A program made the position numbers and the translations under genes. From Cristatella mucedo (Eukaryota > Bryozoa > Phylactolaemata > Cristatellidae), in NCBI GenBank assembly GCA_009760855.2, contig WPIO01000037.1, positions 852,501 through 916,500 of the forward strand: 64,000 nt of DNA, in the 5' to 3' direction. Below, piece after piece: positions 1 to 64,000 of the stretch; position 1 is the stretch's first letter, and each line of letters starts with the position of its first letter. The notes under the pieces were generated by a model. It saw nothing but the letters and a program-made list of their open reading frames with translations, was not told the DNA's origin and did not search any database.

Positions 1-92
1 GAAACATTCAAAATCACCGGGATTCGCTGCATGGAGGACCTCTCCTACCTCCACAACAAAAACAACTTTCATAGGATCACTCAATGGATTGA

Positions 93-735
93 GTATGTAT
101 GCATGCATGTATCTCCGCCTGCAGCCCCACAAACCCATAGAGACAAGGCGGCTGTTACACATGAGAGTTTTCTGTAGCCTCACACTCGGAGCCTAAGCGG
201 CTGTCGGTACGCATTCGGTGGCCAACAGACTTCGTCTCACGAAACAAAGAGAAAATGAAAGCATAGTTGAGTCAGGACAGCAATTGAGGTAGTGAGTAGC
301 AAAGAATTGGCAGCTCAGGACGATTGAAAGGGATGTGCAATAATCGGCAGCAGGAGAGTAGATGTCGCTGCGTAAAAATTGTGGAAGTGAGTTCTACAGT
401 CTTAAACCTGCAGAGAAAAAGCTTCTGTCGCCAACCGTCTTTAAGAGAAGGAATGGAATGGCTGATGATGTGTTGTCCATACGGGACCTGAGGGCACGCG
501 GAAGCTGGAACTGGTACAGCAGTTCAGCTAGGTATGAAGAAACCAAGCCATGGTGGGTCTTGTGGGTCAGTGTAAGAATTTGACTCTGTAGCCGTTGATC
601 AACCAAAATTTATCGCAGCTCGTTCAGAAAAAGAGACCCATCGCTGAACCTCTGCAGCCATATTCATCGGCAGCTGCACTGGCCTAATCGCTTTCTCGAT
701 AGCCTAGCCAAATTGATCATCCGGCAGCCATACTG
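93..735 (-). mobile_element. LINE-B 3' fragment
   Basis: Minus-strand 3' end of a LINE-B copy. The tail (ATGT-rich, then the conserved TCTCCG(T/C)CTG end) lies at 93-120. The C-terminal RT-ORF tail reads on the minus strand at 394-606 with the family motif HGLVSSYLAELL. The same segment recurs at 15.7, 25.5, 41.4 and 55.1 kb. The copy is truncated upstream of the last ~200 codons, and stop codons break the frame. Confidence 0.8.
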
Positions 736-1227
736 GAGCCATCACGAAGCTAGTGGGTAGCTAAAAGGAGGCAAGACGAAATGCGAATCGGCACTTTCAA
801 ACTTCGTGCAAGACGCAGGACCGGAGATGGTCCGTAAGCGGGATCGAAGCAAGACGGACCGTGTTTGAACGCGACTTACAGGACTTTCGTCGAGAATGGA
901 GCTTGATAAGCTGTGGCAGCCGGCCCTTTCAATTCAGCCAGATACGTTCACAACTTCATGCCGACCCATTGGCACGAGGTACATTATTGGAGCGTACAGA
1001 ACTCGAGCCGACAGACAGCAGCTCGAAGGCAGCTGAACAGTGCAATCAGTCTGTATGGGCGGCTCTGAGAGAGACCTCTAATGCACAAGGATGTGGGAGA
1101 CCAGTATAGCACAAGAATTTGAGAGACCTGTACAACACGGGGATCTGAGTAACCACTCCAGCATAAGGATCCGAGAGACCTATGCAGTACAAGGGTCTGG
1201 GAGACCTAGCTCACTTGCAGCAATAAT
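736..1227. other. Unassigned
   Basis: No coding, repeat or structural signal was recognised. The 82-codon open frame at 861-1109 has no protein-like motif. Confidence 0.4.
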
Positions 1228-1407
1228 AAAAATAAATACTAGCTGATTTGACAGCCTCTTCTTTATGGCGGCGGAAGAGCCTTTACGGCTATTATCACCG
1301 CTTGCAGCGGCAAAAAAGGATCGCCCACAGCAGGATTCGAACCCACGACCTCGGGACCGAAGTCGTGAAAAGCAACCGCCTTACCAAGTGTGCCATCACG
1401 GCTCACC
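1228..1407 (-). mobile_element. SINE-1 (tRNA-derived), best-preserved copy
   Basis: On the minus strand the element starts with a tRNA-like head. Box A resembles TGGCACACTTGG and box B is GGTTCGAATCC (complement at 1333-1343), matching the RNA polymerase III internal promoter consensus. A shared body follows (CGCTGCAAGCGGTGATAA...) and a 3' end near AGGCTGTCAAATCAGCTA. Homologues lie at 37.4, 37.8, 49.7, 53.2 and 56.6 kb. It is not a functional tRNA because the acceptor stem does not pair. Confidence 0.85.
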
Positions 1408-2690
1408 TAATACAATCTTGGAAAGCTAGGTAGGACGTGATTCCGGAGAGTTCCAATCAGAGCGAAGTCTGCTTAGTTGAGAGGTCCTGAAGACTGTCCA
1501 CCTCTTCAGGGAGATGTCCGCCGCAGCTTGGATCGATTACATTCCTGACGTCGCAGCTCGCCCGGTCGACTTTCCGCACGTCTGCTGCGCTCAATTTCTG
1601 CACTGCTTGAAATCAAAAGCGTACACGCCAAGAAAATTATTCACCTACGAGTCGAGACGCGCATATTGATCGATGTTGATCGATCGATTGATCGATCGGC
1701 AGGGGGGATTGAGACTTTAAATCGATCAATCAATACAGAGGTCGCCAAACTTTTCGGACTATTAAGCCATTTTAGAATGTTAAGAATGCCCACTAGGACG
1801 TATGAAACAAGGTCCCACTCCGCCAGCCCGGCGGAGTCGGGCGTGACCAGACGAACGGGCAAACAGTCACAACAGATGCGAACAGCAATAATACGGGTAG
1901 ACTTGTATCATCTCGCCCCGGTCGGGCGCTTCTGTTTCATACAAGCGCCTGACATCGGTTATAAAAATAAACACGGGCCACAGCCTGAGCTGCAACCAGC
2001 AGTAATGAAGGAGAAAAACCCGTGACAATTCATTCAATTAGGCCAGATCTAACAATAAATAACTAGATGGGGCGTTAGGCCAGACTGGCGTGCTAGATAG
2101 GTCGTATCTGGCCTAAAAGCCGGAATCGGCCGACGTCTGACCTAAAGGAACACGCGGCTACTAAAGGCGCGGGACGATGGCCGAAACTTTAAGCCTATAG
2201 AAATATAAATGTCCCGCTCAGTATTTCGCTGAACATGGACTGCGTATTTTCACATTTTTTTCATGTGCCATCGACCTCAAATTTTCTAGATATTACGATT
2301 GAAAGTAGCTCACTTAAGATGTGTACTTCGTTTGCTACGGTGAAACAGCTGCTTCAGCGTATTAGGCAAGAGAGAAGCTTGCAATTGGTTAAGGTTTTCC
2401 TAGCTTTTACTCGCTGCTTTCCGATGCTGGATCGTCGGCCAGTTGCACCAGTCCCAATACGCAAGGTTATTTTGGTGACGTTACATGTTGCTCAACCCTC
2501 CGAACGTACTTCTTGGGCTCACTCACTTTGCTGACCCCGGGAGCACGTGATCCTTCAAGCTTAATTTATGCGAAAGTTATCCAATGCTTAGTTTGATATG
2601 ACCACGGAAGTGGCCAGTTTTTTTTAAATTTCAGGCGGCGCTGTTTTGTGTGACGATGGTCTTACTTACGCATATTTGATTGTTGTAGGG
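1408..2690. other. Unassigned, with small repeats
   Basis: There is no gene I can support. The stretch holds a GATC/ATCG-rich run at 1668-1735 and an 11-bp inverted repeat (TTAGGCCAGAT at 2038-2048, complement at 2106-2116). A pyrimidine tract ending in CAG near 2622-2633 could be a splice acceptor. Confidence 0.4.
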
Positions 2691-2704
2691 TTTGACGAGC
2701 CTTC

Positions 2705-2842
2705 ATGGCGATGGAAGAAGACGCCATAAGCGTCGATGAAAGCAAGGTGATAGAAGAGCACATTAACCCGATGCCTGTTTATTACAAAACGGAATTCCTC
2801 CAATTTACCCAGAATACCCTACCGGCAGTCTTATTTGACTAA
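2705..2842 (+). CDS. Small ORF, 45 aa, possible terminal coding exon
   Basis: ATG at 2705 and TAA at 2840 enclose 45 codons with a protein-like, acidic composition (begins MAMEEDAISVDES; ends NTLPAVLFD). A TTGTTGTAG acceptor-like site lies just upstream (2680-2689), and an in-frame TGA at 2693 means this reading must begin at one of the two early ATGs. AATAAA follows the stop by 33 bases, as expected for a short 3' UTR. I do not recognise the product. It could be a microprotein, a first or last exon, or chance. Confidence 0.3.
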   Translation: MAMEEDAISVDESKVIEEHINPMPVYYKTEFLQFTQNTLPAVLFD

Positions 2843-2874
2843 TGCACACTAATCTTGAGCACTCATGTCTTCCC

Positions 2875-2880
2875 AATAAA
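2875..2880 (+). terminator. Candidate poly(A) signal AATAAA
   Basis: A canonical AATAAA lies 33 bases after the stop of the 2705 ORF, followed by a GTGCATGTCTGGATGTG GT-rich stretch that could serve as a downstream element. Confidence 0.3.
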
Positions 2881-2928
2881 GTGCATGTCTGGATGTGCTA
2901 TTCATCTTTTGCTGCTCATCAAAGAGCG

Positions 2929-2929
<1 letters not shown>

Positions 2930-3011
<82 letters not shown>
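2930..3011. repeat. (CT)n microsatellite
   Basis: Nearly pure CT dinucleotide run of about 80 bases. Open frames here (Leu-Ser or Arg-Glu repeats) are artefacts of the repeat. Confidence 0.97.
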
Positions 3012-3015
<4 letters not shown>

Positions 3016-3326
3016 AGTCACAATTTAGACTCTCACTTACTACCCATCTCCACCGTGCGTGTCGCATGTTTCCCGCTGCGTGCGTAATACATCGCAGTGC
3101 TTCAAAACTAGTCACGAGCCCCTGCCCTAAAATAAGGTAGGATATTGTAGGGAAAATGATTGTGTACTTTTATTATTTGTAGCTCCAATTATATGAAGCA
3201 TAATTTTGAGTCAAGACCAGTTGGACACACTCGCATAAGGCAATGCGGCTAATTTATGCTTATCACTTTCCGCCTCAGGCTAATCGTCTAAACATGTGGA
3301 AAGAGCCACACGTCAATCAATTCGTA
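3012..3326. other. Unassigned
   Basis: No gene or repeat family was recognised between the CT microsatellite and the next SINE. Confidence 0.4.
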
Positions 3327-3460
3327 TGGTTACTGTGCTCGCCCAGACCAAGGTCAAGGCAGATGTAGTAGGATCGAGCCCCGTGGCGTAGTATGAAGCG
3401 CCGGAATAGAGATTGTAGGTTCTCTTAGGGCGCTATACAAATGAATTATATATATACTAT
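3327..3460 (+). mobile_element. SINE-2 copy
   Basis: tRNA-like head (TGGTTACTGTGCTCGCC, box-B-like GGATCGAGCCCC) followed by the tail GTTCTCTTAGGGCGCTATAC and an ATGAATTATA end. The same structure is found at 21.5 and 27.4 kb. The tail resembles the LINE 3' ends in this window. Confidence 0.75.
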
Positions 3461-4579
3461 TGATAGCTTTCTCCTTGCTTCAATAGCACTGCCTCGTGCA
3501 CAGCGATATTCATCATTTAATTTTCAATACTCAGGACTAAATACCACGTTCTAGTGCAACGGATTAAGGCAGTTCACCTTAAAAAAGTCTCCCAGAACGC
3601 GGCACCGCCAGCCTCATCTTTAGAAGATATAGGATGCTGCATTTGCAGGCATGCACGCGTCTTCGCATATGCACCAAAGTACGGTCGCCGTAAACTCAGA
3701 TGCACACACGTTTGGACGCTCGGAGGCTATCTAGGAGAACGATCAAGACATTCTAATGTGAAAAGTTCAAGGTTGACAACTTTGTCCGGAATTTTTAGTT
3801 GACTACCGATTGCGGCATTCCTTTCTAGCTGCTCTTTTCTGCCGCTACTTCGTTTCACACGCTCTCTCCATTTTCCTCCTACTTCCGTCCGAAGTCTATT
3901 GGCGTCTGTCCGGCTGCTGGGATTATCGCTTCATCTCTCGGCGGCCAGCAACGCCACTGCTGCTCTCTCGTGGAGAGGCAAAACATGTTTCCTTCTTACA
4001 GACAAACAGCTGAACGGCTCTTGCTGCGAAGTCGTATGTGCAATCGACTCCGTGCGCATGCGCAACTACTCTAGCTAGTCTTAGAGACCTGCTGTCAATG
4101 GCTCGGGTGGTGCATGAAGCTACTCCATTTAGACTTGCGTTTCAGGATTGACCCTGTTGCTAGCAACTTAGTCCTACATGAACCACATTTGTATGTATTA
4201 ATTAGGCCGACATGTCTTACGTAGGTGTGCATTGGTTTAAGAACCCCCACTCCCGATTGTATGCCGAAGTGGAAATGCACTTCAAGTGCTTGCTTATGAA
4301 GGCTCACAAATATTACATGTTAATAAATAGAAATACATCACGTCCTCTCTATGTTGTAGTGCGACTCCTTCATCTCTAAAGTAGTGACAGCGGAGGCACA
4401 GACGGCCGTTTCTTACCAGAGAAAAATCACGTTGAGGAACATGTTGCAGTGCGTAGCAAAGGTTCTATTTCCGAGTAAGCGTGCATATATGCAATGTGAC
4501 TTCCTGGTCAGCTAGATGTTTGATCGTAGAATGACAGAATACACGTTGTGCGCACGAGCCCTCGTTCGTCAGAACCTGG
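3461..4579. other. Unassigned
   Basis: No supported gene. Open frames at 3554-3802 and 3810-4013 (+) and 4095-4307 (-) carry no recognisable motif. Confidence 0.4.
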
Positions 4580-5456
4580 ATGTCGAATGCAGTCAGATGC
4601 TTCTGTAGCGACCACTCCGCTGCGGCTTGCTCTAAACGGCCTTCACCTTGCCGCTACCGACGGTGCTCTTCTGTTCAGAGCTCGGTCTTAGGCTATTACT
4701 CGATGGTCGTCGGTACTTTCAGTCCGGGCGATGTTGGCACCAAGTGCAAGCCACGCTTTCGTTTCTACGCCGACGATACTCAGCTCTGTCTATCCTTTGA
4801 CCTTTGACACTTCCCAGTATTGCTCAGCTTTGCATCCGGTACTCGATCACCCACCCCCCTTGCAGCCACCTCACCATCGACGACGCTTGCACTTGCCAAA
4901 GCCACTTCCTTCCTTAAGCTGCCTACGAAATCCATAAGACTTACCCAATATTTATTGGCAATCTTAGTGTCACCCTAAAATTGGAAGACCTCGCCCTCAA
5001 GATTGATTCTTCTAGCTCTTCACTCCGGCCACGGTCTACCCGTAATCTGGGCGTGATATTCCGAAGAGAGTGGATATTGGATGATTGCATAGCTTCGCCA
5101 TCAATTCAGCCTATTTCCAGCTGAGGCCAGTAGATGCCAAAATGGGGTCTTCTTGGGTAAGAGTAAGGACAGCAAAACTTGTTCAAGTGCTTGTGACACA
5201 GCGCCCAGATTAACAAATTTCTCTTCACTCTCGAATGCCGACCTTTGCCCTTAACTGTCTGCAACTGGTCCCAAACTCAGCAGAGCTCGTTTGGTCTGTC
5301 GTCAAAAGCGTAGCAGCCGCACTACATTTTTATTTCTGGGCTTCTCTGGCTCCCTATCAAGCAGTAAATCGACCTTTAAGCTCCCCTCTCTGGCTTAGAG
5401 GTCCATTCGTTTTCACTAGCCTTGACCTATCCGACATGCTTGCTCGTCCAGTGTTT
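4580..5456 (+). mobile_element. LINE-C reverse transcriptase relic, 5' part
   Basis: The + strand reads, across several frames, a non-LTR RT palm remnant: a degenerate GxxQGSVLG block near 4670-4700 and FRFYADDTQLCLSFD at 4756-4803, the YADD catalytic loop. Downstream frames keep thumb-region traces such as CLQLVPNSAELV near 5260. The YADD is intact but the reading frame is heavily broken. Repeat D interrupts the copy, and it resumes at 5760. Confidence 0.75.
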
Positions 5457-5514
5457 TGCTTGGTTCTCACGGCACACAGAACGCCAGCCAATGACCAGCC
5501 GTGAGAACCAAGCA
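5457..5514. repeat. Perfect 17-bp inverted repeat
   Basis: TGCTTGGTTCTCACGGC (5457-5473) is exactly complementary to 5498-5514, with a 24-base spacer. It sits at the edge of repeat D next to its TTTATT (AATAAA complement). Confidence 0.9.
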
Positions 5515-5755
5515 ACAGTTTATTGTACGATGCACGGAGCAGAGGGAATCACGATTCCCTTCGCCCCTCTATCCCACTCGAGTTCCCCGCTCCTTGACCA
5601 CGGCTGTGCACTGGCCGACCCTAATGGTGAGTCCACAATCTGTTCACGAGCGGGTTACCAGCCTTTGTCCAACCACATGAGAGGCGGACCGCAGTTTTGC
5701 AACGGCCCCTCTCGACGATGCTCCCAAAAGCTGTTCGCCAGCGACTTAGCCGAAA
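5457..5755 (-). repeat. Repeat D copy 1 (LTR-like, nested in LINE-C)
   Basis: Shares blocks with 39,263-39,645 and 58,256-58,930, including CACTGGCCGACCCTAATGG, a GGTTACC block, GGCGGACC and CGGCCCCTCTCG. Read on the minus strand, each copy has an AATAAA followed by a short 3' block, as an LTR R/U5 would. It splits the LINE-C relic, so it inserted later. No internal retroelement coding was seen beside it. Confidence 0.55.
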
Positions 5756-5759
5756 AGCA

Positions 5760-6260
5760 GTACAGGCCTGCGTATAATCAAACTACTCAGTGTACTCTCG
5801 CACCATCCAGCCCCAGGCTTCCAGTTGTCACTCAAATCTGCTAACGAAATGAAAATCTCTTTATTAAAAAATCGAGCCTTCAGCTCGTATGCAACGAATG
5901 TCTGGAAATCGCTTCCTGTTTCTCTGACCACCTGCAATGATGTTGAATCCTTTAAGTCTCGTCTGAAGATGCATCTGTTCCACTCAGCTTTTCCTTCACC
6001 GTAGTGCGCGCTTGGCGTACTCACCTGTGCATGTTTCAGAGCAATTTACTAACCAGAGGTCCTGGTAATCGGCGGCCCTGAATGTCTTTTTATAGATGCT
6101 TGCTTTAAGTATGAAACCGTGCATGTCATTTGCTTTTGGTCTTGCTTTCTTTCAGCGAGTTTTAAAGAGCATGAATAGAGATTTAGTTGTCTAGGTGCTA
6201 TGCAAGTGACCTTTAATTACTATTATTATTACCATTCCTATTATTATTATTTTTTATTAT
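5760..6260 (+). mobile_element. LINE-C 3' end
   Basis: Continuation of the LINE-C relic. The C-terminal RT-ORF motif WKSLP..., then FKSRLKMHLFHSAF, lies near 5900-5990 and is followed by TAG. The 3' UTR tail GAGATTTAGTTGTCTAGG leads into TTATTATT repeats (6217-6285). Confidence 0.8.
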
Positions 6261-6884
6261 TATTGCTGTCAGTATCATTATTGCTACTAGCGCTGCTGTC
6301 TCGGTCTCACAGCTGGCAAAATTGCCTTGACAATGCCGCTCCTGCTGCTGTCAACCACTGCCGTGAGAGTAAAATGTTCCAGCTCATCTGTTGGCAGAAA
6401 GTTGCCTCTACATACAAGGATCGACGGTCAATGGATTCGGCACGAGACAAGCAGCTGCTGATATGGTCTTAATCTTATGCGAGAAAATAACTGTAAGTCG
6501 CGTGGTATTAGCACAGCTGAGCTTGGAGCGAGTGCATATAATGCAATTCACATTAATTAAATAGATTATTTTTCTTAGCAAACTAATAGCTTATTGCTAC
6601 TGAGTTTTAATCACGAACAATGCAAAGCACAATTAAATAGATTACTTTCTTCGCAAACTAACAGCATTTTGACTGTCAATATCGCTTGAACACTCACCCA
6701 TAAACTCGATTGCACAAACGGCCGCTCTTGGAAAACTTGTTCAGCAACCTTCGCACGTGCTTCTTCGTCTGCGTCGAGGCCATTGAATTGGCCCTTGCGT
6801 TGAGGGCGATGGAAGTTTAGTTTGGAGGAAACGCTCAAACCGTTCATGCCATACATTCATTAAACAGAAACTAAAACCGCACCT
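6261..6884. other. Unassigned, with an imperfect direct repeat
   Basis: A roughly 45-bp unit containing ATTAAATAGATTA...GCAAACTAA is present twice (about 6541-6592 and 6619-6668). No gene was recognised. Confidence 0.5.
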
Positions 6885-7062
6885 GTTCCTCGCAGCATTT
6901 GCTGCGTCCGTGTGAATTGTCCCTTGTTTGAGGACGCTGTGCATTTTCTCACTAACTAATTATCGACGCGCTTCATTTACAGCATGGGTAAAGTTTCCAG
7001 CACGATATTAAGCTCTCTGAAGGCGCTCTACAAAAACCTCGATAGCATAAGTATTATTACTT
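6885..7062 (+). mobile_element. Degenerate LINE 3' end
   Basis: Resembles the LINE end at 37.3 kb: GCAGCATTTGCTGCGTCCG...GTGAATTGT, then AGCTCTCTGAAGGCGCTCTA and an ATTATTAC tail. Confidence 0.5.
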
Positions 7063-8626
7063 TTCGCTCGGACGTCTATATGCCTATCAGCGTTCTTACT
7101 GTGCCGGTGGGCCGTCGATGACAAAATCAGATTGTAGTCTAATGCAGAGCTAAAAGGTCGGACGTTTGATATAATTAGATCCTACTTGCAGAGATGAGGG
7201 TTGCTAAAAGTTCCTTAGACTATACTGACAGAAATAAAGCAAAACCAGGGAAAGCAGTTTCATTGCGGCCCAGTTTGAGAGTTCCACGACTGCCAAAGAC
7301 CTTGACCTTTCCTTGCCTCCCGGGCTCTTGACTACTGTATGCTCACCGAAAGCCACCGTAAGTCACCGTAAGCCACCGGAAAGCTTGGGTGCGCTGTAGA
7401 GAGCACCCTCCAGAGGAACGCCCACCGAGTCTTAGTGGCACAGAGTTACAGTGGTATGGACACACATTCGAATGGACATTAATATAAGCTAATAAATCCG
7501 ATTTACTCAAATTGCATTAAACTAGTCTTCCCGAGTGAAGCAGCTCAATACATCTCCGATTTTTCCGCGTTTGTTTTCGTTAAGGCTCGTCTACTCGCTA
7601 GCAGAGAGCTGTTACGCTGTCAAGAAACCCTATACTGCAAAGTTTGAAGCTTTCATGATAATTGCCATACAAAGAGTGGGCAGTAAAAACATTGTCAATA
7701 AGCCCAACTGTAGCTTTCAACTTGAGCTTGCTTTACAGTTACAAAAAACCTTAGAGACCTCTGATTACCTCTGATAATTTTCATTATTTAACCGAACTCT
7801 ATTTTTTTCGAATAATCAGGCGAATTTGAGTGGCTGACCATACGCAGCTGATAGGAAGATCTTGAGCAAACATTGAGTAGCCTCGACTGTGCTGTAAACA
7901 TGATACGCGAGCACAGCACTGGAAACTAGGGCACGGAGCAACAACATACAACAGCACGGTCTGAAGTGCGAAGACTGGTCGGTTAGAAGACTGGCGCCCC
8001 AAGAAAGCGCCAGTCTCAAGCCTCGTATAGTAGCAAGGTCTTAGTCGTGCGTAAATCTAGATTCTTAGATAATTATAAATCTCGCTGCTCGTGGGCCTTA
8101 GCCTATAGTGGCTATTCGATAAGCAGTTAGTCTCGTTGAGCCGCCAGGTTAATAGTTCGTAATCTTGGACGACTGCAGTGTAGCCTCTGATTCAAAACTC
8201 GTGTCCTTCCTCGGAAAGACGGCATCTTATAGCTTCGTTCCGCCCTGGAGCCATCGACGGAGACCATTGAGCTTTTGTCCTCCGGACGCCTTTGCGGATC
8301 GGATCGCTGATTCCGATTCGCCGATCTGACGGGGTTCTGATTGGGTTGGCGTCGTGCTCGTTTCTGATTGGGTCGGTATCGTGGTGTAACAGCCGCTCGC
8401 CTCGTGAAGGCTGCTACGTCACCACGCCTCTAGCGACCTGCCTCTAGCCGTCGCGTAGAGTCGTCGACAGGTCTTGGCCTGCTGTCCGTCTCCCTCCTGC
8501 GATCAGATATCGGCTACTGGATGCTGCTGCCTGAGCGCCTCTGTCAAGATTGCCTGCATCGACAGGCCTTCTCAAGCTATCTATTTATTGATTCCCCTGA
8601 AAAGGTCCGAATGCGACCACCTAACC
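7063..8626. other. Unassigned
   Basis: No supported gene. A small tandem of CACCGTAAG-like units lies at 7345-7385, and near-duplicate CTGATTGGGT(T/C)GG segments lie at 8337-8390. The open frame at 7535-7774 has no known motif. Confidence 0.4.
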
Positions 8627-8809
8627 TATTGGTTCTCAACCTTCCTAATGCCACGACCCTTTAATACAGTTCCTCCTGTTGTGGTGACCCCAACCATAAA
8701 ATGATTATGTGCAAAATGTGGAAATGCGTGTTTTCGGATGGTAGGCGACCCCTGTGAAAGGGTCAATCGACCCTAAAAGGGGTCGCGACCCACCGGTTGA
8801 GAACCGCTG
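8627..8809. mobile_element. SPIN-like non-autonomous hAT element (MITE)
   Basis: 183-bp element. The left end TGGTTCTCAACCTTCC and right end GGTTGAGAACCGCTG form terminal inverted repeats (GGTTCTCAACC core perfect). Internal blocks CGACCCTTTAATACAG, GTTGTGGTGACCCC, AACCATAAAAT, GCGACCCCTGTGAAAGGGTC and AAGGGGTCGCGACCCAC match, from memory, the non-autonomous SPIN/URR1 hAT-Charlie consensus of tetrapods. Flanks ACCTAACC and ATATAACC agree at 6 of 8, consistent with an aged 8-bp hAT target duplication. The middle (the AT-rich part of longer SPIN MITEs) is mostly missing. It encodes no transposase. Confidence 0.85.
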
Positions 8810-9655
8810 ATATAACCCATAGTGAGAAGAAAAGCAGACATTTAACCGGGTGACTGGCCGATGGCCTAGCTGAGAAAGCAGAGGAACTTTACTTGTGACT
8901 GGTTCTCACTGTGGTACGACCCAGTCACGCAATATCGACAATCGACACTATGCAAAGCGCATGTGCACTTTCTTTTCAATCAAGTGACACACGACGGCAG
9001 AAACAAGATAGAGGGACGAACTCAGTTTACAACAGACGAGAAACAGGGCTCGTCAACCTTTTCAAACGATACCGCCGTTCAGCCCTTCTGAGTCTTGTGC
9101 ATCGTACTCATAAAAAGGTATCTTGGCCAAGGACTTTCGCTTTGCAAGTACGATTGCAAGATCGACTGAATGTTGCGGTCTCTGATCGTATGCTATTTCG
9201 TCACTTGAAAATCGCCCGAAGATATCTGCTGATGCGAAAGCGTGCTTGCCATTAGGCCAGCCATCATTACGAGTTGCCGTCGTTTTTTCACTCAACCTTG
9301 CACGTCGCGATCGTGTTTCCAAGGTTTTTCCGTAGCATGTCGCACCACCCTGGTTACCACAGACCTTTTTATCTTAAGCTTGCTTCCCGAGAAATCGCGT
9401 ATGCCATCCAGTTATAACTCTGGATAAGCTGGCTCGCTTTAGCTCGCGGGTTATCAAGACCAGCTCCGTGAAACACACGAAGCAATGCATTTACATGCAG
9501 GCAAACGCACTCGCGCACAAGCGTAAACGCGAAAATATGGCCTAATAAAAATCCAGTGAACTTAATACCATGGCACAGCAAGCCCTTCTCAAAGAATGCC
9601 ACATGCCACTGCAGACGGCATTGTCTGTAGCAACGTACAGCATTTACTCTAGTAG
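8810..9655. other. Unassigned
   Basis: No supported gene. The 114-codon + frame at 8911-9255 shows no recognisable domain or splice context. Confidence 0.4.
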
Positions 9656-9912
9656 GCATGCTATTCAATCATTCTGTCTGACTCATCCCCATCTAAGATT
9701 AGGAGGTCTTCCACAATGGCTTGCAAAAAAATGGATCTAGCTGCTTAGTTCTGCCTCGGCTAGATGAATGTAGTTTCCTTTTGGCTGGGCCACCGAAAAA
9801 AGCCACTAGGCCACTGCAGCTGGTGATGAATATGGGTGCAAGGCTAGTTTACAAAGCCCAGAGATTTGACTGTGTCTCCTTAGCTGAAAGAGATTGGATG
9901 GCTGTCGGCAGC
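9656..9912 (+). mobile_element. LINE-B segment of a chimeric LINE
   Basis: Matches LINE-B thumb-region sequence at 54.73-54.97 kb (TCTAAGATTAGG...GTCTTCCAC; the product reads LLAGPPKKATRPLQLV, equivalent to the 25.2-kb copy). At about 9910 the match stops and LINE-A begins inside the same open frame. Confidence 0.8.
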
Positions 9913-10668
9913 TCCACAATCAAGTCTGCCTATTTTCAGCTGCATAACATTGCTAAAATTCGGGCTTATTTAGATAAGGATACTACATCTAAGTTGGTCC
10001 ATGCATTCGTGACATCCCGTCTCGACTTCTGCAACTCACTGCTTACTGGCCCACCGACATGTGCGATCAGGCGATTGCAGCTGGTGCAAAACTCAGTAGC
10101 TAGGCTTGTCTGTCGTGAGCGTCGTCATAGTTGCCGCATCACACCACTTCTTCTCGCCGCCCTGCACTGGCTCTCCAGTCAAGCCAAGGATCGACTTCAA
10201 GGTTTTGTCGCTCACTTTTAGGTCACTTCAATCTTTGTCTCCAGCCTATCTCTCAGATCTACTCCTCCACCAGGCCAAGCATCGTACCACCCGATTTTCG
10301 GAATCCAACAGTTTACCAATACCTCGTACAAACCTAAAATCCTTTGGAGACCATGCATTTAGTTCGTATGCTCCCAAAGCCTGTAACTCACTCCCGACTT
10401 GCGTCAGAACATCCCCTGACTTGACCGCATTAAAAAAGAACTTGAAAACACACCTATTTAGGACAGCATTCAGGGGTGTGCATGCTGCCACTAACCACAC
10501 TTGCATGCTGACCCTGTGCATGTCAGCCCTAACCAAGTTATTCATGTTGTTTATCAAGCATGATACTACTCACCATTCAATCACGTTTCCCTTTGCAGCA
10601 AATGTAGAACGCCTAGAAAAAGAATGAGTTCTCTGGTGGCGCTTTATCAAGTGTATTGTTATTATACG
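9913..10668 (+). mobile_element. LINE-A 3' segment of a chimeric LINE
   Basis: From AGCTCCACAATCAAGTCTGC onward this is LINE-A: STIKSAYFQLHNIAKI, VTSRLDFCNSLLTG and IRRLQLVQNSVARLV, then in a shifted frame TNLKSFGDHAFSSYAPKA and LKTHLFRTAF. The 3' UTR (CAGCAAATGTAGAACGCCTAG) and the GCGCTTTATCAAGTG tail end near 10,668. The first part forms one 166-codon frame with the LINE-B segment (9721-10221). Confidence 0.88.
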
Positions 10669-11699
10669 TTCCGCTGAACGACACACGATCAGCAATGGCT
10701 GCCAAAAACTAATCCGAATCGTCGTGCCTTTTTGCAGTGCTCTGCAATTCCCTTTGCCAGCGTGCTACCCTATTGCTCTACAGCTGAATCACAGTTTCGC
10801 TGCCTGGATTACATTGCAATTCGTCAGGCTCGCCAAAATACGAACGAAATCGTGTGCAACACTGGCAGCGGAGGCATCGCTTCCGCTGCCAGCGTTGCGC
10901 ATCGCGGTCTTCGCCGTCGATCACTCTCACCTACCACAGGCGGGCCGTGCAAATGAGTGCGAGGCGGACCGCTCTGTCGCCGCTCGGCCATTGGGAGCCA
11001 GCCAGCACCCGCGCGAGTGGCCTGCTAGTTTGGAATCCGGCGTAGGCTTCGGGCTACTTCGTAAAGTTCTCAACTAGAAGCGAGTGTACTTGCTGTCATG
11101 CCCAGTAGCAGTTAGATGGCGAGAGCTATATACACAATAGCTCTCTCCATCGAAGTCCCGACCTGGTAAGCGTTGTAATGGCGCCCTCGGATGCTTCCTG
11201 TGCTCCTTCTGTGCCCGCTCGATTCGCACCACTTGTCTATGCCCCTACGCATTAAGCCGAGCAGATCCGCCTCCTCAGACGACTCAGCTTGTTCTTAACC
11301 ACGAAATAACCCGCTGTAGGGCTGCGTTCACTTCTGTAAGCTATGCGGGCCCTTACCTTGCTAGACACTACGGTTAGCCAGGTTGCGATCAGACCATTTG
11401 CACATACCCACCTCCGCTCGCTGAAGCAGACGCCAATGGATTCCAGCCAAGCAAGTCCCACTATGGCGTGTACTACTTTGTTGTGGCTCCACTGTGGATG
11501 GATAACTAGCGAAGAGCACTATCTGCTTAGGCGTATCCACTGCATCAAATGCCGCAGGTTCTTGCCCTCCTTCTGCTTCTGGGCCGTATTCATAATCTTT
11601 GATCCTACTCTGCCAGCATACAGCGAGTCCCTGACCTCTTTCCTTACTGACATAACGTCTGCACTCAACAGAGGACGGAGTCTGCAACATTGGCTTTCT
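10669..11699. other. Unassigned
   Basis: An 11-bp inverted repeat CTGGCAGCGGA (10862-10872; complement 10882-10892) lies in a GC-rich patch. Overlapping frames at 11,252-11,738 may include the degraded 3' part of the gypsy pol described next, but no integrase HHCC or DDE motif could be made out. Confidence 0.4.
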
Positions 11700-13680
11700 G
11701 TATTTCCACAGGTCGCTCGAGCTCTATGCTGTGTCTAGTAACTATATTGGTCAAACTTTTCAACCCAAGTTACTCGCTATGTCTACGAGTGTGCGAAGTC
11801 ATTCAAGAGCACTGAGGATCTTGAAGCTAGCCCCAAACTGATAGTAATGGAAATTACCCCGGCTCTTACGATATCTTGCAATTTTTCTTCCTAGTCATAC
11901 AGTAATTCCTATCTGGACCACTTTGACATTTACTTAGAACTTTACTGAAATAAATCACTAGCTACTAATTTTCTTACACCGGTACATAATTCCACCATCC
12001 CAAGATTCCTAAACGTCACTGCCCAGATCTCCAGAATATAAAATACAGTACAGAATTTTCCGTAAAGCCTAGACCAGGCGAAGTTGCTAACGTTTGTTCT
12101 CAGTCTTTGAATTCGATATCGGCTTCAGCAGATCATTGAAACTTAAAGCTGTTCAGCGTAATTTTGTATAGATTAGAACTCTTTCCCAAAACGCCGGTAG
12201 CATGTACTTAAACCCAGAAAACTACTCGCTTGTCCGTCATCTCTTGGTGTGTGCCAGTCTATGACAGCTGCTATTTTTTCTGGGATCTGTCAGTAGCCCT
12301 ATTCTCTCAAAACTCTCGCTCCAAGTGTTTCACTTCCCTTGGCAGCAGGTAAACAATCCTAAGGATGCATTTTCAATCTATCATACTAGAGACCGTTCAG
12401 TACTTCAGCTAACCTCTCTAGCTCACGCTTAACGATCGGTCAAATACTATCACGCCGGCAGAATAAACCAGAGCCTTCTTCGAATGGAGACCTTCTAAAG
12501 CTCTCTCCGTCACACGCTCACATGTCGCAAGTGCATTGCACAGACCTAAACTTATCGCCTTAAATTTTCAGAGCCCTTGTCGATACGAGAGAGCCGTTTT
12601 GCTTAATCTTCTTCTGCCATTTGCATTTGATGATACCCATAGACTTACAAAGCGTGTAGAAAAGCGCCCGATAACTCAGTTAGGGTATCGTCAATACGTG
12701 GCAATGTATAGGAATCTTTCTCTGCTACGTTTAACAGCTCTAGACGACAGGAGAGGATCGAGGGCAGAATAGCTTTACTACACACTTTTTGCATAATAAT
12801 TAATGACTTTTCTAGAGTTCACCTACGTATTTTCGTACGACGCGTCCTGAGCGCTGCGTAATGGGTGCATGCTTGCCTGTATTAATTTTGTGCATGACCA
12901 AATTAGGGCATCCCAAGTCGCGGTAGCCTGAAGGAAACGCATGTGCGTAATGCAGGAAAGAATTCCCAATCCCTCTGAGCATTCTTCAACGGTCACGTGA
13001 ACCGTGCTTCTACCGTGTAAATCCTCGAGGTAATCCGGCTATTTGTCACTGCTTCCAAGTATGGCATCATCTGCCGCATAGGCTTCCGCGCATGTCCCTT
13101 AGATTACCCCAACTCCGAGAGTCTGTGGTCCATTAGAAACATTTCCCGGAATGACTGGCACCATCTCCTGTCTCGTATCTGCCGAACTCGGCAGCGCTAT
13201 TGAATTGTGTGCTGATTCTGATATCCTAGCACGCTCTATTAATCTGCAAAGATCGTCTAACAGTTGCTCCACTTAGCACCGCGACACTTGCTCCGATAGG
13301 GCCGGTACAACTACTGATTGCCAATGTCTGGCGCTACAGCATTATGTCCGTCTCATCTCTTGATCGACTAGACGCCCATGCGCTTGCATTCGTATCTTGA
13401 TGATATTTACTTTACGCTCGCCTTGGGAGTTATTAATCTAAACCCAGGTCGCATGTGTCGTTCACATTGACTACAAAGACCATGTGGCATTCGGTCTTGC
13501 AACCGATAAGCAACTTGACCTCCTTGGGATTCCACATCTTGGTGCAGTGTCCTGCGATATCACACGGATACTCGGAGGTCTCTATCATACCGTCAGGACT
13601 CATAAAATTAGAGCTAATAGACGACAGCTCTGAGTCAGTGTCCATTATTATCCGGCACTCTAATATCTAATAATAAATAA
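11700..13680 (-). mobile_element. Ty3/gypsy LTR-retrotransposon pol relic
   Basis: Read on the minus strand, the collinear order is protease, linker, RT, RNase H. Protease: IIMDTDSELSSI near 13,650 (DTG changed to DTD) and CDLGLD near 13,435. Linker: PDYLEDLHGRST and TVEEC near 13,000. RT: DSYTLPRIDDTL at 12,680-12,716, KTALSYRQGL then GLCNALAT near 12,550, and YSAGVIVF at 12,440-12,465 where YLDD is expected. After RT: RELERLAEVL, IPEKIAAVIDW (about 12,255-12,285) and FLGLSTCYRRF. RNase H: RNYCMTR near 11,900. Frameshifts and stops are frequent. LTRs, gag and integrase were not located. Confidence 0.8.
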
Positions 13681-13973
13681 TATCTAATAATAACTAATAT
13701 CCGGAACTCTTGCCGTACCAGCAGGACCTTGGATCTAACATACCTGCTCACTATTGATGGTGGGAATAATGCACCCTCAGTAGTTGTCTGTCTCCGATAT
13801 CTCTAGTCTCTAATCTTTTCCGAAACTGTATTGCTTCTATCTCTTTGGCGTGGATTGGGAAGCGGACATTTCATCTTAAAAAACTTGTAACTTGTCCTTG
13901 GCGTTGCCGTCACCGGCTGAGCAAGTACCTGAATTTCAGGTGTCTCGGGAGGCGCTGAAGAAGTTGAAGTTGG

Positions 13974-14506
13974 CTTCTACACCACTACAAGAGCTGTCTT
14001 CTGATTTCGGTTCGATAAGTTTGCTATGCATGTCATCATAACCCTTGAATTGCATTATCTGCAATCATTTATATGTACAAGAAAACTTATCCAACCGAAA
14101 TCAGCCAAGAACTCTCTTGCAGTGGCGTACAAGTCGATCTAAACTCGCATTTAAAATTTCACGTTGATCCGTCAAGTATTGGTCGAGTTGTGTAATTTAC
14201 AAGGTGCGAAGCTACACTGTAAACGATGTTGTTTCAAGTCACAACAGATGTACCTCCATGTACCAAGGTTCATTAACTTGGGACACAAGTCGTATAAGAT
14301 GCAGAAATTGGGAAATTTTCATTTGTAGATAGGTCACTTCCGGTTAAATTTAGGGTTAGACACGGTTTGCCTAGTTTTATTGCTTGCCTTTTGTGTAAAA
14401 ATTGTCGAAAACTCAGATCTCGCGTCTGTCTTTTGAAGGGTATCCTAAACAATTGTTCGACTGTTGAATCAATCTTTTCATCACGTCACGACATTTACCC
14501 TTAAAA
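13974..14506. repeat. Repeat E copy 1, palindromic AT-rich element
   Basis: Inverted arms CTGATTTCGGTTCGATAAGT (14001-14022 with flank) and 14083-14104 match at 20 of 22, and weaker pairing extends to 13,974 and 14,133 around a 60-base centre. The part to the right (GTTGATCCGTCAAGTATTGG ... TTTACCCTTAAA) recurs at 26.5-26.9 kb (+) and 33.6-34.05 kb (-). Confidence 0.7.
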
Positions 14507-15317
14507 AGCACACACATGGTATAGATAAAACAAGGACTGGACGGACGGGTTTCTACAGCGAGAACAGAACACTCTCAGCTTTTTTCGACAGAAGATGTCC
14601 AATAGATTAAAGGACCTCAACCAGCCAAAACCTTTTTGGTCTTAGCCGAGATCGTTCGCTCCTGGCACATCCCAAGCAAGACTCTGAGATCTCGAAGCCT
14701 ATTTTAGCATGTCAGCAAATGGTCTGGGATCTAAAAGAGGAGGCAAGACCAGTTCTTTCAAGTTATTCTGGGTTATTCTCTTGAAGAAAAAAGCCCTCAA
14801 AGAGTCAAGTACCAGAAAGCCCCACCCCCACCCCACCACCTACCCACCAACGGGCACCCCAACAATGAACCTAGTGTCGAAAGACCACACGTCTTGGCCT
14901 TATTTGATTAAACCACAAGCAGATTGCCATTCGCGTAATCAGAACTCATTCGTAAAGTATGTTCGTAGGCGACGGAAGAAAGGAAGGAGGTGGGATTTTG
15001 ACGTCCCCCCTCCCCCTTTCGACCGACCGGAAGATCTTAGCCGGCAAGCTCGGTGATCTGACACGCCCACTCAGCATGCTCACGATTGGCCGCCTCTCCT
15101 CTGGCCAGGTCAAAGTATGTCTCCTTTCGAGGCTTACAGTCAGTCTTGCACGTGTCCACAGGGCGAAGCCATAACTCTGCGAAACTGGGGGAAAAGATGA
15201 ATGAATCTTTACCTCTAAAGGATCGACCATAAAAAGTGCTTCAGCGTTTTCTGCACTAAAGACCCGAGGCCGAAAGCGCAGCGCTGAGAACGGTACCAGT
15301 CCTTGCCAACGCGAACC
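14507..15317. other. Unassigned
   Basis: A C-rich stretch (CCCCACCCCCACCCC, 14,820-14,866) is the only distinctive feature. Opposite-strand frames at 14,709-15,230 show no known domain. Confidence 0.4.
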
Positions 15318-15326
15318 TATATAATA
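15318..15326 (+). promoter_or_regulatory. Candidate TATA box
   Basis: TATATAATA in a GC-rich context (CGAACCTATATAATACCCG), with the first good-context ATG 89 bases further on. A start site about 30 bases downstream would leave a 5' leader of roughly 65 bases. Confidence 0.35.
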
Positions 15327-15414
15327 CCCGCGAGCCTCCTCTCGCCGACCCGCCTTGCATCACGGCTAGTGACTTGCACGTGCCACACCAGCACACACAG
15401 GTTTGCCGACGACG

Positions 15415-15576
15415 ATGGAGGAACAACACGGTCTCAAAGAAGAGCGCCTCTTAATACGAGTCCGCATCCATAACATAGAAGAGCAGTCGCTTCAAGAGCC
15501 ACAGAGGGTCCGGCAGGAATCCGGACCCGGCCGCCATTACGCGAAACAATTCTCTGAGGACTTGTATGCCGCTTAA
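15415..15576 (+). CDS. Small ORF, 53 aa, possible first exon or microprotein
   Basis: ATG at 15415 lies in a strong Kozak context (GACGACGATGG), and TAA is at 15574. The product is rich in Glu, Gln and Arg (begins MEEQHGLKEERLLIR; ends KQFSEDLYAA), hydrophilic, with no signal peptide or membrane segment. It follows the TATA-like element at 15,318. A LINE-B copy and an AT microsatellite begin within 10-90 bases of the stop, so the original downstream gene structure may have been displaced. The function is not recognised. Confidence 0.33.
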   Translation: MEEQHGLKEERLLIRVRIHNIEEQSLQEPQRVRQESGPGRHYAKQFSEDLYAA

Positions 15577-15585
15577 CCATAGATT

Positions 15586-15591
15586 AATATA

Positions 15592-15627
<36 letters not shown>

Positions 15628-15662
15628 CTATATATATATATATATATCATATATATGTGTGT
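15586..15662. repeat. (AT)n microsatellite
   Basis: TA/AT dinucleotide run abutting the 3' end of the minus-strand LINE-B, probably grown from its A/T-rich tail. Confidence 0.95.
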
Positions 15663-16790
15663 GTTTTATTTGTATCTCCGTCTGTAACTCCACGAAGCCA
15701 CAAAAACTATGTGGGCGTTACGCAGGAGAGTTTTGTACAGCGAACTCACAGCCTAAGTGGCTTTCGGTACGCATTCGGTAGCTAACTGACTTCATCTCTC
15801 GCGATAATGAGAAAGTGAGAAGCATGGCAGAGTCAGGAGAGCAGTTGAGGTAGTGAGTAACATGGAAGTAGCAGCTCAGGACGGCTGGAAAGGATGTGCC
15901 ACAGTCGGCAGCAGGAGAGTAGTTGTCTTTTCGTAAGAATAGTGGAAGCGAGTTCCACAGGCTAGGACCTGCAGAGGAACAGCTTCAGTTGTCAACAGTC
16001 TTTAAGCGGAGGAATGGAACAGCCAATATATTGTCCATTCAGGACCTGAGGGCACGAGAAGGCTGAAAATGGTGCAGCAGTTCAGCTGGGTATAGAAGAG
16101 CCAAGCCGTGGCGGGCCTTGTGGGTCAGCGTAAGAATTTTGCTCTGTAACTGTTGATAAACCGGCAGCCATCCCAGGTCTTTTAGCAAAGGAGACGCATG
16201 GTCAAACCTCTGGGATTTTCAAACTAGCCTTGCAGCCATATTCATGTCCATCTGCAGTAGCCTAGTTGCTTTTTTCATAATTTAGCCGAAACAAAACTAA
16301 GGAGCTAGTTAAATTGTTTGCAAGCGACCGTGGAAGACGGTTCCTAATCTTAGATATGGATCAAACGTGATGGCGTGATGGCTAGCTATAGAAGCAGTCT
16401 TCTGAACGAAGCTTTTAAATTTTAGGCAGTTGTTTTCGAAAACTGCACCTAAATTCCGAGCTCGTGGTGATTGTCGCAAACCAGCATCACCTATTAGAAC
16501 AACAAAACCTTCTAATCCAGCCATACGTTTAGGGTGTCTTATGAGCAGCAGTTCAGTTTTATCGTCGTTTAGTTTCAAGAAACTTTCCGTCATCCAGGAT
16601 AGAATGTCGACAAGGCAAGCATTCAGTTTATTAGTTGCTGCAGCAGATTCCGGCGGTTTGAATGACAAATACATCTGAGTATCGTCAGCAAAAGAGTGAT
16701 ATGTTATTCCATGAGCCTTAATCACTTTTCCCACAGGTTGAGTATAAATGGAGAACAGTAACGGACCGAGGACCGCCTATTCATAAGGAT
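15663..16790 (-). mobile_element. LINE-B copy with FADD motif
   Basis: Minus strand. The 3' tail GTATCTCCGTCTGTAACTCC is at 15,669-15,688. Going upstream come the C-terminal ORF segment and a 141-codon open frame (16,309-16,734) carrying [18 protein letters not shown] (RT catalytic FADD loop), [26 protein letters not shown] and ARNLGAVFE. The preceding [15 protein letters not shown] block (about 16,740-16,785) is in a broken frame. It is 5' truncated just before that block. The dimension of the motifs is typical of L2/CR1-type LINEs. Confidence 0.88.
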
Positions 16791-17154
16791 TCATACTGTG
16801 CGAATAACGTTTTAGCAGTCATAGTCTGGCTAATCTAGCACGCCACCATTCACCATTTCAGAACTGTTTTCCGGGTCCTTCTCATGTCACTTCAACAGTA
16901 TTTCTATGACGCATGATACGAGCTAGTATCAAAGTATCTCCGAGCTCTCAGCGTATTTTTACTTATCTCTGAGCTTCTTGGGTGCACCATCATTCAAAGT
17001 GGTCAATAGGCGATTGTACGGAAACTCGCGTGCACAAACAGTCTATTGGCGCTGCTCTGTAAGCTAGTGATGAACAAGGCTGCTAAAGACTTCTCATGCT
17101 AATAACAGCTTTTTTTGGTACGTCGATGGTGTCCGATTGTTAGATCAGTTGAAT
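16791..17154. other. Unassigned
   Basis: No gene or repeat was recognised. Confidence 0.4.
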
Positions 17155-17820
17155 ATCATAATAACAGTAATAAAAATGCATTCGAATAAAGTCATCCAAT
17201 AACTAAATCTCTTTCTAAGCACTTCATACATACCGTGAAGAAAGCACGATCATATGATTAGTGATAGCACAACGTCAAAAACCATAACATGGTCAAAGGT
17301 GACATTCACAGTGTCAACATGCAAAAACGGTTAGTGGCATCATGTACAGTGTCAGCACGCATGAGCACACAGAGGATGAATAAAAAAAAATGACCCTCAA
17401 AATGCTGCGATACATTAATGCATTTTAGCTTCTTTGTCAATTTTGTCAAGTCAGGGGATGTCGTCACTTCAGTCGGGAGTAAGTTCTAGGCTTTGGGAAC
17501 ATACGAACTAAAGGCACAGTCTCCAAAGGATTTGTGCTTCGTTCAAAGTGTAGCCCAACTATTTGATTTAGAAAAGCGGGTGGTACGATGTCTAGCCTGG
17601 TGGGGAGGGGCAGCTATGGTAGGTAGACTGGAGCCAGAGAATTAAGGGACCTAAAGTGAGTGACAGAATCTTGAAGTCGATTCGCTGCTGGACTAGTAGC
17701 AAGTGCAGCTTGGCATGAAGAGGCACGTTGTGGCAACTTCGACGCTCACGACAGACAAGTCTGGCCGCAGAGTTTTCCATCAGTCTTGAATTACTCCTAT
17801 GAGGCTGCTGCATTATGCAA
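17155..17820 (-). mobile_element. LINE-A 3' fragment
   Basis: Minus-strand LINE-A. The tail is ATCATAATAACAGTAATAA (17,155-17,173). The 3' UTR shows the family blocks CATAACATGGTCAAAGGTG and GTTAGTGGCATCATG, and degraded C-terminal ORF sequence runs up to NSAARLVCRERR near 17,740-17,790. Confidence 0.85.
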
Positions 17821-18673
17821 TCACTCCTCTTTGGTACTTGTGCAATAGCGTATGAGAGCTCGGCACGCGTGAGTCCAGCAGTGGCGAGTTGAGGCTTCGA
17901 AATGCCAGCACCAGCGCAAGCTGCGCTTATGCTACCATCAGAGTGGATTCAGCACCGTATTCGCACCGTACGATTACAAGTTTTGTCCTCGGCGAGCTTC
18001 CGATTCGCCGCGGCTCATGAGTCAGTAATCCGTAACGACGTTATAATGCCGCTTTGTCAAGTAAGCCTCGCTACGACAAAGCCATGCGAGGCTGTCAGCT
18101 GAGACAGCTTCATTCTCCAGTAGCAACAGAGACTCCGCCTTGACAGCGCTCGAGATGAATAAGGCTGACATGTCAGCCTGCGCCCGCCAGCTTTAGTCGC
18201 CCGAGCCGACGCCCGCTGTTCACCTCTCAGGTGGCATCTGCGGCTCGGCTTGAATGGGTGAAACATGCGTCAGCAGGTGCGTCTTCGCAATGCGAAGCAC
18301 GCCGCTTGTGTGCCCAGCTGCCAGCTGTCACAACGCCCCATGTCAGCTGTTCAAATCCCACCATGCCGGACAACGCGCCCCAATCTGAAGGAGTTTCTCA
18401 GTGCATGCGTCAATCGTGAGGTCGCGGACGTATTCGGACGTCAACGTGAGGTCGCGGACGTTGAGGTCGGCAGCCCGCGAGCCTTAGATTGGAATTGTCA
18501 TGCCCCGGTTAAAAAGGACGACAGTCGATTAGCTGTTCGCTCCTTGTCGCTCTTGTTTGAGCAAGCGAACGAGTACTCAACGCACTGTTAGCCCGAGAAT
18601 CTGTCTGCACGCGGAGGCATCATGACAGCTGCGGCTCGTGAGTTTCCGAATCCACCCGAGAGCAAAGAGGGTC
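17821..18673. other. Unassigned
   Basis: A small internal duplication, CGTGAGGTCGCGGACGT, is at about 18,414 and 18,445. Open frames at 17,902-18,591 have no recognised domain. Confidence 0.4.
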
Positions 18674-18711
18674 CTGCGATTACCCGGCATTCAGTTGCCG
18701 GTTAATCGCAG
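18674..18711. repeat. Short hairpin next to a LINE-A break
   Basis: CTGCGATTACCCGGCA (18674-18689) pairs with 18696-18711 at 15 of 16 positions around a 6-base loop. It lies about 45 bases outside the end of LINE-A homology. Confidence 0.8.
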
Positions 18712-18736
18712 TGGCACGTGGCCAAATTCCGTCATT

Positions 18737-20460
18737 TCACTTCGCAAACATTAAACACGAGTTTTGCACCAACTGCAATCGCCTGATCGCACATGCCGTT
18801 ACGCCAGTAAGCAGCGAGTCGCAGAAGTCGAGACGAGATGTAACGAATGCATGGACAAACTCAGACTTGGTATCCTTATCTAAGCAGGCCCAAATTTTAG
18901 CAATATTATGTAGCTGAAAGTAGGCTGACTTTACTGTGGAGCTGATGTGGTCGTCTAACGAGAGGTCACTTTGGAACATGACACCTAGATTTCGAGCTGA
19001 TTCAACAGGAGATATGCTAGCAGAGCCAATTTTGGGCGTCAGCATTTCCAATTCCTGGATCACACTGGGTTTGCCCATAACTAGTGAGTTAGTTTTATCA
19101 TCGTTTAGTTTTAGAAAATTTGCTACCATCCGTGTGCGGATGTCATCAATGCATGCAGCAAGTGAGTTGAGAGAATTTGAGGTGCTCGAAGGCTGGGAGG
19201 GATCAAAGCAAAGGCAAAACTGAGTGTCATCCGCATAGAAGTGAAAGCCGAGATTGTGTTTGGCAATCACATCAGCAAGAGGGAGAGTATAAACCGTGAA
19301 AAGAGCCGGACCTAGCACGGAGCCCTGAGGTACCCCATATTTCACAGGTACCTCGGATGATCTTTGTCCATTCACGTCAATACTCTGGAGTCTCCCACTG
19401 AGATAGGACCTGAACCATTGCAGAGCAGTGCCAGTGATGCCCAGGCAAGATGAGAGGCACTCTAGAAGAACTTTGTGATCGTTAGTATCAAAAGCTGCCA
19501 AAAGATCGAGCAAAACAAGCAGAGACACTCTACCCATGTCTGCATTCCTAAGTAGGTCGTTGTACATCCTAAGCAAGGCTGACTCTGTGGAGTGATTAGC
19601 TCTAAAGCCAGACTGGAACTTACTAGCAAGGTGTGAGGTTTCGATATATGAGTTCAGCTGGTCTGCCACGACCCGTTCCAGTGTCTTTGATAGGAATGGT
19701 AGAAGGGAAACTGGGCGGTAGTTGCTCAAGTTCTCTTGGTCTTGTGTCGCTTTCTTGAGAAGTGGCCTGACTACAGCTTTTTTGAAAGGTGCTGGGACAT
19801 GACCTGAGGCTAATGACATACTAATGATGTTAGTTATGCAGGGCAGCAGCAGATCAATGCAACGTAGGAGCAGGACAGTGGGAATAGGGCCCAGTGGACT
19901 TGTTGTCTTCTTTGATTGGAATCCGAACTTCGGCACTAGATCACTGGTGACCTGCTTAAATGTAGACATTGAGGTGCAGCCAGGAATCGGGGAACGGCAT
20001 TCTAGTGGGGATGCTGTCATCACAGGGTTGGACTCCCTGATCTTGTCTATCTTCTGCACAAAGAATCGAGAGAAGCGATCGGCTAAATCATCACAAGGAT
20101 CATCAGGTAAGGAGCTAATCTGGGAGCGGTTGAGGAGATGGTTGATCGTCGACATCAGCATTTTTGGATTGTGCATGCGTGATTAAGCAATGTTTTTATA
20201 GAAGTTAGATTCGGTCTTTGCTAGGATCGATTGGTACGACCTACAGTAATCTTCATATGCCTGTCGATGGACAGTCAGTCCAGATCTTTTGTATGCTTTT
20301 CAAGCTTTCGCTTAGTAGACCTGGCTAGTTTCATGTCTGTGGTAAACCATAGGCCGTCTGGGCGAGGGCGCACAGTGTGCATTGTCAGAGGTGCAAACTC
20401 GTTGAACGTGTCAGCTAGTGTCGTGTTGTAGCGATCTACCAATGATGACAGATCGGAAGG
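18737..20460 (-). pseudogene. Non-LTR reverse transcriptase (LINE-A ORF2), broken
   Basis: The 479-codon frame (18,737-20,176) contains most RT blocks: LSNYRPVSLLPFLSKTLERV, FRANHSTESALLR, motif A LLDLLAAFDTNDH, QWFRSYLSGRLQSIDVNGQ, GVPQGSVLGPALF, HFYADDTQFCLCFD (YADD catalytic aspartates intact), [15 protein letters not shown] and SARNLGVMF. A single stop (TAA, where the 47-kb copy has GAA) lies just before MHNPKMLM near 20,186. A one-base deletion in a T-run near 20,300 shifts the upstream part (20,275-20,460, RPRPDGLWFTTDMKLARSTK). RT would reverse-transcribe LINE RNA at a nicked target. This copy has no endonuclease domain left. Confidence 0.92.
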
Positions 20461-20465
20461 AGGAC
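18757..20465 (-). mobile_element. LINE-A copy with the longest RT frame, 3'-truncated
   Basis: Minus strand. It covers the EN-RT linker and most of RT but stops at about 18,757, inside the thumb coding sequence, so it lacks the 3' UTR and tail that other copies have. Loss of the 3' end is unusual for a LINE, which normally truncates at 5', and implies a later deletion or rearrangement. A LINE-B tail fragment follows at its 5' side (20,484-20,527). Confidence 0.9.
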
Positions 20466-20483
20466 TGAGCAGCAGAGGTGAAG

Positions 20484-20527
20484 GAGTGTAATGTATCTCC
20501 GTCTGTGACTCCACAAACAATAAAATG
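20484..20527 (-). mobile_element. Orphan LINE-B 3' tail
   Basis: GTGTAATGTATCTCCGTCTG then TGACTCCACAAACAATAAA. Only the last ~40 bases of LINE-B are present, i.e. an extremely 5'-truncated insertion. Confidence 0.7.
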
Positions 20528-20725
20528 TAGCACCATATTTTGGGCACAAGTATGCATCTTCCTGAAAGCCAGCGTTAATCAGAAACGGAAGTGGAGAGGC
20601 AAAACGTCTAATCGACAAGTTCGACGATCTGGCTCGCAACGGAATCCGTTCTTCCGGAAGTACTGATCGCCATCTTGACGAGTGTCGGACGGACTTTCTC
20701 GCTTTAATTGGTTGGGATAATACAA

Positions 20726-21085
<360 letters not shown>

Positions 21086-21195
21086 TTCAAACGTGCTTCC
21101 TTTGCAGCAAATGTAAAGTGCCTAGAGAGAAATTAGTTATCTAATGATGCTATACAAATTTAATATCATTATTATTACTGTTATTATTTTTATTA
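21086..21195 (+). mobile_element. LINE-A 3' tail
   Basis: TTCAAACGTGCTTCC, TTTGCAGCAAATGTAAAGTG and CCTAGAGAGAAATTAG, then ATTATTATTACTG. This is the last ~110 bases of LINE-A. Confidence 0.85.
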
Positions 21196-21477
21196 TCACT
21201 GGATGCGGTAACTTCATAATCTACGGTTGACGGAATGAAAGTCGAAGTCACATTTGAATCTTTTTGATGTGCCTGGGGCTTTGAGCCAGACCGTTGAAAT
21301 GCACTCTGGGTGTCGAACGCGAGTCGCACCGTACGCTAGGGCTGAAGTGCTGAACGCTTCTCGTCCTTCGCGGTTGTGGAATATACGCTCCGAATATGCG
21401 CTCCTGTGGTCTTGTTATCGAAAGGTACGGGCGCCGCTCCTTACTACTCTCGCTGCCTTCGGCCGCGCAGGCCGCGC

Positions 21478-21630
21478 CGGTTTGGCCCGCTGGTTGAGGT
21501 GCTCGCCTGACCTAGGTTAATGCATTTCGACGACCGAGTTCGCGCGCTCGAGCACCGAGGCACATGTGAAGCGCCTGAAACGAGATTAAGTTCTCTTAGG
21601 TCGCTATGTAAATGAATTGCATTTATTCGT
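21478..21630 (+). mobile_element. SINE-2 copy
   Basis: tRNA-like head TTTGGCCCGCTGGTTGAGG and TGCTCGCCTGACC, degraded box B, then GCGCCTGAAACGAGATTAAG and TTCTCTTAGGTCGCTATG with an AATGAATTGC end. Confidence 0.75.
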
Positions 21631-22609
21631 GCATTCGTTCGCCTGAGCGCATATCGATGCGGCCAACATTGGTCGCTGGCCACGATGCGCGCCCAGGGGG
21701 GCGGGGCCGAGCTCGCGCTCCGTCGGTTTGGGCGAGCGCGCGTCTACAAGGAGGAGCAGCGCTACTAAGCAGCGCTGAGCTGAGCTTAGCTTTCGTGGCC
21801 TGAAGCGAGAAGCTGCTGCTGCAGCGGCATTTGCAAATAGGCGGCCAAGCCGCCGCAATGCCTACCCGACAGCATAGATAGCGTCCGCCCTTTGGCGGCC
21901 AAGAGGTCGCTAGAAGCGCGCCGACCGCTACGCAGCTGGTTAGAGGCCACGCGGGTGCGGGCTGTAGTGTAGTCGGGCGCTCACTGACCAAATTCAGAAT
22001 CGCTAGAAAGCAAGCCCTCAAGCGTGACCCGGACGCGCGACCCGGACGCGTGACCTGCGCATGCGACCTGCACCGCAGCGAAAACGTCGGAAGAGATTCG
22101 CTTAGTCGGTATTAGAAGCTCGTCCCTATTGGTCTTCTCTTTACTTATTTCGTTTGTTGCGGTTCCCGGTTTCAATAATATTAAGCTCGCCCACTGCGGC
22201 GTTGGACAGACGAGTCTCGAAGAAAAGACGGTGCATACCTTTGCGTTTCAAGTGAGATGCGATGCTAAATAAACAAGGGACATAGCTATGGCGGGAGATC
22301 GTATTAATCTTAACCATTTACTTTTCCAAGACTTACTGACTGTATTTTGTGTATGTAAGCCCTTTCGCCACTCTTTGTGGGTATTTATTTCGACACGTAA
22401 CATAAACGTATCAGAAAGCCCTAAACAAGAAGTAAGCTCTATGGAGTTTTTTAAGTACACAATGAGACACCCGGGGCCATTGGCTTAGTACCTCTGTGTA
22501 GTAACAAGCTCTGAGTCATGCAGAGGTACGCACGCAAAGCCCTCAACTGAATGAAAAGGAAAAGTTCAAAGGTGATAGCTAGAAATAGATCAAGCTCTCT
22601 GGTGGCGCC
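21631..22609. other. Unassigned, GC-rich
   Basis: GC-rich segment with frames open on both strands (21,604-22,021) but no domain. Short 12-13-base tandem units of GACCCGGACGCG lie at 22,021-22,075. Confidence 0.4.
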
Positions 22610-22930
22610 ATACAAATGTACTATTGTTATTAAAGCTGCCCGCCGCAACAGATGCAACGTCTTCAGCGGAGCCTTAAAAGATGTAAGGCCATTGCTAGTG
22701 GTGACCGAAGCAGGAAGAGATTTACAGAATATTCTTTCCCTTCCAACTAAAGGCCCTATCGCCAAAAGATTTCAACTTAGTGAGAATAACGGTGAGACGA
22801 CTGAGAGCTTTTCTTATGGCTTGACTCTGTCGGACATCATATGCATCCTACTTGTATGCTCGCATTTTTCCGGAGAATATTTAGGAACAGTCAATTTCTG
22901 CGACTTTCGTTGCAGCCAATTAGGCTAGGG
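22610..22930 (-). mobile_element. Diverged LINE C-terminal fragment
   Basis: The minus frame reads KSLPASVTTSNGLTSFKAPL and KTLHLLRR, matching the FKxxLKTHLF end of L2-like LINE ORFs, followed on the minus strand by GGCGCCACCAGAGAG. It is not closely related to LINE-A or LINE-B. Confidence 0.6.
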
Positions 22931-23094
22931 AGTAAAAGTAATTCGCAAAAAGTGGGTACGAAAAAATCCATAGGTAAGAATGGCACACAAAAATACTAGC
23001 ACGTTAATGTCAGGTCAATACATTAATTCGCCTTTTAATGGAGAGGCAATAAATTCCTCATTCTATTAGCTAAAAATGCACTTCCCTTGATTAT

Positions 23095-24427
23095 GTAATT
23101 ATAGTAATATCTTTATATAGTATTCTCAGAGAACTTGATCTCTTTCTAGGCATTCTAAATTCTGCTGTAAAGAAAGCGCGATCAAATATTTACTGGTGAA
23201 ATGCGCAATTTCAACAAGCATGGCATGGTTAGAGGTGAAATGCATAGTTTCAACATGTAAATTATGGTTAGTGGTAGCATGCACATTGTTGGCACGTTTA
23301 AGCACACACCGGACGAATCGCGTGGACCCACTAAATGTTACGATCAAAAGTTGCGTTTTGAGCTCCTTTTTTTAAATGTCGTCAAATCAGGGGATATAGT
23401 GACGTCAGTCGAGATTGAGTTCCAGGCTTTGGGAGCATACGAACAAAAGACGGGGTCTCCAAGAGATTTGAGGTTCGTATGTATGTATGTAGGTCCATCT
23501 GTAACTCCACAAAGCCGCAAGTGGTGCGATGTCCAGCCTGGTGGGGTAGTTCTGATAGGTAGGCTGGAGCAAGAAAATTAATGGACCTAAAAGTGAGAGT
23601 GGCACAACCTTCTAGTAGATACGCTGCTTAATTGAAGGCCAGTGCAGGTCAGCGAGAATTGGTATGGTGTTGCGACTGCGACGCTCATGACATACAATTC
23701 TAGTTGCCGAGTTTTGCACCAACTGTAAGCGCCTGATTGCACAGGCCGAGGTAGACCAGCAAGTAGTGAGTTACAGAAGTCGAGATGGGATGTCACAAAG
23801 GCAGGACCGATTGGGATGTAGTATTACTGTCTAAGCAAGCCCAAATTTTAGCGATCTTGTTCGGCTGAACGTAGGTAGACTTTACTGTGGAGCTGATGTA
23901 GTCGTTTATTGACAGATCACTTTTGAACAGGACACCTATGTATCGTGCAGACGCAGCAGGAGATGTGCTGGAAGAGCCGATTTTGAGCGTTTAGCTTTCC
24001 TATTTCTGAGTCATGCCTCATTTTCTCATAACTAATAATTTTTTATCGTCATTTAATATGAGAAAGTGTGCGGTCATCCAAGTGCTGATATCAGTAATAC
24101 GTGCAGCAAGGGAATTGAGAGAATTCGATGTGCTGGAAGGTTTGGATGGATCAAAACGAAGATACAACCGAGTGGCATCTGCATAGAAATTAAAGCCTAG
24201 ATTGTGCTTGGCGATCACATCGTCAAGAGGGAGAGTATAAACTGCGAAAAGAAGGGGACCGAGCGCAGGGCCCTGAGATCGGGCCGTACTTCAGCGGTTC
24301 CTCTGATGATTCGCTTCCGCTCGCATCACTCGCATCAATGCTCCCGAGTCTGTCACTGAGATAGGACCTGAACCATTGTAGTGCTGTACCAGTGATGCCC
24401 ACGCGAGATGAGAAGCGCTTGAGAAGC
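23095..24427 (-). mobile_element. LINE-A copy, 5'-truncated
   Basis: Minus strand. 3' UTR blocks (GCATGGCATGGTTAGAGGTG) at 23,215-23,290, C-terminal ORF at 23,340-23,470, thumb and palm to about 24,427. A 66-codon frame (24,018-24,218) keeps [18 protein letters not shown], where the second catalytic Asp of YADD is Ala (YADA). A LINE-B-like tail fragment is embedded at 23,470-23,520. Confidence 0.88.
23470..23520 (-). mobile_element. LINE-B tail fragment inside LINE-A
   Basis: GTATGTATGTATGTAGGTCC then ATCTGTAACTCCACAAAGCC replaces part of the LINE-A ORF end. This is a micro-insertion or template-switch product. Confidence 0.65.
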
Positions 24428-25096
24428 TAAATATTGATTAAATAATTCATTTCATACAGGCGAGCTCAGCTTGCACGTGCAGTGGGGCGTTTCAAGAACT
24501 TCGCTTACGCATGCATGTCCAGTAACCGACCAGCATACTAACGCTGTCATACCCTTCGGGGCGGGGCTGGAGCAGAATACGCCGCTCGCTGATGCAGAAT
24601 CTGCCGCTCAGGTAACATAATCGCATCAAAGACACTATTTTGATTAGTTCTTTGCATGCAAGGTTTGATTAAATAAGAGGCAAACAGAGTTTTGGTAGTA
24701 TCCACACAGAAATATACCCAGCCCTTGACTTAAAGCGCATCCAATGCTTCTTCAGCAACACTAGTAGGTTTGGCTGAGCCCGCTTGAGGAAGAAATCGAG
24801 CCTTCTGCACGAGTTTTTAAGCATGCAAGATGGCATCGCTAAAAAGCATGTAACGAAATTCAATCATCAACATTATGCAGAATGTGTATTGATCTAATGC
24901 AGAAGAATTCTGAGCAACGGAGACTTCGTGAAGAAGGTATTGTTGATATCCTACAACACACGACCAACTTGACCACCAAACAATGACCAATTGTGGGTAG
25001 ATTATTTTGTTTTAATTAGTATTCTGGTCCTTGCGCTAATACCCAGCTGTTTTGTGCCTTGAGAATAAAAAGTAGAGCCTATATCAAGGATCGGCA
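24428..25096. other. Unassigned
   Basis: No gene or repeat family was recognised. The minus frame 24,669-24,863 has no motif. Confidence 0.4.
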
Positions 25097-25104
25097 TATA
25101 TAAA
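25097..25104 (+). promoter_or_regulatory. Candidate TATA box
   Basis: TATATAAA preceded by AATAAAAAGTAGAGCC (25,065-25,080) and followed about 30 bases later by the tandem repeat at 25,128. No supported gene follows directly, so this may be chance. Confidence 0.2.
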
Positions 25105-25206
25105 ACTGTGTTTTGGAGAGCTCGGCATCGGCAGAGTGGCTCTGAGCCTGAGTCTATGCGCGGCTATATCTGCAGAGCGACTGTGCCTGAGTCTGACTGA
25201 GCGGCT

Positions 25207-25848
25207 ACTCCCTTTTGGCTGGGCTGCCAAAGAAAGCTATTATGCCACTACAGCTGACTATGAATATGGCTGCAAGGCTGGTCTTCAAGTCCCAGCGGTT
25301 TGAGCACGTGTCATCTCTGCTGAAAGAGCTAGGATGGATGCCGGTTGAGCAAAGGATACAGAGCAAAGTTCTTACGCTGACCCACAAGGCCCGCCACGGC
25401 TTAGCTCCTTCGTACCTAGCTGAACTGCTGCATCAGTTTCAGCCTGTTCGCGCCCTCAGGTCCTGCGTGGACAATAAATTAGCTGTCCCATTCCTCTGCT
25501 TAAAGACAGTTGGCGACAGAAGCTTTAGCTCTGCAGGTCCTAGACTGTGGAACTCGCTTCCACAATTCTTACGCAACGACAACTACTCTCCAACTGCTGA
25601 CTATGGCACATCTTTTTCAGCGGTCCTGAACTGCTACTTCTATGCTACTCACTACCTCAACTGCTCTCCTGACTCTGCTATGCTTCCCACTTTCTCTTTG
25701 TTGCGTGAGATGAAGTCTGTTGGCTACCGAATGCGTACCGAAAGCCGCTTAGGCTGTGAGTTCGCTATACAAAACTCTCCTGCGTAACACCCACATGGTC
25801 TTTATGACTTTGTGGAGTTACAGACGGAGATACATTACATTAAATTAC
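25207..25848 (+). mobile_element. LINE-B insertion with a 39-bp target duplication
   Basis: 5'-truncated LINE-B. It starts at the thumb region (CCCTTTTGGCTGGGCTGCC) and ends with CAGACGGAGATACATTACAT and A/T-rich repeats. The flanks 25,168-25,206 and 25,849-25,887 agree at 38 of 39 positions. The long intact frame and near-identical flanks mark this as one of the youngest insertions here. Confidence 0.88.
25215..25787 (+). pseudogene. LINE-B RT C-terminal region, 190 codons, N-truncated
   Basis: Uninterrupted 190-codon frame: the thumb LPKKAIMPLQLTMNMAARLV, then LTLTHKARHGLAPSYLAELL, LRSCVDNKLAVPFL, LKTVGDRSFSSAGPRLWNSL and an end near RLGCEFAIQNSPA. It lacks the RT palm and the endonuclease, so it cannot retrotranspose by itself. 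The start given is where the element begins, not a true initiation codon. Confidence 0.9.
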
Positions 25849-25960
25849 ATCTGCAGAGCGACTGTGTCTGAGTCTGACTGAGCGGCTCTACCCGCAGAGC
25901 GACTGTACCTGAGTCAAAAGTCTGAGTATCCATAACCGCAGAGCGACTCAGAGTCAGTTT

Positions 25961-26261
25961 TTTGGTTCTCATCTGAGGTGCTATGCTCTTTCGCAGACCA
26001 ACACTAGGACGACGAAAATCAAAGAAAAGACAGTGCTAGTGCGGTCGAGGCTGTTTTATCTGTAGCTAGACTCACCTTATCCTTTCCATCGTCACGTGAC
26101 GTAGGCGGCTTGTATGGCTCATTCTGTGCGTCTGCAATGCTCACGATGATGGTAGGGATCAATCAAAACATTTGACGGCTCACGTGAATTTTCCGACAAC
26201 ATCCGCACCTGGCGATGTATTAAAAAACCGGATCTGATTTTATATTTACTTATAAGGTTTA
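25961..26261. other. Unassigned
   Basis: No gene or repeat was recognised. Confidence 0.4.
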
Positions 26262-26935
26262 GCTTAAGGGTAAACGTTGAGAAAATACTGAGAAGATTGG
26301 TCTAGTAATTGGATAATTGCTTGTGCCGTCTTTCAAAATAAAAGCATTTTAGAAATAAGATCGGATGTTTTAATGATTTACAAATAAAAGGAAAGCTATA
26401 AAAAATTATTGTGCAAACTTCGTCTTACCAGGACGTAAACACAAAGCAACCCAATACAAATAAAAAATTTACCGCTTTCTACATAGTATACGACTAGCGT
26501 CTCAACTTGCTGAACCTTGTTATATTGAGGTACATGTTTGCCGCTTGAACTCACACTTGAAATTTCATATTAATCCATGCGGTATTGGCGGAGTTATAGA
26601 ATTTGCAGGGCACTAAGCTACACTGTAAAGAAGCTTTTTAAGGTTAAAAGTCACATATATTTACCCCAGCAAGCCGAAAATATAAACCTTGATGTACTAA
26701 GATTCAAAAATTGAGACACAATTCAAATATAATGAGGACATTGGTATTTCATTTTTATAAATGCTGCTTTTTGTTTACTTCCGATTTGAAACGGTTTGAA
26801 AAATCATTTGCTTTCCTTTTCTGTGAAACTATTAAAACTCCACATCCCATTTCTGAAATGTTTCTTTTTAATGGTACCCTAAAAAGGTATTCAATAATTG
26901 AACCAATATTCTCAGTATTTTTTTAATATCTTTCT
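26262..26935. repeat. Repeat E copy 2, long inverted repeat
   Basis: The left half (TAAGGGTAAACGTTGAGAAA ... GAGGTACATGTTTGCC) is the diverged reverse complement of the right half (TGTACTAAGATTC ... AATATTCTCAGTATTTTTTT). The whole is a foldback about 670 bases long centred near 26,545. Repeat E halves also occur at 14.1-14.5 and 33.6-34.05 kb. It is AT-rich and non-coding. Confidence 0.7.
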
Positions 26936-27415
26936 TTAAAAATTAATTACAGCTATTTCCAGCCGGTCTTTCCAATCCGGTTCAAAGCGAAACGCCCAAA
27001 TGCACAACTTAGCACAAGTTCACGTCTATGACCGTGGTACTGAAAAAGATAACCAAGTATCTATTAGTGGCGCTTTACTGAGATCTGCGTTTGGAATTGC
27101 AGGCATCAGCCTTTTCATCAGCAACAGCGAGCGTCTCTAGCATATAACAGTCGTGTTTCGGACCTTCCCGAGGAGCAACAAAACGCAATCGAGTTAGACG
27201 CCGGAGTTTGGAAGCAAGTCAAATCATTTAACTCGGCCAAGCTTGTATGTCATACTTGGACGCTCATGCTATGTATGAGCTGGCAGCTCTGCTTGGCTTA
27301 CTAACGATAGCAATAATAATAATAGGTCGTTGGCATAGTGCCTTAAGATAACTGTATCTATATTCAGGCGTTTCACAGCTTCCAGTAAGATACTGAGAGC
27401 TTCACTCATGCCATG
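26936..27415. other. Unassigned
   Basis: No gene was recognised. A short AATAATAATAA run is at 27,312-27,323. Confidence 0.4.
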
Positions 27416-27576
27416 CTGGTTTGGCCCAGAGGTGCTCACCCTCACCGAGCTCAAGGTGAGCGTATCCGACGACCGAGGTCGTGGGCTCGAGCCCCGTGGC
27501 ATATGCGAGGCGCCTGAATAGAGATTAAGTTCTCTTAGGGAGCTATATCAATGAATTATTATTATAATTATTATAT
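27416..27576 (+). mobile_element. SINE-2 copy, best preserved
   Basis: tRNA-like head CTGGTTTGGCCCAGAGGTGC with box B GGGCTCGAGCCCC (27,483-27,495), a linker CGCCTGAATAGAGATTAAG, then TTCTCTTAGGGAGCTATATC and an ATTATTATAATT tail. The tail matches the LINE 3' end. Confidence 0.82.
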
Positions 27577-27644
27577 AAAAGCTCAGAGTAAGCAGTTTAA
27601 GGGAGCATTTTTTGAGAAACTTTGTCCTAGCGGCGACACGTGAC

Positions 27645-27985
27645 AAGTGAGCGAAAAACCTTGAAGTCAATCCTTTACTTGACTGGTAGCCAGTGCAGGT
27701 CGGCGAGAACTGGTGTGCTGTGGCAACTGCACCAGCTGTATAAAGTAAAGCTGTATAAAGTGTAAGCGCCTGATTGCACAAGTCGGTCGGCCAGCAAGCA
27801 GTGAGTTACAGAAGCCAAGTCGGGATGTCACGAATGCATGGGCCAACTTAGATGTGGTATCCTTATCTAAACAAGCCAAAATTTTAGCAATGTTGTATAG
27901 CTGAAAGTAGGCAGACTTGACTGTGGAGCTGATGTGGTCGTCTAACGAGAGGTCACTTTGGAACTCGACACCTAGATTTCGTGTC
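27645..27985 (-). mobile_element. LINE-A thumb fragment, inverted relative to the next copy
   Basis: Minus strand: HAFVTSRLGFCNSLLAG, IRRLHFIQL and the HISST block. It lacks both the 3' tail and the palm. It lies 40 bases from the 5' edge of the + strand LINE-A copy at 28,028. Confidence 0.8.
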
Positions 27986-28027
27986 GAGTATCTTCTTTTA
28001 TTCTTGACACATGGGCGTAATCGGCAG

Positions 28028-29560
28028 GGGTCGTGGCGGACCAGCTGAACTCATATATCGAAACATCAAAAGCTGCTAGTAAGTTCCAGTCTGACTTTAG
28101 ATCTAATCACTCTACAGAATCAGCCTTGCTTAGGATGTACAACGACCTACTTAGGAATGCAGACATGGGTAGAGTGTCTCTGCTTGTTTTGCTCGATCTT
28201 CGGCAGCTTTTGATACTAACGATCACAAAGTTCTTCTAGAGCGCCCCTCATCTCGCCTGGGCATCACTGGCACTGCTCTGCAATGGTTCAGGTCCTATCT
28301 CAGTGGGAGACTCCGGAGTATTGACGTGAATGGACAAAGATCATCTGAGGTACCTCTGAAATTTGGGGTACCTCAGGGCTCCGTGCTAGGTCCGGCTCTT
28401 TTCACGGTTTATACTCCCCCTTTTTCCAATGTGATTGCCAAGCACAATCTAGGCTTTCACTTCTATGCGGATGACACTCAGTTGTGCCTTTGCTTTGATC
28501 CCTCCCAGCCTTCGAGCACCTCGAATTCTCTCAATTCTGCATGTATTTATGACATCTGCACATGGATGGCAGCAAATTTTTTTAAACTAAAAGATGATAT
28601 ATAAATAACTTACTAGTTATGGGCAAACCCAGTGTGATTCAGAGATTGGAAATGCCGACGCTCAAAATTGGCTCTGTCAGCATATCTCCTGTTGAATCAG
28701 CTCGAAATCTATGTGTCATGCTCCAAAGTGACCTCTCGTTAGACGACCACATCAGCTCCACAATCAAGTCCTGCCTACTTTCAGCTACATAAAATTGCTA
28801 AAACTTGGGCTTGTTACATAAGGATACCACGTCTAAGTTGGTCCATGCATTTGTGACATCCCGTCTCGACTTCTGCAACTCACTGCTTGCTGGCCTACCG
28901 GCATGAGCAACCAGGTGATTACTGCTGGTGCAAAACTCCACAGCTAGGCTTGACTGTCGTGAGCGTCATCACAGTTGCCGCATCACACCACTTCTCGCCG
29001 ACCTGCACTGGCTGCCAGTCAAGCCAAGGATCGACTTCAAGGTTTTGTCGCTCACTTTTAGGTCACTTCATTCTTTGGCTCCAGCCTATCTTTCAGTTCT
29101 ACTCCTCCACCAGGCCAAGCATCGTACCACCCGCTTTTCGGAATCCAACAGTTTACCAATACCTCGTACAAATCTCAAATCCTTTGGAGACCGTGCATTA
29201 GTTTGTATGCTCCCAAAGCCTGGAACTCGCTCCCGACTTGCGTCACAGCATCCCCTGACTTGACCACATTTAAAAAAAAATAAAACCCAACCTATTTAGG
29301 ACAGCATTTAGTGGAGCCCTGTGATTCGTCCTTCATGGGCTTATGCAGGCAGACACTGTGCATGCTGCCTTTAACCACACTTGCATGCTGACCCTGTGCA
29401 TGTCACCCCTAAACATGTTATTCATGTTGTTTATCAAGCATGATATTAATCACCATTCAATCGCGTTTCTCTTTGCAGCAAATGTAGAGCACCTAGAAAG
29501 GGATTGAGTTCTCTGAGGGCGCTTTATCAAGTACATTATTAATAATATTGTTATGTTTAA
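28028..29560 (+). mobile_element. LINE-A copy, palm to 3' tail
   Basis: Begins at VADQLNSYIETS (28,030), continues with FRSNHSTESALLRMYNDLL, a frameshift at motif A (LLDLRQL instead of LLDLSAAFDT), FGVPQGSVLGPALF, HFYADDTQLCLCFD (28,457-28,500, YADD intact), thumb, C-terminal ORF (RTNLKSFGDRALV) and a 3' UTR ending GAGGGCGCTTTATCAAGTAC plus ATTATTAATAAT. Several frameshifts make it inactive. Confidence 0.92.
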
Positions 29561-30498
29561 ATGCCAGCTTACATGCGAGCGAGTGCCAAATTCTGGCGCA
29601 CAGCTTGCGAATGTAAGCTTGTTTATGACTCCTAATTGACAATTGGCTGTCGAGCTGCAACCATTACGTCTACTGCAATCCGCGATCAGAGACCATACCA
29701 ACTGCTTAACATAGTAGCTCAGGCAGTTGGTCATAGCTCACCACGCAGCAAGCAATTGATCTGCACCAGCTGGCCTGCCAGCCACGCGTATCAGCAACAA
29801 GCTCGCCAGAAATGAACCGTGCGGAAAATACGAGGGGTGAAAATGAGCATGCAAAGGAGCGAGTTTGTCCAATATATTAGTAGAATCGTCACTACTCGAC
29901 ACGCCCATATTCAGCATTCTATGCTCGGCGTTTTCCTCACGCTCGTGTGTGTACTGGCCCGCAGCGAGCACTCAGCTACTTCAATACTGGTCGATGCGCA
30001 GAGAGGCCGCCTAGTTCTCGTTCATTTGCTCGCAGAGAAAGCGAGCGGTCACGTGCGACCACAGTGCTCTTCGAGAATGCAGACATGTCGGCAGAGTGGC
30101 AGCCTCGGATGCGCAGCCGCATAGAACTGTCACGGCGGGTGTCCACAGTGAAAAACCTCCCAGATATCAGTTGGCGGCCATAAGTCAGATGGAAATCGTG
30201 ACAAGACGTCAATGGAACCTACTGTAAGACGATAAGTTAACGACAACGGTGGCGTTCTCGTTTAACTTCGAAGCTAATGATCGTCATTCGTACATTCGTA
30301 CCTCCCAGATCGGCCGCTTCGACGAGCGTGCATGTCGCCTGCAGCTCAGAAAATTGAGTTAACTGAGAGAATCTTTCTCAACAGAATCTAGCATCTCGGA
30401 AGCTGACACTGCCCGCCGTCTGCAGCTACGGTCCAACTGCAGACGGCCGGCGGAGGTCGCTAGCAGATGTGAGCCACGAAGCGCGGTGAAGAGCAGTG
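29561..30498. other. Unassigned
   Basis: No supported gene. Overlapping frames on both strands (29,738-30,212) lack domains. Confidence 0.4.
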
Positions 30499-31075
30499 AG
30501 CGAGCGGCCGTATATCGCTGCTGATACAGAGTGTGAAAGAACAGGGAGCGAGCGGCCATATGTCGCTGCTGATACAGAGTTTGAAAGAACAGCGAGCGAG
30601 CGGCCGTATGTCGCTGCTGATACAGAGTTTGAAAGAACAGCGAGCGAGCGGCCGTATGTCGCTGCTGATACAGAGTGTGAAAGAACAGCGAGCGAGCGGC
30701 CGTATGTCGCTGCTGATACAGAGTTTGAAAGAATAGCGAGCGAGCGGCCGTATGTCGCTGCTGATACAGAGTTTGAAAGAATAGCGAGCGAGCGAGCGGC
30801 CGTATGTCGCTGCTGATACAGAGTTTGAAAGAACAGCGAGCGAGCGGCCGTATGTCGCTGCTGATACAGAGTGTGAAAAAACAGCGAGCGAGCGGCCGTA
30901 TGTCGCTGCTGATACAGAGTTTGAAAGAATAGCGAGCGAGCGGCCGTATGTCGCTGCTGATACAGAGTGTGAAAGAACAGCGAGCGAGCGGCCGTATGTC
31001 GCTGCTGATACAGAGTGTGACAGAACAGCGAGCGAGCGGCCGTATGCTGCTGATACAGAGTGTGAAAGAATGGCG
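30499..31075. repeat. 48-bp minisatellite, 12 copies
   Basis: Unit of 48 bases, CGGCCGTATGTCGCTGCTGA TACAGAGTKTGAAAGAACAG CGAGCGAG, counted from the recurring GCTGCTGATACAGAG. Copies 1-6 are exactly spaced, a 4-base GAGC insertion follows near 30,790, and the last unit lacks 3 bases. Because 48 is a multiple of 3, two + frames and two minus frames stay open (16-residue repeats such as SERPYVAADTEFERTA or RSLFFHTLYQQRHTAA). The minus frame runs 221 codons (30,426-31,091). Confidence 0.95.
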
Positions 31076-31282
31076 CAGAGGAAAGAGGCAAACGCAGCGA
31101 AGGCCTATAGAGGCTCGAAGGCGTCTCCCGGTGTTCTGCAGAGCTCAGATGCGCTCAGTTGGATTCTTGACAGATGGCAGCATGCAGGCGGCTCGTGCGA
31201 CGACGCCATCGTGCAACGGCTGGCGACGGCATATTGCAACGATCCCACATTTGGCGTCGGGAAAACCTCTGAATGGCACTAA
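31070..31282 (+). CDS. Short ORF of 70 aa following the minisatellite
   Basis: The ATG at 31070 has A at -3 and G at +4. It begins in the last minisatellite unit, and the product then leaves the repeat and reads SSDALSWILDRWQHAGGSCD and QRLATAYCNDPTFGVGKTSE before TAA-type termination. The composition is protein-like (mixed charged and aromatic residues). A GGTGTTCTGCAG acceptor-like site lies at 31,131-31,142, so the real exon, if any, may start at SSDALSW. The family is not recognised. Confidence 0.28.
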   Translation: MAQRKEANAAKAYRGSKASPGVLQSSDALSWILDRWQHAGGSCDDAIVQRLATAYCNDPTFGVGKTSEWH

Positions 31283-32282
31283 CGCGACCTTTTAGCAGAT
31301 CCTCTCACCACTTCGGCAGACTTGGTGAGAGTTTGCTCGTGTCAGACCCCCTCAGCCTTGACATTTGACTCGTACCTTATAGCGTATGGCTGTAATTGCA
31401 GCTGGCTGCTCTCCTTCCACTACTGAGAGAAGACATCTAACTTGGGTGCGCCGAGAGCCTCTTGCCGCCTCACCCCGTCCAGACAAGCTAGGAATTAAGG
31501 ACATCGTAAAGAAGTCATGCCGGTTAAATATGCCTTGAAATGCTGCTTGAACATCACTTTCAAGTGATTGGCTACAGTTAGGCGGTCATTCAGAATGTAT
31601 CGCTTTTCGGAGCAATTTTTCATCAGTGCTGGACAGCCATAAAGCTCCGCATCTCATGGTAAATTACGGACATTTTGTTTGGATCTGGAACATAGCAAAA
31701 CGTCGTTAATTCGTGTTCGTTCGGTGAACGAAGAGACAGCGGCGACGAATTCTTCTCTCTGGCCAGCAGTCGCTAGGGCCGAAAAGCTCCAGCGGGTTGC
31801 TAAGCTTGTCATTTCTCGCCAAAGGAGCGAGCTGCCAAGGGATTCGATCGGCTGTCCCTTCTGCCCAACCAAGCGTGGCCAGTGAAACTTCTGTGGTGAC
31901 ATTCCGGGATTTAAGGCTTTCTAAGGTAAGGTAAGGTTTTTAAAGATTTAAGGCTGATTTAAGGCTCATAGGCAATTGAAATGTTGGGGCCTCTAGCAAA
32001 TTATATCATTTGCGTGGAACACTATCTCATAAAGTTTAAAGGATTCACCAAGCAACATTAGTAGTTGCTTGAGTAGTCAGTCTGCCAATACCGCCAAAAT
32101 CTTGAGATAACAAACTTCATGGCTCTCTTTTCTTTCTTCTACGAGCCTGTAACCAAAGCAATCAAAAAAATTAAAAACTGATATTTCGCACGTAACCTAA
32201 TACCGAGCAATAAATTCCATCTAGTGAGCAACTATTGTTCACCTCACCTTCAAGATTTCTCTTGCATTTTTTCAGGTAATAA
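31283..32282. other. Unassigned
   Basis: A small AAGGTAAGGTAAGG tandem is at 31,923-31,937. A + frame at 31,679-31,885 ends GCPFCPTKRGQ but has no other support. Confidence 0.4.
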
Positions 32283-32527
32283 ATTATAATAATAAATGGA
32301 TATAGTGCCTTCAGATTACTTAATCTCTTTCTATGCACTTTACGTGCTGTGAAGGAAGCGTCATTAAATGGTTACTGGTAGCATGCTCAATATAAACAAG
32401 CATAACATGGTTAGAGGTGTATGCACAGGTTCAGCATGCAAATATGGTTAGTGGCAGCATGCACACTGTCAGCAAGCATAAGCACACACAGGAAGAATCA
32501 CATGGACCCCACTAAATGCTGTGATAA
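32283..32527 (-). mobile_element. LINE-A 3' UTR, minus
   Basis: ATTATAATAATAAATGGATA tail, TAATCTCTTTCTATGCACTT, and UTR blocks CATAACATGGTTAGAGGTGT and TGGTTAGTGGCAGCATGCAC, up to the WNSL-distal UTR edge. About 245 bases are retained. Confidence 0.88.
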
Positions 32528-32536
32528 ATAGATAAG

Positions 32537-32928
32537 AAAATCTCAAATCCTTCGGAGACCGTGCCTTTAGTTCGCGTGCTCCTAAAGCCTGGAACTCACT
32601 CCCGCCTAGCGTAACGATAGCTCCTGACTTGTCCACGTTAAAAAGAAACTAAAAATGCATCTATTTATGACAGCATTTAGTGGGCCCCGGTGATTTTCCC
32701 TTTATGTGCTTATGCGTGCTGACACTGTGCATACTGCCACTAACCAAACTTGTATACTGGCCCTGTGCATGTCACCCCTAAACATGTTGTTGTTTATTAA
32801 GCATATGCTACGACTAACCATTCGATCGTGCTTCCTTTGAAGCAAATGTAAAGTGCCTAGAAAGAGATTGAGTTCTCAGAGGGTGCAATATCAAATGCAT
32901 TATTACTATTATTATTGTTATTATTATA
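32537..32928 (+). mobile_element. LINE-A 3' end, plus
   Basis: Starts in the C-terminal ORF (LKSFGDRAFSSRAPKAWNSL) at 32,540 and runs through the 3' UTR to GAGGGTGCAATATCAAATGC and ATTATTACTATTATTATTG. It faces the minus copy head-to-head across about 10 bases. Confidence 0.88.
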
Positions 32929-33589
32929 TGAGATGATGAATATAATAGAATAGTTTGAGCATCTTTAATGCTTGCATGTGAAATGAGGTACCCTGATTCT
33001 GTCTTGATACCGGCAGGCATGCCGAAGGATACTTTGTTGGCCTTGCAAATTTTAACAGAATCTCACAGACTACTTATTCATTCCTATCTTGTAAAATTTT
33101 TCACTCACACATAGCAAAATGCAGCTGCTGGGTGGAAGCAATTCCTAAATGCCATGCTGATCGAATATGGTTTTTCATTATTCTCTTACTCTGCAATCAC
33201 AAAGATTAAACTTTTGCTTATGGTGCCTGTATTTTTACACATCTATGGATACTACTTTATAGTCTTATGTGTGACCATCACTACTGTACATTGTATGCTC
33301 AAATTTTTTGTCGAATTTTTTACAGAAATGAGTGTGCAAGATGCTAAGCTTTAAAGAGGCCGGCTGTTACGTGAATCTGAATACTATGGTTTTTATATAC
33401 TTTAAGTTAGTAATCTGTACATTACAGTGATGCATCATATTCTCTTAAGAATCTTCTATGAAAGTATTTCGTTTATTTTCCTTCATTAATTTTTCCATTT
33501 CTTACAGCAAAAATTAAAGAAATCTGCATTGTAATTATTTTCAAGAACAAGTCAATTTTTATTTTTATTGTATATTGCCAGACCTGTTA
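32929..33589. other. Unassigned, AT-rich
   Basis: No supported gene. The 66-codon + frame at 33,154-33,354 is hydrophobic (LFSYSAITKIKLLLMVPVFL) but is probably a chance frame in AT-rich DNA. Confidence 0.35.
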
Positions 33590-34050
33590 GAGTTAATTTC
33601 GAGAAAATACTTAGAATATTGATCTAAAAATTGAATGGTTGTTTATGGTGCCATTCAAAAGACATGCATATTAGAAATGGGATCTTAAACTTTAACGATT
33701 TCCACTAAAAAGAAAAGCATTAAAAATCGATTAGTCAAACCATATTTAACCCGAAAGTAAACCAGAAGCAACATATCTAAAAGTGCCAAGTTTATCAATC
33801 CCTGCACCATATGCGACTTGTTTCCCAATTCATTGAGCCTTTCTAGATTGAGGTACATGTGTGAAGCTTGTTTCGCTGTATGCTTGTGAAATTTTAAAAG
33901 CTTCATTTGCAGTGTAGCTTCGTACCATGTAAATTTAATAACTCTGCAAATACTAGACGGATCAATGCACAATTTTTCAAGTATGAGTTCACCTCTACCT
34001 TTAAATCACTGCATTAGTTCATTATTTATCTCTGTTGGATAGGTTTTTTC
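33590..34050 (-). repeat. Repeat E copy 3 (half element)
   Basis: Reverse-complement match to 14.07-14.5 kb and 26.56-26.93 kb: GAGAAAATACTTAGAATATT at 33,601, GAGGTACATGTGTGAAGC at 33,851, GTGTAGCTTCGTACC at 33,913 and GTTGGATAGGTTTTTTC near 34,035. Confidence 0.68.
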
Positions 34051-35285
34051 TATACATGGCATCCAAAATCCATTTAACTTTATCATGGGCATAGCGGTGA
34101 CGTACTGAAATATGGTTACACAAGCAGCTGACTTCCGTGTCTGCTAGTTCGTTTCCAATACACACGTATCGGATACTTTTGAATACCTGAATTAGGGTGA
34201 CGCATCGGGATATGTGATGCGTCCGGAACTCACTAAACTAAAATTGCTACTTCTCAAAAAATCTTAAGCACAGTTCCCACACGGCCTAACTCAGCCGGTC
34301 TGCCGTGCGTGACCACCAATATCGCTTGACCATATCGCTTGACGCGGTTGCATTGCATCCGCTTCTGTTTGCGCATTTCTATTTTCTCTGAGAATGCATG
34401 GCAACAGTCAATCTCTGCGACTTTCAAATTATAATCTGCTCTACAATCTGACATCTTGGCCGACTGAGCATGCGTAGCAAGCATCTTTTAGCGGTAAATA
34501 AAGGCAAGGAGAAAGGGTTGATTTGTTGTGCATGCGTAATTACCGAAATCATTTTGGATCCGTACATCTACGTAGGCTTTAAAGGATCGGAGAGGGAGAA
34601 GGTATAATTAATCCCAAGCAGGAAAATAAAGTAACCTGCATAATAGGCAATGATGGCACGCAGAATATTACAACGCATTGTGACTCACTAAGCTCATTCG
34701 CTTATAAATTAATATTATTTCGCACCTTAATTTCAATGGAGAAAGGATAAGTCTTCATTTTTATGAACGAAAAAATGCAATCTCCTTGATAATTAGGAAA
34801 CGCGATCTTATAAAACACGTCATTTTGACTAGTTTTTTCTAGAATTGTTTGCTTTTGACGCAAATAGATTTCAGGTAAAACCCACGAAAACATTTTCCAT
34901 CCCTGACTTTGCATCATAGAAACCCTAGTGTGTGATTTATCTGAGCCAGCACGCAGAGATGATCGGGCCGTCTGCACTGGCGATAGTAAGATTTGTGACC
35001 ATCGTGATAATTCCATTACGACACGAATAGTGAACACCTATTTTTGGCCAGCGCAGTCGGAGTGACTGGCGACTTCAAGACGAATTGGAGTGCCTGCCGA
35101 GCCTAGATCAACTAGCAGCGACCGAGTCAGAGTGCAGCAACGATATTTCATGGACCTTAGCCAATTAAAATTATATTATGATACCGTAAAGTACCACCAG
35201 AGTAAAGTAAAGTATCTCCAAGCTAAATAGTTTCCGACCCTTTCCTAAGCGGCGCCAGGATGAGAACGAAAAGTGTCTGGGTGCT
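34051..35285. other. Unassigned
   Basis: The minus strand is open for 111 codons at 34,702-35,037 (ends FSIEIKVRNNINL) with no recognisable domain. CAACAGTCAATCTCTGCGAC at 34,399 resembles 22,889 (ACAGTCAATTTCTGCGAC). Confidence 0.35.
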
Positions 35286-35442
35286 CAGTGGCGGAGCCAG
35301 GGGGGCAATTGTCCTCCCCGTAGACAGAGGGAAGTACCTATATCCTGGGGAAATTTTCCCCAGCCTTGGGGAGGGCAAGGGTTCCTTGCCCTCCCCGGCC
35401 TTGAACCCTTGCGCCAACCTGAAAATCCTGGCTCCTCTCATG
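35286..35442. mobile_element. hAT-like MITE, 157 bp
   Basis: The left end CAGTGGCGGAGCCAGG and the complement of the right end (CATGAGAGGAGCCAGG) agree at 12 of 16. Flanking TGGGTGCT (35,278-35,285) and TGAGTGCT (35,443-35,450) agree at 7 of 8, as for an 8-bp hAT target duplication. Two internal hairpins: CTGGGGAA/TTCCCCAG (35,345-35,363) and GGGGAGGGCAAGG/CCTTGCCCTCCCC (35,368-35,396). No transposase. Confidence 0.65.
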
Positions 35443-35639
35443 TGAGTGCTCTAATTGCCAGAATTAAAGTTTCGTAGCGCTGACGGAAAAATTTGGCAGA
35501 GAGAGCAAGCAACATGGCTACGCGGGTCAATAGTCATCCGGTGAGATTTTTCAAGAATATCTTTAAAGAGCCTAGACGGAGATTTTCCCTCTTTTGGTGC
35601 TAGAAAAACGTCTTATTATTATTATTCCTATTTGTATCT

Positions 35640-36058
35640 ATTTTCGTCATCCCGGGGTTACCCAGAGATCCGTGCGATGGGCTCACATCCGTTCACAGCC
35701 TATGCTCTGCCTCTTTCCGATGTGATTGCCTGGAACGATCTTCTAGGCTTTCATTTCCATGCAGGCTACACTCGGCTGCGCTTCGAGTCCTCCTCGTGGC
35801 CTGACATATTTAACCCGAAGTCTCTTAACTTCCTTGCGCAGCTTGAGATTCCTTCATTCTCTCTGACACACACTCTCTCTAGCTGTATGGCGAGACAAAA
35901 GTAGCAGCTATTGGCAAACTTGTCCCTCCGAAACGGCCAGCAAATCCCCTGTCGCTTCTGCGTGGAACCTGGCTGCCCCATTCTAAAATGACCCGTCGCT
36001 AAATGAACACATCGGCTTCGCAGTTAAGTCTATACTTATTTTCCAACACGTAGCCTTA
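35640..36058 (+). mobile_element. Degraded LINE RT fragment
   Basis: The + frame reads FTAYALPLSDVIAWNDLLGF then HFHAGYTRLRFE, the counterpart of LGFHFYADDTQL with YADD lost. FAVKS at the end parallels the STVKSAYFQL block of LINE-A. It has strongly diverged. Confidence 0.65.
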
Positions 36059-36578
36059 CGAAAGGCGGGCATGCGTAGACAAGTGTACCAGTGTACCATA
36101 TGCTATGCAGTTGTGTTTTAAGACATCCTCTTAGACTTTCGTAGCTCTTTCTTCGCCAGTCTGGCGACCTGGGTCCAGCGTGACGCTCTGAACCATGCGC
36201 AAAGTGGACTGAGTGAGCGTTTTTCAAGACGACGAATCGTGCGTAATTCGGAAGAAATCTGCCGAAAGTTACTCAATCAAGGTCTCGTTTATTTTGCGCC
36301 AGCGTACAGATTTGCCTTCGACGAAAAAACCAAGAAAAGGCCTTGAGACTTTGGCTTACTGTCGCTGACCGAAATTCAAGGCATTTCTGTCTGCAAAAAG
36401 CAAGATCTGGTGTCGGCATTCTACATCCTTGTATAGATCGCTCAGAGTCAGCCAATATCTTCAAGCGTGTAGTAGGCGAACACTGTCGCGAAACGTTACG
36501 TCTGTTTCAACAGAAAAAGGTCATCCAAAAAATTCCAGAAGAAACAGCGTTTCCGATAATTTTGTGGACTCATCATAG
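36059..36578. other. Unassigned
   Basis: No supported gene. The + frame from 36,343 runs into the CT repeat. Confidence 0.4.
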
Positions 36579-36750
<172 letters not shown>

Positions 36751-37004
36751 TAAGCAATCCGAGTATCCATGCAACATCGCAAATGGTGAGGCCTGGGCGA
36801 GTCTTTACATATTGTATGCATGTGCAGATATCAAGTGCATTTCGTGAATTACATCTGCATTTATGGATATCTTTCATTTCTCTTGGTGTGCATCCAACGT
36901 ACATACTTCATGTATGCGCATGTATCAATCGACGTATAGCCATAGCAACTTTTCAGCTTGTAATAGGATAATGCCCGTTGAGGTTTCTCAGGGGATTCAT
37001 TTAA

Positions 37005-37005
37005 G

Positions 37006-37039
<34 letters not shown>

Positions 37040-37059
37040 TATATATATATATATATAAT

Positions 37060-37106
<47 letters not shown>
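37005..37106. repeat. Compound microsatellite (TA)n(GA)n(TA)n(GT)n
   Basis: Four dinucleotide blocks in series: TA 37,005-37,020, AG 37,021-37,040, TA 37,040-37,066, GT 37,067-37,106. Confidence 0.96.
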
Positions 37107-37107
<1 letters not shown>

Positions 37108-37199
37108 TTGTGAGTGCGTGAGTGATTATGTTCTTTATAACCTGGTCTATCTGAGAGGTCGAGCGTACTTTACAGCTCAATAATATGAACTAGTGATCT

Positions 37200-37620
37200 T
37201 TACAGCTATCCCCACATACCCAAAGCCTGGAACTCTCCACCAACTGAAATCGTGACTCGATGATATTTAAAGCGAAGTTTAAAAGTCTACTCGTTCATCG
37301 CGGCATTGGCTCCGTCCTTGTGAATTGTTTATTGTTTGCTTGCACGTGCTGAAATAGAGCATGCTGCTGCTAAAGTTAAAGTTAGCTCATGGAATAGCCT
37401 CATTACATAGCGGCAGAAGAACTTTACCAGTTATCACCGACGCTTGCAGTGGGAAATAAAAGATGGTGCCCATTGCGTGACTCGAACACACGGCCTGGTA
37501 GTAAAGAGAGAGCACCTCACCCCTCCCTGGGCTGAAACCCACAATTCCTTTTCAACACATGTCAAGTGCCTCGAAAGAGGTTGAGTCCTCTTAATGGCGC
37601 TATACGAATTTTTTTATTAT
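37200..37620 (+). mobile_element. Degraded LINE 3' end with a nested SINE-1
   Basis: Reads YPHTQSLELSTN and FKAKFKSLLVHRGIGSVL (C-terminal LINE ORF). It is interrupted by a minus SINE-1 at 37,388-37,527 and then resumes with GTGCCTCGAAAGAGGTTGAG, TCCTCTTAATGGCGC and TTTTTATTATCG. The tail is similar to that of SINE-2. Confidence 0.65.
37388..37527 (-). mobile_element. SINE-1 copy, degraded
   Basis: AATAGCCTCATTACATAGCG, ACGCTTGCAGTGGGAAATAA and TGCGTGACTCGAACACACGG (box B complement) in SINE-1 order. Confidence 0.7.
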
Positions 37621-37842
37621 CGTCGACCCATATAATTTTGAAAGTACGTAAGCTCTGTAAAAAAAAAGTAAGAACAGTAAGACACTGAACAGAACGTCAA
37701 TAGGGCTAGGTCAATGGGGCGGGCTCAAAAGCTAGGTCTACGGACACGGAAGGCCAACCTTCTAAGGCGAATTTAGAGCTTAACGCGATTTTCACGAGCG
37801 TAGGCTAGCTGTTATTATAATCAACAACTGCGGGGGGGGGTG

Positions 37843-37953
37843 GCGGCTTCAGGTGGCTGTCACCCGCTTGCAATGGGCAGCGAAGAATTGCTTGCAACAG
37901 GGCTCGAATCAACGACCTGAGCTGTGCAGTGCGAGCATTTTTCCGATGAACCA
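37843..37953 (-). mobile_element. SINE-1 copy, degraded
   Basis: CACCCGCTTGCAATGGGCAG and CAGGGCTCGAATCAACGACC correspond to the SINE-1 body and box B. Confidence 0.55.
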
Positions 37954-38499
37954 AGACCTGACTGCACTAGCAAACGCGACTGCGGCATGGCCGACGCTGC
38001 TTGCAATTGAGCGCGTGAGGTTCTCCAGTTCGGAGCAGCCGCTCCAACCAGCGCCGGTGTGGAGCGTCAATGGCTCCGAAGATAACCACATGCCCATGCG
38101 CAGCGACGTTCCAACTTCAAATCCTAGATTTTTCTCGCGAGCCTTGAATTTTTCAAAAGTCAACCTTTTTTGTGCGCCTTTAGCTGAGCGACAAGGAGAC
38201 AGTGTCAATCCTCGGCCTGCTCTGCCGCATCGTCAGGCGTCTCGGTGAGTTCGGCACGCGAAGCAGCGGCGGCCGCTGCTGCAATTTCCCCTGCAGCCCC
38301 CTATTGTCGAACGTGTCCCGCTAGGCTACGGCACCGCTGAGCAACGCAGAGTCTACGTCGCGGATTATTTGGCCAGCCTCGTTGTAGCAGCACGTGACTC
38401 GTGTAACTTCTACAGCTGACCCTTGACAAAAGTCGCTCGAGAAGGCTTAACGGCGAACTTTGTGTTCCTATGCGTGCTAAAATTTTGCACGTCATTGTA

Positions 38500-38580
38500 A
38501 TCAGCCGACGAGCCTCTTTTGAAGCACGTATAAAATGCCTGGAAATACTATATTTAATTCTCTTGCGGCCCTATATATGC
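38500..38580 (+). mobile_element. LINE-like 3' tail fragment
   Basis: CTCTTTTGAAGCACGTATAA, AATGCCTGGAAATACTA and TTCTCTTGCGGCCCTATAT follow the LINE tail pattern. Confidence 0.45.
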
Positions 38581-39262
38581 GCGAGTTTCGTTACTATTCG
38601 TTTATTTATGCTATAGGTTAGTTACTCGTATATAATTTGCCGAGTAGATCCACTGTGGTGTTACTCGGAATGCAAACCGCAGTAGTCCGGCGATCGGTGC
38701 GCTTTACTTTGGTCGTCCGATCGCTGCACACTCTCAACGCTTTTGGAGATCTACCTGCAGTGGCGACGCTGCCGCCACCCGTCCATAGCCGCTCACGCTT
38801 GAGCGTAGCCGGAACACCTTTTCCCTTACACCTTTACCGTAGCACCTTTGCTCTGACGGAAGCGTTCAAAGTGTTGGCCCCAGCAGCATCGAGCAGCATC
38901 ACGCTGCCGCCCCTGCTGCCGCCGCCGCATCAATTACGGCATACGCTCAGGGGCTCTAAGGCTCGGCGCTAAAGTCCCGTTGGCCGCCGGGCTCACTGAA
39001 GTCACGGAACACCTTTCTTGAGTTCAACGGGTGACTTTCAGCGACAATCTGGAAGAAAAAAGTGTCGTCGCCTCTCCTAGCTGCGGCGGCGTCACTCTTA
39101 GTGGTGGCATTTCGTTGCCTGGGCAGCCACGGCGACTAGTAGTGCTAGTAGTGGCTCTCTCACTATTAGCGGCGACTGTTGTGACAGAGGTTGCCGCGGC
39201 ACTCGGTAGCGCCTCCGAGCCGCCGCCGCCGCCTCGCGCTCTCTCTGAGCTCTCTGGCCGGG
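38581..39262. other. Unassigned, GC-rich
   Basis: GC-rich with CCGCCG-type runs. The 228-codon + frame 39,031-39,717 mostly traverses repeat D and is not treated as a gene. Confidence 0.4.
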
Positions 39263-39645
39263 CTGTTGTTTGGTCGCACAGTAGAGAACCAGCCGATGCC
39301 CAACACCGACAGTTTATTCCCAACACACGGAGCCCTAGAGCGCACGGCTCCCCTCAGCCCCTACTCTCACGCGACTCCCCTCCCCTGGTCGACTCCGATG
39401 ACTCATCGACCACAACGGTGCACCGGCCGACCCTGATGGTGAATCCACCATCTGGCCACCAGCTGGTCCATGCCGCATCAAAGGCGGACCACAGCAGTGC
39501 ACTGGCCGACCCTGACGGTGAATCCACCATCTGGCCACCAGCTGGTTACCGGCCTGTGTCCATACCACATCACAGGCGGACCACAGCTGTGCACCGGCCC
39601 CTCTCGGTGGTGTTTCTAACAGCTCACCAGTGGCTTATCAGACAT
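39263..39645 (-). repeat. Repeat D copy 2 (LTR-like)
   Basis: Minus orientation: TGTCTGATAAG... start near 39,640, AATAAACTGTCGGTGTTGGG near 39,310, and an end near CGACCAAACAAC. Internally a ~87-base unit (GCACYGGCCGACCCTGAYGG ... GGCCACCAGCTGGT) is tandemly duplicated (39,418-39,500 and 39,504-39,597). No flanking protein-coding retroelement is visible, so if it is an LTR it is solo. Confidence 0.6.
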
Positions 39646-41086
39646 ACAATACATACATACGAACTACACGGGCCACGACTGCTGCCGCCTCGTCGACGTC
39701 GAGGTGGCGTTCGCTGATGACTCACGGCGCTTTACTTTGCAGCCTTCGTTCAGGACTGCCACGTGATCCCGGCCGGCGTGCCTATTCTAAGCTGCACGGA
39801 TAAAGAGTTAAGAGCGTGCTGGCTCGAATAAGGCATCGGAAATCACGCGGCGAGCGAGCGAGCGAGCTTGCGTTCGCTTTCGGGCAACGGTTCGCAAGCA
39901 AGCGAGCTAGTGAGACGTCGGCGCCGGGCTCTGTTTGCAGAGGGCAGCGCTTCGACCTCGCCGTCAATCAGCGAGTCGGCCTCAGAAATACGATTCTTAT
40001 GAGCTTCTACTCTCGACGTGAGTGATCAGGCTCCCGCAGCGGCTGCACGCACAACTTCCTCGACGCTACCCCGGCAGCCCAGAGTGAACGCTTCCGCCGA
40101 CGGCAAATGAGTTGCAGCCGCACAGCGCCGACGAAAGTGCCGACTCGCACACACTAGTGGCAGCCTCGATGCAGTTGCGAAATTGCAAGCGAACACACCC
40201 GTCGGGGCGCAGCCAGGAGTTTGCTGCGAGGGCAGAGTGTTTTTAGTAGGAGGCCCGCCCACTCTGACACGTGCAGCCCGACTGAAATGGAGGTGCAGCC
40301 CGGAAGCTCTGCTCTGTAAGCCCCCGAGCAAAAGGAAAAACAAACAGCGCATGTCCGTAGTGTACAAATCGTGGTAGACTCGCAGATTTTACATGCCGAG
40401 GTCCTGATTTAGAACGCGACCGTTAGTTAGTCACGTCATTGTATTATGTCAGCCCTCTTAGGAGTAGCTCCACGTGACTCTCACGCTACGGTCACGCTGT
40501 TCAGATCCTTCAGTGACTACGGTTCGCCAGGGCACCTTCGGTAATTCGGATCAAGGGTGTCCTAGGACTTTGTCTCGACTTCTGAAAAGTAAATCTTCTC
40601 GCGTGCGGTTGAAATCCCAAAAAAAATGTATGCTCGCGCGAAATTTAGTAGACAAGTTCGTGCGGCGTTCACTTCACTGCCCACTGTCGAGATTTCTGAA
40701 AAGAACGAGTATACCTGAATTGGCATTAGTAAGCTAGATTGTATGCCACAATAACAAGAGATGAAAATGTATGCAAACTTTTTATAATCAATGCAGTTTT
40801 AGGTAGATATTTTCAGGTCATGCGGCCTTTCGTCCAAGAGGTTCCTTAGGCGCTTTTAGAATCTTTAGTTCATCCGTTAACTGTTGGTATGGAAAGCAGC
40901 AATCTTATTATCGTTCACAGATACAGCTAGAACGACTGCCGCAGCTTCAGATGCATGGTTTGCTGCAAGTGTGGCGTGGCCTTGACTCGAAACTAAGAAT
41001 TGCATGGATTTCAGCCCGATCTTTCTAACTATGTCTCCACCCAATGCAATGCACGCCTTTGGTGCTAGCGACCGCCTTTTTTGCAG
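39646..41086. other. Unassigned, upstream of the polymerase exon
   Basis: Catalytic-domain exons of the nucleotidyltransferase gene could lie here or beyond, but no GS...DxD motif was found. A GAGCGAGC tandem is at 39,850-39,868. Confidence 0.4.
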
Positions 41087-41219
41087 TCGACGATAGGGTG
41101 TCCAAACTGGTAATCTTCGCGAAGCTGTGGCTAAAAGCTAATAAAATCAATCAACCGTTGGAAGGAACTCTAGGAAGCTATGGACTGACGTGCATGGTGA
41201 TCAACTATTTACAGAGCAA
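41087..41219 (+). CDS. Non-canonical poly(A)/U polymerase, exon encoding the central helical domain
   Basis: Acceptor CGCCTTTTTTGCAG|TC, donor AGCAA|GTACAG. The exon enters in phase 1 and leaves in phase 2. It encodes DDRVSKLVIFAKLWLKANK followed by LEGTLGSYGLTCMVINYLQS. In the TUTase/GLD-2/MTPAP/TUT1 family this is the central (nucleotidyltransferase-associated) domain just after the catalytic palm: LDxRVRxLVxxxRxWA and the hallmark SYxLTLMVIxFLQ. These enzymes add A or U to RNA 3' ends in the cytoplasm, nucleus or mitochondrion. Which subtype this is cannot be fixed without the missing catalytic exons. A LINE-B copy starts about 80 bases into the following intron. Confidence 0.82.
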
Positions 41220-41297
41220 GTACAGAGAATGGTGCTGCGCGCGAGCTGCGTTTCGCAAGGGACACTGCTCATTCTCCATACCGCGCCACACGGCCAA

Positions 41298-42860
41298 TGT
41301 ATGTATGTATGTACGTATCGCTGTCTGTAACTCTACACAGCCACAAAACCGTTACGCAAAAGAGTTTTCTATTGCTCACACAGAGCCTAGGCGGCTTTTG
41401 GTTCGCGATCGGTAGCCAACAGACTTCATCTCAAGAAACTACGAGAACGTGATAAGCATAGCTGAATTTGGAGGACAGTTGACGTAGTGAGCAGCATGAA
41501 AGTAGTAGCTAAAGACAGCTGGACAGGATTGCCATGGTCGGCAGCAGAGTAGATGCTGTTGCATAGGAATTGTGGAACATAGTTCCACGATCTAGGACCT
41601 GCAGAGCAGTCACTTGTGCCGCCAACGGTTTTTAAGCAGATGAATGGAACAGTTAATTTATTGTCCACGGAGGGCCTGAGGTAATGAGGAGGCTGAAACA
41701 GGTACAGCAGTTCAGCTACGTAAGAAGGAGCAAAATCGTGGCGGGCTTGTGGGTCAGTGTAAGAACTTTTCGGTATTGTTGATCAATCGGGAGCCTCAGA
41801 AGCTCCTTCGGCAAGGAAGACAAATGGTCACACCTCTGAAACTTTTTAACTAGCCTTGCAGCCAAATTCGTCACCAGTTTGCAGTGGCCTCTTGGCTTTA
41901 CGGTAGCCCAGCCAAAAGAGAACTGCAGTAATCTAGCCGATACAGGATCAGGTATATATTTAAATTTTTTGCCAGCTACCTCGATAGACAGTTCCTAATC
42001 ATAGATAGGGATCGGACATGACGGCTAGTTCCGCTTCATCGTCATTAAGTTTAAGGAAATTTGATGACATCGAGGATCAAATATTTGCAAGGCAAGCATT
42101 CAGTTTATCAGTCGCTGATATAGATTCCGAAGGTTTGAAGGACAAACACGGTGGATTATCGTCAGCATAGAAGTGATAGCAGAAGGGCCCGAATCACTTT
42201 GTCCAGAGGTACAGAAAAAATTGAGAACAACAAAGGGCCGTGGACTTACCCTTGTGGGACTCAACATGTACATGTTCTTAGCGACAATATTTCAAGAATT
42301 CTTTGCCAAAAAGGAAGAAGGGAAACTGGCCGATAGTTTGCTAGGACATCTGAATATAATCCAGGCTTTTTAAGTATCGGTCGAACGATGGACAATTTGA
42401 GTGACTTTGGTACAACCCCGTTATCCAGAGAAGCATTAAAAAATCTCAGTTATGGCTGAACTAGGTTTGTCTGCCAGTGAAGACCACTGAGAGAATGGTA
42501 CAGAGTCTTCAGAAGACTACTTTATTTTGCAAGGCTTTACTAAGATAGACATATAGCATACAAAAACTTCGGATTATCTTTCAACGAAGTTCGCAGGTGC
42601 GACTCAATAATTTCTTTAGTCGGAGGGGGCTTTGTGGATTCACGAATATGAGCACCTTTTTAGGTGAAGCGGGCCGAAAACTTGTCGGCTGATGAGCCGT
42701 CAATATCTGAGAAAGGAGACCCTTTGAGTTGGCTGGCAAATCAAATTGTTCACCGTCTTATTAATCTTTTTGGGTTCGACTGGCAGGACTTCGGTTTTCG
42801 AGTAAAAAGAAAAGAAAGACGTCCCTCCCGGCTTTCCCAAACTTCCACGTGTAGACTCGT
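41298..42860 (-). mobile_element. LINE-B copy, nearly full RT, in the polymerase intron
   Basis: Minus strand. ATGTATGTATGTATG tail and TCGCTGTCTGTAACTC at 41,298-41,331, C-terminal ORF at 41,426-41,668, RT palm remnants at 42,100-42,430 (the complement reads LNACLANI, FYADDN-like and a VPQG-like block in shifted frames), ANYRPVSLLPFLAKN near 42,310-42,380, and linker sequence to about 42,860. Many frameshifts. Its orientation is opposite to the host gene. Confidence 0.82.
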
Positions 42861-43434
42861 TGGACTTTTTTGAAATCGTCTAGATCGTCATCAGACCCAG
42901 ACACCTCTTAAGGTGGAGTTCAAGCCTGAGCCTAACATGGCGAACTTTTGGAAATTTTTTGGATTATTGGGCGGAATCTCCACGACCCTGTACACGGGCA
43001 GAATGTGCGGCAGCATGCTAGTCAAGAGCACTCCTAAGTTTCGCGTTCACTGATGCAGTGAACGCGAAACGAGGCTGAGTTGGCTGATCAAGGAGACCTG
43101 CAGCCCAAAATAATTAAAGGGCGCTGAAATTCTATAAGTGCGGATAAGGAAGTCCGAACACCAAAGAACGAACGGCAGAGCCACACCGTGGATAGGCATT
43201 GCCTGCGCGTCGACATTGATCCGCTATGCTTCCTATGATATCCATAACCAGCGAAGACAGTGAATGAGCCTGTGGAGTTATTCTAGCGAAATCTTGTGAC
43301 TCTAGAAATTAGGTCGCCGCCAGCGTTCAAACCTGGGATCTTAGACTATAGATTTTGAGCTAATAGTTATAGAGTAAATCGAGTGACACCGCGATGACGC
43401 TTAAAAAGAATGTAGCTTTTTCTTCATTCCTTTC
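42861..43434. other. Unassigned intronic DNA
   Basis: Only the hairpin at 43,038-43,070 stands out. Confidence 0.4.
43038..43070. repeat. Perfect 15-bp stem hairpin
   Basis: GTTTCGCGTTCACTG (43038-43052) is exactly complementary to 43056-43070 with loop ATG. It lies in the intron of the polymerase gene. Confidence 0.92.
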
Positions 43435-43530
43435 AGCCCATGTAAAATAATTTAGTGGAAGTGATTTAGTTCTGTCAGTGCACTAAACGAATTTATTATC
43501 ATCTTTATCATTACTTTTATCTTTTTTATT
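43435..43530 (+). mobile_element. LINE-like 3' tail
   Basis: GTGATTTAGTTCTGTCAGTG, CACTAAACGAATTTATT and ATCATCTTTATCATTA: the LINE tail layout with an imperfect T/A-rich repeat end. Confidence 0.5.
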
Positions 43531-43681
43531 ACCTACTGTAATGGCTGGAATGCAGTGTGAAATTCTCGATTCGGTCCTTGATGTCAGGTGCCGACACCCA
43601 AAATGGCGTCGTCTCTTTGTAGTTCTCAAAAATCCTCTCCTTCCAGCGGCTCAGGGACTTTCCGACGTAAGTGTCGCACGC
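43529..43681 (-). pseudogene. GIY-YIG-like fragment (possible Penelope-like element)
   Basis: A 50-codon minus frame between stops reads ACDTYVGKSLSRWKERIFEN and later SAPDIKDRIENFTLHSSHYS. CxxYVGKS followed by R...R resembles the second half of a GIY-YIG nuclease, the domain at the end of Penelope-like retroelements. Only this block is recognisable. No PLE reverse transcriptase was seen nearby. It could equally be a small host exon. Confidence 0.3.
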
Positions 43682-44100
43682 CTACGTTAACTCTACCGGC
43701 TGCAGCAGTATGATTCTGCCATGATCGGAGAGGTTTAGCTGCGTGCATGCCACATACCGCTCTTACGAAAATAAGAAAGAGTTTTTGATGTGCATAGTCG
43801 AAGCAGCACTAACCCACTGAAGATTATAGTTACTTAACGAGCATTCAAAGTGATATCATGTAGCCCATGACCAAAAAAATGTTATTAAATAGGCCGATTT
43901 TGAGAGTCAAAATGGACCACCATTAAGCTATACAACAAGAAAAAAACGTCTAGCCTGAAAGCAAGCATCAGCGATTGATCTGTGGATAGCAAGGTAGGTG
44001 ATGATGGAAAGCTTGCACAGAGCTTAGATAGAAGTTTCAGACACTGGTTCTAGAAACGCTGACCAGCTGAAGCGGGAAGCTGAAACAGCGGAAAAGTGGA
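43682..44100. other. Unassigned intronic DNA
   Basis: No signal was recognised. Confidence 0.4.
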
Positions 44101-44310
44101 GAGAAAGAGAGCGAGGGAGCAACTGAGGAAGGCGGGAGAAAGAGGGAGGAAGAAAGGAGAGAAAGAGAGAGAGAGAGAGAGAGATGGGAGAGGCAGAGAG
44201 AGAGAATGAGAAGCAGAAATAATGAGAGGCAGGGATATGAGAGAATGAATGAATGAAGGAGAGAAAGAGATACAGAGAGAGGGGGAGAGAGAGAGAGTGA
44301 GAGATAGAGA
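44101..44310. repeat. Purine-rich (GA/GAAA)n tract
   Basis: About 200 bases almost exclusively A and G on the + strand, with GAGA runs at 44,164-44,185 and 44,280-44,308. Long homopurine strands can form triplexes. The Ser/Leu-rich minus frames here are artefacts. Confidence 0.9.
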
Positions 44311-44765
44311 GGAAAGGCTGTGCACAAAATAAACGGACGGTATGTCGAATATGGAGGAGGATCACAAAACAGCGGGCCTTTTAAATCGGTTGCCATACTG
44401 GAAACAACGGGGACTCCTCGAGCTGCTGCAACCAATCATCGTGCTCAATCAGTTGCTCGATAAGATCATGACATGTCTGAGTAAATCTTCAGTCTCTGCT
44501 TACTGGAGAGCCGTCAGTACAGGCCTGTGGCCAGAATTCTTCCGTGAATTGGCTAAACCTTAACCTTGAGAAAGCGTAGCCGAGTGAAACCAAAAATGTG
44601 ACGTCAATCAAGGTATTTCATCGACCTGCTACGTGAAAAGTCGAGAACGGTCCTGCCGTCCAAATGTGCTGCTCAATATCAGAAGGCTTGTAGCTTTGTG
44701 ATGCCTAAGGAACTAATAATCGCTACTTACTCGTAGTGCTTAAATTATTTACAGTCATTTTAGTC
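44311..44765. other. Unassigned intronic DNA
   Basis: The + frame 44,342-44,563 (MSNMEEDHKTAGLLNRLPYW) has no recognised family. It may be chance. Confidence 0.35.
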
Positions 44766-45585
44766 GACCATATCAGCTCCACAGTCAAATCTGCCTATTT
44801 TCAGCTCCATAAGATTGCTACAATTCGGGCTTGTTTAAATAAGGATACCACGTCCAAGTTGGTCCATGCATTCGTGACATCCCGTCTCGACTTCAGCAAC
44901 TCACTGCTTACTGGCCTACCAGCATGTGCGATCAGGCGATTGCAGCTGGTGCAAAACTCTGCAGCTAGGCTTGTCTGTCGTGAGCGTCGCAGTTGCCACA
45001 TTACTCCACTTCTCGCCGACCTGCATTCGCTACCAGTCAAGCAACGGATTGACTAAGGTTTTCTCGCTCACTTTTAGGTCCCTTCATTCTATGGCTCCAG
45101 CCTATCTCTCAGATATACTACCCCATTAGGCCAAGCATCGTACCACCCGCTTTTTGGAATCCAACAGTCTACAAATACCTCGTACAAACCTCAAATCCTT
45201 TGGAGACCGTGCATTTAGTTCATATGCTCCCAAAGCCTGGAACTCCCTCCCGACCTGCGTCAGAACATCCCCTGACCTGACCACATTTAAAAGGAACTTA
45301 AAAACATACCTATTTAGGACAGCATTTAGTGGGTCCCTGTGATTCGTCCTTGATGTGCTTATGCGTGCTGACACTGTGCATGCTGCCACTAACCACATTT
45401 GCATGCTGACCCTGTGCATGTCACCCCTAACCATGTTATTCATTTTGTTTGTTTTTGAAGCATGATTTTACTTACCATTCAATTGCATTTCCCTTTGCAG
45501 CGAATGTAAAGCGCCTAGAAAGAGATTAAGTTCTCTGAGGGCGCTTTATCAAGTGTATTATTATTGTTATTATTATTATGCCTCT
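44766..45585 (+). mobile_element. LINE-A 3' copy in the polymerase intron
   Basis: Starts at DHISSTVKSAYFQLHKIATI, continues VTSRLDFSNSLLTGLPACAI and LQLVQNSAARLVCRERR, a small deletion, then RTNLKSFGDRAFSSYAPKAW, LKTYLFRTAFSG, a 3' UTR and the GCGCTTTATCAAGTGTATTA (TTATTATTATTA) tail. Confidence 0.9.
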
Positions 45586-45609
45586 TTTGTACGTGACTTA
45601 AATATAGAA

Positions 45610-46010
45610 GGTGGCGATCGCAGCTGGAAGCGAATTCCAGACTTCCGGTGAGCGCGAGTCGAAGGCGAGATCGCCAAAGGATTTTAATTTAGTGCGAGGG
45701 ATGGTGAAATGACTAAATGCGGAGGAGTGATTGGTGCGAGAGCGAACAGCAAGGAGTAAGTACTAAGCGAACCGCACGGCAGAGAGACGAATCGGTTTTT
45801 TAATCGATTCGATCCCAAGTCGGGAGCCAGTATAAGTCTGACAGAAGTGGTGTCATACAGCTACCCCATTGACGGCAGGCAGGATGAGCTAACGAGATTT
45901 GCACCAGTCACTGACGGAATCAAGGTCACAGGCCGGCAGTCACGAATAAAGACAGTTGCAGCAATCTAGAAGCGGAGTCAACACAGCTTGTGAACTAGTT
46001 TGGTCAAAGT
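45610..46010 (-). mobile_element. Diverged LINE C-terminal fragment
   Basis: The minus strand reads PRTKLKSFGDLAFDSRSPEV then WNSLPAAIATF, homologous to the RTNLKSFGDRAFSSYAPKAW block but from a family other than LINE-A. Confidence 0.65.
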
Positions 46011-46839
46011 TTCATCTTTCACGGGTCTAAATTCATCTGCAAGATGGCGAACGCTCGGCGCGACGCTGCTTCAGAATAAGCAAAAATAAGGGCCACTTGT
46101 CTTCGGAGAACTTGCTTCTTCAGTTGAGGCGATGAATTTCTGTACAATGAGCACTCAATAAATCTGTGGGACAGCGAGCCTTCAGCGTCCAGCTTCAGTC
46201 ATCGAAATGACGTTGGGGAGCGCTCTACTCCCGCCGTAATAGAGAAAAATACGCGGCGAATTCGAAGGAGTGCTATGGGCTCGATACAGGCTGTGCACAT
46301 TTCAATGAGCTAGAGAGCGCTACCGGGCGGGGGTGGGGCATCGAGCCTTCCTCGGAATGATTCGGCGTCCACTGTTAGAGGAATCTGCCGTTCCTTATCA
46401 GACTGGTGGCTGCCATATTTGTGTTCCGGGGGTCTAAAAGCGTCGGCGGGCTCGAAGCTTCCGAGTATGCGGCCCGTTGGGGAGGGTCACGATTAAAGTT
46501 ACCGAAGGGTAAGCTCGGACAATTACGCCTCCGGCGCTCCTGCTCGGTGAGAGTAGGCGATTTGAGGGGGGGACTAAAGTCTTTCTGGAGCTTCAAAGAA
46601 ACGCAATTACCCTAGTGCTTGCCTTTTAAACGCCGCTTTATATCCTTCGACTCAGGCACGCTGTACAGGTGCCGTACGGTAGAAAGTGGCCACGGGAATG
46701 TCAAAATTCAGCAGCGTCTCTATTTTTTTAGCCTGGCGACTTGGATAGCGAACAGAGGAGCAGATTCTTCTCAATAAACTGCAGCATTCAAGTGATTATA
46801 CAACCACATTTCCCAGTGATCAATGCTTGCTTTCATTAA
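46011..46839. other. Unassigned intronic DNA
   Basis: No gene was recognised. Frames at 46,375-46,615 lie antisense to each other without motifs. Confidence 0.4.
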
Positions 46840-49255
46840 TAATAATAATAACAATAATGATGCACTTGATAAAGCGCCCTCAGAGAACTGAATCTCTGTC
46901 TAGGCGCTTTACATTTGCTGCAAAGGGAAATGCAATTGAATGGTAAGTAAAATCATGCTTGAAAAACAAACAAAATGAATAATATGGTTAGGGGTGACAT
47001 GCACAGGGTCAGCATGCAAATGTGGTTAGTGGCAGCATGGCACTTGGATTTCGAGCTGATTCAACAGGAGAAATGCTGGCAGCCAATTTTGAGTCTCAGC
47101 CTTTCCAATCTCTGAATCACACTGGGTTTGCCCATAACTAGTGAGTTAGTTTTATCATCGTTTAGTTTTAGAAAATTTGCTACCATCCGTGTGCGGATGT
47201 CATCAATGCATGCAGCTAGTGAGTTGAGAGAATTTGAGGTGCTCGAAGGCTGGGAGGGATCAAAGCAAAGGCACAACTGAGTGTCATCCGCATAGAAGTG
47301 AAAGCCTAGATTGTGCTTGGCAATCACATCAGCTAGAGGGAGAATATAAACCGTGAAAATAATCGGACCTAGCACGGAGCCCTGAGGTACTCCATATTTC
47401 AGAGGTACTTCAGATGATCTTTGTCCATTCACGTCAATACTCTGGAGTCTCCCACTGAGATAGGACCTGAACCATTGCAGAGCAGTGCCAGTGATGCCCA
47501 GGCGAGATAAGAGGCGCTCTAGAAGAACTTTGAAAGATCAAGCAAAACAAGCAGAGACACTCTACCCGTGTCTGCATTCCTAAGTAGCTCGTTGTATACC
47601 CTAAACAATGCTGACTCTGTAGAGTGATTAGCTCTAAAGCCAGACTGGAACTTACTAGCAAGGTGTGCGGTTTCGATATATGAGTTCAGCTGGTCTGCCA
47701 CGACCCGTTCCAGTGTCTTTGATAGGAATGGTAGAAAGGAGACTGGGCGGTAGTTGCTCAAGTTCTCTTGGTCAAGTGTAGCTTTCTTGAGAAGTGGCCT
47801 GACTACAGCTTTTTTGAAAGGTGCTGGGACATGACCTGAGGCTAATGACATATTGATGATGTTAGTTATGCATGGCAGCAGCAGATCAATGCAACGTAGG
47901 AGCAGGACAGTGGGAATAGGGTCCAGAGGGCTTGCTGTCTTCTTTGATTGAGATACGAACTTTAGGACGAGATCACTAGTGACCTGCTTAAATGCAGACA
48001 TTGAGGTGCAGCCAGGAACCGAGGAACAGCATTCTAGTGGGGAGGTTGTCATCGCAGGGATGGATTCCCTGATCTTGTCAATCTTCTGCACAAAGAATCG
48101 AGAGGAGCGATCGGCTAGATCATCACAAGGATCATCAGGTAAGGAGCTAATCTGGGAACGGTTGATGAGATGGTTTATTGTCGACATCAGCATTTTTGGA
48201 TTGTGCATCTGTGATTCAACAATGTTTCTATAGAAGCTAGACTTGGCCTTTGCTAGGATCGATTGGTACGACCTACAGTAGTCTTCAAATGCCTGTCGAT
48301 GGACAGTTAGTCCGGATCTTTTGTATGCTTTTTCAAGCTTTCGCTTAGTAGACCTGGCTAGTTTAATGTCTGTGGAAAACCATAGGCCGTCTGGGCGGGG
48401 GCGCACAGTGCGCTTTGTCAGAGGTGCAAACTTGTCGAGCGTGTCTTGAGGTTTCGCGATTCACAGGTTATTTTAGAGGAGGATGTGGGCACTCACTGTA
48501 GATTAAATGAGATCTGCATGTGGTCAGATCAGCAGGATTTGGTAATAATTGGTTATGACAAAGTGCAGTTGTATGAGAAAATCTGGTCGAGTGTTTGACC
48601 CTTGATGTGGGTAGGGCCATGCACATGAGCCACAAGAGACAATCAGTCAGTCAATGCACAAAATATTCGGTGCTGAAAGCGTCAAATAATTTATCAAAGT
48701 GAACATTGAAATCACCCATAACCAGGAAGGATCGATTTCTTGCACACAGAATCGAAATGAGATCAAAGAAATCTGAGATAAAGGAGGATTGGTACCTGGT
48801 GGGCTACGATAGACTACTGTCACTATCGGTAGCTTGTTTTCGGGTGAGACCAAGACAATTGATTCAAAAGACTGCTTTGAGAGTACTGCAAATGGCTTGA
48901 AGTTGAATTTCGAGCACACGATAATAGCAACTCCACCTCCAGTTTTGATCGATCTAGGAGCGTGAAAGAACGAGAAACTAGATGGGGTGGCATCTTTAAT
49001 TGTCGGGCAGTTTATCGATTTCAGCTTAAGTTTCAGTTGGGGCGAGCAGGTCGATACCATTTCTAGAAATAAGGTCGCTTATTACTAGAGGTTTATTGCA
49101 CATTGAGCGAGGATTCCAAAGGCAAGCGTTAAGTCCGATGGAGTTACAACAGGCCTGATGACCACTAAGTTGGAGAGATTTACAATAACGCATGCTGGGG
49201 AGCGTGCAGAGTGGTTCGAGACAGTGCGCTAGGAATACCAAACGAGCGGGCACTC
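46840..49255 (-). mobile_element. LINE-A copy spanning endonuclease to tail
   Basis: The longest LINE-A here (minus). Tail and 3' UTR at 46,840-47,040, then an abrupt join to the palm (the thumb and C-terminal ORF are deleted), RT to 48,410, and an apurinic-like endonuclease to 49,255. No ORF1 was seen upstream. It lies in the polymerase intron, antisense to the gene. Confidence 0.9.
47061..49253 (-). pseudogene. LINE-A ORF2 (endonuclease plus RT), broken
   Basis: Endonuclease: LNACLWNPRSMCNKPLVISD near 49,070-49,140, a GGGVAIIV-type block and VTVVYRSPPGTN near 48,800-48,950, with the DFN catalytic block frameshifted near 48,710. RT: LSNYRPVSFLPFLSKTLERV, FRANHSTESALF, then a 25-base deletion at about 47,534 that removes motif A (LLDLSKFF where the sister copy has LLDLLAAFDT) and shifts the frame. 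Downstream come GVPQGSVLGPIIF and HFYADDTQLCLCFD (YADD intact). Losing the motif A aspartate abolishes RT activity. Confidence 0.9.
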
Positions 49256-49494
49256 AGCTCGATGTACTGCGGTCAGCTGTCCCTTTGCTCCAATTTGCTC
49301 GTCACTTTTTTTTTTTTGTTTCGCTGTGCTTCGCGTGCACACATGTGCACGATTCAGTGTTCTGGCCGCTAGCCAGAAGTCTTACAAACCAATGGCTCTG
49401 CGTTTCATTGTGGTTTTCGTCAGCTTGCTAGTCTAAGCAGGATACCTGCTTGCTTTTGCGTGCTTGTCCAGCCAGGCACGGTGCCGTGCATGTC

Positions 49495-49580
49495 ACCAAT
49501 CTTCGATTATTAATTCGATTGCCAAGAGTTGTAAAGCGCCTAAATACATGTTTGGCTTACGGTGCCATACAAACGACTTA
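49495..49580 (+). mobile_element. LINE-like 3' tail
   Basis: AATTCGATTGCCAAGAGTTG, TAAAGCGCCTAAATACATG and ACGGTGCCATACAAACGAC. Confidence 0.55.
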
Positions 49581-49699
49581 TAGTAGTAGCAGTAGCCGTA
49601 GTACCCAAATTTGAAGCACCAGAACAGGCTTTCGGCCTCTTTAGACGTTTGTAAAAAAATTACAGCCTCTCTAAAAGTATTGTCATCTGTCTGGAAAAG

Positions 49700-49872
49700 A
49701 TTAGCATATTTAACAGCCTCGTTTATATAGCGGTTTAAGAGCCTTAACAGCTATCGCTACCGCTTGCAGTTGACAATAAACTATCACACCCGGCAGGACT
49801 CGAACCCACGACCTCGGTCGTGAAAATCGAGCACCTTACCTCCTGGGCAAATGCGAACCCAAATCGTGCCGC
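49700..49872 (-). mobile_element. SINE-1 copy
   Basis: TTAACAGCCTCGTTTATATA, CGCTACCGCTTGCAGTTGAC and CCGGCAGGACTCGAACCCAC (box B complement) in SINE-1 order. Confidence 0.82.
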
Positions 49873-50376
49873 CCAGAAGACGTTTTCGTTCCACCAAAAA
49901 TAAAACGCATAGCCTCTCTTTCTTGGAAAGCGTTTTTAAGTTGCCAAGCCTCAATTAATCTTCGCGTATCTGGATTTCGTCCAGAGACTACTTGCTTCAA
50001 CTTACTTTATGTGTCCGGTTTCGTGCACATCTAGGACGCAGGCCCAATTGAGGGCGGCCCGTTTCTTCAAGCAAGTATAAGCACCTCAAATGCTCTACCG
50101 CTGCGATTTTTTTCAAGATAGGCATCCCGTTCTGTAGTCAATTTCACGAAGAACTCGCGAATACTTTTTTTTTTATCTTCGCAGCCTCGAGCATTTAGCA
50201 CACTTTTCTGCGGCACGCGTCCGCCCGTTTGGAGTAAAGTGAAGTCGGCACACTTCAGGTAGACACGTACGCTGGGCCACATCGAAGTCTACCAATGCGG
50301 ATGTCGCTATACTGGCGACGCTGCTCTTCCAAGCGTTCGTGTCATTCGTGAACATTCGGTTACGGCGGCTGCCCAG
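49873..50376. other. Unassigned intronic DNA
   Basis: It contains an open minus frame at 50,067-50,282 and a strong acceptor-like tract at 50,165-50,185. Neither could be tied to a gene. Confidence 0.35.
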
Positions 50377-50544
50377 CTCACTCCGTTCCATTTTTGCTGC
50401 TGCGCAGGACCTCCTCGCCGCACGACTACCGCAGGGCCCGCCGGCGACTTGCCCGCCTGACGGCGACGCTTTGCCTGCAGGCTACCGCCGGGAATCGGTG
50501 GCTTGGCTCTTCAAGGGGTTCCTCAGCTACTACGCTCAATTCGA
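50377..50544 (+). CDS. Non-canonical poly(A)/U polymerase, exon into the PAP-associated domain
   Basis: The preferred acceptor is GGCTGCCCAG|CTCACTCC, which enters in phase 2 and so matches the donor phase of the 41,087 exon. An alternative acceptor, TTTTTGCTGCTGCGCAG|GAC at 50,407, has a better pyrimidine tract but needs another exon to fix phase. The product reads SLRSIFAAAQDLLAARLPQG and later ESVAWLFKGFLSYYAQF, ending in GA of an Asp codon. The family pattern is LxxLLxGFFxYYxxFD, the start of the PAP/25A-associated domain. Donor TTCGA|GTGAGC. Confidence 0.8.
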
Positions 50545-50677
50545 GTGAGCGGATGTGCGCACCGCCCCCCCCCCCCTTGGCGAGCCAGCGTTCCGTTTGA
50601 CGAGCCGAGCACCAGCGTGCGTGGCTCTGACGTACGATCTATGTACGCTCCTATTACCGACTGCATTTTCCCCACAG

Positions 50678-50784
50678 CTACCGGGACGTCATTTCGGTGA
50701 GGCTTGGAAAAGTAGTCCCATCACTGACGACGGAAGGATTGGCCGCCTACAGGACCGATTTCAAAGCGCCTTTAATAATCGAAG
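50678..50784 (+). CDS. Non-canonical poly(A)/U polymerase, exon with VISVR motif
   Basis: Acceptor TTTTCCCCACAG|CTACC. The split codon gives D, and the exon continues YRDVISVRLGKVVPSLTTEG and FKAPLIIE, leaving in phase 1 at GAAG|GTGCGT. Joined over the 133-bp intron it yields YYAQFDYRDVISVR, the family signature FD[FWY]xxxVISVR. The next expected residues are [DE]PFD, on an exon not found in the downstream repeats. The length and pattern after VISVR resemble TUT1 or MTPAP more than TUT4/7, but this is only a tentative assignment. Confidence 0.85.
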
Positions 50785-51006
50785 GTGCGTAAGCATGTCC
50801 GTCGTCGTCCAGCGTCGGCGCCCCATCTCAGTGCAGCTACGATAGGCGAGCCTACTAATCCACTGCCGCTACAAACGAAGCTCAAATTGCAGTGGTTTTG
50901 TGAGGAAGCTCTTACTTAGATAACAATACCCATAAGACCAGTGCACTGGATATACTGTATGATATATGTATGTACTGTATATGCATGTGTACTCGTGTGT
51001 TCTTGC

Positions 51007-51007
<1 letters not shown>
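50785..51007. other. Intronic DNA
   Basis: Starts with donor GTGCGTAAGC. No further exon was recognised before the microsatellites. Confidence 0.45.
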
Positions 51008-51039
<32 letters not shown>

Positions 51040-51073
51040 TGTATGTTTATATATATATATATATTCATGTATA

Positions 51074-51104
<31 letters not shown>

Positions 51105-51167
51105 GCGTGTATAAAAATATGTACACGCATATATATCTCTACGTGTGCGTCCATACACACGCATACG

Positions 51168-51208
<41 letters not shown>
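51008..51208. repeat. (AT)n and (GT)n microsatellites
   Basis: AT runs at 51,008-51,037, 51,049-51,063 and 51,078-51,103. GT run at 51,171-51,208. Confidence 0.95.
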
Positions 51209-51209
<1 letters not shown>

Positions 51210-51286
51210 CGCGCGTGTTTACAGGTACCTGCGTAATAATAATAATGCATTTGTCTAGTACACTCAGAGAACTTAATCACTTAATA

Positions 51287-51549
<263 letters not shown>

Positions 51550-52455
51550 ACTTAGCATAGGCTGCTAAGGAGGCATGTCGTCCTGGTTAGTGATAACTTG
51601 CCCAGCCTTAGCAGGCATAAACACACCAGGATAATTGACAGGAACCCGGCAACCTGTGAGGAACATTGAGCATATTAGCTTCTGCATAAAAAAAAATCAC
51701 GTCAAGAGATGTCGCGACTTCAGTTAAGGGTGAATTTAAGACTTTGGGAGAATAAGTACTAAAGGCGTGGTCTTCAAAATTTTAAAGCTGGTTCAATGCA
51801 TAGTTAGACGAGTCAGCCGCACGGGTGGTGTGATGCCTGATGTTCGATTAGGGAAGAGTTCTGATCGGTAGGCTTGAGAAAGAGAATGGAAGGACCTAAA
51901 GGTGAGCGACAAAACCTTGAAGTCGATTGGATGCTTGATGAGGAGCCAGTGCATGTCTGTGAACAGCAGTGCAAAGTGGCAACTGCGACGCTCACGACAG
52001 ACAATCCTGGCGGCAGAATTTTGCACCAACTGTAAGCCACAGATCGAATAGGCCGGAAGTCGTGCGAGTAGCGAGTTACAGAAGTCGAGATGGGATGTAG
52101 CCAATCCATAGACCAACTTTGATGTGCTATTTCTGTCTAAGTAGGCCCGAATGTCTTCAATGTTACGTAACTGAAAGTGGGACGGCTTCCGTTTGGAGCT
52201 GATCTGGTCGTCTAGTGAAAGGCCACTTTTGAGCAGGACACCCAGATTGATCTCGGCGACGCTACAGGTGACGTGATGGCAGAGCCCATTTTGAGAAAGG
52301 TTTTACAATTTCAAATTAAAACTAGTTTTTCTCATAAATCTCAAGTTGGTTTTATCGTAATTCAATTTGAGAAAATGTTCTGCCTTCCAAGTTTGAATTT
52401 CAGCAATACGCGAAGCAAGAGAGTTGAGAGAGTTTGACGTACTGAAAGGCAGGGA

Positions 52456-52505
52456 ATGATCATTGGTATGGCTGTTTTTCATGATCATTGGTATGGCTGT
52501 TTTTC
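52456..52505. repeat. 25-bp tandem duplication
   Basis: ATGATCATTGGTATGGCTGT plus TTTTC occurs twice without a gap, inside the palm region of the LINE copy. Other copies have nothing comparable. Confidence 0.93.
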
Positions 52506-52739
52506 ATCTGCATAAAAGTGAAAGGCTAGATTGTGCTTGGCGATTACATTGGCAAGAGGTATAGTATAGATTTGATTAATGTTGCTCACTGGAATCAATG
52601 CTTTGGAGTCTCCTACTAAGGTTAGACCTAAACCATTGCAATGCAGTGCCAGTGCTGCCCATGCGAGAAGAGAGGCCCTCAAGAAAAATTTGAGGATCAC
52701 TAGTGTCAAATGCTTAGAGCTGTCTAGGGTGTGTGACCA

Positions 52740-52813
52740 TTAATATGTATATACATACACATATTTACATGCATCTACATACAGTATATATATATATACA
52801 TATATATATATAT

Positions 52814-52853
<40 letters not shown>
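52740..52853. repeat. (TA)n-rich microsatellite
   Basis: Interrupted ATATAC/TATA runs, the longest pure block at 52,818-52,851. Confidence 0.93.
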
Positions 52854-52855
<2 letters not shown>

Positions 52856-52904
52856 TGTGTTTGTGGGGTTTTTGTGTGTGTGCGCGCTCGCGAGTACATG
52901 CGAG

Positions 52905-53965
52905 CATGTTAGTTCCTTACCTAGTGATCTTTGTGATGATCTAGCTGATCGCTTCTCTAACTTCCCTGTCAGAAAGATTAGACGACACGATCAAAGAATC
53001 AATCACTGGGGTAGCAGAATACCCTCTGGACTCCTGTCCGTCAATTCCGTGCCGCACCTCAATGTCTAGATTCGCAGCATCGCAATTTCTACATTCAAGG
53101 AGGACACGAGTGACCTCATACTGAAATGTATTGCCCAATCAAAGAAAACCACTAGTCCTATAAACCCTGTTCCCACTGTCCTGCTTCTACGATGTATAGA
53201 TCAGCTGTTACACTAAATAAAAAACTCTAGCGCATTTAGCAGCTTCTTTTGTATAGTGACAAAAGAGCCTTTACTGGTAACACCACCGCTTGCAGCGACA
53301 ATAAAGGATTGCCCACCACAGGATTCGAACCCACGACCTCGGTCCCGACATCATGAAAGACAACCACACTACCTAATGAACCATAACGGCTCACCATGCC
53401 TAGCTAACATTATAAATATGTCCTTAGCCTCAGGTCATGTCCCAGTACCTTTCAAAAAGGCTGTAGTCAGGCAGATAATTAAGAACACAAGACCGAGAGA
53501 ACTGATGCAACCTCCTCCCAGTCTCACTTCTACCGTTCCTATCAAAGACACTCGAATGAGTTGTGGCAGTTTATAACTACCTCATTAGTAATGTAGACTT
53601 GGGTAAGGCCACTGCTTGTCTTGCTCGATCTGTCGGCAGCTTTTGATACTATTGATCACCAAATCCTTCTTAAGCATCTCTCATCTCGCCTAGGCATCAT
53701 TGGCACAGCACTGCAATGGTTCGGGTACCATCTCAATGGGAAACTCCAGACCATTGATGTGAACGGACAAAGATCATCCGAAAAACCTCTGAAGTGTGGG
53801 GTATCTCAAGGCTCTGTGCTTGCACCGCGTCTTTTCACAGCTCATACTCTCCGTCTTGCTCGCTATCGCCAAGCACAACTTAGACTTTCACTTCTATGCA
53901 GATGTGCGAATGATCAATGTTTGAGACATCCGAATCTCCTCGTGCGCAAATTTATGCTAAACCGA
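52905..53965 (+). mobile_element. LINE-A-related copy with a nested SINE
   Basis: Reads SSLPSDLCDDLADRFSNFPV, PTVLLLRCIDQLL up to 53,210, is interrupted by SINE-1, then resumes ANIINMSLASGHVPVPFKKA, LLDLSAAFDTIDHQILL (motif A intact, in shifted frame near 53,620), QWFGYHLNGKLQTIDVNGQR and GVSQGSVLAPRLF. It ends near 53,925 inside the YADD block (HFYADVRMINV, YADD lost). Confidence 0.86.
53222..53396 (-). mobile_element. SINE-1 copy inside the LINE
   Basis: GCATTTAGCAGCTTC, ACCACCGCTTGCAGCGACAA and CACAGGATTCGAACCCACGA (perfect box B complement). It splits the LINE codons between CIDQLL and ANIINMS. Confidence 0.87.
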
Positions 53966-54069
53966 ATTCGTGACTTTGCAAAAAATCGAGACTAAAAAAA
54001 TATAAACAATACCTTAGGGCGGTCAGTGTCACGCTTGCCATAAAAGTTTCAATAGGGGTTCAAGCGGTA

Positions 54070-55490
54070 GCACTTCACTGAAGCTGCTCCCCTCCACGTA
54101 ACCAATGCCATACTATGCAGCAATGATGATGGGAATATGCCACCACTCATCGTGCATCTATCAGCTGCCTTCGATACCATCGATCGTGATATCCTTATTG
54201 AACGATTGAGAACATTGATCGGTCTGACACACGAGGCAATGGCGTGGTTTAAATCGTACTTGTCCGATCATGTTCAATCCGTGTCGTGCGGGGTCAGGTC
54301 TCACCCACGAGACCAGTCACCTGTTGAGTCCCTCAAGGGTCCGTCCATGGTCCCTTGCTGTTTTGCATTTGTACTCAACCTCTGGAAAAAGTGATTAAGA
54401 CCCATGGAATAGGATATCACTGTTATGCTGACAATACTCAGCTGTGTTTGTCCGTTAAACCGTCGGAATCTGCAGCAGCGACTAATAAATTAAATGCTTG
54501 CCTTGCAGATATTCGATCCTGGATGTCGGCCAATTTCCTTAAACTGAACGTCGATAAAACGGAACAACTGCTCATAGGTAACCCCAAGCGTGTGACTGGA
54601 CTATAAAGATTTGCTATTCTAATAGGCGATGCTCAAATGCGACCATCCCTAAGTGCTCGGAATTTAGGTGTCGTCTTTGAAAGCTGCCTAAATTTTGAAA
54701 GCTTCGTTAAGAAGACTGCTTTTACAGCTAGCCATCACGTCCTATCCCTATCCAAGATTAGGAACGTCTTCCACGGTAAGTTGCAAACAATTTAACTAGC
54801 TCCTTAGCTCTGTCTCGGCTAGATTATTGTAATTCTCTTATGATTGGGCTACAGAAAAACCATTAGGCCACTGCAGGTGGCAAATGAACATGGTTGCAAG
54901 GCTAGTTTACAAATCCCAGAGGTTTGATCATGTGTCTCTTTTGCTGAAAGAGCTTAGATGGCTGCCGGTCGATCAACGGACCTGAGCAAAGTTCTTCCAC
55001 TGACCCATAAGGCCTGCCACGGCTTGGTTTCTGCATACCTAGCTGAACTACTGCACCCGTTTCAGCCTTCTCGTGCTCTCGGGTCCTCTTTGGACAATAA
55101 AGTAGTAGGACAATAAAGTCGTATTCTCGGCTTAAAGACCGTTCGTTGGCAATAGAAGCTTTTGCTTTGCAGGTCCTAGCCTGTAGAACTCGCTTCCACG
55201 ATTCTTACGCAACGACAACTCTCCTGCTGCCGTCTGTGGCACATTCTTTCCAGCCGTCCAGAGCTGCTACTTCTCTGTTACTCACGAACTCAACTGCTCT
55301 TCTGACTGAGATATGCTTCTTACTTTCTCTTTGTTTCGAGAGATGAAGTCTGTTGGCTATCGTCTGCGTACCAAAAGCCACTAGGCTGTGAGTTCGCTGT
55401 ACGAAACTGTCCTGCGTAACACCCGCAAAGTCTTTGCAGCTTTGCGGAGTCACAGATGGAGATGCATTGCATTGCATTTTCGCTCTACAA
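54070..55490 (+). mobile_element. LINE-B copy, palm to 3' tail
   Basis: LSAAFDTIDRDILIERLR (motif A intact) at 54,158, [34 protein letters not shown] (YADD changed to YADN, a lost catalytic Asp) at 54,410-54,470, [14 protein letters not shown] and ARNLGVVFE. Then come thumb, HGLVSAYLAELL and a tail ending ACAGATGGAGATGCATTGCA at 55,452-55,471. Multiple frameshifts. Confidence 0.88.
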
Positions 55491-56605
55491 TTTTTGTCGT
55501 CTGTCCTCACAAAGTCGCTTCTGCTGACTTTCTTCGTAGTAACTGCAAGTTCAATCGGAACAGCGATGCAGCGAGTTTCCCATGTCGTCGGGGTCACTTG
55601 GATTGCAAGCGGCGGTGGCGGCGGCTGAAACTGTCCGCCGAGCTGTGTGAACGACTTTCGGAAAATATTTGATTTCCTATTGTGTGAGGACAAACTGGAT
55701 ATTAAAGGAATGCTGATGATCCATTCGCTTCCCCAACAAATGTTAAGCCATAAAACAGGCTCCTCTTAATCTGTTGCATGCCTAATCGAAGAAATGTTTA
55801 AAGTTAACAGGAATAGTGCGTCAATTTATGTATGATGTGATTCGACGACTCTTGCCGATTGTATTTGCATCCCACTAATCCTAAATTAGATTTCATTAGT
55901 TGTCTGCAAATGGCCAATCATCTCTTGCAGAACCATACAGCCGAGAGAATTGCACGGCCTATGTGACCCGATTTGGACTGGCAAAAATCGTCACCCAATT
56001 TTGTAGCAGCAGCAAAGCGATGGCGAGCTGGAATTGGCGAGGTCTGCTGTAATGCACGATCTACGATCTAAGGAGCCTAACCGGAAGCTGACGAGTCCAC
56101 GACGTTGGAGCTGATGGCTTCAATAGACCGTGGTTGGTCGGTCTCACAGGTATTCAGTCTCGTCCAAGAAATTACTTCCACAAACAATCTCATTCTCACC
56201 GTGGCTTCGCTGATAAAAAATACAAATCTGCCTGCATTAGCAATGGATAGCCAGATCCTTTTTGGCTGCACTTTTTTGGGATATAAGCCGTAAACAGTAG
56301 AGGCGGCCGCTTAGCTGAATTAACAGAATTGAGACAGGGTGATGTCGAAAAACTCACGAGTCACCACTCATCTACACATGTACTGACTTTGGAAAGAGCA
56401 TTGTGTATGTAATTCGCGTTGATAAGATACAAGTGCGCCTCGCCCAGCCTGATCACAGGCTGTAAGCAACACAGTTCAAATTTAGCAACCGAGAATAACA
56501 GGGGAGACAATTACTGTATGCGTTCTTAGTCCAGGCATTCGCAGTTAATCAGATAATCACGATAGCCGCAAGCTAAGGAAGAGACGGGGCCTGACCTTCC
56601 TTTTA
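55491..56605. other. Unassigned
   Basis: A 62-codon + frame at 56,105-56,293 starts with ATG in fair context (GGAGCTGATGG) and reads MELMASIDRGWSVSQVFSLV. No family was recognised. Confidence 0.35.
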
Positions 56606-56775
56606 GGGCCGTGATAGGCGAGGAGGTAAGGTGCTCGCTCCTCACGATCGTGATCGCGGGTTCGAGTCCTGCCGTGGGCGATCTTTTATTTCCAACTGCA
56701 AGTGGTGGTGATAGCCGTTAAGGCTCTTCTACTTCGACATAAATGAGGCTGCTAAATCAGCTACTAATTAGACAC
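56606..56775 (+). mobile_element. SINE-1 copy, plus strand
   Basis: Head GGCCGTGATAGGCGAGGAGG, box B GGGTTCGAGTCCTGCC (56,658-56,673), body ATTTCCAACTGCAAGTGGTG and 3' end GAGGCTGCTAAATCAGCTA. The tRNA-like part does not form a complete acceptor stem, so it is not a tRNA gene. Confidence 0.87.
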
Positions 56776-58255
56776 GCTGAAGACACGAGAACACGAGACG
56801 AGAAACGCTGGAATGATCGCGAAGTTTCTCTGATCACCGACAGGACGAAGCTAAAAGGTGCTTCCAAGCTGTGCCCCGGCGATCTAAACGGGAGCCGCCG
56901 CTCAGCTGCGAAGCTCAGTAAACCAAGAAATCTGGCAGCGGCACTTGTATCGCTTTGTAAGCGATCATGTTGAGCGGGCGTCGGCCTCTAGTGGCGCGTT
57001 AGTGGTTGCATTGATTATTTAACAATGACGGCATCACGTACAAGTTCATGAATTACGGTATCGTGTAATACGTTATTTGTTATTAGCACGGTTCACAATG
57101 CACAGCCAAAGTTGAGGTCGTCCGTTGATGCAAAGCATTTTCAATCATATGCGAAGTTCTATTACCTCAGTGGCAAGAAACTTGCTATCTGGCTATATGT
57201 ACAGGCATTATTATATCGCAATACTACCAGAGAATTTGTTTCATTCGGAACATATAGAGGCATTATTATTTATTCCGATGACACATCTACGAGACTTTTA
57301 ATATGGAGTGTATATCAAAGCACTAATCTTTATCGAAATCACGAGAAACAATAAACTTTTTATATTGGGCATGTAAAGAGGGATTAGCGTCAGTTACGGT
57401 ACCATACATACCAACCCAGTTTCTCCAACTCAATCGCAAGAACCCTGCCTTGACCTCGATCGCAAACCCTGCCTGGCTGTCTCCGGACACCAGAGAAAGG
57501 CGTCGCGTCTGCACACTGGCTGCAGTGTGCAGAATGACCAGCCGGTACTTTGGAACTATCAACCGGCCGCCGGGCACATGCTCATTCCAAGATCCGCATA
57601 GCCGAGGCTGGCAGGGCGTGCTGCTCGAGCATGTGCACTTCGTTTTACAGCCCCGACGCTTCTCTAAGGAGCGCTCGTTGGCTTTAGGAGAGTCGGTCGG
57701 CGCTGCCCGAGTCGGACAGCGCTGCGCGTCGATTGCGCTCGATTGCCCACGCGGATTTCCATTGCCTCGAAGCCCTGGCGAAACGATCTTTGCTGAACAA
57801 GTTGCCCGAGGCCATTTCGTGGCCGACACAGATTAGCCTTCATAGTCACACTGCGACCCCTCACTGTCACTGTCGCGTATGCCTTCGCACAGCTGCCAGC
57901 AGAACTTTCTTCTTCCTTCTGCAGCCGATTCTGCCACCTCCTCGAGCTGTCGCTGTCGCCTCTGCTGTTGCTTCCGTGCAACTCGTGAGGCGACGCAGCT
58001 CGTGCTGCCGTGAAGCCATTCACCGGTCAACAGTGGTCGAGAATATTACGGTATAGTTTATTACCGCAGCCGACAAACAGAACGTGGACCGTATCCAAAT
58101 ACGGAAATGCGGACCAAGAACTAGTAACAAACGGGTCCAATATAGAGTCCAATATAAGTGCCACTCACTTGGTTCGTAGCCACTTTTCTTGGTCTCCCTC
58201 TCGAAGTTCAGCAGCCTGCTTACACGGGCCACAGTCGCTCCCGCCGAGACATAGC
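56776..58255. other. Unassigned, partly GC-rich
   Basis: Long frames on both strands at 57,323-58,056 reflect high GC. None shows a domain or conserved motif. Confidence 0.4.
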
Positions 58256-58930
58256 TTGTAGTTTGGTCGCACAGCAGATAGCCAGCCGATGCCCAACACC
58301 GACAGTCTATTCGCTTTGAGGCTGGCTTACCTGTTGTCATTGCCCTGGTCAATTGCCGGCGCTTCTCGGCAGTGGGCATCCATGGCCGAGAGGTTATCCT
58401 TGGGCGCCTGCAATAGAATGCCGCTGGCGTAGGTCGGGTATTTCGCTCGCAAGAAGTTCCAGTTTATAATGACTGCAATAAGCAGGTTCCACTGTCGTAC
58501 AACGAGAGCTTAGCGCTGGAGCAGAAAAGGAAGCACGAATACAAGACACAGACACGCCACGCCTGCGGGCGCGCGGGCGGGCGGATGAGAGCTAGGCAAG
58601 ACTAGGGATGGGGCAAAGGCCACAGCCAGAGCCGCTCTGGCTATTGCCGGCGGAGAGCCATTCAGAAGATGACGACACGAGTGCTGCGACCCGATGCGCC
58701 CGGTGCGAAATAGCTCGGACCGGCGCATGGAGCTGAAGAGCGCACGGCTCCCCTCGGCCCCTACTCTCGCTAGACTCCCCTTCCACTCCTCCTGTCCCCT
58801 GGTTGACCCCGATGATTCATCGAGGACCACAACTGTGCAGCGGCCGACCCTGATGGTGAATCCACCAACTGGCCACCAGCTGGTTACGGGCCTGTGCCCA
58901 TGCCACATCACAGGCTCATCAGAGGAGCCG
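58256..58930 (-). repeat. Repeat D copy 3, split
   Basis: Two blocks match repeat D copy 2: 58,256-58,325 (GTTTGGTCGCACAGCAGATA, GCCAGCCGATGCCCAACACC) and 58,728-58,930 (AGCGCACGGCTCCCCTCGGC, CGGCCGACCCTGATGGTGAA, GGCCACCAGCTGGTTACGGG). About 400 unrelated bases separate them. The 87-base unit is present once rather than twice. Confidence 0.65.
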
Positions 58931-60388
58931 GCATACACTCAAACTACAGGTTCCTTTGCGGCAGCAGTAGCTGTAGTACTGATAGAGCAGACTGCTATAA
59001 AATGACTTGCTGCAAAATAAGACCTTTGGGCCGGCAGCCTCCCGTGGAAAAACAATCCAGTAATAGTAGTGGATTTTCTGAGTATATGCGAGGCCTGAGT
59101 ATCGTCTAGGTTAGCAAACGGCAGTTCAGAATGAACGAGTTATGTGGATAGTACCATTCCCAGAACGAATAGCAGACATGCGAAGCAAAGCTGCTTACTC
59201 GGCCTGACAGACATGCATCAACGCAGAATTAGCCACTGCAAGCCACAACTTACAGATTTTGTAGGAATTTTCTTTCCCCCTTAAGAAAGAAGGAAGTGCA
59301 TTCCAAGAAGCGGGCGAAGGGAGAGGTAACTTACATTCGCTGGCAAACGAAAGAATACCTTATGAGCCACGTGCATCCGGCCACGAGCTAATATGTCCTG
59401 CCATCACCGGTGCTTGCGAAGAGGCAACCGCCTGCAGACCGACATCGGGCACATGCGCACGCACATACCAGACCAGCATGTACACTGGCTTGACGAAATC
59501 GAGTTCACGAAGTGCCAATTTTTCTTCCCCGAGAAGCTGTCCTGTCCTGATGTCAACTAGCCACTGTCATCAGCCGACACGCGAGCACGGTGGTTCTCGA
59601 GCGTGGCGATAAGAGAATGCTTCGGCGAAATCTCGCGCGCTAATACATCGGGAGCCTATGGCGAAGATAAGCTACGCGGGCACTCCAGACTCGGGCTTAG
59701 CATTAGCTGGCGTGCTCTGCTGTCGCTGAGCACGTGGGGGGGAGCTAACGCTCAGACAGGTAAGCATCCGTGAAACAACGCATTTGCAAGCCGCAGCAGC
59801 TTCCCAGCCAGCCCTGCGAGGCACGACGTGCGTGCAAGGGCATGTCGTGCCTAATTTACATCGACTAGCACCCTCCAGTGGGCACTTCCGCTCCACACGC
59901 TGCCAATCTATTGCAATTGATGTGCTCCCGAGTGGCCCGTCAAAGCATAGGGTATAAGCCACCACCCTTTTCTGGAGCTCTTCTGATCTGTCCTGCGGCA
60001 CTTATTCGAGTCGGCCGAGAAAGTAGATTAGCTTTGCACAAAATGTAGGACCTGACGAGCTGGTTGCTCTATCTGCGATAGGCTACTTTTATTTCGCTTT
60101 ATGACATCGCGAAACAAAAGAAAATATCAAACCCTGCTAGATTGGGATTAATCAATTTAACTAAGTTTATCTGAACATCCAGACAGTTAAGACTGGTTTT
60201 CTCGCGAATTAAACGTTAAATAGACAGTACAGTGTATTTTAGCTGCGACCGCACAATACAATTGACACGTGAAAATGTTAAAATAGCGAGACAGGACGTA
60301 TTTGTGAGCGAATCAGTGCCGTGTAAGTCGCGTTCGCACCATGAGTTGATCTAGTGCCTTTTACTGTTCCTCGGCGATTTCGGAGGCT
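58931..60388. other. Unassigned
   Basis: No supported gene. Minus frame 59,672-60,001 has no recognised motif. Confidence 0.4.
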
Positions 60389-60517
60389 ATGTCATCACTG
60401 ATAAGCACAGGACATGGTAAATCCAAGACGCTTGAAATGACGTCCAAAACGAAAGCTATGCCTCAGCCTTCGGCAGTTTGTCAAGTCCTCGGAAAACCAA
60501 TCACGGCATCGAGGCAG
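60389..60517 (+). CDS. Candidate first coding exon, 43 codons
   Basis: ATG at 60389 opens 43 codons ending exactly at a near-consensus donor GAGGCAG|GTGAGA (60,518), in phase 0. The product starts MSSLISTGHGKSKTLEMTSK and ends GKPITASRQ. It is basic, Ser/Thr/Lys-rich and without a signal peptide, the sort of sequence seen at disordered N-termini. No downstream exon could be joined. Without one this stays a weak prediction. Confidence 0.25.
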
Positions 60518-63246
60518 GTGAGAAATACTCGAAAGCGAAACGACGGTCCGTCCGCAGTACGACAGGTGCCCTCGAGACTTGCACACTACACCGACCGTCA
60601 GCTGCGAACGACTGGACGACCGTAACGAGGCGTCGAAGCGTCGTTCGTAGCAATCAGACTGCAATTCGGCTTGCTCGTCAGAGCTCAACAGAGAAGCGAG
60701 CGAACCGTCTCAGCAGCAGTCGAGCGTCCGGCGGCGAGCCTTCCGGCGAAATTCCCACGTTGCTCGTCTTCCTAGCACATCACTCTTGAAGTGCCACTGC
60801 ACTTTGATACAAATAGTAACGGGGCACAAACGTGCCTTGATCAACGAGAGGCCACTGCTCAGGTCTTTTCCCGTTTCCGACCAGCTTGCTGCAGATTCCC
60901 TATCAGGATTTGTTGTCTGATCATACTGTCTGTGTCTGTGGCATCTGCTGTTGTGATTATCGGAGCGCCTTGAAACATATGTACATGCCTCCCCTGTGGC
61001 CACTAGTTAAGCCATTGACGCGCAGCATCATGCCCCTAATGCATGTTGTATTTCGTGCCGTCTGCTGCGATTGATCGAGCTCTCATATATGTACACTTTG
61101 ATAGTAATAAAGCAAGAGTCTCGTTTACCGTTCACGTTCACGCCCCGCCCCCTATCCGCTGTATCTCCGTGAGACTCCCACAAGAGCTGCCACCACCTGA
61201 GCCACTGCTATTTAACAGTCGCAGATACGAGAATTGCCGGCAACTTTGGCGGCCTCATTCAGATCGGAGATTGCCACCTGTCGAGAGAAGCAGACAGCTC
61301 CAGCAGCTTCAGAAACCAACACCAGCAAGCACCGGAGCAGATACGCCAGCCCATCCCCCCACGCACTAGTACACTCCAAGACTGACAACACAGCGGTCTC
61401 TCAAATTTAATGCTCAAGTAAACAAGATGAAATTAACATGCAGGCAGTAATTTTTTTATTGAAGCACAGGACAAACAAAACCTGATGACTGCCGCGGGAT
61501 TGAGAACGAAAAAAGGATTTTCTTTTTTTTTCGAACGGAAGCGATCGCTCAACGTTTGGCTTGCTGGGCCAACAGTCTGTCAATCGACCTAATTCGAGCA
61601 ACTGAAGCACTCTGTATGAGGATAATATCGGGTACACAGCAACGAACTTAAAACGCAAGCTACCATTCTCGTTGGAATTTTAACTGCTTTGTCTTGCTAC
61701 ACTGCAACAGTGGATTTCGGTCAGACGAACATAGTCCGCACGTGCACGCCAGCTACGATGCATGCATGCACGCACTTTCGATGCACGGTTATGATGGTGC
61801 AATAGAATGCAGATTGTAAAGTTTCGCCACCGTGGTCTGTTGGTGAGACAAGTAAAACAAGCACTTTTGCCCAACCGCTGGCGCAGACTTCCTAACAAGG
61901 CACCAATGCACTAGAAATTGCTTAACTTTCGCCCCACCTGATATGATCAAGCAGCCGAGTTTGACCACATTATATCCGACAAGTACGAGCGGGAGGCGGT
62001 TGGAAGGGAGCGAGCCATCGCGGCCACCGACGATAGAGAATTTGGTCCTGGTTCATTTTGCTAAGTAAAGTTAAGGCCGAAGAATTGAAAAAGCGTACGT
62101 AGACGACATTCGGTCGCGTTTAGTCAAACGTCGCATAGTTTAATACTATCTTAACCTAAGCGACAACACATAGAACACTGAAGCGGGTTCAAAGAGACCA
62201 TCTCATTAAACCATCAAACGCCATACGTCGAAATGACCCATAAACCGGCAGTAGCATCGTAAACTTCGCTGGGCCATAAACTGGCCTCAGCGGGCATAAC
62301 AAGGCCATAAACGTCATCCGCGAATAAATTACCAATATCATAAATCAGCCAAACGGCTCACTTTCCTGTCACTGGAGTCTATCCGGGGCTCGCTTTTTAC
62401 TGATACGTAAAATTTTCTTAATGGCGCGGTTTTCGTAATTGTGCCGCCACAATTTAAAATAATACGCTTTTTTGGCTCATGTAAATTGGCGTCGATGCGA
62501 GAAATCTTCGGATAAATAGTTGTTGCTAACATGTGCTTTATGCGGATACGTACTGCTAATGCATTGCACATTACAAAAAATGCATTGGCGGAGCAAGGGG
62601 GTGTGCTCAGGCGGCAGTTGGCCCCCTGAGCAGAGTTATGGACCTGGGAAACCCGTATATCTATGCCCTCCGACCGGCACTTACGATGAAATTACGTCCC
62701 ACTTCCCACTTCCGGCAGATGACCATTCGCACAGAGTGCATGTCGTATATAAACACTACCATTGTTCGCTATAATTTATGCTAGCTTGCAGATCTTGCCC
62801 CCTCCGTGAATATTCCGGCTCCGTCCCAGCGAAAATGTATCGCTGCTTCCGAACCGAGAATAGTTTGCTTCTTATCTTTCGAATATCTGCGCTCTGGTTG
62901 TCAGAAACAATTGGCCTGCTTGAGGCCAATTGCTATAGGGTTCGGGTCGAGTCTCAACTCGACGAGTGGCGAATCTTCGAGCAATTAATCTGTTCGACCA
63001 CTGCATTGACAGATCTAGAGAGGATATAGCTGCAGCTCGTACGCTATAATGACACTCGCTGCTTTAATGCCGCTCTGCTCACCAATAACAGTAACAGCTC
63101 TTCCATTTTTGTTAGCAAGTACAGCAGAAAAAAGCTGGAAAATCTAGTACCATCGGAGTAGCAGCGACTTGCATGAAGGTCACACAGCGAGTCGGTGCAG
63201 CACAGCTCTCCAGCAAAGCCCGGGCGGGGCCCGAGACATGGCGTCA
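60518..63246. other. Unassigned
   Basis: The 108-codon + frame at 61,043-61,369 is Pro/Arg/Gln-rich (PQELPPPEPLLFNSRRYENC) without a known domain. TTGGCGGAGCAAGGGGGTG at 62,584 resembles a hAT-type terminus, but no matching right end was found. Confidence 0.35.
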
Positions 63247-63420
63247 ATGCCAGGTGCAGCATACCGCAGTCTCCGAAAGCTTGACCCCGGGAAGATATAT
63301 CCTGTTCTCGTGCTCCGTGTTGGTAATCTCCGGTAGCTTCCACTCCTCGAACATCTCCGTAAGCGTGAAATGGCGAGCGTCTTTTGAAATGCCGACCGTT
63401 CGCCTCCCGTTCGCAGCCTG
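63247..63420 (-). CDS. Candidate exon, 58 codons, family unknown
   Basis: A minus-strand frame, open from a TGA at 63,421-63,423 to a TGA at 63,244-63,246, reads ARHFTLTEMFEEWKLPEITN and TEHENRIYLPGVKLSETAV. The amphipathic, acidic composition looks far more protein-like than the longer overlapping 165-codon minus frame (63,044-63,541), which has Cys/Arg/Ser noise. A donor-like ACTGCG|GTATGC could end the exon near 63,265. I do not recognise the family. Confidence 0.3.
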
Positions 63421-64000
63421 TCACTTTCGATACGGAGGAGGCCCTAAAGAAGTCGGCAGTTAGGAAGCACGACGCTGGCAAAATCGGACAAACGCCGGTG
63501 GCAGCTCGGTGAGCATCGCGGTGACCAACCTGTCTTGCCAAGTCCGTGCCAGCGGCAGCATCAGCACTGCAGCAGATACTAGCGCGAAACGAGGCCGCCG
63601 TTAGGCGCCGAATAAGAAATGAGAAGCCTGAAAAAAATCACCGATGTAGCCTTAAATTTAGATATCAGCTGAACTTTGACCTTGCTAAGGTCAGTCAATC
63701 TTCGGGGCGCCCCTTGCAGGGCAGGCCTGTCTCTGCGGAAGCTGTACTTTGGTAGTCGGTTACTTCCTGCTCACGCTGGAAATAAAAGCTCTTACAATGC
63801 TTAACTGGATCATAGAAAATCAAACTCTTTGTGTGGCCTATCTAGTATCATTCTCGATGCCAAAATCGTGTGCTCTTAGTGCTCTGCACTGCCACAATTA
63901 TTTCCACCATCGTCACGAGCGACCGAAATAAACTGCAAAACTCTTGTGGCTTCTGAGCTAGTCGCATGGCGAATATAATAGCTCCCAGAATACCGTGAAT
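63421..64000. other. Unassigned
   Basis: TTGACCTTGCTAAGGTCA at 63,676-63,693 is a near-perfect short palindrome. Otherwise nothing was recognised. Confidence 0.4.

Follow-up and report, generated by a model that had tools for sequence, protein, structure and literature searches.

The window, a stretch of 64 kb of DNA, carries at positions 8627-8809 (plus strand) one decayed 183-bp copy of a SPIN/URR1-like non-autonomous hAT element (MITE), as supported by alignments to an uncurated consensus and to a printed mouse copy. It has the short terminal inverted repeats (TIRs) of a hAT element: the left arm at 8631-8641 (plus strand; GGTTCTCAACC) and the right arm at 8795-8805 (minus strand; GGTTGAGAACC) are complementary at 11 of 11 positions, and each is set four bases inside the element end. 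The termini described in the initial annotation are thus present. The right end is intact (8795-8809; GGTTGAGAACCGCTG). At the left end, TATTGG stands instead of the expected CAGTGG, the TATT before the arm replacing CAGT; of the TAT-for-CAG change noted before, two of the three bases differ. Further inside, a subterminal inverted repeat occupies 8745-8786 (plus strand), with arms GCGACCCCT and AGGGGTCGC (8745-8753 and 8778-8786) that are complementary at 9/9 positions. Folded as single-stranded DNA, the element reached a z of -5.4, and none of 200 shuffles was as stable; the subterminal repeat takes part in this fold, which is expected to be strong because of the terminal and subterminal inverted repeats. 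The centre at 8704-8729 (plus strand) matches the SPIN MITE consensus poorly (18/26 aligned bases identical) and flanks the internal deletion or deletions relative to it.

Comparison of the sequences on either side revealed an 8-bp target-site duplication, a hAT trait that is present here imperfectly, as had been described. The left copy, ACCTAACC (8619-8626), and the right copy, ATATAACC (8810-8817), are identical at six of eight positions, and both have TA at positions 4-5. Of the 63,801 8-mer pairs with this spacing across the window, 359 reached 6/8, and 27 did so with TA in both members. hAT elements of the Buster group favour a central TA in the target (nnnTAnnn). We take SPIN to be a Buster-group hAT, and the duplication with its central TA fits this assignment.

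The element was then aligned globally to a 225-base SPIN/URR1 consensus, which is not a curated model and was written out after the window had been read, so that the match is to be taken as a lead and not as proof. In this alignment 164/183 aligned bases were identical, with 42 gap columns that were mostly central, and the similarity ran from end to end of the element. Most gap columns fell into two gaps in the centre, one of 24 and one of 14 bases, which bears out the central deletion that had been claimed. The first 77 bases matched at 72 positions and the last 80 at 74, in agreement with the block-by-block correspondence proposed earlier, and the middle 26 bases matched at 18, so the complete centre of the 225-base MITE is absent. 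The centre varies among SPIN_NA subfamilies, and a full centre is not needed for membership. The 19 differences from this consensus comprised seven transitions and 12 transversions, three of them at consensus CpG positions, and the K2P divergence from it amounted to 0.068 for one outer block and 0.079 for the other. The alignment scored 228, compared with 25.5 for the best of 500 shuffles.

Independent evidence came from two sets of mouse sequences. We refer to both as URR1, a name that is our own and not the label used in the papers. One is an intron copy within a printed mouse FDH gene region (PMC8376875), which was retrieved through a word in the terminus and spans about a third of the element. 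It shared 56/65 aligned bases with the element, and the alignment score of 78 compares with 25 for the best of 500 dinucleotide-preserving shuffles of the element. As the copy had been retrieved by a terminal word, 15 bases were trimmed off each end; the remaining core still matched the mouse copy in 44/53 columns and scored 57, whereas the best of 1000 shuffles scored 27. The resemblance to an actual genomic copy therefore goes beyond the termini. The mouse copy is itself decayed, matching the uncurated consensus at 94/110 positions with 20 gap columns.

The other set consists of two genotyping primers, R1 and R2, printed for mouse Ate1 in PMC2767504. The best ungapped match of R1 in the window lies on the minus strand at 8791-8810, covering 20 bases with 18/20 identities, and its next-best place reached 15/20. 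R2 aligned to the element at 15/17 bases with a gap of three; it adds little by itself, because better ungapped places for it exist elsewhere in the window. Both primers agreed with the uncurated consensus (18/19 and 18/20 aligned bases), which supports that consensus. As judged from these sequences, the right half of the element is anchored more weakly, via the Ate1 primers, than the left half. An Il1b primer that shared a SPIN word was judged unrelated.

Many hAT families have short termini like these, which would give some room to the idea that only the ends resemble hAT ends, and do so fortuitously. The observed scores of 228 and 78 lie far above the best-of-500 shuffle scores of 25.5 and 25, and the core matches the mouse copy with the termini removed; we consequently dismissed this explanation, whose probability we regard as negligible. 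The element is real and not a product of chance. Consensus, mouse copy, trimmed core and Ate1 primer together support its identity as a SPIN-family hAT MITE well, and we are highly confident both in this identification and in its insertion at this site. The initial annotation had also called the copy not recent, which is plausible given the mutated left end, the imperfect duplication and the K2P values, the latter being distances to an uncurated consensus.

With the SPIN and SPIN_NA MITEs of tetrapods, as far as the uncurated consensus represents them, the element shares terminal and subterminal sequence, length class and block order. The 8-bp duplication with a central TA is likewise common to it and to SPIN_NA of tetrapods, by the nnnTAnnn target rule, whereas the 42 mostly central gap columns, the poor centre and the mutated left end are its own. 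The mouse URR1 MITE is linked to it by the 56/65 match to the intron copy and the 18/20 match to the Ate1 primer (PMC8376875 and PMC2767504).

The 64 kb contain no second SPIN-like piece, the next-best BLASTN match to the uncurated consensus being 13 bases long (E 0.48). A single visible copy is what one would see if vertebrate contamination or an assembly chimera had been fused to host sequence. Here, however, the boundaries coincide with SPIN ends and are bordered by duplicated local DNA, so that a chimeric origin would require a join at each of these two positions. Moreover, host repeat families lie on either side: L2-like repeat copies (107-712 and 9685-10665) that have relatives elsewhere in the window bracket the element, which favours a genuine insertion. 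We consider an artefact of this kind highly improbable. SPIN words returned no matches in viral contigs or in prokaryote genome contigs, and BLASTN of 8601-8830 found nothing in phages; an animal element is not expected in such collections. One plasmid match to the same segment (41 bases, E 0.7) was judged to be due to chance.

We then considered the genome into which the element inserted. GC content of the window was 47%, and the CpG observed/expected ratio was 0.92 overall and 0.84-1.03 per 8-kb block. CpG is strongly depleted in jawed vertebrates, so the undepleted ratio argues against such a host. The DNA probably belongs to an animal that is not a jawed vertebrate, and an invertebrate is likely. 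Composition did not favour any one of lamprey, tick and snail, which were weighed as hosts.

The landscape of LINE, SINE and gypsy elements, from which an invertebrate genome had been proposed, was recovered in part. LINE proteins with a reverse transcriptase domain (Pfam) occur in the window, and we take these LINEs to be L2-like. One family has copies at 18737-20412, 46836-48460, 28028-29560, 44760-45579, 9909-10665 and 23101-24426, which are about 66-97% identical in pairwise pieces; several of their 3' ends lie in ATTATT-type repeats. A second L2-like family is found at 107-712, 15671-16773, 25209-25841, 41315-42269 and 54319-55473. A SINE-like family with a tRNA-like part was also present (1200-1430, 53190-53420, 56620-56770, 49696-49844 and 37383-37525; copies 71-80% identical). 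ARAGORN called a tRNA-Arg(cct) at 56607-56680, which is probably SINE-derived since it overlaps this repeated family. The gypsy part had no Pfam match in 139 ORFs, a scan that omits repeat-rich stretches and that short or broken gypsy pieces could escape. Other repeats in the window include a minisatellite at 30489-31070 (48-bp unit, 12.1 copies, 94% match) with several reading frames open, and a dispersed repeat at 5596-5764, 39487-39653 and 58810-58960, the first two copies of which are 77.6% identical, the third having been assigned by eye only.

No host genes were recognised by Pfam among the window ORFs scanned, which were the set of 139 and two sets of 10. The larger set was drawn from 281 ORFs that passed a filter on length, complexity and non-repeat content and corresponds to 150 of these minus 11, mostly low-complexity or overlapping ones, that were removed by hand. 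Its three hits, one member each of three families with a best E of 0.00026 (nucleotidyltransferase model), were all judged to be due to chance. Four matches below the cut-offs were obtained in one of the smaller scans and none in the other. A search for RNA families in the window returned nothing at the gathering threshold.

The product of the ORF at 25197-25784, from the second LINE family, is 97% identical over 88% of its length to a protein (P0121) from a JGI-sourced contig that is 1,152 bases long, so that the JGI source probably includes sequence from the same animal or from one closely related to it. In a wider search with P0121, the named organisms were teleosts only, at 43-48% identity (among the best 120 of 4,759 matches). 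For the ORF at 18737-20179 the best match was 71% identical, and the named matches among the best 120 of 5,730 were teleosts at 43-47% and one Vibrio-labelled record. P0109, a LINE-type reverse transcriptase filed in public databases as Vibrio parahaemolyticus, probably represents animal DNA entered under a bacterial name. Viral contigs were also searched for relatives of two LINE proteins; 13 and 12 stretches matched by pattern and none was confirmed by tblastn.

Could the host nevertheless be a vertebrate such as a lamprey or a hagfish, in which case no transfer between phyla would be recorded and the SPIN identity would stand unaffected? The teleost names among the best 120 matches of each LINE protein, beside the single Vibrio label, point in this direction, and lampreys are proposed in PMC7093834 to act as vectors that spread DNA transposons from fish to fish. 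These teleost matches are just 43-48% identical, though, and mirror what the database names, and the CpG ratio of 0.92 is unlike that of jawed vertebrates. A vertebrate host is therefore unlikely in our estimation.

The hAT superfamily is old and widespread, and the element might in principle come from a hAT family that is endemic to its host's lineage and kin to SPIN through ancient descent, with no recent horizontal transfer. In the snail Biomphalaria glabrata, a hAT element that shares significant identity with SPIN numbers about 1,000 copies (PMC5440852), so that SPIN-like elements may have become resident in some lineages of invertebrates. Against such an origin, the non-coding identity of 72/77 and 74/80 to the uncurated vertebrate MITE consensus exceeds what neutral vertical descent between phyla would be expected to leave, and the non-coding interior, besides the ends, matches a real mouse copy. 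We hold endemic descent to be very improbable. Non-coding similarity this high is unexpected under vertical descent between phyla, and so the cross-phylum transfer proposed in the initial annotation is plausible: the SPIN identity on which it builds held, the invertebrate host is suggested by the CpG ratio of 0.92 and the LINE proteins, and the transfer itself is unproven.

SPIN in invertebrates had been mentioned there as previously reported, and this is correct; Lymnaea stagnalis is presumably a further host. According to PMC11614815, the triatomine Rhodnius prolixus carries SPIN, OC1, hAT1 and ET, and its elements are up to about 98.1% identical to those of opossum, squirrel monkey and bat. 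The SPIN of R. prolixus and the SPIN-like hAT of B. glabrata resemble our element as SPIN-type elements in invertebrates, by published description (PMC11614815, PMC5440852). Given these printed cases, an invertebrate occurrence of SPIN would not be a new kind of finding. OposCharlie1 (OC1) provides a parallel from a different family, being likewise a horizontally transferred DNA transposon with short non-autonomous elements: PMC3621081 describes a 192 bp non-autonomous form in the Tasmanian devil and occurrences in a triatomine bug and a planarian. SPIN hosts beyond squamates and Rhodnius do not appear in the excerpts of PMC8097297, PMC5331948, PMC11008031, PMC7093834 and PMC5791352. Among the literature matches listed we met no SPIN host in a further phylum, which is no claim of absence from print.

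A hAT MITE lacks a transposase gene of its own and is moved by transposase made elsewhere; hAT transposase binds the terminal repeats and the subterminal ones, cuts the element out and reinserts it with an 8-bp duplication. On this basis, a SPIN transposase (hAT, Buster-like) would have acted in trans on the terminal and subterminal repeats of the element, and cut-and-paste insertion would have left the 8-bp duplication of host DNA with its central TA. Part of the centre was lost, either by this copy or by the subfamily from which it came. After insertion, mutation changed the left terminus and one or both copies of the duplication, which makes renewed movement unlikely; the altered left end suggests that the copy is dead. 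Horizontal transfer probably brought its ancestor into this host lineage, as happened with SPIN in other animals, a conclusion of which we are less sure than of the SPIN-family identification and the insertion.

Taken one step further, SPIN may have entered an animal phylum or class from which it had not been recorded before, namely that of the host with the LINE protein that finds its 97% match in a JGI-sourced contig; we advance this tentatively, with somewhat less than even confidence. A single copy gives a lead but does not yet establish that a lineage was invaded. If the proposal is true, tetrapods, triatomine bugs and freshwater snails were not the only animals reached by this wave of transfer. 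SPIN is a textbook example of DNA movement between distant animals, and each new host, together with the ages of its copies, narrows the timing of these transfers and the ecological links behind them.
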